Below, one piece after another: positions 1 to 32,735 of a stretch of DNA of 32,735 nt. This DNA is from a virus. The translations under genes were made by a program, and so were the position numbers. Numbering within the stretch: the stretch's first letter is position 1; the number at the start of each line of letters is the position of its first letter. The stretch covers positions 1 to 32,735 of IMG/VR virus record IMGVR_UViG_3300043395_000919; one strand, 5' to 3'. A model generated the notes under the pieces. It was not told the DNA's origin and made no database searches. It saw nothing but the letters and a program-made list of their open reading frames with translations.

Positions 1-1
1 G

Positions 2-1178
<1,177 letters not shown>

Positions 1179-1189
1179 AATGAGATCCA

Positions 1190-1195
1190 TAAATA
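1190..1195 (+). promoter_or_regulatory. Late-promoter-like ATAAATA motif before the 1221 gene
   Basis: The sequence ccataaataaacc lies between two genes and matches the recurring (C/A)TAAATA motif. If transcription began about seven bases past the hexamer, the mRNA would start near 1202 and keep the Shine-Dalgarno sequence cgagga used by the gene at 1221. Confidence 0.4.
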
Positions 1196-1220
1196 AACCA
1201 TATTACGAGGAATACCAACT

Positions 1221-2210
1221 ATGAGCATGGGAAAAGGCGGTGGTAGTTCAACCACAATCAACACTCCGTCATTGACGCAAGAACAAAAAGACATGATCAA
1301 GGCGCAGACAGATTTCTTCACAGGAACTGTTGCGCCAACCTACAGAGAAGCTGTCACTGGAGCCACTGGACTTTATAACCTAAATGCTCCTGGTGTATTA
1401 AATGCAGCACAAAATCAAGCTCGCACAGCCTTACAAGCACAAGAAGCCCTGGGTGGCACTGGTGAAAGTGCGCTACGCACAGGCATAACTGGCTTACAAA
1501 GTTTATTTGATCCCAACTACGAAGCCAACCAGATCATGGCAGCACTGGCGCCAGCACAAGGACAGTATGCACAGAATGTGGCACAGCAAGAAGCACAGTT
1601 TGGTGGCACTGGAAACTTAGGCAGTGCTCGTCAAGCCTTGGCAGGTCGTCAATTGGCAGGTGCAACACAATCAGCGCAAATGCAAACTGCTGCACAAGTA
1701 CAAGCAGGTATTCAAGCACAACGAGCACAAGCAGCAAACCAGTTGGCAAACCTTGGTCAAGCAGGTATTGGTCAAGCTATTGGAGCCAGCGGTCAAGCAG
1801 TTTCAGCTGCAATGACACCACAACAGCTTTACAACCAGTATGCCTCAGTGATATTTGGTACTCCAGCAGCCAGCTACAGTCCAGACTTCCGTGGTACACA
1901 AGGTGGTACAACCACAGGCAATCAGAGCAGTTACAACATGGGTCTCAACTTTGGCAGTGGCCTTGGTGGCGCTGTGTTGGGCAGTATGTTGCTGAGTGAT
2001 AGACGAGTCAAAGAAAACATTGAACGCATTGGTACCCGTGAAGGCGTGCCAGTTTACAAATTTAACTATGTTTGGGACAAGACACCCAGACGCGGAACTA
2101 TGGCGCAGGATCTGTTGCGTGACCCACGCTACGCTCATGCTGTTAGCCGTAATCCAGATGGTATTTTACAGGTTGATTATAGTAAACTTCCTGCGCTTGA
2201 CAAGGAATAA
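1221..2210 (+). CDS. Virion protein with C-terminal S74-type chaperone-like domain
   Basis: This 329-residue protein starts behind cgagga with 9-base spacing. Residues about 60-210 are rich in Ala and Gln and probably helical. The C-terminal 70 residues match the start of the peptidase S74 / intramolecular chaperone domain: a SDRRVKENI motif, then a VYKFNY strand, MAQDLL and a DGILQVDY end. In known S74 domains a Ser at the motif start and a Lys five residues later form the self-cleavage dyad; here these are S259 and K264. S74 domains usually end tail spikes or fibres, and after cleavage the released part helps trimer folding. The domain here is short and sits on a small helical protein rather than a long fibre. 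Whether it cleaves itself cannot be told. A tail-fibre-associated or ejection protein is likely. Confidence 0.75.
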   Translation: MSMGKGGGSSTTINTPSLTQEQKDMIKAQTDFFTGTVAPTYREAVTGATGLYNLNAPGVLNAAQNQARTALQAQEALGGTGESALRTGITGLQSLFDPNYEANQIMAALAPAQGQYAQNVAQQEAQFGGTGNLGSARQALAGRQLAGATQSAQMQTAAQVQAGIQAQRAQAANQLANLGQAGIGQAIGASGQAVSAAMTPQQLYNQYASVIFGTPAASYSPDFRGTQGGTTTGNQSSYNMGLNFGSGLGGAVLGSMLLSDRRVKENIERIGTREGVPVYKFNYVWDKTPRRGTMAQDLLRDPRYAHAVSRNPDGILQVDYSKLPALDKE

Positions 2211-2213
2211 AAC

Positions 2214-5200
2214 ATGGCATTTACACCATATGGTATGACATACCAAGATCCGCTAGAAGAAGAACGCCTGCGTCAAGAGGAAGAAGAGCGTCGACGCAGA
2301 GAAGAAGAACAGCGTGTTCTTGCACTAGCGCAGGGCTTTATGATGCCAGCTGGGCCACAAACCAGCGGCGCTGTAACTGCACCTGTTGTAGACAGAAGAG
2401 GCGAAATTGAAATACAAGATTTGCCTCCTTTAGGTGAACCACAGCCAGTAGCACCAGAACCTGTTGCACCTGCTGCTCCACGCCCTCGTGATGTTGTCAG
2501 CAGCGAAACAGTTGAAACTCGTGCAGATGGTACACAAACTGTAACCACAGAACGCACACAACCAGCACCAGTGGCACCCACAGCGCCACCAGGCATGGCC
2601 ATCAATCCAGAAACTGGTGAAGTATATCAGCCAGTGGGCACAGCGCCTCAAACTCCATTACAAACATTTGTTGCTGGTGAAAGATCTGCCTTAGGTTTAG
2701 AACCAGGTGTGCAGGTAGCACAAGCTGGTGGCAGATTACCAGCAGGTGCAGTACCAAGACAGCAGCCAAGACCAGCAGCACCAGCTGCAAGACCCACTGG
2801 TAGACTGCCTGGCGAAACTGACTATGATGCAAGTGTTCGCCGTGGTGAAAGCGGACCCAATCCCAACATTGGTTATCACTATCAGCCAGATGCACAAGGC
2901 CGTAGAGCCAGCACTGCCTATGGTGCTTATGGTATCACTGCTGGCGCATATCAAGAAATTCAGCGCAGAGATCCATACTTTGCCAATAGACCAATTACCA
3001 GTTTGAATCTAGAAGAACAAACTAGAGCCAATCAGATTCTAACACAGCGCAACAGCCAAGCATTACGCAACTATGGTATTGAAGCCACTCCAGGTAACCT
3101 TGCTGCTGCACACTTTTTAGGTCCTAGAGGCCTGCGTGATTATTTGCGAGATGGCACTATCAGTCCAGAAGCTGCAAGAGCCAATGGTGGTTATGACAAT
3201 GTTAGACGCATTGTTAATGGTCGCTTAGGTGGACCAACTAATCGTGGATTTACTGCTGCCAGTGCAGCTGAAATGTACACAGGTCCAGGACAAGGTGCAG
3301 AAGCACAAACTGTTGCTGGTCAGCCAGTATTGGTAGCTGATGCCAGTGGTGGCTTACCAGCTGGTGTGTTTCCAGCTCAAGCACCACAACCAGCAGTGCC
3401 AGGCGCTGCTCCTCAAGTGGCACCACCTGCTGCTCCAGCACCAGCAGCACAACCTGCTCCAATGGCACAAGCACAGCCAGGTCAAGAACCACCAGCTGAA
3501 GGCCGTGGTACTATACCAGGTGCTCAACAGCTTGAAGGTTATGTTGCAGCACAAGGTAATCCAGCAGCCCTGTTTCAAATTTACAACAATCCAGCCTACA
3601 GCGCAGACATTAGACGCAGAGCTGGTGAACAAGTATTGAATGAAGTTGCGCTGACCAATGGTCAGTTGAGATTTCAAAATGCAGTTGCCAGTGGTGACTT
3701 AAGACCCATTACTGAAGCACTCAGCAGACCAGGTCGTACCAGAGAAGCCAGTGCTTTTAGAGCTGGTATTCTACAGTATCTTGGCCTAGGCGATGCTGCC
3801 AAAGAAGAAATTAATCGTTGGGGCGGCTATGGTAACACATGGCAAAGCACACAAGATTCACAAGGCAATCCTATTCTAGTAGAAACCAATGCTCGTGGTT
3901 TACCAGTAAGTGGTATTAGAAGCGATGGTACTGCTATGAGCGAAACTGAACTGGTCAGCTTTGGTGGTGGCCGTCGTGAACTAGACATTGTGGGTGGCAC
4001 TTATGTCAATGACCGCACAGGTGAAGTAGGCCGTGTGGTAACAGACAAGCGTACTGGTCAAAGTTATATTCAAACTGATCAGGGTCGTAGATCAATGACA
4101 GGCTTCCGCCCACAAAGCAGCACTGGTACATTGGATATGCAGCGTGTTCAGCAGATTCAAAGACAAAATATTGACCTTGCTGGCGACTGGGCTAAACTAC
4201 AGATGCGTGTACAAGGTGCCGCACCTGAAGCTGCCAATAGATTCCTTGGTGAGTTCAATGCCAAACATGGTACTAACTTTGATTTACAAAGTGTTGGCGG
4301 TGCTGCACCACAGATCAGCTTAGAAACTGGTCAGATGATACAAGGTGGCGCACCAGCTGCTCGTCCAGCACCAGCAGCGGCTCCAGCAGCACCTGCTGCT
4401 CCACAGATGGCACCACCTGCTGCTCCACCAGCTGCTCCACAGGCAGCACCTGCGGCACCTGCGGCAGTGGCTCCACAACCAGTTGCACCAGCAGCAGCAC
4501 CTCAAGCTGCACCACAGCCAGTTGCACCAGCAGCAGTTGCTCCTCCAGCAGCACCTCCAGCTGCGCCAGCTGCGGCACCAAGACCTGTTGCACCAGCAGC
4601 ACCAAGAGCAGATGGTCTAGTACCTGGTACACCAGCAGCTATCTTAGCTGACCAAGAAGCACAACGCCGTGAACGCGAAAGAGCTGGTCAAGTTCAGACT
4701 GAAGAAGAAAAAGCCTTCATTAGATATGACAGCGAGGATATTGGTCCTAAGGCTTCTGCAGGCAGCGCCATTGCTAGAATTCGTAGAGAACAGATTACTG
4801 GTCCAGATGGTATTTTGAACAATCCAGAAATTGCTGGTATGCTTCAAGGTCAAGGTAGTACTGCTTCTGAAGTTGGCAACATTATTCGTGACTTGATCAC
4901 AGGTAATTTTACCAACCAGGAAGATCTAACACGCCGTGTGGCAGCATTAAATCTAAATCAACGCCAAAAGGATGTATTGTATCGTCAGATTGGTCTTAAC
5001 CTACAAGTTGCACCTTTGACATTGAAACAAAACGCTGGCGCTGGTGCAGTATCTGATGCTGAACAGAGAGCCAACCGTGAGGCCAATGTGGACATCACAA
5101 GACAACCTTTATATTCAGGTCTGAGTTTGTTGACTCGTGACCAGTTTGACAAAGACCTGCAGGCTGCTCGTGGTGACTTTAGAGCACAACGACCAGATCT

Positions 5201-5459
5201 GCAAACACGCAGAGAATTTGATGCAGCCTGGTCACAGGAACGCAATCGTTTACAGCGTGAATATGATCAGATATATGCTGCACGAGCAAGATATATTGCT
5301 AGATACAATGCAGATGGACGCAATCCAGGTGCTGTAATTGATGCATACAGACATTATCCTGTGCCAGTATGGGATGGCGCAAATCGTAATTGGAATTATG
5401 GCACATCTTATGCAGATCAAGCTCGTCGTCGTCCACCTATTCAAACTTTTAACAGATGA
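2214..5459 (+). CDS. Large internal virion protein with lytic transglycosylase-like domain
   Basis: This 1081-residue protein starts behind aagga, three bases after the previous stop. The N terminus is a charged coiled-coil-like stretch (residues 8-30, Glu/Arg-rich). Residues about 196-345 look like an SLT/lysozyme-type fold: RRGESG with a candidate catalytic Glu at 212, then TAYGAYGIT and a helical AAAHFLGPRGLRDYL segment. Long Pro/Ala linkers lie near residues 55-130, 385-425 and 710-800. The C-terminal third is helical and charged. In podoviruses, transglycosylase domains in large ejected core proteins locally open peptidoglycan during DNA entry. That role is inferred here from length, domain and location beside other virion genes. 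No separate endolysin is visible in the window, so a lysis role cannot be excluded. Confidence 0.75.
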   Translation: MAFTPYGMTYQDPLEEERLRQEEEERRRREEEQRVLALAQGFMMPAGPQTSGAVTAPVVDRRGEIEIQDLPPLGEPQPVAPEPVAPAAPRPRDVVSSETVETRADGTQTVTTERTQPAPVAPTAPPGMAINPETGEVYQPVGTAPQTPLQTFVAGERSALGLEPGVQVAQAGGRLPAGAVPRQQPRPAAPAARPTGRLPGETDYDASVRRGESGPNPNIGYHYQPDAQGRRASTAYGAYGITAGAYQEIQRRDPYFANRPITSLNLEEQTRANQILTQRNSQALRNYGIEATPGNLAAAHFLGPRGLRDYLRDGTISPEAARANGGYDNVRRIVNGRLGGPTNRGFTAASAAEMYTGPGQGAEAQTVAGQPVLVADASGGLPAGVFPAQAPQPAVPGAAPQVAPPAAPAPAAQPAPMAQAQPGQEPPAEGRGTIPGAQQLEGYVAAQGNPAALFQIYNNPAYSADIRRRAGEQVLNEVALTNGQLRFQNAVASGDLRPITEALSRPGRTREASAFRAGILQYLGLGDAAKEEINRWGGYGNTWQSTQDSQGNPILVETNARGLPVSGIRSDGTAMSETELVSFGGGRRELDIVGGTYVNDRTGEVGRVVTDKRTGQSYIQTDQGRRSMTGFRPQSSTGTLDMQRVQQIQRQNIDLAGDWAKLQMRVQGAAPEAANRFLGEFNAKHGTNFDLQSVGGAAPQISLETGQMIQGGAPAARPAPAAAPAAPAAPQMAPPAAPPAAPQAAPAAPAAVAPQPVAPAAAPQAAPQPVAPAAVAPPAAPPAAPAAAPRPVAPAAPRADGLVPGTPAAILADQEAQRRERERAGQVQTEEEKAFIRYDSEDIGPKASAGSAIARIRREQITGPDGILNNPEIAGMLQGQGSTASEVGNIIRDLITGNFTNQEDLTRRVAALNLNQRQKDVLYRQIGLNLQVAPLTLKQNAGAGAVSDAEQRANREANVDITRQPLYSGLSLLTRDQFDKDLQAARGDFRAQRPDLQTRREFDAAWSQERNRLQREYDQIYAARARYIARYNADGRNPGAVIDAYRHYPVPVWDGANRNWNYGTSYADQARRRPPIQTFNR

Positions 5460-5469
5460 GGACTAGATA

Positions 5470-6300
5470 ATGGCATTTGATAGAGCAGCCGCTAAACAAG
5501 CAGGTTACAGCGATGAAGAAATTGATGCGTTCTTAAAAGAACAAGAACGAGAACAACGCGAGCCGCCTGGTGCTGAACCACCTCCACCATCAACTGTAAT
5601 TCCAGAAGTATCATCTGTACCCAGTGCTTTGGCTACAACTGGTCTAGGCTTAGCAGAAATTGCTGGTCCAGCCGCGGGTGCATATGGCGCTTATAAATTA
5701 GGCAGATATGGTATAGGTAAAGCCATTGATGCTGTTGCTGATAAGGTTGCTAGTCGTATGCCAGCACCAGTGGCAGCAACACCAGTGGCACCAGTAGCAC
5801 CAGCGGCAGCAACACCAGTAGCACCACCTGCCACTAGTCCCATATTAGATGCACAAGGTCGCCCAATGGTAAGAACACCTACTGCGCCTGTTGCACCTGT
5901 AGCCGCAGCACCAGGACCTGTAGTGCCTCCAGGTGGACCAGCACCTGTAAGTGCTGCCCCTAGCGGCGGTGTTATTAACCGCGCCACAGATATTGTTAAA
6001 CAGTTGGCCTTACAAAAAGTTGTACCAGCACTGGGTGCGGCAGCAAGAATTGCTGGACCTGTTGGTTTAGGATACAGCATTTATGAAGCTTCACCTTATA
6101 TTCAACAAGGTGGTCAGGAATTGGCCAGTGGTGCTGCACAAAATAGAATGCGTGAAGCACAACGATCAGTTTTAAATGCACCAACACCTGCACCATTAAC
6201 TAGACAAGAAGCGCAGAACCTAATTGCCAGTGGTGATCAAAGATTGATTGGCATTTATAGAAATGATCCAGAAGTTGCTAGACTTCTCAGTGGCCAATAA
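5470..6300 (+). CDS. Pro/Ala-rich virion-associated protein, unknown function
   Basis: The 276-residue product starts behind a clear gagga ten bases after the previous stop. An N-terminal acidic helix (DEEIDAFLKEQEREQ) precedes a small Gly/Ala-rich segment near residues 55-80 that could be membrane-interacting (GLAEIAGPAAGAYGAY). A Pro/Ala/Val linker follows (about 95-160), then a second Gly/Ala-rich hydrophobic segment (about 178-205) and a helical C terminus. The linker composition is the same as in the upstream transglycosylase protein, which suggests the two belong to one set of ejected or internal virion proteins. I do not recognise a family. Confidence 0.7.
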   Translation: MAFDRAAAKQAGYSDEEIDAFLKEQEREQREPPGAEPPPPSTVIPEVSSVPSALATTGLGLAEIAGPAAGAYGAYKLGRYGIGKAIDAVADKVASRMPAPVAATPVAPVAPAAATPVAPPATSPILDAQGRPMVRTPTAPVAPVAAAPGPVVPPGGPAPVSAAPSGGVINRATDIVKQLALQKVVPALGAAARIAGPVGLGYSIYEASPYIQQGGQELASGAAQNRMREAQRSVLNAPTPAPLTRQEAQNLIASGDQRLIGIYRNDPEVARLLSGQ

Positions 6301-6327
6301 CCAAGGTAAGTAAGGCTATGGTAACAA

Positions 6328-6356
6328 TTGACAATACAACACATATTGTTTACAAT
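6328..6356 (+). promoter_or_regulatory. Sigma70-type promoter driving the HNH gene
   Basis: TTGACA (6328-6333), a 17-base spacer and TACAAT (6351-6356) match the sigma70 consensus at 11 of 12 positions. The -10 hexamer ends six bases before the ATG at 6363, so transcription would begin at or next to the start codon. Confidence 0.6.
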
Positions 6357-6362
6357 GGTGAC

Positions 6363-6809
6363 ATGGATATTCAAACAAGATTCTGGTCAAAGGTAAACAA
6401 AAATTCATCTAACAACTGTTGGGAATGGATTGGTAGCCTAACAAAAAGTGGATATGGACAAATTGCAATAAATGGACCAAAATATGCTCATCGTTTAAGT
6501 GCTGAATGGGCTGGTCTAAACATTAAAAATCGTTTTGTATGTCATAGCTGTGATAATCCGCGTTGTGTTAACCCTGATCATTTATTTGTAGGCAAACACA
6601 CTGATAATGTTGCTGACATGGTCAGCAAAGGTCGTCATTTAAAAGGACGAGAAGTTTCAGCAGAAAAAAATAAGAAACCAATAATGACACCTTTTGGAAA
6701 GTTTAACAGTTTAAAAGATGCAAAGCAAACGCTAAACATGAATCCTAGAACTTTATGGAAAAAATTAAAAAGTTCTAATAGCGGATATTATTATTTGGAA
6801 AAACAATGA
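6363..6809 (+). CDS. HNH homing-type endonuclease
   Basis: The 148-residue product matches the HNH_3 type: an N-terminal RFWSKV with CWEWIG, then AHRLSAEWAG, CHSCDNPRCVNPDHL and a closing TDNVAD. The C-terminal segment TPFGKFNSLKDAKQTLNMNP looks like the small helical DNA-binding motif that often ends these enzymes. An upstream ATG at 6318 would add 15 residues outside the family pattern. I prefer 6363 because a sigma70-like promoter lies inside that extension and the relative at 12630 starts at the same family position. It is free-standing, sits between a virion gene and the Dps-like gene, and overlaps the latter by ATGA. Its base composition is more AT-rich than the neighbours, as expected for a mobile gene. 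Confidence 0.88.
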   Translation: MDIQTRFWSKVNKNSSNNCWEWIGSLTKSGYGQIAINGPKYAHRLSAEWAGLNIKNRFVCHSCDNPRCVNPDHLFVGKHTDNVADMVSKGRHLKGREVSAEKNKKPIMTPFGKFNSLKDAKQTLNMNPRTLWKKLKSSNSGYYYLEKQ

Positions 6810-7237
6810 CAACACAAGAACAACTAACGCAGTACTTCAAGGATAATTTTACCGCTTATTACAGAGCACACCAAGCTCATGTAAACATTGTGGGTCGAAA
6901 CTTTGTCAGTGACCACAAGCTGCTGAAAGGTGTGTATGAAGATCGCCAAGAACAAATTGATACCATTGGTGAACTATTGCGTACCATGGACGAATACATG
7001 CCTTGTGACCTCAATGAAGTAGTATTAGACAGTCGTGTAGACACAGGCAGACTAGATGGCGACAGTGAATTCTTGTTAGACATGGTGCGTCAAGACCTTG
7101 AACATCTAGTAGAATCCTTGCGCGACCTCATTGTCATTGCAGAAGATGAAAGCTATCCTGAAATTGCCAACTATGCACAGGATCAAATTCTTGCAATGAA
7201 GAAACAGATTTGGATGCTGCGTTCAACTTTAAGTTAA
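6806..7237 (+). CDS. Dps-like ferritin-fold protein
   Basis: The 143-residue protein resembles the Dps family, which forms 12-subunit cages that bind DNA and oxidise iron with hydrogen peroxide. Aligned by eye with E. coli Dps, the segment AHVNIVGRNFVSDHKLL falls on the AHWNMRGANF helix region. The four main ferroxidase ligands H51, H63, D78 and E82 correspond to H25, H37, D52 and E56, with identical spacing (12, 15, 4). The usual Trp next to the first His is Val, and the Asp equivalent to E. coli D67 is Lys. There is no Lys-rich N-terminal DNA-binding tail. The gene overlaps the HNH gene by ATGA. A role in protecting phage DNA or the host from oxidative damage is inferred. Confidence 0.78.
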   Translation: MTTQEQLTQYFKDNFTAYYRAHQAHVNIVGRNFVSDHKLLKGVYEDRQEQIDTIGELLRTMDEYMPCDLNEVVLDSRVDTGRLDGDSEFLLDMVRQDLEHLVESLRDLIVIAEDESYPEIANYAQDQILAMKKQIWMLRSTLS

Positions 7238-7324
7238 GCGGACAAGAACACCATCAAGAACCAGGTGATTTTTCCGCTTTCTAACCTGGGCATCAACGAA
7301 TAGGCAGGCGAGCTTGTGTCGTGT

Positions 7325-7825
7325 TCACTCAACAGCATCCAATAATTTGTATGCGTATGATCCTCTCACACTATAACCATGTCGTTCATGCAGGCGCAAA
7401 AAGCCACCTTGGTCATGTCGCATGGTTGTACTGCAAATAACACGATGATTACAATAGCGAGCAAATCTTTCCCAGTGATCCATCATGTCTGTGACCAAGC
7501 GCACTCGCTGTCTTGCACTCAAGGCTAGATCCACATGCGCCATGCGAACACTGACCATAGGATCATCGCTCCATACTGTGCGGTCTCCGCTTTTGGCCCA
7601 TGTGTAAGCTTGAAGTTGATGAGTGGCTGTGTCTCTAGCCACTGCTACCAATTCAGTGCCTGGCAAAAAGAATTGGTTTGTAACAGCAAATATAAGATTG
7701 CGTGTCATTACGGGAGGCTCTGGAGTAAAGATGGTGTCAATTTCTTGTTGAAAATGCTGTTCAGCCATCTTAACAATATCGCCAACATCATCGCCCGTGG
7801 CCAGGGTCCAGGTATATTCAGTCAT
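7325..7825 (-). CDS. GNAT-like acetyltransferase, reverse strand
   Basis: This 166-residue protein is the only convincing gene on the - strand. I chose the start at 7825 (MTEYTW) because aaagga lies seven bases upstream; an earlier in-frame ATG at 7840 has no such site. The fold order fits a GNAT enzyme: an N-terminal helix region, a central strand pair (LVAVARD and LQAYTWAK), VRMAHVDLAL as the strand before the cofactor helix, and a C-terminal HERHGYSVRGSYAYKL segment, typical of the end of GNAT domains. The acetyl-CoA loop (R/Q-x-x-G-x-G/A) is not clearly present, so the substrate and even the activity are uncertain. It converges with the Dps-like gene and diverges from the gene at 7889. 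Confidence 0.6.
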   Translation of the reverse strand: MTEYTWTLATGDDVGDIVKMAEQHFQQEIDTIFTPEPPVMTRNLIFAVTNQFFLPGTELVAVARDTATHQLQAYTWAKSGDRTVWSDDPMVSVRMAHVDLALSARQRVRLVTDMMDHWERFARYCNHRVICSTTMRHDQGGFLRLHERHGYSVRGSYAYKLLDAVE

Positions 7826-7875
7826 AGCAGTTCCTTTCATTAAGTGTGCTATTTAATCGCGCTGATTTAGGGCTG

Positions 7876-7882
7876 CTAAATA
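7876..7882 (+). promoter_or_regulatory. CTAAATA late-promoter-like motif before the 7889 gene
   Basis: TAAATA (7877-7882) is followed by exactly six bases and the ATG at 7889. No Shine-Dalgarno sequence is present in the 63 bases between the divergent genes on this strand, so the start may be leaderless. Confidence 0.45.
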
Positions 7883-7888
7883 AAAAAT

Positions 7889-8263
7889 ATGGAAGACCAA
7901 GAAAAAACAACCAAAAGCCCGCGCTACTCAAAAAAGGCAAGCAGCCGTGGAGGGCGTCGTGAAGGTGCTGGCCGCCCAAAGAACAGTCGTGACCAGCTCA
8001 CTGTGCGTGGCCTATTAGAAGCACTAGATCGTAAAACCAATGGGCGTGATTATGAAGATATCTTAGTTGAAGACTTTTTGCAGAGTCGCTTAAACAACGA
8101 TACACAGTTAACCTTAAAGTATCACAACCTTATACTAAACAAAGTTATGAGCAGCTTGGCCAAAATTGAAGTCAATGACAGCTCAGAAGCCATTGAAGCC
8201 AAACAAGCAGCTTTTGCAGCAGCACTGGCCAAATTGGTAGGTGTTGATCCAGAGACTAAATAA
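7889..8263 (+). CDS. GRPK-motif DNA-binding protein, possible small terminase subunit
   Basis: The 124-residue protein has a basic N terminus with GGRREGAGRPKNSRD (residues about 20-35), an AT-hook-like motif common at the start of phage small terminase and related DNA-binding proteins. The rest is predicted helical, with acidic and Leu-rich helices (YEDILVEDFLQSRL, KYHNLILNKVM). Size, motif and position about 2.7 kb upstream of the large terminase fit a small terminase subunit, which recognises the packaging site. I cannot confirm that and it could be another DNA-binding protein. The start has no Shine-Dalgarno sequence. The stop codon lies inside the next CTAAATAA motif. Confidence 0.6.
   Translation: MEDQEKTTKSPRYSKKASSRGGRREGAGRPKNSRDQLTVRGLLEALDRKTNGRDYEDILVEDFLQSRLNNDTQLTLKYHNLILNKVMSSLAKIEVNDSSEAIEAKQAAFAAALAKLVGVDPETK
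8256..8262 (+). promoter_or_regulatory. CTAAATA motif overlapping a stop codon, before the endonuclease VII-like gene
   Basis: TAAATA (8257-8262) is followed by six bases and ATG at 8269, the same geometry as at 7889 and 18486. The motif also contains the last codons of the upstream gene. Confidence 0.45.
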
Positions 8264-8268
8264 TCAAG

Positions 8269-8598
8269 ATGAAAATAGCACTGAAAAGTAAATTTGCCAA
8301 CAATGGTAACTGTAGTGAAACACAAAAAGCAAATCAGTTAAGATACCAAAATAAAAAATATTATGGTTTAACCACTGAACAGGCAAATGAACTAAGGGCT
8401 ACAAGTAGTTGTGAAATTTGTGGAGCAAAAGCTAAACGAATGGTTATTGATCATGATCACAACAAGCTTGGAACTTATAGAGGTTTGTTATGTAATCAAT
8501 GTAATCCAAGACTTGGATGGCTTGAAAAACATAAAGATGTCATTGAAGAATATTTAAAAAGAGGGCCACAGAATGCCACTAGTAAAGAGCAAGAGTAA
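8269..8598 (+). CDS. Endonuclease VII-like (His-Me finger) nuclease
   Basis: The 109-residue product matches the recombination endonuclease VII family: [11 protein letters not shown] (residues 32-42), then C48-x2-C51, the catalytic DHDH at residues 61-64, RGLLCNQCN with C75-x2-C78, and LGWLEKH. The two Cys pairs form the structural zinc site, and the His-Asp region holds the active-site metal. In T4 the full enzyme resolves branched DNA before packaging. Short free-standing versions like this one are common in phages and may act as homing nucleases. The gene is AT-rich, lacks a good Shine-Dalgarno sequence and its 3' end overlaps the next small gene by 26 bases. Both points suggest it was inserted. 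Confidence 0.88.
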
Positions 8599-8731
8599 AG
8601 CAGCGTTCAAGAAGAATGTTGCTACTGAAGTGAAAGCAGGAAGACCTGTAAAGCAGGCCGTTGCTATTAGCTATGCCGTACAACGCGAAGCGGCTAAAAA
8701 AGCATCTAAGACTCGCGCAAAAGGAAAATAA
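8573..8731 (+). CDS. Small basic phage protein (52 aa)
   Basis: An ATG inside the end of the endonuclease gene opens a 52-residue frame: [15 protein letters not shown], then a [16 protein letters not shown] core and a Lys/Ala-rich tail. I recognise this layout from many phage genomes, where short proteins with KSKSKAAF and GRPxKQAVAIAY-like segments sit near packaging genes. The function is unknown. It ends immediately before the ATG of the next gene. Confidence 0.75.
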
Positions 8732-8732
8732 A

Positions 8733-9200
8733 ATGAAACCAGCAAAAACACAAGCTGACAAAAACCTGGATTTCAACGGTATGGCCGGCGATGGCGTAAA
8801 TCGCAGTGCCAATCGTTTTGCAGGTAATCAGTGGTCAGGCCATTCCAACGATGGTCGTTTAGTAGACAAAGGTCGTGGTCCTACTAAGGGCAACCAAGAC
8901 CACAAGCCTATGACAGTAGGCAAGCCAGTGACCAAGGATGGATATCGTCCAGTTCCTGAGTGCCACACTCCAGCAGTACAGCCTGGCAAGGACATGTTCA
9001 AGTACACAACAACCATGCGTCAGCCTTCAGGCACACGCTCATGGGATCCACAAGCCACAGGAAATTACCGTGGCAACCCAGACTCTATCAATGTGTCAGG
9101 TTACTCAATGGGTGATGGCAAGACCAGCAAGGGCAGTCGTCCAGTAAGATCACCCAGCGATCCTGATGGCATGAACTACGGTCCTAAGAAACAATACTAA
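8733..9200 (+). CDS. Hypothetical Gly/Lys-rich protein with GRGPTKGN motif
   Basis: The start at 8733 has aaagga just upstream and begins MKPAKTQADKNLDF; a longer frame upstream has no site. The 155-residue product is polar, low in hydrophobic residues and probably largely unstructured. It contains GRGPTKGNQDHKP at about residues 47-59. The same GRGPTKGN string occurs at the C terminus of the next protein, so the two share an element. They lie between the endonuclease and the terminase block. I do not recognise a function. A DNA- or capsid-associated role is possible given the charge. Confidence 0.7.
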   Translation: MKPAKTQADKNLDFNGMAGDGVNRSANRFAGNQWSGHSNDGRLVDKGRGPTKGNQDHKPMTVGKPVTKDGYRPVPECHTPAVQPGKDMFKYTTTMRQPSGTRSWDPQATGNYRGNPDSINVSGYSMGDGKTSKGSRPVRSPSDPDGMNYGPKKQY

Positions 9201-9212
9201 GGAATGATTGAA

Positions 9213-9482
9213 ATGGAAAAAACATCTACAGGTAAAAGCATCAACCAGAAGCAAGGACCTAGAACAGGCAATGCTGGGTTTGGTAGCAAGCGCGAAGACT
9301 TTATGGCTGAAAAGTCAAAGGTCTCCAGTGAGCGTGCCAACCTAGCAAAGATGGTCACAGACGCACTAGAAACACGCGGCCGTGACAACAAGAGCTTCCG
9401 CGCTCCTGGTGTTGAAAGCTTGCATGATACAACCAATGTTGGCCGCGGTCCTACCAAGGGCAACGCTGGTAAGCGCAAGTGA
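9213..9482 (+). CDS. Small basic hypothetical protein with GRGPTKGN C terminus
   Basis: Two ATG codons are possible, at 9204 and 9213. The aagga at 9199-9203 abuts the first and sits nine bases from the second, so I chose 9213 (89 residues). The protein is basic and polar, with QGPRTGNAGFGSKR near residues 14-27, a helix around SSERANLAKMVTDALETRG and the ending NVGRGPTKGNAGKRK. The motif is shared with the upstream protein. The stop TGA overlaps the GTG start of the next small gene. Confidence 0.7.
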   Translation: MEKTSTGKSINQKQGPRTGNAGFGSKREDFMAEKSKVSSERANLAKMVTDALETRGRDNKSFRAPGVESLHDTTNVGRGPTKGNAGKRK

Positions 9483-9619
9483 AAAAAACATCCAAGCCAG
9501 CAAAATCAACTACACGAGGTTCTAAACAGCCTCGTGTAGCCAGTAAACCACGCCGTCCCAAACCTGTTCGTCAGACCACAAGACAGCGTGGTGCCTTAGG
9601 CGCTACCAGCGCCTATTGA
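9479..9619 (+). CDS. Very basic 46-aa protein, GTG start
   Basis: The frame starts with GTG overlapping the previous stop (GTGA) and encodes 46 residues, about a third of them Lys or Arg (VKKTSKPAKSTTRGSK, RRPKPVRQTTRQRGALGA). The overlap is the same coupling used elsewhere in this genome. A 10-bp perfect inverted repeat lies inside it. It could be a nucleic-acid-binding peptide. Because it is short and lacks a known family, it could also be spurious. Confidence 0.5.
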   Translation: MKKTSKPAKSTTRGSKQPRVASKPRRPKPVRQTTRQRGALGATSAY

Positions 9620-9666
9620 AATCTCTGTCTTAGACAGAGATAAATTATTGTGTGATTGAATCACAC
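9510..9666 (+). other. Cluster of four perfect hairpins before the 9686 gene
   Basis: Four inverted repeats follow one another: 9510-9519/9530-9539 (10 bp, 10-base loop), 9598-9604/9608-9614 (7 bp), 9621-9629/9633-9641 (9 bp, 3-base loop) and 9650-9656/9660-9666 (7 bp, 3-base loop). The first two are inside the small basic gene; the last two fill the gap before the next gene. None has a strong T tract, so they look more like mRNA processing or stability elements than terminators. Confidence 0.6.
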
Positions 9667-9685
9667 GCATAGAAAAGGAAATGAA

Positions 9686-10516
9686 ATGCAAAAATCTACA
9701 ACACCTACACCTGATCCCTGGGATCAAGGCACAGCAGAAGCAGTGGCACCAGCCACAGAAGCAGCACCTGCAAAATCCTCTAAGAAAAACAAAACTGAAT
9801 GGATAGTCACACCTGAGGAGCCTGCAGCTCAGGCACCAGCCAGCATGAATGCAGCTGAATATGACCTAGAAGGTCTAATGAGTGACTTCCCTACAGCCAA
9901 AGAACTAGAACGCTTTGTGTTTGATGAAACTGGCATTGTGCTTAACCTCAAAGGCCGTGCCAACAAGCTCAAGTATCAAGTGGCCATGGATGTACTGAAT
10001 GGCTTAGAAATTGATCCTAAGTTCATTGGCGATGACAACCCTTACATTGAAAAGGGTGATCTAGTTCCTGTTGATCCTATCAAGGATGCACCTGCTAGAG
10101 ATCGCAACTTACCAGATCGTACCAACACACAGAACTTGTTTATTTGTAATGTGGTTCCGCATCCTAACTTTGAAATGCGTAGCCAGGACAAGAAAGTATC
10201 TACTATTTTCCGCAAGTACAAGAATGGTATGATCAGCTATGAAGTATTAGGTCCTATTGAGCCAATGCCTTGGGGCGAAAAGATTGACAAGTATGGTCGC
10301 AGCAGACCAGAAGTGATCAAGATGATTGATCCACGCACTGGTGAACAAGTGGCTGTGCGCGAAGATGGTACACTAACTCCGCAGGGCAAACGCTTGCGAG
10401 CCATGATGCAAAGCTTCCGTGTCAACAACTCAAACCAATGGGATGTATGGATTGACCGTGAATTTGTTAGCTTGGATGATTCAGTCAAGAACAATCCTTG
10501 GGATCTACAATCATGA
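9686..10516 (+). CDS. Hypothetical protein of the packaging/head block (276 aa)
   Basis: The start at 9686 has aaaagga upstream; a longer TTG-initiated frame would run through a hairpin. The first 60 residues are Pro/Ala/Thr-rich and low complexity (MQKSTTPTPDPWDQGT). The remainder looks folded, with a helix ELERFVFDETGIVLNLKGR, a strand region NLFICNVVPHPNFEM and a WGEKIDKYGRSRP loop. It overlaps the next gene by ATGA and lies four genes upstream of the large terminase. I do not recognise a family. A virion or head-assembly role is inferred only from position. Confidence 0.75.
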   Translation: MQKSTTPTPDPWDQGTAEAVAPATEAAPAKSSKKNKTEWIVTPEEPAAQAPASMNAAEYDLEGLMSDFPTAKELERFVFDETGIVLNLKGRANKLKYQVAMDVLNGLEIDPKFIGDDNPYIEKGDLVPVDPIKDAPARDRNLPDRTNTQNLFICNVVPHPNFEMRSQDKKVSTIFRKYKNGMISYEVLGPIEPMPWGEKIDKYGRSRPEVIKMIDPRTGEQVAVREDGTLTPQGKRLRAMMQSFRVNNSNQWDVWIDREFVSLDDSVKNNPWDLQS

Positions 10517-10818
10517 ATCCAAGAGACAGCATGATTGATCAGGCGCAACAAGAACGCATGACTCGTGATGTCAAAATAATGCAAAAAGTAAATCAGGCCA
10601 ATAGGGAAGCGTTTACACAACGCTTTCCTGGTCAGATCCAACATTGTATGCGTTTGGTAGCAGAAAGATTGCAGGCCGTGCTGACCAACAAGCCCACAGA
10701 ACTTGCTGATCCCAGCACTTGGACTGCTAGTGCTCAAGAGATCCGTGACCTAACCCAAGCATTAGATAATCTAGCTGTGCTGAGTCAAACTTATCCCTTT
10801 GAGGAGAAACCACAATGA
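10513..10818 (+). CDS. Small helical hypothetical protein (101 aa)
   Basis: The ATG at 10513 overlaps the stop of the previous gene (ATGA), which I prefer over an in-frame TTG at 10498. The product is all polar helices (MIDQAQQERMTRDVKIMQKVNQ, EIRDLTQALDNLAVL) with no hydrophobic segment or recognisable motif. It overlaps the next gene by ATGA, so three genes are translationally coupled upstream of the terminase. Function unknown. Confidence 0.72.
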   Translation: MNPRDSMIDQAQQERMTRDVKIMQKVNQANREAFTQRFPGQIQHCMRLVAERLQAVLTNKPTELADPSTWTASAQEIRDLTQALDNLAVLSQTYPFEEKPQ

Positions 10819-10997
10819 TTAACATTACTAAAACTGCATGTACTCGTGTTGATGCTGAGTTTACTCGTTGTGGTGACTTGTTGATGGTCAAGTTTGTTCG
10901 TGAGGATCGTGACCTAGGTACCAGTACTTGGGAAATGAGTTTTGATGACACTGACCTTGAACACTTTATTGCTACACTAATAGAACAACAGGATTAA
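10815..10997 (+). CDS. Small hypothetical protein (60 aa)
   Basis: A 60-residue acidic product starts at an ATGA overlap and behind gagga. It has a strand-rich first half (LLMVKFVREDRD) and an acidic helix (DDTDLEHFIATLIEQQ). It ends one base before the terminase ATG. I do not recognise a family. Confidence 0.65.
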   Translation: MINITKTACTRVDAEFTRCGDLLMVKFVREDRDLGTSTWEMSFDDTDLEHFIATLIEQQD

Positions 10998-10998
10998 C

Positions 10999-12615
10999 AT
11001 GCTAGGCACTGATGTCATAATGGCTCGTGCCTTGCGTTATGTTCTAGATGAAAATAGCGTAGCACCAGAGACCTATACTCGATGGCCCAGTAACCTGCGG
11101 AATCAATTGCAGGATCTAGTTATTGGTATTGCAGATGACATGCAGTACAATCAACTCAAATACTTTAGGCCATTTGAGCACCAACGAGATTTTTTTAAAA
11201 CTGGCTCAGCTGATCGCCGTGGCATTCTTGCTGCCAACCGCGTGGGCAAAACCACATCAACCTGCTATGAAACAGCCATGCACCTGACAGGACAGTATCC
11301 TGAGTGGTGGGATGGCCATCGCTTTGATCAAGCTATAACTTGCATGGTAGCTGGTGAAGGTTGGAGCCAGGTGGCCTTGGTATTGCAAAATGAATTGTTA
11401 GGCACACAGGATGTTAAAATTACAGAGCAGTTGGGATCTGGTGCAATACCTCGTGATTGCATTATTGTTGATACTATGCGGAATGATGGGGCTAACTGTA
11501 TTGGTGTTGAGATCCGTCATAAATCTGGTGCTAACAGCTATCTCTTATTTGCCAACTATACGCAAGAGGTCAGACAACTACAGGGTTTCAAACTTAATTT
11601 GGCTGTGTTTGATGAACAGCCACCAGATGACTTCTTCAGTGAGATTGTTACTAGAACGGCTACTACACAAGGTAAAGTATTGTGTTCGTTTACTCCGCTC
11701 AAGGGTCTCAATGGACTAGTATCAAAGTTTTGGAACAAAGAAGAAGGCTATGAATATATTCGTGTCAGTTGGGATGATGTGCCAGAGTACGATCCTTGGG
11801 GACAACCATTCCTGCTGAAAGAAACTCGTCGTCAGCTGGAACGAGACTATCTACCGCATGAGCGAGAAGCTCGTATTGCTGGTAAGCCAGTTATGGGCAA
11901 GGGCGCTGTGTTTCAGATCCGTGATTGGCCAACTTATAACACAGGTGAAATTGATTTTGCTCGCATACCCAACATACAGCGTGTGATTGCATTGGACTTG
12001 GGTCTAGTCAATGACCAAACTGTGATAAGTTTAATGTATTGGGAGCCATATGAGCGTGTTGCTTATCTACATAAACAAATTATTGTACAAGGCATTGAGG
12101 AAGCCGTTCCTAGTCAATATATTAATCATCTACTTCGCCCTGAAGTTTTTGGTACTCCTATCGTATTACCTCCAGATGCCAGTACACCTGGGCGATACAC
12201 TATGAGTGCCAACTCTATTCGTGAACTGTTTGAGTCATATGAACTCAATGTGTATCACAAGCCTATTATGAATCCGCCTGACAGCCAAGGACGCATAACC
12301 AATCACAAAAGCTATGGCATTAACCAAATGCGTCAGATGTTGGAAATTGGCAGTTTAAGAGTCAATGCCAACTGTGTGAAGTTTTTGAGTGACGCACAAA
12401 ACTATTATGTGGATCAGCAAGGTCGTTTTAGTGATCCAGATGACACCATTGACTCAGCAAGATATGCTTTGCTGGCCTGCTTACAAGGTATTGCTGAAAA
12501 TTGGGACAATCGCACACCGCAACAGCGCATGGCAGCAGCTCGCGACAAGTTATACAAGCCCAGAGATGAATCTAAACTTCCGGCGTGGAAAAAATCGTAT
12601 GATCCAACAGTTTAA
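10999..12615 (+). CDS. terL: Terminase large subunit
   Basis: This 538-residue protein is the DNA-packaging ATPase-nuclease. The ATPase half has FEHQRDFF (adenine-binding Q region, residues 59-66), a Walker A-like AANRVGKT at residues 78-85 and a Walker B LAVFDEQ with D205-E206. The nuclease half has [10 protein letters not shown] with the first metal-binding Asp at 333, a middle LPPDAST segment and a late [14 protein letters not shown] with acidic residues in the expected place. Length is typical. It docks on the portal and cuts concatemeric DNA. The start is tight against the previous stop and lacks a strong Shine-Dalgarno sequence, so coupling is likely. An HNH gene begins at its stop codon. 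Confidence 0.96.
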
Positions 12616-12617
12616 TG

Positions 12618-12623
12618 TATAAT
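12618..12623 (+). promoter_or_regulatory. TATAAT -10 element six bases before the HNH ATG
   Basis: A perfect TATAAT is followed by six bases and ATG at 12630. I see no good -35 at 16-18 bases upstream, so it is weaker support than the 6328 promoter. The spacing to the ATG is identical to that of the other HNH gene. Confidence 0.35.
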
Positions 12624-12629
12624 ACAATT

Positions 12630-13046
12630 ATGAATACTATTATTGAACGATTTTTTAAAAAAGTTAGCAAACAATCTAATGGTTGTTGGGAATGGCAAGG
12701 CTGGAAAGATCCAGATGGGTATGGTATGTTTCGTAGCGAGCCAAGAAAAGATGTAAAAGCACATAGATTTAGTGCTACGCATTTAGCAGGTTTAGACATA
12801 AATGGAAAAGTTGTTTGCCACAAATGCGATAATCCTTCTTGTGTAAATCCTGCACATTTATTTGCTGGCACACATTTAGATAATCTAAAAGATTGCTTTA
12901 CAAAAAATAGGCAACGCGGTATAAGAATAACAACTCCGCTTGGGCGATTTCCTAGTTTATTATCTGCTGGTCGCGCTCATAATGTTGATGTCAGAACAAT
13001 ACGCAGAAGAATGAAACAATACCCAGAGCAATATTATAAAGGATAA
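12630..13046 (+). CDS. HNH homing-type endonuclease, paralogue of the 6363 gene
   Basis: The product (138 residues from 12630; 143 if the ATG at 12615, overlapping the terminase stop, is used) is a second HNH_3-type enzyme: [42 protein letters not shown] and LDNLKD. The C-terminal [19 protein letters not shown] segment matches that of the 6363 protein, so the two share the whole domain order. It is free-standing and AT-rich. HNH genes beside terminases are common in phages. In some long-tailed phages they take part in packaging cleavage; here a homing element is equally possible. Confidence 0.88.
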
Positions 13047-13048
13047 AC

Positions 13049-13285
13049 ATGGAAACAACACCCCTAGCAGCACCAGAACCCACACTATTTTTGGTTATGG
13101 TAGCAGAAAAAGCACCTGTAATCATGTGTGAACGACACAGCAGTACCTATCAAGCTTTGTGTGCAGATATCAATTTGCCAGCAACAGTGGTACCTTTAAC
13201 ACCTGAAGATGCAGCCACGCACAAATGCATGGTTTGTGATTTGGCTGACGAACTTACTCGTCCGCACATTATCTTACCAGACTAA
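13049..13285 (+). CDS. Small CxxH...CxxC putative zinc-binding protein
   Basis: The 78-residue product starts behind aagga. It has a short strand-like core (TLFLVMVAEKAPVIM), then C27-x2-H30 and, after a loop, C60-x2-C63. This arrangement would suit one zinc ion, although C38 and H58 are also near. It lies between the HNH gene and the portal. I do not recognise a family and no function can be named. Confidence 0.65.
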   Translation: METTPLAAPEPTLFLVMVAEKAPVIMCERHSSTYQALCADINLPATVVPLTPEDAATHKCMVCDLADELTRPHIILPD

Positions 13286-13288
13286 ATA
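13282..13288 (+). promoter_or_regulatory. CTAAATA motif upstream of the portal gene
   Basis: The motif overlaps the stop codon of the gene before it. A start about seven bases downstream would give a 20-base leader containing aaagga for the portal ATG at 13315, so this copy would make a normal leadered mRNA. Confidence 0.45.
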
Positions 13289-13314
13289 ATCCATGACCAA
13301 AGGAAACCAACCCG

Positions 13315-15615
13315 ATGCTGGATATTAAAAACACGCCCGTTCAGGACATTAATCAGAACAAAAAAATCAACGCCACTTTTGTGCGTATGAAGAATCAGAT
13401 GGATGTCAAAATGGCTAGCTACCTGCGCTACCTAGGCACCAAAAATGCTGTAAACCGCGCCACTGATTATCACTACCTCTGCCTTGCTGTTACTGATTCA
13501 ACTGCACCTGTAAACGGCATTGACTATATTCACCCTTCAGTAAAACCTGTTGTAGATTATGCAACAGCAGTTATTACCAAAGGCCTACTGCCCAACGGTG
13601 AAATTAACTTTGAATTTGTTGCTGAAGATGAAATGGATGAAACAGCAGCTCGTCAAGCAACCAACATGGTCAGCAAGGTTGTGAATCAGATGAATGATCC
13701 ACACTTTATCTTAGAGCGTTGGGTCATGGATTCAGCCATGCACAAAAATGGCATGATGATGATCAAGCCTATTCGTGAAGCAATCACTCGCTATGTAGAA
13801 ATCACAGGCACACAAGATCAGCTGCGAGCATTTGAACAGCAGGCTGCTGCCAGTGGTCTAACAACCCTGCGTCAAAGCCGTCGTAAAGAGTCAGTGGACA
13901 TGCAGGCTGTTATGGCAGAAATCCAGCAGCTGATGGGTGAAAACAATCAAGAGCAGATGCAGGGTCAAATTGACAACATCATGGAAAGACTCAGCACTTT
14001 GCCTGAAGAGCAAGATGACTTGGGCCTAGAAGCTGCTGCTGAAGCTTATGATGCCAACATTGAAACACAAGAAGAAATTTTAAGTAAGGCCATCAGTCGT
14101 CACACCAGTTACAAGGCCAAGTACAAGCTAACTGGCTACAACATCAACATCAAGTTCCACCCTATTGCACAGCACTACTGGATTTGTGATCCTACTGTGC
14201 CTGAAATGCGTGACCAGCCATTCTGCGGATTCTATGATCCAATGACTATTCAGGAAGCCACAGAACTGTATCCTGGCATTACAGATAACTTAGAAGAATT
14301 TGAGCGCCATGCAGAATACAACATGAACGGCGCATATCAAGCTGGTTCAGTGTTAAACAACTTGGCCATTCACGCCAGAGACTCTGTGCCTGTTATGGGT
14401 ATTCCAGTTTCAAGTGCAGCATCAGCAGATCCAGACAGTCGCCAAGTTAGTATTGTAACTGTATGGAACAAGTATGACATTGATGGTGATGGTGAACTAG
14501 AACTAATTGAATTGATCTATTCAGGTTCATACATCATCAGCGCCAAAGAAGTAGAATTCATTCCTGTAGCCAACATGTGTCCAAAACCCCTGCCAGGCAA
14601 CTTCTATGGCATGAGCATTGGCGAATCAGTTATTCCCATGCAGGAATATCAAACATCAGCTGCCCGTGCTGAGATCCAGTTGGGCTTGCTGACTGCTACA
14701 CCGCGCATTGGTGTCAAGCCAGACCGCGTTGACTTTGAAATGATGCAGGATGGCGAAGCTGCTATCTTTATCTTAGATTCAAAGTTTGATCCACAAAAAG
14801 ACATCTATCAAATGCCACCTCCTTCAGGCAACCTACAGTTCCTTGAAGTGGCTATGAATCGTATTCAACAAGATACCATGGCCATGGTTGGTATGACCAC
14901 TCCACAGGATGTGTTTAATCCAGAAGTTATGGCACCAGGCAACTCAGGTGTTAAACTACAAATGGCTCTAAGCCCTAACCAAATTATTCAAGACAACACA
15001 GTTCGCAATGCTGCTGAAGGTCTCAAAGAAGCACTTTGGTTGGTATGGCGCACCTTAATCCAGTACGGTGATGACTATGGTGTTAAGAAACTGGCACAAA
15101 GCAGCCACCCAGACAAGCAGCCTGTGTTCTTAGACTTTGCTGCGTTTGATGACATGAACTTTTGTGATCGCAAGCAGATTCAAATGGAACTGGCTTTAGG
15201 TATGCTGAGTCAAGAAAACGCTTTGGGTCGTCAACAACTGATTCAGAAGACACAGGCTCAGCTGTATGAAACTGTGCAGGGCATGGTAGCAGCTGGTACA
15301 CTTACACCTGAGATATTCCAAAAGGTCAAAAAGCCTTTTGTGGATACCTTGTATGTGTTGGGTGTCAAAGATTCTGGCTCTTACTTGCCAAGCGATGAAG
15401 AAGTCATTGCTATGATCAAGCAAGCTGAAGAAACACGCAAGAACAAAGGACCAAGTCCAGAAGATCAGAAGAATATCAGTAGTGCTAAACTCAATGATGC
15501 TAAGACTCAGCAGATTATTGCTGAAGTGTCAGGAGAAGATGCAGACAGCCAGCTGAACTTTATGAGTTTAGCTGCCAGCACTGAAACTGGTCGTCCACAA
15601 GATTACGGTCACTAA
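13315..15615 (+). CDS. Portal (head-to-tail connector) protein
   Basis: This 766-residue protein follows the large terminase and precedes the scaffold and capsid genes, the classic place of the portal. The N-terminal part has YHYLCLAVTDS and VKPVVDYATAVITKGLLP, as in the portal clip and wing. Residues about 190-260 are a long Gln/Glu-rich helix. The centre has YDIDGDGELELIELIYSG, a motif of the P22/SU10-like portal family, and PLPGNFYGMSIGESVIPMQE, typical of the stem region. The C terminus is a charged helical barrel segment. It is longer than most portals and close to the P22 size. It would form the dodecameric DNA entry ring. Confidence 0.88.
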   Translation: MLDIKNTPVQDINQNKKINATFVRMKNQMDVKMASYLRYLGTKNAVNRATDYHYLCLAVTDSTAPVNGIDYIHPSVKPVVDYATAVITKGLLPNGEINFEFVAEDEMDETAARQATNMVSKVVNQMNDPHFILERWVMDSAMHKNGMMMIKPIREAITRYVEITGTQDQLRAFEQQAAASGLTTLRQSRRKESVDMQAVMAEIQQLMGENNQEQMQGQIDNIMERLSTLPEEQDDLGLEAAAEAYDANIETQEEILSKAISRHTSYKAKYKLTGYNINIKFHPIAQHYWICDPTVPEMRDQPFCGFYDPMTIQEATELYPGITDNLEEFERHAEYNMNGAYQAGSVLNNLAIHARDSVPVMGIPVSSAASADPDSRQVSIVTVWNKYDIDGDGELELIELIYSGSYIISAKEVEFIPVANMCPKPLPGNFYGMSIGESVIPMQEYQTSAARAEIQLGLLTATPRIGVKPDRVDFEMMQDGEAAIFILDSKFDPQKDIYQMPPPSGNLQFLEVAMNRIQQDTMAMVGMTTPQDVFNPEVMAPGNSGVKLQMALSPNQIIQDNTVRNAAEGLKEALWLVWRTLIQYGDDYGVKKLAQSSHPDKQPVFLDFAAFDDMNFCDRKQIQMELALGMLSQENALGRQQLIQKTQAQLYETVQGMVAAGTLTPEIFQKVKKPFVDTLYVLGVKDSGSYLPSDEEVIAMIKQAEETRKNKGPSPEDQKNISSAKLNDAKTQQIIAEVSGEDADSQLNFMSLAASTETGRPQDYGH

Positions 15616-15636
15616 TAATTTAAAAAAGGAAATGCA

Positions 15637-15993
15637 ATGATCTCAGAAGAAGCGGTAGATGCCTACAACAAAAGATTGACCGTTGACACCAGCAACCCTA
15701 AAAAGTTAACACCCAGTCAGCGTGACGCTGTTAAAAGCTATGGCAGTTTAGCAGAAGCACTGATTAAGAATCGTGACCTGGCCATGTTTATACATCACTT
15801 CAAGTTTGAAGTAAATGATGCTATGGCCAATATTAGAACTCACACAGCAGAGGCCAACGCAGAGCGTGTGGCTCTTGCAAATCAACTTGCAGGTATTGAT
15901 AGTTTTATTAATACACTGAAAAGTGCAGTATATCGTAGAAATCAATTATTAAGAGCTGAACAAACTGCTGACCAGGTGGTTCGTCCAGACTAA
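15637..15993 (+). CDS. Hypothetical helical protein between portal and scaffold (118 aa)
   Basis: Starts behind aaagga at 15637. The product is helical throughout (KLTPSQRDAVKSYGSLAEALIK, then ANAERVALANQLAGIDSFINTLKSAVYRRNQLL), suggesting a coiled coil. It sits in the head-assembly block between portal and scaffold. No known family is evident. A head-assembly helper role is possible by position only. Confidence 0.72.
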   Translation: MISEEAVDAYNKRLTVDTSNPKKLTPSQRDAVKSYGSLAEALIKNRDLAMFIHHFKFEVNDAMANIRTHTAEANAERVALANQLAGIDSFINTLKSAVYRRNQLLRAEQTADQVVRPD

Positions 15994-15996
15994 ATA
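15990..15996 (+). promoter_or_regulatory. CTAAATA motif upstream of the scaffold gene
   Basis: The motif overlaps the stop of the preceding gene. A start near 16003 would give a leader of about 37 bases to the ATG at 16040, which has aaaagga upstream. Confidence 0.4.
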
Positions 15997-16039
15997 AATC
16001 CAGAGGTAACCACTATGGCCCTCAAGAAAAGGATAAAAT

Positions 16040-17215
16040 ATGCAAACGACAACGATTAGTCCTAACCCAGGTGCGGCGGACGCTAATCAAAGCGCAGTTC
16101 CAAGTATGGATACAATTGCAGCTAAAATGACCGCAATGCGTGAACAAACGCTGCGTAACCAGATTAGACAGCAACCAGAAGAAGCTGCAACAGGTACAGA
16201 TAATGCGGCAGCAGAGTCCAGCCCTGTGGCACCCAACAATAATGTTGAAGCCGAAGTTGCAGATTCCGCAGAAGCAGAATTAGCCAGCGACAATTTGGAA
16301 GCAGATGCCCAGCCAGAAGAGGCTGTAAGCACTGACAGTACAAATTCTACAGCAGAAGATTTGATTGACTTTATTGAATTTGCTGAGAGTAATCCTCAAG
16401 CCAAATTTAAGTTTATGCGTAATGGCAAAGAAGTCATCATTGATGCTAAGAAAGCCGCAGCAATTCTAGGACAAGGATCAGCAATACACGAAGAAGCACG
16501 CCAACTCAAGATTGAACGAGCAGAATTTGATGAGTATTTGAAGGATGTTCGAGCAAGGCAAGAGGGGTTAGCTCTTGCAATGGAATTCACTGTTCAACCC
16601 AAGCTGCAAAAGGCTTATGATGAAATCTTGAAAACACAAGGTTATCAAACAACTTTTCAACAGCAATTGGCAAGAACACAGGATCCTGCACAAATAGCAA
16701 GGATTCAGGCAAGCATGGCACAGAATGAGCAGTACATCCGTCATCAGCAAAAAGCTATCAGCAAGCTAAAGCCTGCGGTAGATCAGTTTCGTCAAGTACG
16801 AAGCCAGCAGGTGGCGCAGGTTCTTGAGACCAATCGCAAGAACTTTCAGGATAAAGAGTTGCGGAATGAATATGTCTACAACGAGATCCGTGATAAGATG
16901 AGCAAAATCTGGCCCAGTGCAAAAAGTGAAATCGTTCCAGGAGTGCCCAATATTGATTTGATCAGTTCTGATGAAGCTTTACTAAGCCTAGTTAGAGATG
17001 GTCTAAGATATAGGGACAAGCCCAAGACTCAAAGTGCCGGCTCAAGCATGGCTGCATTAACTCAGCGCAAAGGCAGCAGTACAGGATCTAACCGTGGTGG
17101 AGATAGTGATATCGCAAAACTTCGTGAACAAGCCAATAAAGGCGACAAGAAAGCCGCCGACAACCTCTTGGTAGCTCAGTTGCAAAGATTGCGACAGACC
17201 AGAGGTGGTAGATAA
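16040..17215 (+). CDS. Scaffolding protein
   Basis: The 391-residue protein lies directly before the major capsid gene. The N-terminal third is acidic and disordered (runs of Ala, Glu, Asp and Ser). Then come folded and helical parts: a DLIDFIEFAESNPQAKFKFM strand-helix stretch, long charged helices around residues 150-270, and a basic C terminus (GDKKAADNLLVAQLQRLRQT). An acidic, helical protein with a basic capsid-binding tail next to the capsid gene is the usual form of podovirus scaffolds. It would guide capsid assembly and then leave the shell. Sequence identity to a known scaffold was not established. Confidence 0.7.
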   Translation: MQTTTISPNPGAADANQSAVPSMDTIAAKMTAMREQTLRNQIRQQPEEAATGTDNAAAESSPVAPNNNVEAEVADSAEAELASDNLEADAQPEEAVSTDSTNSTAEDLIDFIEFAESNPQAKFKFMRNGKEVIIDAKKAAAILGQGSAIHEEARQLKIERAEFDEYLKDVRARQEGLALAMEFTVQPKLQKAYDEILKTQGYQTTFQQQLARTQDPAQIARIQASMAQNEQYIRHQQKAISKLKPAVDQFRQVRSQQVAQVLETNRKNFQDKELRNEYVYNEIRDKMSKIWPSAKSEIVPGVPNIDLISSDEALLSLVRDGLRYRDKPKTQSAGSSMAALTQRKGSSTGSNRGGDSDIAKLREQANKGDKKAADNLLVAQLQRLRQTRGGR

Positions 17216-17242
17216 TAGACCATTTTTTAAAGGAAGAAAATC

Positions 17243-18412
17243 ATGGCCGAAATTACAACCAGTCAGATTGGTAACGGTACAACAGCTTATGGCAGTGACA
17301 TCGTTGTCAAGGACTTAGACTTAGATGTTTCCAACAGAGTTAAAGATGACACTCCTGTTCTAAACATGTGTATGAGCAAGAAGCGTAAGGTTAACAGCAC
17401 ACTACCATTGTGGACTGATGACATTTATCGTGCTCCAGCTGTACAGGCACAGCTTGAAGGTGCTGCTGTTTCTACAGCCAATGCTGAAAGCAATCAGCGT
17501 TACAACCTGGGTAACTATACTCAGATCTTCTCAACTGTTATCGCTTCCAGCGGTACAGCCCGCGCAGTGATGCAGGCTGGTGGTGACCCACAGGCTTACC
17601 AAGAAGTCAAGCAGTTGATCGAACTCATGTTCGATGTGGAACTACAACTAGTTCGTAACGACCAAATTGGTACCAAATACGCTGGCCAGTCAGGTGCAGC
17701 CGCTGGTCTACCAGCTGGTCAAACTGGTCGTCGTATGGGTTCTTTGGCTTCGTTCGCAGGTACAATGAGCTTCAACACTACTTCAGGTTCTGTAAGTGGT
17801 TTGGACACATTCTACAACAACGAAGACACTGACTCTGCAACACAGATCAGCAACGCATTGCGTATCTACGCTAACGGTAACTACTACTACAACGGTACAT
17901 TCACCAACCAGGTGTTTAGCCCTGTACTGTACAAGCAGTTGGTAACCACAGCTGAACAGCGTTACAACGCCAAGATCCGCACTATGGTTGCTCCAACTTC
18001 ACTGAGAACTATCATCAGTGATAACATTGGTTCCAGCAACACAAGCATCAACCGTCGTAATGTTGAGCGTGGCGACACAATCCAGACTTACGAAGGTGAC
18101 TTCAACTACACTTACGAAATCTTTGATTCTTGGATCATGGATCAAGCTGGTGTAAGCAACAGCATCTACTTCTTGAACGAAGATGTTGTTCAGTGGGGTA
18201 GCTTGCGTGACCTAGGTCCTAACAACGAAGTGTTCTCAAACGCTGACGCTAGCTTAGACCAGTTCTTGCTTGAAGGTACACTAATTGTGCGTAACCCAGC
18301 TGGTGTTGCGATGTTGAACAACATCACAAACACTGGTTCATTGGTAACCACACCTCGTGCAAGTGCAACTGTAAGCCGTGTCAACTTTGGACCAGGCGAT
18401 GTTACACCTTAA
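17243..18412 (+). CDS. Major capsid protein (SU10-like HK97 fold)
   Basis: The 389-residue product starts behind a strong aaaggaag. Its layout fits the SU10-type capsid family of HK97-fold proteins: an N-terminal stretch up to DTPVLNMCMSKKRKV, then LPLWTDDIYRAPAVQAQLEGA (the start of the folded domain), a helix QEVKQLIELMFDVELQLVRND, SPVLYKQLVTTAEQRYNAKIRTMVAP and a C-terminal strand region with LRDLGPNNEVF. It lies after the scaffold and before a strong terminator. It would be the main shell protein. The C-terminal SATVSRVNFGPGDVTP tail may be flexible. Confidence 0.85.
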   Translation: MAEITTSQIGNGTTAYGSDIVVKDLDLDVSNRVKDDTPVLNMCMSKKRKVNSTLPLWTDDIYRAPAVQAQLEGAAVSTANAESNQRYNLGNYTQIFSTVIASSGTARAVMQAGGDPQAYQEVKQLIELMFDVELQLVRNDQIGTKYAGQSGAAAGLPAGQTGRRMGSLASFAGTMSFNTTSGSVSGLDTFYNNEDTDSATQISNALRIYANGNYYYNGTFTNQVFSPVLYKQLVTTAEQRYNAKIRTMVAPTSLRTIISDNIGSSNTSINRRNVERGDTIQTYEGDFNYTYEIFDSWIMDQAGVSNSIYFLNEDVVQWGSLRDLGPNNEVFSNADASLDQFLLEGTLIVRNPAGVAMLNNITNTGSLVTTPRASATVSRVNFGPGDVTP

Positions 18413-18439
18413 TCACTAATAGAAATATTAGGGTAACAG

Positions 18440-18468
18440 GAAAGGGCTCTCAGGGGCCCTTTCTTTTT
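18440..18468 (+). terminator. Intrinsic terminator after the capsid gene
   Basis: An 8-bp perfect stem (gaaagggc with gccctttc), an 8-base loop and five T residues follow the capsid stop by 27 bases. This would set off capsid transcripts from the downstream genes. Confidence 0.85.
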
Positions 18469-18472
18469 GACA

Positions 18473-18479
18473 CTAAATA
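18473..18479 (+). promoter_or_regulatory. CTAAATA motif directly after the capsid terminator
   Basis: TAAATA (18474-18479) is followed by six bases and ATG at 18486. A promoter is expected here because a terminator lies just upstream. No Shine-Dalgarno sequence precedes the ATG. This is the best case for a leaderless late transcript. Confidence 0.55.
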
Positions 18480-18485
18480 ACTACT

Positions 18486-19073
18486 ATGAGCACCCAAGAC
18501 CAACCAGAATTTTTAGATAATACAGACCCAGAAAAGAACTGGGATTACTACCGCCAAGATCACGGCGGCGTAGTAACCAACCACAATGGTGTTGCAGATC
18601 GCTTGTTACGCAACAATAATGACCTATATCGCAGCATGAAGGGCGATTGGACTAGAACTGCTACCAACAAGTCAGGCAATATCATTACTACAACTGGGCG
18701 CGAAGATGGTAAATTCTACATCAAGCGCGAACAGCAAAACACAGAAGAAATCAAGCTGCGCTGTAAAAATTACAGACATGCAGCAGAGCAAGGCGTACCA
18801 GATCCACTAGCGCCCATTGGTGAAGATGGCAAGTTAACCTACAAATGGATGGAACTGCCGTATGTGATTAGTATTCGCATCAGTGATCAATATTTTGATG
18901 GTATTCCTTGGAATGCCCTCAAGCACGACAGAACATTAAAGGCACAGTTCTACCGAGTGGTAGAATCTGAATATCCAGAATACATTTGCTACCCAGGTGG
19001 CCGATTACCTATTCCAGTGAGTGTGCCTTACCCTACCAAGAAGGGTGAAAACAAATACTTTCAAGGACACTAA
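18486..19073 (+). CDS. Hypothetical virion-block protein (195 aa)
   Basis: The product lies between capsid and adaptor genes. It has a polar N terminus, a basic middle (FYIKREQQNTEEIKLRCKNYRHAAEQG) and a strand-rich C-terminal part (KWMELPYVISIRISDQYFDGIPW, YPEYICYPGGRLPIPVSVPYPTKKG). I do not recognise a family. The position suggests a head-completion or decoration protein. The start has no Shine-Dalgarno sequence and a promoter-like motif just upstream. Confidence 0.75.
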   Translation: MSTQDQPEFLDNTDPEKNWDYYRQDHGGVVTNHNGVADRLLRNNNDLYRSMKGDWTRTATNKSGNIITTTGREDGKFYIKREQQNTEEIKLRCKNYRHAAEQGVPDPLAPIGEDGKLTYKWMELPYVISIRISDQYFDGIPWNALKHDRTLKAQFYRVVESEYPEYICYPGGRLPIPVSVPYPTKKGENKYFQGH

Positions 19074-19076
19074 TCC

Positions 19077-20285
19077 ATGTTCAACATACCCAACGCCAAC
19101 GCCTTAGTTGATTTCATCAAAGATTTCACAGGCAGTTCAAACGATGCAGAAATCAAACAGTGCATCTTTATGGCAGAGATGTCAATGCGTAACATTGAAT
19201 TACCAGCATTGAGATCAGATCCATACGCACCAGAAAACATTGGCATAGCTGATGCCAATGGTCGCGTGCCTATTCCAGGTGACATGAACAAGCCTATCTT
19301 GTTTTTCAAACAAGGCGCACAAGTTACAACCACTGCTACTGCAACAGGTACCAGTGGACAAACCACTATTACACTGACCAGCATTCCTGCTCAAACAATT
19401 ACCACTACCATGTTGGTCAGTGGCACTGGCATTGCTACAGGTGCCACAGTTACCAACATCAGCGGTTCAGGTGGTATTGGCACAGTTATTACGCTAAGTG
19501 CTGCCAACACTGGCACAGTGAGTGGTACTTTGGTATTTGCTACAACTGGTAACCAAAGCAGTCAAACTGGTCCTTGGATTGTGTATGACCGCATTGGTGA
19601 TAGAGATATTATTACACAAAGCATGATTGCACAGTTGTACTTGCAGCCAGTGAATGTGCCAGCAGTTATCCGCGGCAAGTTTTCAGAAGTTTACAACAAG
19701 TATCAATTCTTACCTTACATTGCTGAAGGTGACCTAATCAACTTGTATTACTACAAAGCTTGGCCTTTGTTGTTTGCACCTATCACTGATGAAGTTATCA
19801 GCGCCACTGGTAGTGTGAATCCTATTAGCGGCTCTGGTCCTTGGTTGTTTGGTATCAGTGGCATGACCACTGTGGGTGACCTACAGCCTGGCGATGAAAT
19901 TTATGCAACAGATGGTACAGGTTCATTTGGTACAGGTGGCACCACTGTTGTTACCAGCATTACTGGACCAAACAGCATTACAGCAACCACAACTGGTGGC
20001 ACAAGCCCCACAGGTGGCACAGTAACAGGTATTACACAAACAGGTTTGACAGTTGAAAACAACGCAGTATTACAAACTTGGCCAGAAGGTTATGTATATG
20101 CAACCTTGCGCGAATACTATCTCAAACGACACAATGAACAAGATGCTGCCATTTATGAAGGCAAGTATCAACAGGCCTGGAATGTAGTTTCAGACCAAAA
20201 CAATCTAGGCAAATGGTCAGGTGGACACACACGATTAACTTCAGTGTGGCAACCAAGACAGTACCGTCAGTACAACATCAAATAA
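19077..20285 (+). CDS. Tail adaptor (head-tail connector) with inserted beta-domains
   Basis: The 402-residue protein starts behind aagga. Its outer parts fit the podovirus adaptor that joins portal and tail: an N-terminal helix with LVDFIKDFTGSSNDAEIKQCIFMAEMSMRN, a central IVYDRIGDRD ... VIRGKFSEVYNKYQFLPY ... LINLYYYKAWPLL, and a C-terminal YVYATLREYYLKRHNEQDAAIYEGKY. Two Thr/Gly/Ser-rich segments interrupt this, at residues about 82-163 (with VSGTGIATGATVTNISG) and about 240-322 (with GDLQPGDEIYATDG). They look like small beta-domains inserted into the adaptor. The family name comes from pattern recall and is less certain than the role. Confidence 0.68.
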   Translation: MFNIPNANALVDFIKDFTGSSNDAEIKQCIFMAEMSMRNIELPALRSDPYAPENIGIADANGRVPIPGDMNKPILFFKQGAQVTTTATATGTSGQTTITLTSIPAQTITTTMLVSGTGIATGATVTNISGSGGIGTVITLSAANTGTVSGTLVFATTGNQSSQTGPWIVYDRIGDRDIITQSMIAQLYLQPVNVPAVIRGKFSEVYNKYQFLPYIAEGDLINLYYYKAWPLLFAPITDEVISATGSVNPISGSGPWLFGISGMTTVGDLQPGDEIYATDGTGSFGTGGTTVVTSITGPNSITATTTGGTSPTGGTVTGITQTGLTVENNAVLQTWPEGYVYATLREYYLKRHNEQDAAIYEGKYQQAWNVVSDQNNLGKWSGGHTRLTSVWQPRQYRQYNIK

Positions 20286-20294
20286 GGAGCCACA

Positions 20295-23200
20295 ATGACA
20301 AGCAGTTCAAGCTTATATGGAACACCACCAAACCAAGATGTAAGTTCATCAAACTCAACCAGTTTGTATGGTGGTGCAGCTACACCCATTCCTGACAGTT
20401 CAGGCAATGTGGTAGTACGCGGCGATCTTGTTGTTTTAAGTGGTAACATTCTAACCACAGCCACAACTGGTAACATCTTTCCTGCAAATGCCACTACAAT
20501 TAACTTGGGCAATGCAGCTACCGCCATCAACATTGGTGCAAGCACAGGCACAACCACTGTCAACAATGACCTAGTGGTTGATGGCGATTTGACCATCAAT
20601 GGCACATTTATTGCACCAGATGCTGAGTTTGGTAACATCACCATTGCGGTGGCAGATGACAATACTATTACAACTACTACAGGCAATCTTACACTCACTG
20701 CTGCTGATAATGTGGACATTGTCAGCAACTTTACTTCGCCAACTAGAATAATCAGAAATACTCCCAGTACCAATGTCAATGTTAGAAGCTTGACATTGGC
20801 AGTTCAAAGCACAGGCACTCCAGCAACAGGTTTTGGTAACAGTTTAGAATATGAAGTTGAAACAGCCGTAGGCAATACAGAACGAGCTGGCTACATTGCT
20901 GTAACTAGTACAGATGTAACACCAGGCAGCGAAGACTTTGAAATGAATTTTGGTTTGATGACAGCGGGTGCTGTTGCCAACACCAAAATGGCGTTAAACA
21001 ACGCAGGCGATTTACAAATTGATGGCGACTTAACAGTTTCTGGCAATGATATTAAATCTAGTTCGGCTACAGCATTAACTCTTAGCGGTGCAGATGTCGC
21101 AGTTGCTGGTGATCTAACTGTTACAGGCAATGATATTAAATCTTCTTCAGCTACAGCATTAACTCTTAGTGGTGCAGATGTTGCAGTTGCTGGTGATTTA
21201 ACAGTTACTGGCAATGATATTAAAGCTTCAGGTGGTACTACTGCTGTTACATTTAATGGTGCCAATGTCACTGTAGCTGGTGATTTAACGGTTACTGGCA
21301 ACGATATCAAAGGCTCAGGTGGTACTACTGCTGTTACACTCAATGGTGCCAATGTCACTGTAGCTGGTGATCTAACTGTTACTGGCAATGACATCAAAGG
21401 CTCAGGTGGTACTACTGCACTAACAATGAACGCAGGTTCAGTAACTGTTGCAGATGATCTAACAGTCACAGGCGACACAATTAACCTAGCACAAAGCACT
21501 GACTTTCTTTACAGCGAAAACAACAACAGATTAAATCGTCCTACATTTAAATCAACAACTGGTAATACCAGTGGATTTCGAGTTGAAGCACCTAATGCCA
21601 CAGCCAGTGCCACTGCTATTTCAGCAGTATTCAATACCAATGATCCCAACAATGGTAAATTTATCAACATTAGAACAGATGGATCAGCAAATCCACTAAG
21701 CATTCGCACTGGTGAATATACGGCTGGTGTATTTGGTCCAAGCAGTGACAGCATCAGCATCTATGATGGCAATACCATGTATGCCAGCATCAATCCTGCT
21801 GGTCCTACTATTGGCACTGACCTAACAACCAAAACTTATGTAGATGCTTTAACTGGTACAACTTATACCATTGATGCATCCAGCACAACTGGTGGCGCTA
21901 ACTTTAACTTACAGGGCAGTGATTCAACTACTGACACTATTAAATTTGCCAATGGTTCAAATGTAACTGTAACAAGAACAGATGCCAACACAATTACAAT
22001 TGCTGCCACTGATACCAACACAACCTATGATTTCAATGCCAGCAGCACAACTGGTGGCGCTAACCTAAACCTAGTAGGCAGCGATAGCACAACTGATACT
22101 GTAAAACTCAGCAATGGCACAGGTGTTACTGTAAGTCAAGTAAGTGGCACAGAAGTAAGTGTTGCTATTGGTCAGCCTGTTGCAACCACAGATGCAGTGA
22201 CATTTGCCAGCGTAAGTGCCAATGGTGTTACTGTTGGCGGTGTAGCAAATACTGTTAGTGGTGCTCCATTAGCTCTTGCCAGCAACACAGCAGGTGGTGG
22301 TTCTATAACTGCCACTGCTACAGATAGCTCACCTGGTAATAGTAGTGGTCAATTAACTCTTAATACTGCTGCATTAACCTATACTCACACTGATGGTGCT
22401 CTTGTGCCAGGTGTTACAGGCACATGGAGTTTCAATGCAGATGGCACAACTAATTTTCCAAGCTACAAGTTTCCATACGCAGATGGCACAGCTAACCAAG
22501 TTTTAACAACAGATGGTGCAGGTAATGTGACCTGGGCATTGCCAGGTGGTGGTGGCTCAACATTTGGCAATGTCAGCATTGGCGTTGACACAGATCAAAC
22601 CATCAGCACAACTTCAGGCAACCTAATCTTACAAACAGCCGCAGGTGTAAATGCAGGTACTATAACTTTAACTGCTGGTGCCAATGGTGATATTTTAATT
22701 ACGCCCAATGGCACAGGTGATGTTGATCTTGTTGCTGATACTGTTCAAATTGGTGATGCCAACGCCACAGCCACATTGACAACCAATGGCACTGGCAACT
22801 TGGTGCTTAACACCAATAATGGTACCAACAGCGGTTCTATTACAGTTACACAAGGCACCAACGCTGACATCACAGTTGCACCCAACGGCACTGGTAAGTT
22901 AGTGGTTACTACAGAAACTGATACCAACATCACGGATGGCAACTATATCTTAGGTAACATTATTGCCAGCCGCAACACAAGTTGGGTACCACCGTCCAGC
23001 GGCCTAAGCACAATCAGTTCTACCAACGGTCTAACGGTTGGTTCTGGTTCTAACTATGGTGCTCAGCTACAGGTTGTTTACTACAGCGGTGATACCACAG
23101 CTGGCACTAACACCAGCGCAGGTTATGTGGGCCGTGGCGCTACTGGTACCAATACTGCACCCACAGCAGCAGCCAACAACCAAGTTCTAGTCACATTTAA

Positions 23201-24506
23201 CGGTGACGGTTATGCTACCACTGGTTTTGCCAACAACATTGCCACAGTCAACAGCGGTGGTGGTACAACCAGCATTGTGCCAGCACAGATTCAGCTGTAT
23301 GCTAGAGAAGTGTTTGCAGACAACGGTACCACAGTAACCAATGCTGGTGTAGGCTTCCGTGTGCGTGGTTTTCCAACTGGCGTGTCAATGAGCACAGCCA
23401 ACCGCGTAAACTACATTGATCACAGCCCCAACGCAGCCACATATCGCAGTGATGCTTTTACTTTCCAACAAGGTACTACTACAACCAGTACTGCTAACCT
23501 ACGCAGCGCAACTTGGAACATTCAAAACCAAGCTGGTACTACAACCTACGCTAACTTTGCCGCAGGTGGTCACACTATTGGTAATATTGATAGTACAACA
23601 ACTTTTAACAGAAGCAGTGGTACTACAGCGGGTACACGACCAGTTGTGTTTTTGAAAAATTCAGTTACTACTACAACAACACCAGCCACAGGAGATGGTG
23701 CAAGTTTTAGATTGCAAGCTGCTGGATCTAACGGAACTGCATACAATCTAAGTCAGGTTTCAGGCGTTTACAGCGCAACTGGTGATAGTGCAATTGCTTT
23801 TGATGTTGCCAACGGTGATCAAAACACCTCGACAATGACAGTGGTGCGATTATTAGAAAGCAAACTCAGTGCTACTACAATTAAAGCCACAGCAACTCCT
23901 ACTGCCACAGCAGGTGGAAATACTGTAAGTGAAGTAGCTAGCTTTACACCTGCAGTCACTACATTTAAGAGTGATGCAGTTACACTACAAAACTTTGCTG
24001 GCACAGCATTGACATCAGCGGCTGTAAACTACACACGCACATTTGGTGAGTTTGCCTATACCAATGCCACTGGCTTTGCTATTGCCGCACAGAACACCAT
24101 CTATACCATGCCATTAGATACAACACTAAGCAACAGTGGTGTAACAATATCAGGCACTGGCAACATCAACATCAATGTGTCAGGTTGGTATAAGATTATC
24201 ATGAGTTTGCAGGCCACATTGACAGTTACTAACCAGCCAGGACAGTTTGATTTCTGGCTACGCAAGAATGGTGCAGATGTAGCCAACTCTAAAACACAGG
24301 TAGACCTGCTCAAAGACCAAAAAGCAGTGATCAGCATGGACTGGTTGGTCAACAGTGATGGCAATGACTATTGGGAGATTGTGTATGTGGGCACTACCGC
24401 AAACTATGCTGACATTGACTTCCCAACCATTGCAGCAACCACAACGCCATATGTAAGTCCTGTAGCACCAGCATTGTTGGTCAATGTGATTCCAGCAGGT
24501 ATGTAA
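20295..24506 (+). CDS. Tail fibre / appendage protein with beta repeats and C1q-like tip
   Basis: This 1403-residue protein starts behind a strong aaggag. It is made of Thr/Ser/Asn/Gly-rich beta repeats. Residues about 242-396 hold six copies of a 28- or 29-residue unit (VAGDLTVTGNDIK followed by SSSATALTLSGAD or similar). A TTGGANFNLQGSDSTTDT type repeat occurs twice (near 535 and 585). Residues about 1248-1403 resemble a C1q/TNF-like jelly roll: NTIYTMPLDTT, GNININVSGWYKIIMSL, FDFWLRKNGADVANS and DYWEIVYVGT, a common trimeric receptor-binding tip. It lies next to the adaptor and would form trimeric fibres for host attachment. No S74 chaperone is at its end. Confidence 0.85.
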   Translation: MTSSSSLYGTPPNQDVSSSNSTSLYGGAATPIPDSSGNVVVRGDLVVLSGNILTTATTGNIFPANATTINLGNAATAINIGASTGTTTVNNDLVVDGDLTINGTFIAPDAEFGNITIAVADDNTITTTTGNLTLTAADNVDIVSNFTSPTRIIRNTPSTNVNVRSLTLAVQSTGTPATGFGNSLEYEVETAVGNTERAGYIAVTSTDVTPGSEDFEMNFGLMTAGAVANTKMALNNAGDLQIDGDLTVSGNDIKSSSATALTLSGADVAVAGDLTVTGNDIKSSSATALTLSGADVAVAGDLTVTGNDIKASGGTTAVTFNGANVTVAGDLTVTGNDIKGSGGTTAVTLNGANVTVAGDLTVTGNDIKGSGGTTALTMNAGSVTVADDLTVTGDTINLAQSTDFLYSENNNRLNRPTFKSTTGNTSGFRVEAPNATASATAISAVFNTNDPNNGKFINIRTDGSANPLSIRTGEYTAGVFGPSSDSISIYDGNTMYASINPAGPTIGTDLTTKTYVDALTGTTYTIDASSTTGGANFNLQGSDSTTDTIKFANGSNVTVTRTDANTITIAATDTNTTYDFNASSTTGGANLNLVGSDSTTDTVKLSNGTGVTVSQVSGTEVSVAIGQPVATTDAVTFASVSANGVTVGGVANTVSGAPLALASNTAGGGSITATATDSSPGNSSGQLTLNTAALTYTHTDGALVPGVTGTWSFNADGTTNFPSYKFPYADGTANQVLTTDGAGNVTWALPGGGGSTFGNVSIGVDTDQTISTTSGNLILQTAAGVNAGTITLTAGANGDILITPNGTGDVDLVADTVQIGDANATATLTTNGTGNLVLNTNNGTNSGSITVTQGTNADITVAPNGTGKLVVTTETDTNITDGNYILGNIIASRNTSWVPPSSGLSTISSTNGLTVGSGSNYGAQLQVVYYSGDTTAGTNTSAGYVGRGATGTNTAPTAAANNQVLVTFNGDGYATTGFANNIATVNSGGGTTSIVPAQIQLYAREVFADNGTTVTNAGVGFRVRGFPTGVSMSTANRVNYIDHSPNAATYRSDAFTFQQGTTTTSTANLRSATWNIQNQAGTTTYANFAAGGHTIGNIDSTTTFNRSSGTTAGTRPVVFLKNSVTTTTTPATGDGASFRLQAAGSNGTAYNLSQVSGVYSATGDSAIAFDVANGDQNTSTMTVVRLLESKLSATTIKATATPTATAGGNTVSEVASFTPAVTTFKSDAVTLQNFAGTALTSAAVNYTRTFGEFAYTNATGFAIAAQNTIYTMPLDTTLSNSGVTISGTGNININVSGWYKIIMSLQATLTVTNQPGQFDFWLRKNGADVANSKTQVDLLKDQKAVISMDWLVNSDGNDYWEIVYVGTTANYADIDFPTIAATTTPYVSPVAPALLVNVIPAGM
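21020..21480 (+). repeat. 84/87-bp tandem repeats in the tail fibre gene
   Basis: The string ggcaatgatat or a close variant recurs at 21042, 21126, 21210, 21297 and 21384, with a diverged copy at 21471. Spacings are 84, 84, 87, 87 and 87 bases. Neighbouring copies are nearly identical, so the tract can shorten or lengthen by recombination and change fibre length in whole 28- or 29-residue steps. Confidence 0.88.
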
Positions 24507-24518
24507 AGGATTGCAGTC

Positions 24519-24737
24519 ATGAGTCAGCAATCATATCAGGAGCAAATCATGCAAATTAATGGTCGTTTGATCATTCGTTTTGCGCCCACCGCAGCGCAAC
24601 CAGTTGATATGCCCACAGCAATAGCTGCTGGTTCCGCCAACAAGCCAGTGCTGAGTTCAGGTACTACACCTCAGCCCAGCACTGAACACTTGTACACATG
24701 CGCTAACAAAATTGTTGAGAGCCCACAAAAACTATGA
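24519..24737 (+). CDS. Small hypothetical protein downstream of the tail fibre (72 aa)
   Basis: The ATG at 24519 has aaagga eight bases upstream; a second in-frame ATG at 24549 has aggag six bases upstream, so both starts are possible. From 24549 the product begins MQINGRLIIRFAPT. It is short, with a Thr/Pro-rich middle and no recognised motif. It overlaps the next gene by ATGA. It might be a fibre chaperone or lysis-cassette partner, but nothing in the sequence proves either. Confidence 0.6.
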   Translation: MSQQSYQEQIMQINGRLIIRFAPTAAQPVDMPTAIAAGSANKPVLSSGTTPQPSTEHLYTCANKIVESPQKL

Positions 24738-25012
24738 GCACAGAAAGAGATAATTTGGAGATACATGTGGACCTGTGCGAATTACGCTACAAGCAACTAG
24801 ATGATCGCATGACTCGTGTAGAAAACAAGATTGAAGATATCAATCGTGATTTGCGGGACTTCAAAGACGAAGTGCGCGAACAGTTTGACCAACTTAAAAA
24901 TTTACTAGGACAAGCCAAAGATCAAAAGTTCAACACCATGGTTGGTGCTGGTGCCAGTGTGGTAGTTGGATTACTGGCCTTGCTTGGATACATTGTGGTT
25001 CATGTGCGTTGA
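24734..25012 (+). CDS. Coiled-coil protein with C-terminal membrane anchor
   Basis: The 92-residue product has a charged coiled coil over residues about 5-65 (TRVENKIEDINRDLRDFKDEVREQFDQLKNLL) and one membrane segment at about 69-90 (GAGASVVVGLLALLGYIVVHV). This is the layout of XhlA-type hemolysis proteins and other phage tail-anchored proteins often found in lysis cassettes. A lysis role is possible; holin, spanin partner or membrane tether cannot be distinguished. It overlaps the previous gene by ATGA. Confidence 0.72.
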   Translation: MSTERDNLEIHVDLCELRYKQLDDRMTRVENKIEDINRDLRDFKDEVREQFDQLKNLLGQAKDQKFNTMVGAGASVVVGLLALLGYIVVHVR

Positions 25013-25023
25013 TAATTAAATGC

Positions 25024-25542
25024 ATGGACATTTCAATTATCACACGAAACTTTAATGTAGAAAAGGCCTTAGAAGAAATAAAATCTCAGCCTGATAACTG
25101 GCTTGTTGACACCAAGCGTCAAAACTTGTTCTATGAACAAGCTGGCACCGAAACCATCAGCCTTGTCAAACCCTGGAGTTCAACTTTCTTAGCGGATCAC
25201 AGAGACAATCACGAATACCGTCCCACTGACCTATACAAGAAATATCCAGAAACACTAAAACTAATTTACAAATACTTTCCGCAAGAACTTGTGGCAAGAA
25301 TAGTGATTGTTAAACTGTTGCCAGGCAAGTTTGTGTTTCCACATGTGGATGATGGTGAGTACTACAGAGTTAGACATCGCTATCACATAGCCATCACAGG
25401 ATCATACATCTATACTGTTGAGGACACACGCAGACAAATTGAACCAGGCATGTTGTTTTGGTTCAACAACAAGCGAGTACACACTTCTTGGAACAACAGC
25501 ACTGAAGACAGAATCAGTGTTATCTTTGATGTAAACATGTAA
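25024..25542 (+). CDS. Aspartyl/asparaginyl beta-hydroxylase-like 2-oxoglutarate oxygenase
   Basis: The 172-residue product (an in-frame TTG at 25009 is also possible) resembles the Asp/Asn beta-hydroxylase domain. The iron ligands would be H107 and D109 in FPHVDDGEYYR and H153 in KRVHTSWNNS, with R163 (DRISVIFDV) to bind 2-oxoglutarate. The order H-x-D ... H ... R, the RHRYHIAI strand between them and the FWFNNKRVH turn all fit. These enzymes use iron(II), oxygen and 2-oxoglutarate to hydroxylate side chains. The substrate here is unknown; a virion protein or host protein is possible. Related oxygenases are frequent in aquatic phages. No clear Shine-Dalgarno sequence precedes it. Confidence 0.75.
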   Translation: MDISIITRNFNVEKALEEIKSQPDNWLVDTKRQNLFYEQAGTETISLVKPWSSTFLADHRDNHEYRPTDLYKKYPETLKLIYKYFPQELVARIVIVKLLPGKFVFPHVDDGEYYRVRHRYHIAITGSYIYTVEDTRRQIEPGMLFWFNNKRVHTSWNNSTEDRISVIFDVNM

Positions 25543-25581
25543 GCAGCTTGGCCAAACTCAGGCTCACAGGCACTCATACAT

Positions 25582-26292
25582 ATGGGTATGAGTGCAAACA
25601 AGTGGATCCATACAGCAACACAAACTGAACTAAGCAGTAATACCATACTGGGTACGCCTAGAAGTTGGCTCAGTAGAAGTGTGGGCCACAAGTTTGCTGA
25701 ATTGGCTGGCATGAATTCCATACTCACACATCATGGCATTACCTTGGGTGGCATTTGGTTTAGGCCTGCTGACTTGCCTGTGACGGAAACTTGGCCTTGC
25801 CTTTACAGATTTTTCAAACTTAGTCCAGACTTTTATCGCACACAACGAGCTCGCACACCTGTCAGTGCCATTGGCATAGCTGTGATGGTGCCTGCAGATC
25901 AAATCTTAGAAACAAGGCGCAGATTCATTGCACATGGTGCAGAGTGGACTTGGTGGGCCATGCCTGAAAGTTCACAGGGTACCAAGACCTCAGAACCTCA
26001 GCGTCGCAACACCATTGATCATGCTGAAATGTATAATTTGTTTGAGCAAGGCATGGATGCTCGTGCTGCTGCTGCTTTCAAATCACTTCCATTCAATAGT
26101 GTGGTCTATGTTTACAGAAAGTGGCAAGCGGGCCTCAGCAGTGAAAAACTCAGAGCAGGGCGTGGTATACCTGTGGACCCCAAGGCCATCATAGAAGACA
26201 TTCGTGCGGATCAATTGGGCATGAGCGAAATTGCCCTAAAACATCACACCACAAGAACCACTGTGTGGAAAATCAAAAACAAGTATTTGTAA
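25582..26292 (+). CDS. Hypothetical protein with two C-terminal helix-turn-helix motifs
   Basis: The product is 236 residues from 25582 (a second ATG lies at 25588). The first 120 residues look folded with aromatic patches (GITLGGIWFRPADLPVTETWPCLYRFF) but match no family I know. Residues about 150-180 (DHAEMYNLFEQGMDARAAAAFKS...VVYVYRKW) and 204-236 (IIEDIRADQLGMSEIALKHHTTRTTVWKIKNKYL) each look like a resolvase-type helix-turn-helix. Two in a row suggest DNA binding, perhaps a regulator or packaging-site protein. It ends two bases before the next ATG. Confidence 0.65.
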   Translation: MGMSANKWIHTATQTELSSNTILGTPRSWLSRSVGHKFAELAGMNSILTHHGITLGGIWFRPADLPVTETWPCLYRFFKLSPDFYRTQRARTPVSAIGIAVMVPADQILETRRRFIAHGAEWTWWAMPESSQGTKTSEPQRRNTIDHAEMYNLFEQGMDARAAAAFKSLPFNSVVYVYRKWQAGLSSEKLRAGRGIPVDPKAIIEDIRADQLGMSEIALKHHTTRTTVWKIKNKYL

Positions 26293-26294
26293 TC

Positions 26295-26597
26295 ATGGCT
26301 AGAACCAAACCTCAAGTATTCTTAGAAGATCGCACAGATGACCACTGCATAGATATCAGCTATGCTGAAGCTGTGTTTGTGGTAATGCACTCTGGGCAAC
26401 CAATCAAGGTCCGCAAACATCGTCCTCATGATGGCTTAAACTTCAAGTACGGCAAGATAGCTTTTCCAGAAAGTGGTCATGCCTTGCGCTTGGCTGACAG
26501 TCTCAACTTGAGATTTGACACAGATCAATTTCAAGTATGGCAGATACGCAATGGTCGTATGAGCATGTTAAAAAACCCCTCAAATACGCCTGATTAA
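26295..26597 (+). CDS. Hypothetical protein (100 aa)
   Basis: I place the start at ATG 26295 just after the previous stop; a GTG 30 bases upstream is in frame but would overlap the helix-turn-helix gene. The product is strand-rich and polar (DISYAEAVFVVMHSGQPIKVRKH, RFDTDQFQVWQIRNGRMS). No motif or family is recognised. It is the last gene before a pair of terminators, so it probably ends the tail-region transcript. Confidence 0.65.
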   Translation: MARTKPQVFLEDRTDDHCIDISYAEAVFVVMHSGQPIKVRKHRPHDGLNFKYGKIAFPESGHALRLADSLNLRFDTDQFQVWQIRNGRMSMLKNPSNTPD

Positions 26598-26648
26598 ATT
26601 CAGCCAGCTACCCTACCCAGTGAACAGGCACAAAACAGGCCTAAATGC

Positions 26649-26676
26649 AAAATGCCCCAAAAATGGGGCATTTTTT
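26649..26676 (+). terminator. Strong intrinsic terminator
   Basis: A 10-bp perfect stem (aaaatgcccc with ggggcatttt) closes a 6-base loop and runs into six T residues. The A residues on the 5' side make it able to act on both strands. Confidence 0.88.
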
Positions 26677-26709
26677 CTAGCCTAGCGGCACCGCTAGACT
26701 AGGTTTTTT
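26677..26709 (+). terminator. Second, adjacent intrinsic terminator
   Basis: A 10-12 bp stem (ctagcctagcgg with ccgctagactag, one mismatch) is followed by six T residues at 26704-26709. It begins at the base after the T tract of the first terminator, so the two form a double stop. Confidence 0.8.
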
Positions 26710-26781
26710 GGTGTGAAAAAATTCAGTGAAACTTTACTAAAGTATGACCCCTACTCAAGTACTAGTTGTGCGGCCAAAAGA

Positions 26782-26932
26782 AAAGCGCCTTGGGTGAAAG
26801 GAAAAATGCCTTAAACCTTTCACTGCGCGGCGTACGAGACCGCTAGGGCGCTTTCTCGGGTTTGGCGATGCGGGAGTGGTGCATCTCAACGGAGGCTGAT
26901 TCTAAAATGGCCTAAAGAATCTGCTTAAACCC
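26782..26932 (+). ncRNA. Candidate structured RNA: two tandem three-way junctions
   Basis: Element A (26782-26854): closing stem 26782-26791 with 26845-26854 (one G-T pair), arm 26794-26801 with 26816-26823 (8 bp perfect) and arm 26827-26830 with 26840-26843. Element B (26858-26932): closing stem 26858-26864 with 26926-26932 (7 bp, one G-T), arm 26867-26871 with 26881-26885 and arm 26895-26903 with 26916-26924 (9 bp, one mismatch). Each is about 74 bases and they are three bases apart. The main loop of each contains a similar AAAATG...CCT run. Neither fits a tRNA. Existence as a transcript is inferred. Confidence 0.4.
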
Positions 26933-27008
26933 TGGCACTGACTGGCGTCTGTGTTAGCTATATTTATACAGAACACGCAGCGACCTGTCAACCATACTAA
27001 CTACAAAC

Positions 27009-27194
27009 ATGCAAACACCACAGTCAATGACAGCACGACAGCTCTTGGATAACATTAGACTTTGTGAAGAAACACACGAAGTTTTGGACCGCATGGGAGA
27101 ACACCAACAGGCTCTTGTGATGTTGGACCGTTGTGATGAGTTATTATGTGAACTTAGGGCCAGAATGGCACCCACAACCACAACCCTGCACTAA
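27009..27194 (+). CDS. Small helical hypothetical protein (61 aa)
   Basis: The 61-residue product (MQTPQSMTARQLLDNIRLC) is a plausible pair of helices (EVLDRMGEHQQALVMLDRCDELLCELRARM). There is no clear Shine-Dalgarno sequence and no promoter is evident, so it could be non-coding. The opposite-strand frame here reads like a shadow. It ends 35 bases before the -35 of the next promoter. Confidence 0.42.
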   Translation: MQTPQSMTARQLLDNIRLCEETHEVLDRMGEHQQALVMLDRCDELLCELRARMAPTTTTLH

Positions 27195-27229
27195 AATCAA
27201 AAACTGCAATTTTTAGGCTATTTGGCAGC

Positions 27230-27258
27230 TTGATTTAGGGGTTGAAACTAAGTATAAT
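27230..27258 (+). promoter_or_regulatory. Sigma70-type promoter for the 27305 operon
   Basis: TTGATT (27230-27235), a 17-base spacer and a perfect TATAAT (27253-27258). The start would be near 27265, leaving a leader of about 40 bases with an imperfect hairpin (acacag with ctgtgt) and aagggag before the ATG at 27305. Confidence 0.72.
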
Positions 27259-27304
27259 AACACAGCAGTTGTCGAGAACTGTGTGTTTACAAAGGGAGTC
27301 TAAC

Positions 27305-27820
27305 ATGACAATTTATTCTGGCCGTTGGGAAGTAATGAGCGCACAAACCACTGTGCAAGGGCGAGTTCGCCTCAATGCCGTAGGCCAACCACTACAAACG
27401 CATTATCTCAAAGGTGTGCGTCCACAGGACCTAAAGATCATGCGTGAGCGCATGACAGAAATTTCAGGTCAAATACAAGCTTGGGGTCGTGAAATGGGCT
27501 GGGCAGACACAGAAGCCCTGCTGGGTGTATCCCATCCTTTGCCCTGCATTGGCAATGATCCACAGCAGTACACTTTGGAACGCTTGACCCGAGATATTCT
27601 CACACACCTGGCCAATCGCAGAGCAGGCGGCCGGCCACATGATCTTACCCGCAGCTTTATTGATCGCCACAATTGGTTGGTGGCCATGTGGGTGGCTGCG
27701 CTGTTGGAATGGGATCCAAAACAAGACCCCAGAGCATTTGAGCCTTGGATCATTGAAATTCGTGATCCAGATGATCAGGCTGCTTGGCAAGCAGATGAAC
27801 TCAGGAGTTTGTTTTCGTGA
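27305..27820 (+). CDS. Hypothetical protein, first gene of a promoter-led operon (171 aa)
   Basis: The start at 27305 has aagggag with good spacing. The product has a strand-rich N terminus (GRWEVMSAQTTVQGRVRLNAVG) and a helical remainder with several Trp residues (HNWLVAMWVAALLEWDPKQDP). The Trp-rich segment is amphipathic rather than a clear membrane span. No family is recognised. It overlaps the next gene by GTGA and shares a sigma70-like promoter, so it may be expressed by host RNA polymerase earlier than the virion genes. Confidence 0.75.
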   Translation: MTIYSGRWEVMSAQTTVQGRVRLNAVGQPLQTHYLKGVRPQDLKIMRERMTEISGQIQAWGREMGWADTEALLGVSHPLPCIGNDPQQYTLERLTRDILTHLANRRAGGRPHDLTRSFIDRHNWLVAMWVAALLEWDPKQDPRAFEPWIIEIRDPDDQAAWQADELRSLFS

Positions 27821-28062
27821 CTGCGAGTTGGTGGGTCATGCCGCGTGAGCCAGGTGTCAATACCCTGGGCATGACTCTCAATCAAGCCAGTCGCAGATGG
27901 CGTGTGGAGAACTATCCAGCCACACAGTTTGGCGATTGGACTCAAGCACAAGAGTATGCCATGCTATGTAGAGTAGCAGGTTTGGAAGTTAAAATTGTGC
28001 CCAGCAGCACTGTGTTTGATGCACAAGCTGCCCAAGAATACAAAACAGGAATAAAGAAATGA
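27817..28062 (+). CDS. Hypothetical protein (81 aa, GTG start)
   Basis: The GTG overlaps the previous stop and has aggag nine bases upstream; an ATG at 27838 is the alternative. The protein is rich in aromatic and polar residues (SRRWRVENYPATQFGDWTQAQEYAMLCRVAGLEVKI). It looks like a small alpha/beta fold with no known motif. It overlaps the next gene by ATGA. Confidence 0.65.
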   Translation: MTASWWVMPREPGVNTLGMTLNQASRRWRVENYPATQFGDWTQAQEYAMLCRVAGLEVKIVPSSTVFDAQAAQEYKTGIKK

Positions 28063-28241
28063 AATGCACATCACAACGGCATGAGCCTTTGCTCAAGCAT
28101 CAAGATCACACAGTGGTAGTGAGACCCAGCCACAAGCTAAAAGGCCAATGCTATTACTATTGTACACATTGTCAAGTTCATGTGGCTTGGCTCAGCAAAC
28201 AAGACAGCGCCAATGCACGAGAATTGGGTTTAGTACAATGA
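28059..28241 (+). CDS. Small CxxC putative zinc-ribbon protein (60 aa)
   Basis: The 60-residue product begins at an ATGA overlap. It has C3, H8, several further His residues and C35-x2-C38 inside CYYYCTHCQVHVAWL, which looks like half of a zinc ribbon. It overlaps the following gene by ATGA. Unknown function; a small nucleic-acid- or protein-binding module is plausible. Confidence 0.62.
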   Translation: MKCTSQRHEPLLKHQDHTVVVRPSHKLKGQCYYYCTHCQVHVAWLSKQDSANARELGLVQ

Positions 28242-28450
28242 ATAGATGGCATATTGAAATAGTTGGCAAAGATGAGCGTGATCTAGAAAATGATTACTGG
28301 ATTACCAATCAAACTTTTCAATGCGAACAACACGCAAGAGAAGAAGCATGTTTAATGCTATTAGAAGGTATTACTTGCAGAGTAGTGGATAACTCACCTG
28401 AAGGTAGAAAGCAAAGATTAGAAAAATTAAGAAAGGAAATGAAAAGGTAG
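28238..28450 (+). CDS. Hypothetical protein (70 aa)
   Basis: I chose the ATG at 28238, which overlaps the previous stop (ATGA). The product begins MNRWHIEIVGKDERDLEND, with strand and acidic character, and ends in a basic helix (EGRKQRLEKLRKEMKR). No family is recognised. It is the fourth gene of the operon. Confidence 0.62.
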   Translation: MNRWHIEIVGKDERDLENDYWITNQTFQCEQHAREEACLMLLEGITCRVVDNSPEGRKQRLEKLRKEMKR

Positions 28451-28454
28451 AACT

Positions 28455-29102
28455 ATGATTGATGAAACAATGCCTGGACTAATTCCAGAACTGTACAATC
28501 CTTTAATTAAATGGCATGCAATACAGGTTACTGTGTACGAAAATGAAACCAAACAAGGACGCCAGGTAAAAGCCAGCGTTAAAGCAAAGTTAACCAAAAA
28601 TGAAACTTGGAATGACTGTGCCTTAGACCAAATGATTGCACTACAGGGCCGCGGTAGAGATTCACGCAGAGCAATGAATCTATTAAGTGAAACTTGTTTG
28701 GAATACAATCAAGATGCGGTGCGTGAACACATGCTTAAGATGCACAGTCAACTAAGAAGCCGTGTGATTGAAATAGCCAGTACAGGTAATCCCAGTTGGA
28801 AAGAGAATTACTTACGCACAGGTTTTGGTCGCGAGAAGAGTCGTTATGTACCAGGTGTGGCAAATATACGCCCATTGAATCCAGGTGTAATTGCAGTATA
28901 TGATGCTGGCAGTAGAACATTTGGATTGTGTTTGGGTGCTGTAACCAAAGTAGATCAATTGAATACCAAAGTTTCTCCAGCACAACAAGCCAAAGGCATT
29001 GTGGCCTACAGCTTGTGGTTAATTGAAAAGCCAGAATACAACAAGCCCAAAGATGAAGAAACTCCAGCGCAGAGATTTGCTCGTTTTCAGGCCAATACAT
29101 GA
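28455..29102 (+). CDS. Hypothetical protein, last gene of the operon (215 aa)
   Basis: The ATG at 28455 follows aaaagg. The first half is mixed (HAIQVTVYENETKQGRQVKASVKAKL, with strands) and contains an Arg-rich ALQGRGRDSRRAMNLLSE helix. The second half has GKEKSRYVPGV-like basic text and strands (GVIAVYDAGSRTFGLCLGAV). I do not recognise a family. No membrane segment or signal peptide is present. Confidence 0.72.
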   Translation: MIDETMPGLIPELYNPLIKWHAIQVTVYENETKQGRQVKASVKAKLTKNETWNDCALDQMIALQGRGRDSRRAMNLLSETCLEYNQDAVREHMLKMHSQLRSRVIEIASTGNPSWKENYLRTGFGREKSRYVPGVANIRPLNPGVIAVYDAGSRTFGLCLGAVTKVDQLNTKVSPAQQAKGIVAYSLWLIEKPEYNKPKDEETPAQRFARFQANT

Positions 29103-29174
29103 TGCAGGCCGCGAAGTTATTACTACTAATAGTACTAAGAGAAATAAGAAGTACTAAGAGTACTCGCCCCTCTG

Positions 29175-29272
29175 GTTTGTTTGTTGCACAAACAAACAGG
29201 TCTAAAGACCTAATGAAGTGCGAGAGTTTGTTTTTCTCAGGGCTTCGCCCTCCCTCTGGCCTCGCTTCGCGA
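29175..29272 (+). other. Tandem hairpins
   Basis: GTTTGTTTGT (29175-29184) pairs with ACAAACAAAC (29188-29197) around a TGC loop. Next comes AGGTCT-AA-AGACCT (29198-29211). Further on AGGGC-TTC-GCCCT (29239-29251) and TCGC-TTC-GCGA (29262-29272) follow. No long T tract closes any of them, so they are not classic terminators. Confidence 0.7.
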
Positions 29273-29413
29273 CACATTATTGGGGTTTGTTCTTCTCAGA
29301 GGGTTTGAGAGGGTTCCGAGATTGGACCTGGCGTTTGGACCAAACTGGTGTTGCAGATTTACAACACATTTTGGACCACTCACGGATATCAATCAAAAAC
29401 TACAGGGTTAATG

Positions 29414-29420
29414 CTAAATA
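29414..29420 (+). promoter_or_regulatory. CTAAATA motif beside a sigma70 promoter
   Basis: An exact copy of the recurring CTAAATA motif ends two bases before the TTGACA of the promoter at 29423. It is followed by G instead of A, and has no ATG at the six-base position. Confidence 0.3.
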
Positions 29421-29422
29421 GC

Positions 29423-29451
29423 TTGACAACCACAGTCCCGAGCAGTATAAT
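29423..29451 (+). promoter_or_regulatory. Perfect-consensus sigma70 promoter
   Basis: TTGACA (29423-29428), exactly 17 bases, then TATAAT (29446-29451). Every consensus position matches. The start would lie near 29458, leaving a leader of about 39 bases and the Shine-Dalgarno aggag for the ATG at 29497. Confidence 0.88.
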
Positions 29452-29496
29452 AAACACATGAACTGCGCGGTGTGGTTCTAGTACGAGGAGAATGAA

Positions 29497-29613
29497 ATGG
29501 CATTTGTTTTTACACTAGCAGTAATTGCGGCACTCGTAGCCACTGCCGCATGGATTGGCTATGAATTGGTTATGTTCCTTGCAGCCTTGTTTGGTTACTT
29601 TCCAGAGAAGTAA
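29497..29613 (+). CDS. 38-residue membrane microprotein
   Basis: ATG at 29497 is preceded by aggag with six-base spacing and opens a 38-residue frame ending just before the next ATG. The product, MAFVFTLAVIAALVATAAWI then GYELVMFLAALFGYFPEK, is almost entirely hydrophobic, with one long or two short membrane segments. It is the first gene after the strongest promoter in the window. Small membrane proteins of this kind can be holin-like, antiholin-like or act on the host envelope, but no family is recognised. Confidence 0.72.
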   Translation: MAFVFTLAVIAALVATAAWIGYELVMFLAALFGYFPEK

Positions 29614-29614
29614 C

Positions 29615-29995
29615 ATGTTCAAACTTGCGGCCACCCTAGCTATCTTGCTGACCACAGCAGCCACAGCACAAGCCTACTCTGCTCCAGAATACCCTGCACC
29701 ATTGACTAGAACTCTAGCCACTGGCACACATCAGATCTTGTTTCAAGCTGGTGACGCTCAACGCCAAGAGAGTATGGCCATCTCTTGGATAGTGTTGCAA
29801 AACCGTTATGATCAACAGCGTGAAGAATTTAGGGTGCGTGTGAACTGTGATCGAGGTCTCGTGCAGATTCAGGAACATCGTAGCTGGAGTGAGAATCGTG
29901 TGCCTAGACCCGTAACCACCCAGACTTCAGAATGGTTTAGCCCAGAACCAGGTAGTTTAACAGCAGCGGTAAGGCACATCTGCGTCCATAAATAA
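29615..29995 (+). CDS. Secreted protein with signal peptide, surface-adhesin E-like
   Basis: The start at 29615 gives MFKLAATLAILLTTAATAQA, a clear signal peptide with an AQA cleavage site near residue 20; the upstream in-frame TTG would spoil it. The mature part of about 106 residues has strands and two cysteines, C78 in VNCDRGL and C123 near the end. The pattern W-x-V ... VNCD ... EWFSPEPGSLTAAVRHIC resembles the surface-adhesin E family of proteobacteria, where a DC motif and a terminal PGS...VC pair form a disulphide. Expression from a strong promoter and export to the periplasm suggest an envelope-modifying or superinfection role. This is inference. Confidence 0.6.
   Translation: MFKLAATLAILLTTAATAQAYSAPEYPAPLTRTLATGTHQILFQAGDAQRQESMAISWIVLQNRYDQQREEFRVRVNCDRGLVQIQEHRSWSENRVPRPVTTQTSEWFSPEPGSLTAAVRHICVHK
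29988..29994 (+). promoter_or_regulatory. ATAAATA motif before the nozzle-like gene
   Basis: The motif overlaps the stop of the secreted-protein gene. With the spacing used for the other copies the mRNA would start at about 30001, one base before an 8-bp hairpin. Confidence 0.42.
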
Positions 29996-30001
29996 TTCAA
30001 G

Positions 30002-30020
30002 CGGCGCCAGTCTGGCGCTG
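30002..30020 (+). other. 5'-leader hairpin of the nozzle-like gene
   Basis: CGGCGCCA (30002-30009) pairs with TGGCGCTG (30013-30020), 8 bp with one G-T pair and a GTC loop. No T tract follows, so it is not a terminator. It leaves aagga and the ATG at 30038 free. Hairpins at the very 5' end of an mRNA can protect it from decay. Confidence 0.55.
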
Positions 30021-30037
30021 AATTATAAGGAACCGGC

Positions 30038-32437
30038 ATGCCAGCTATTAAACGCAGTTTTGAAGAAACTCGTGTACCATTTGGTAAAATGAGTTTTACA
30101 CCTGATGTACCCAGCACCAACCTAGGCCCCAACGAATACAATGTGGGTCTCAATGTAGAAACAGATGTTAGGGGCATACGCTCCATCAGTGGTGATGAAG
30201 CTTGGGGAGCAGTGATTCCCAACAATCACACACCCATTTACCTTGCTGGTGGTTACAGACAAAACGATTTCTTTTACTATGTGGTTGCTACTCTAGAAGG
30301 CCGCTGGTACTGTCAGCGTGGTGGCAACAGTTGGTTTGATATCACACCTGCAGGCCTAAGCACAACCTATGCTAGAAATCAAAACATCACAGACACTTGG
30401 AACGGCACCATTGCCTTTTTCAATGATGAGCAAAATGCTCCCATGCTGTGGCCAGAAAGCGTTAACCTTGAAGTCGCCGCAGCTTCAAGTTCAGCTGGCA
30501 CTTCAACACTGACATTTGCTGCTCAAACCATTCCGCCTTTTGCAGTGGGCGAAACCATTGAAGTCACAGGCGTCACACCTGGAGGCTTCAACGGCTTTAA
30601 GACGGTAACAGGTTGTACCACAACCACTGTCAGCTTCAACGGCAACACAGCAGGTCCATTGACAGTGACAGGTCGTGTTACCAATCCATATCCACAGTTG
30701 AAATTGTACAGTCAAACTGTGCCAGCTGGTATCAGCACCATTACCTATGTAAGTGCCACAGAACAACAAATCACATTTGACACACCATATGCCAGTGCGC
30801 CTTATGCTGTAAACGACCTAATTGTGATTTCAAATGTCAACAGTTTCTACAACGGCACATTTAGAGTTGTCTCAAGTACCACAACCACAGTGAACTATGA
30901 AGCCAGTCCAGCTGCGGCCTATCCTGGATTCAGTGTGGGGTCAGTGGCACCCTTGTACTGCTGGAACTACAACCCACAATGGAAGAGCGTGTTTGCCAAA
31001 TGGCTAAGACTTTACAACACACCCAATGTGGGCAGTATCCTAGTTGCTGGTAACCTAACAGCCACTTATCTAGACAACAGCAGAGAGACCTTTGCCAATA
31101 CTGTGCAGTGGAGTCAGAACTTTGGTATCAACCAAGCACCCTTAACTTGGGAACCCACTGTGCTGAATGTGGCCAACCAGCTGGAAGTTCCCTTACGCGG
31201 TGAAGCCTTAGATGCTTTCCCCTGCAATGGTAACCTATACCTATGTTCATACTGGGACACAGTGGTGTTTAGTCCCATCAACTATACCACAACCAATACG
31301 CCTATCCTGGGTGTGAGATTGTTCAACCAAGGTCGAGGCATGTTGACCACCAACTGCTGTGCTGTGGCTGACCGCATGGTGTATGGCATTGACGCCAGAG
31401 ATGTGTGGCAGTTTGATGGCAACAACTTTGTGGGCATTGGCAACCAGCGTGTGAAGAATTGGCTGTTTAATGAAATAGATGTCAACAATGTGCAACGCAC
31501 ATTTATGCAAGCCAACACACAAAAGAACCAAATTGAAATCTATTACTATAGAGTACCAGATCCCACTGGCGCAGTTATGGCCACTGCCAACTCAGGCATA
31601 TTCTCAGCAGAAAGCATCAGCTTGCAAGTGGGCATGGAGTTGCGGGTGTCAGGCGTCTTGACAGGCACAGGCACCATCACAGGCTACTCAAATCCTACCA
31701 CATACTGGATCACCAGCTTAGACCCCAACAACACAGGTGCCATCAATGAATTCACCATGAGCACTAGCCCAAGCGGCACCAATGTGGCATCAACAGCAGG
31801 CACACTAACAGGATTGACATTTGACATTGTGGATCGTGGCACACCAAATCGCATGTTGAGTTATCGTTATGATCTTGAAGTATGGAACGCACCGCGTGAT
31901 GTTAACCAAGCCAGCTTTGCTATAGAAAGTCCTGTGCGCTTGCCTTATGATCCTGTGTTGGCCTGGCGTCAAGACCGTGCCAGCAGAACAGTGATGTATG
32001 TGCGAGCAGTGGCAGACAGTCAGCTGGTGCAGATGAATCAAAGCTATGGCTTTATCAACAGTTCACCTATTAGAAGCAGCTTTAGACGCGATAACATTAG
32101 GCTAAGCCCAGACTACAGTACCAAAATTCTAGTGCATCGTATTTTACCAGAAGCCATGAACTTGAATTACAAAGGACTGCCATTGATACCCAGCACAGTG
32201 CCTAGCCCACAGTATGGAGATATCAGCATACAGGTTGAAGGCTCTGGCAGCACAGGCGCACCTAAAAATGATGCACTCAGTATTGTGATGCCTATTGACA
32301 CACAAACACCTTGGGTGCAGATCAATCAAAACGCCAATCGTGTTAATACCTTAGAAATAGGTAATACCAGTGATGAAAACATTTGGCATTGTGCCGCTGT
32401 TACATGGCAGTGGACACCCACAGAGGATGATAGGTAA
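30038..32437 (+). CDS. Tail nozzle / tubular-like structural protein
   Basis: The 799-residue protein starts behind aagga. Its repeated strand pairs suggest the beta-propeller tail protein at the end of podovirus tails: IYLAGGYRQNDFFYYVVATL, a WNGTIAFFNDEQNAP strand, the ALDAFPCNGNLYLCSYWDTVVFSP blade, and VYGIDARDVWQFDGNNFVGIG. Thr/Ser/Gly-rich segments at about 146-290 and 511-598 interrupt it; the second splits YYYRVPDPTG from GTPNRMLSYRYDLEVWNAP, as if inserted in a blade. The C terminus is strand-rich (GDISIQVEGSG). The assignment rests on length, pattern and its place in the structural gene set, not on a search. Confidence 0.68.
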   Translation: MPAIKRSFEETRVPFGKMSFTPDVPSTNLGPNEYNVGLNVETDVRGIRSISGDEAWGAVIPNNHTPIYLAGGYRQNDFFYYVVATLEGRWYCQRGGNSWFDITPAGLSTTYARNQNITDTWNGTIAFFNDEQNAPMLWPESVNLEVAAASSSAGTSTLTFAAQTIPPFAVGETIEVTGVTPGGFNGFKTVTGCTTTTVSFNGNTAGPLTVTGRVTNPYPQLKLYSQTVPAGISTITYVSATEQQITFDTPYASAPYAVNDLIVISNVNSFYNGTFRVVSSTTTTVNYEASPAAAYPGFSVGSVAPLYCWNYNPQWKSVFAKWLRLYNTPNVGSILVAGNLTATYLDNSRETFANTVQWSQNFGINQAPLTWEPTVLNVANQLEVPLRGEALDAFPCNGNLYLCSYWDTVVFSPINYTTTNTPILGVRLFNQGRGMLTTNCCAVADRMVYGIDARDVWQFDGNNFVGIGNQRVKNWLFNEIDVNNVQRTFMQANTQKNQIEIYYYRVPDPTGAVMATANSGIFSAESISLQVGMELRVSGVLTGTGTITGYSNPTTYWITSLDPNNTGAINEFTMSTSPSGTNVASTAGTLTGLTFDIVDRGTPNRMLSYRYDLEVWNAPRDVNQASFAIESPVRLPYDPVLAWRQDRASRTVMYVRAVADSQLVQMNQSYGFINSSPIRSSFRRDNIRLSPDYSTKILVHRILPEAMNLNYKGLPLIPSTVPSPQYGDISIQVEGSGSTGAPKNDALSIVMPIDTQTPWVQINQNANRVNTLEIGNTSDENIWHCAAVTWQWTPTEDDR

Positions 32438-32440
32438 TAT

Positions 32441-32735
32441 ATGGCCAAGTTTCCAGTTGAACCAGGTGACATTGATGGCATCATTGATGGCATTAACTAT
32501 GCACTGAGTGGACCCAGCGGTCTAGGACAAAACTTCAGTGGTTACGCAACCAGCCAACCTGGTTGGCTCACTGCCAACTTTAGATCACCCTTGGTAATCA
32601 CACCACAGGCCACCAGTGAAGCCTTAGGCAACACAGGTGCCTCAGCCTTAAACCCTGTGTATGAACCCACAGGCATTCAATCAGGTCTTTATGTGTATGG
32701 AACCAATGTGGCTGCGGGTGCCACAGTGACTGGTG
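32441..32735 (+). CDS. Structural protein, 3' end outside window
   Basis: An ATG three bases after the previous stop opens a frame that runs off the window. The visible 98 residues start MAKFPVEPGDIDGIIDGINY, continue SGPSGLGQNFSGY and PGWLTANFRSPLVI, and reach GLYVYGTNVAAGATVTG. The last segment matches the GTGIATGATVTNISG element inserted in the adaptor. The start resembles phage tail-complex proteins I recall from uncultured aquatic podoviruses, but I cannot name it. It probably continues the tail gene cluster. Confidence 0.68.
   Translation, partial: MAKFPVEPGDIDGIIDGINYALSGPSGLGQNFSGYATSQPGWLTANFRSPLVITPQATSEALGNTGASALNPVYEPTGIQSGLYVYGTNVAAGATVTG

Follow-up and report, generated by a model that had tools for sequence, protein, structure and literature searches.

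Five genes on a stretch of viral DNA raise the question of where their messages begin, since each has a hexamer resembling a bacterial -10 element six bases before its ATG and a preliminary description proposed that their mRNAs are leaderless, i.e. that they start at the ATG itself. The window, that is the whole stretch of DNA analysed here, is a virus contig of 32,735 bases with largely co-directional genes. It encodes a large terminase (TerL, 10999), a portal of the SU10 type (13315; PF23899, 1e-42) and a major capsid protein (17243), as well as two HNH-type nucleases (6318/6363 and 12615/12630) and one of the endonuclease VII (EndoVII) type (8269). SU10 is phiEco32-like. The closest capsid match is the metagenomic podovirus MW202484 (63%), and named phages are only distant; an INPHARED nucleotide search gave no match to the window, and a scan of bacterial genomes with the major capsid protein, in which a host was sought, gave no relative. 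A capsid-based scan of viral contigs returned 535 relatives and the analysis used the best 80 of them; a separate scan with a divergent homolog of the gene at 18486 returned 39 distinct contigs absent from the first set, which served as a hold-out. Genomes of this clade measure about 36-40 kb; contigs with direct terminal repeats are 39.5 kb (G003), 35.9 kb (G009) and 35.7 kb (G011) long.

All five hexamer-ATG strings are present, at ATGs 6363, 7889, 8269, 12630 and 18486. The string TAAATA + 6 bases + ATG occurs exactly three times in the window (hexamers at 7877, 8257 and 18474, before ATGs 7889, 8269 and 18486, respectively), the expectation is 0.25, and none of 100 dinucleotide shuffles reached three. 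Since C precedes the hexamer at all three sites, and CTAAATA occurs six times on the plus strand and never on the minus strand, the real unit is a 7-mer. The site at 8257 shares bases with the stop codon of the gene before it, an overlap that is frequent in relatives too. The two HNH genes have sigma70-type hexamers, unlike the TAAATA class. TTGACA, a 17-base spacer and TACAAT stand six bases before ATG 6363, and TATAAT at 12618 stands six bases before ATG 12630 without a good -35 element. The former is the top sigma70 match in the region 6200-19200 (11/12), where sigma70-like sites overall are not in excess (25 found, 24.5 expected). The earlier assignment of TAAATA to the sigma70 -10 hexamers has to be revised, as it belongs instead to a single-element word, [C/A]TAAATA, that resembles the late promoters of the T4 family.

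Among the best 80 relatives, all 75 sequences that have the gene at 18486 (window included) carry [C/A]TAAATA 5-7 bases before an in-frame ATG, in the forms CTAAATA-N5 (51), CTAAATA-N6 (13), ATAAATA-N5 (6), ATAAATA-N6 (3) and ATAAATA-N7 (2). Pairwise identity over the 55 distinct contexts amounts to 0.96 for the word, 0.47 for the spacer, of which there are 29 different versions, and 0.34 for the 20 bases upstream; a word resembling a Shine-Dalgarno (SD) sequence is found in 4 of the 55. The hold-out contigs have the word at N4-6 in 36 of 39 cases, and no element was seen in the remaining three. The spacing across both sets is 4-7 bases, mainly 5, hence it is not absolute. For the TAAATA class, the expectation that relatives keep the spacing, vary the spacer and have no SD was thus strongly borne out. 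The element at 18486 is preceded by a hairpin that runs into a T-rich tail (Table 1), and a U-run lies upstream of the motif in 45 of the 55 distinct relatives. An AlphaFold model of the protein itself (pLDDT 57) had no significant Foldseek match. The situation is different in the sister clade (80 contigs around MW202484), where CTAAATA occurs 0.05 times per kb as opposed to 0.26 in the clade of the window. The element was not found in the sister-clade orthologs of 18486 whose sequences were inspected, where GGAG or AAGG often stands instead, nor was it found before the orthologous gene of MW202484. Within the clade of the window the word is shared by other gene families, namely those of 7889 (33 members), 8573 (22), 15637 (16) and a small basic protein (8). 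The conservation in orthologs and hold-out, the sharing among families and the absence from the sister clade together make the arrangement a conserved trait of the window's clade.

The same word is also found further away from start codons. Long contigs (G003, G009, G011 and others) contain about 10-20 [C/A]TAAATA sites each, of which nearly all have the orientation of the coding strand; part of them adjoin an ATG, and others lie 20-45 bases ahead of SD-led genes. CTAAATA lies on the coding strand in 267 of 300 cases (89%), and over half of its occurrences fall at most 40 bases upstream of a start. An SD is present at 7 of 121 sites with N4-7 as opposed to 166 of 204 sites at N12 or more, but these starts were picked by SD or by N4-7, which favours SD at the distant sites. 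For this reason we added an unbiased version in which simply the first ATG of each frame was taken as the start: the 300 unique CTAAATA sites gave 66 starts at N4-7, 2 at N8-11 and 103 at N12-40. Permuted 7-mers reached comparable scores only when they overlapped the core of the word, the best other one scoring 6. The gap between word and start is bimodal, i.e. 4-7 bases without an SD or at least 12 bases with one, and nearly none between, which fits a promoter and would not come from a ribosome site. If RNA starts about six bases past the word, it either begins with AUG or has to leave space for an SD, hence the few sites at 8-11.

A pyrimidine at -1 followed by a purine at +1 is a common pattern of transcription starts. 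The base before the ATG is a pyrimidine at 88 of 94 close, leaderless-type sites as opposed to 81 of 178 distant, leadered ones, so that the close sites match a -1Y/+1A start. The columns around -35 carry no information and a TG extension is likewise absent. GTAAATA and TTAAATA are not enriched before starts, i.e. C or A is needed ahead of TAAATA. The sites show two features of TA-led leaderless genes, whose -10 word lies about 10-12 bp before the start, namely a -10 type signal at a fixed short distance from the ATG and no SD. They share with T4-type late promoters a TATAAATA- or CTAAATA-like word without -35 conservation. The T4-form 8-mer itself, as TATAAATA-N6-ATG, is absent from the window. 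The sites do not correspond to the gp36 promoters of the phiEco32 type, as the conserved word is not tAATGTAtA and the Pfam searches of window and relatives found no sigma domain. These data support the view that [C/A]TAAATA is a promoter-like word found throughout the clade, with no partner at -35.

Table 1. Candidate promoter elements and associated genes in the window.
Feature	Position	Strand	Remarks
ATAAATA element, leadered form	1189..1195	+	with GAGGAA; ATG 1221 25 bases on
TTGACA-17-TACAAT, sigma70-type promoter-like sequence	6328..6356	+	
HNH endonuclease, proposed leaderless ATG	6363..6809	+	alternative start 6318
CTAAATA element	7876..7882	+	6 bases before ATG 7889
Putative leaderless gene, probably for the small terminase subunit (124 aa)	7889..8263	+	assigned by position and basic GGRREGAGRPKNSRD motif
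CTAAATA element over upstream stop codon	8256..8262	+	6 bases before ATG 8269; same in L003
Endonuclease VII-type nuclease	8269..8598	+	PF02945, 1.4e-13; between CTAAATA element and gene at 8573
TATAAT directly after TerL stop codon	12618..12623	+	6 bases before ATG 12630
HNH endonuclease, proposed leaderless ATG	12630..13046	+	alternative start 12615
CTAAATA element, leadered form	13282..13288	+	portal ATG 13315 26 bases on; SD (AAAGGA) between
CTAAATA element, leadered form	15990..15996	+	ATG 16040 43 bases on
Intrinsic-terminator-like hairpin with T-rich tail, after major capsid gene	18438..18465	+	12 bp stem, -19 kcal/mol, z -4.9
CTAAATA promoter-like element	18473..18479	+	6 bases before ATG 18486; N5-7 in 75/75 orthologs, N4-6 in 36/39 hold-out contigs
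Putative leaderless gene (195 aa)	18486..19073	+	flanked by the major capsid gene and the next virion gene; belongs to no known family
CTAAATA element	29414..29420	+	upstream of gene starting at 29497
ATAAATA element, leadered form	29988..29994	+	ATG 30038 43 bases on

The explanation that we favour, with a probability of roughly 80%, is that the window represents part of the genome of a podovirus with an SU10-type portal, a member of a large clade of uncultured water phages that has leaderless genes behind [C/A]TAAATA and endonucleases exploiting the same economy. Phages of this clade would transcribe mostly one way, from many copies of a single-element promoter without a -35 partner, and by analogy with T4-type late promoters RNA would start about six bases past the element. 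An element 5-6 bases before the ATG (7889, 8269, 18486) would make the mRNA begin at the A of AUG and be translated without a leader, and an element at least 12 bases away (portal, 16040, 1221, 30038) would give a short leader with an SD. We infer the promoter identity, the exact RNA start and leaderless translation from the element, its strand bias, spacing and conservation, and the absence of an SD. On these grounds, the genes at 18486 and 7889 are very probably leaderless genes behind a T4-late-like single-element promoter.

The region 7889-8598 shows how a mobile gene could profit from such an element. The 7889 protein has no PHROG or Pfam hit, and the element is conserved behind a divergent gene. 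The EndoVII gene at 8269 is sporadic; it is missing in L003, which has CTAAATA at the same place and, after it, a leader with an SD and then the 8573 gene. The nuclease ATG of the window stands six bases behind this element shared with L003, and we suppose that the nuclease uses this resident CTAAATA directly ahead of it. Two other relatives likewise have a homing-type gene behind the word, L059 at CTAAATA-N4 and L068 (GIY-YIG-like by eye) at CTAAATA-N6. As the element overlaps a stop codon in some relatives, coupling of translation over a short distance could play a part at 8269 and 8573. Taken together, the context suggests that 8269 is also a leaderless gene behind the T4-late-like promoter, which we consider likely, with somewhat less confidence than for 18486 and 7889. 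The nucleases of the window show the nuclease domain and the sporadic presence, most relatives being without the gene, that mark free-standing homing-type endonucleases (HNH, EndoVII); a site without the inserted gene is seen for 8269 in L003, and L002 has one for 12615.

The two HNH genes need a separate discussion, as each has an earlier in-frame ATG, one at 6318 behind a weakly SD-like AAGGTAAGTAAGG and one at 12615 that overlaps the TerL stop codon as TAATG, so that ATGs 6363 and 12630 may not be starts. They could be internal methionines of proteins that begin at an SD-led 6318 and a TerL-coupled 12615, in which case TACAAT and TATAAT would be mere codons. We consider this a serious possibility but the less probable one, since the two proteins align from exactly ATG 6363 and ATG 12630, and L182, the nearest outside homolog, begins at that residue too, has TATAAT-N7 ahead of it and lacks an upstream ATG. 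In addition, an HNH gene in L035 has TTGCAC-16-TATAAT-6-ATG, and the site just past the TerL stop, which has no insertion in L002, is occupied in L003 by a gene for an unrelated protein that resembles a nuclease (phrog_16521, weak HNH match), with TAATGC-TATAAT-6-ATG. TATAAT-N6 also precedes an HNH gene in L221. The preferred reading is that HNH 12630, and probably 6363, would use a minimal sigma70-type -10 element near the end of the upstream gene, with RNA starting at their own ATG. Judged from these alignments and contexts, a leaderless 12630 is plausible and somewhat favoured, and for 6363 it is plausible with even odds.

Across the clade, TATAAT or TACAAT stands 5-7 bases before a start with no SD-led start nearby in 7 of 1,126 distinct genes. 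Nucleases account for 6 of these 7 as opposed to 26 of the 1126 genes overall (Fisher p 6e-10), a test that is partly circular because some of these genes served to collect the families, some nuclease families were recognised by way of the pattern itself, and two of the genes come from the preliminary description; without the two window genes nucleases are 4 of 5. For the HNH genes the comparison with relatives is moderate in outcome: sigma70-type leaderless arrangements are biased towards endonucleases, but few HNH homologs have the arrangement and many have an SD, so that this type of start is a frequent option of nucleases and not a rule. The idea that TATAAT-N6-ATG is nuclease-specific everywhere was dropped, as it precedes other genes outside the clade. 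A scan of IMG/VR for GTGTTATAAT-N5-7-ATGA gave 81 matches, 46 of them open frames of at least 45 aa; many of these are not nuclease-like and some resemble DNA polymerase or primase (sequences read by eye). TATAAT-N6-ATG in L072, L033, L002 and L092 leads into a downstream SD-led start, and probably reflects a mere start-site preference. We tentatively speculate, below even odds, that mobile endonucleases spread with or into a minimal leaderless unit (-10, 5-7 bases, ATG), by which a gene landing behind a stop codon would be expressed with neither leader nor ribosome site, while their host phages run a conserved set of leaderless structural genes from a T4-late-like CTAAATA promoter that a factor not recognised in the searches would read.

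Other readings of the word itself have to be weighed. An A/U-rich ribosome or S1 site on longer transcripts would make these genes SD-independent without being leaderless; the word occupies the position of an SD, and in the 8573 and 15637 families it follows a stop codon in a polycistronic context. Yet it is also found 12-60 bases upstream of SD-bearing starts with nearly none at 8-11, it follows terminator-like hairpins, and both its strand bias and its concentration within 40 bases of starts speak against such a role, so that we find this reading improbable. Chance is hardly credible as an explanation: gene junctions rich in A/T, where the stop codon TAA has ATA after it, could produce the stop-overlapping sites and A/T-rich spacers, but conservation of the word extends to 18486, where a terminator-like hairpin precedes it, and to 7889, where the gene before it is divergent, and for the main, TAAATA class this explanation is refuted by the permuted words and the hold-out conservation, together with the 75/75 orthologs.

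TAAATA could also be an ordinary variant of the host sigma70 -10 element, the genes being leaderless by way of the host RNA polymerase without any special promoter class. The searches found no phage sigma factor, bacteria widely have leaderless genes whose -10 element lies about 12 bases ahead of the start (PMC3160421), and leaderless-like starts of the sigma70 type are widespread among IMG/VR phages. The requirement for C or A before TAAATA, the lack of -35 and TG elements, and the fact that the structural genes of this phage do not use TATAAT argue in the other direction, and we regard the host explanation as unlikely, though less so than a ribosome site. As for a factor that reads the [C/A]TAAATA promoter we favour, sigma regions 2 and 4 (PF04542, PF04545) had no hit in the window or its relatives, G003, G009 and G011 included, selected proteins of no known family gave no sigma against PHROGs, and no gp55-like factor was recognised in the Pfam and PHROG searches of the window, relatives and selected proteins. 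An AlphaFold model of the conserved protein encoded upstream of TerL (pLDDT 68) had no significant Foldseek match; as neither this model nor that of the 18486 protein matched, such low-confidence models speak neither for nor against a sigma-like fold. The word may be read by a divergent factor of the phage or by one of the host.

If the proposed scheme is true, structural genes of a widespread uncultured clade would be leaderless beside SD-led genes of the same phage, which would provide a matched natural set for studying leaderless initiation in environmental bacteria. Gene finders that look for an SD would put the starts of these genes in the wrong place. With no recognisable gp55, a T4-late-type word in genomes of about 36-40 kb would point to an unrecognised specificity factor, and leaderless endonucleases would suggest a simple expression route for selfish genes landing between genes.

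It is instructive to compare the clade with known systems. T4 late promoters consist of TATAAATA at -13 to -6 without a -35 element, and the late consensus of the T4-like phage Aeh1 is CTAAATA, beginning at -12 (PMC1524935, PMC2988020). The Aeh1 consensus is letter-identical to the clade word, and a word from -12 to -6 leaves five bases before +1, the commonest spacing in the clade. Both types of promoter have an A/T word of 7-8 bp that precedes the start by about one helical turn, lack a -35 element and are A/T-rich downstream. On the other hand, T4 late promoters need gp55, gp33 and gp45, none of which was recognised in the window's clade, where the word occurs in podoviruses of about 36-40 kb and often places the predicted RNA start at the start codon. 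In phiEco32 a phage sigma reads a promoter made of a single element, and RNA starts 6-8 bp downstream of it (PMC8948821, a paper in which the word "leaderless" is absent). The single element, the short distance to the start and the SU10-type portal of the window are points of likeness; the word is different, and the phage sigma encoded there has no recognised counterpart in the clade.

Leaderless phage mRNA itself is not new, being known in lambda cI, PY54 and phiYS40. The Thermus phage phiYS40 has leaderless middle and late mRNAs (reviewed in PMC3594737), i.e. a whole class of phage genes, as we propose for the clade; its host is Thermus, and most middle and late transcripts are concerned there, as opposed to a conserved minority beside SD-led genes here. 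Expression of a mobile HNH endonuclease without an SD was proposed for the one hidden in a mycobacteriophage methylase (ShiLan domain, PMC11855218), but that is an internal out-of-frame gene on a longer transcript, with no -10 element at a fixed spacing. Closest to the HNH class are the leaderless mRNAs of lambda cI and of PY54 cI and cro, the latter with a 5' end mapped at the AUG and strong promoters just upstream of the start codon (PMC4488713). The promoter immediately upstream of the start codon is common to both; in lambda and PY54 it serves single regulatory genes of temperate phages, and in the window it would serve structural genes or nucleases.

Among the viral contigs compared with the window, a small group of ATAAATA sites (about 8, e.g. 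ctgaatacaaggATAAATA) is preceded on the 5' side by C[TA]GAA[TC]NNNNNG. These sites come from L082/L083 (G001) and L084/L085 (G003), outside the structural-gene region, and all of the ~8 are leadered, i.e. the word lies at least 12 bases before an SD-led start. We speculate that the additional motif is an activator site, or that it marks a second promoter class. The left-end gene of the window contains a long DSG/DTG repeat region (1-700). Since the start of its homologue in G003 reads ATAAATA-N5-ATG, this start, too, is classed as leaderless-type on its sequence.

Short frames are also found behind CTAAATA. In L003, a relative in which EndoVII is absent, CTAAATA-N5-ATG opens a 6-codon frame (MKKELS, 1057-1100) that lies inside the SD-bearing leader of the gene that follows, and in the window (13282-13330) the portal start is overlapped by a short frame at ~13293, behind CTAAATA-N4. 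At 29414-29499, a perfect TTGACA-17-TATAAT-AAACAC-ATG stands immediately 3' of CTAAATA, i.e. promoter-like sequences of two types, sigma70-type and CTAAATA, adjoin each other; the frame opened by this ATG has only 7 codons.

Other genes of the window
Position	Strand	Product	Remarks
6806-7237		Clade-wide conserved protein	PHROG 'DNA binding protein' (phrog_3636)
7325-7840	-	Conserved gene	Surrounding region otherwise plus-strand
25009-25542		Aspartyl/asparaginyl beta-hydroxylase-like protein	PF05118, 8.5e-13
start 29497		Small hydrophobic protein	SD-led

The phrog_3636 protein gives the impression of a Dps/ferritin type. The minus-strand gene has an SD-led start with TTAAATA ~20-30 bases 5' of it.

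Two unrelated nuclease genes, one in the window and one in L003, are inserted at the site directly 3' of the TerL stop codon. TAATG(C)TATAAT-6-ATG is common to both (window 12613-12630, L003 ~5125-5149), and the site might be an insertion hot spot or retain a common promoter remnant. In a pattern scan of viral contigs L262-L341, which represent many phages, GTGTTATAAT-N5-7-ATGA opened a frame of at least 45 aa at 46 of 81 places, often with a TTGAC-like word ~17 bases 5', and sigma70 leaderless starts may perhaps be common in environmental phages.
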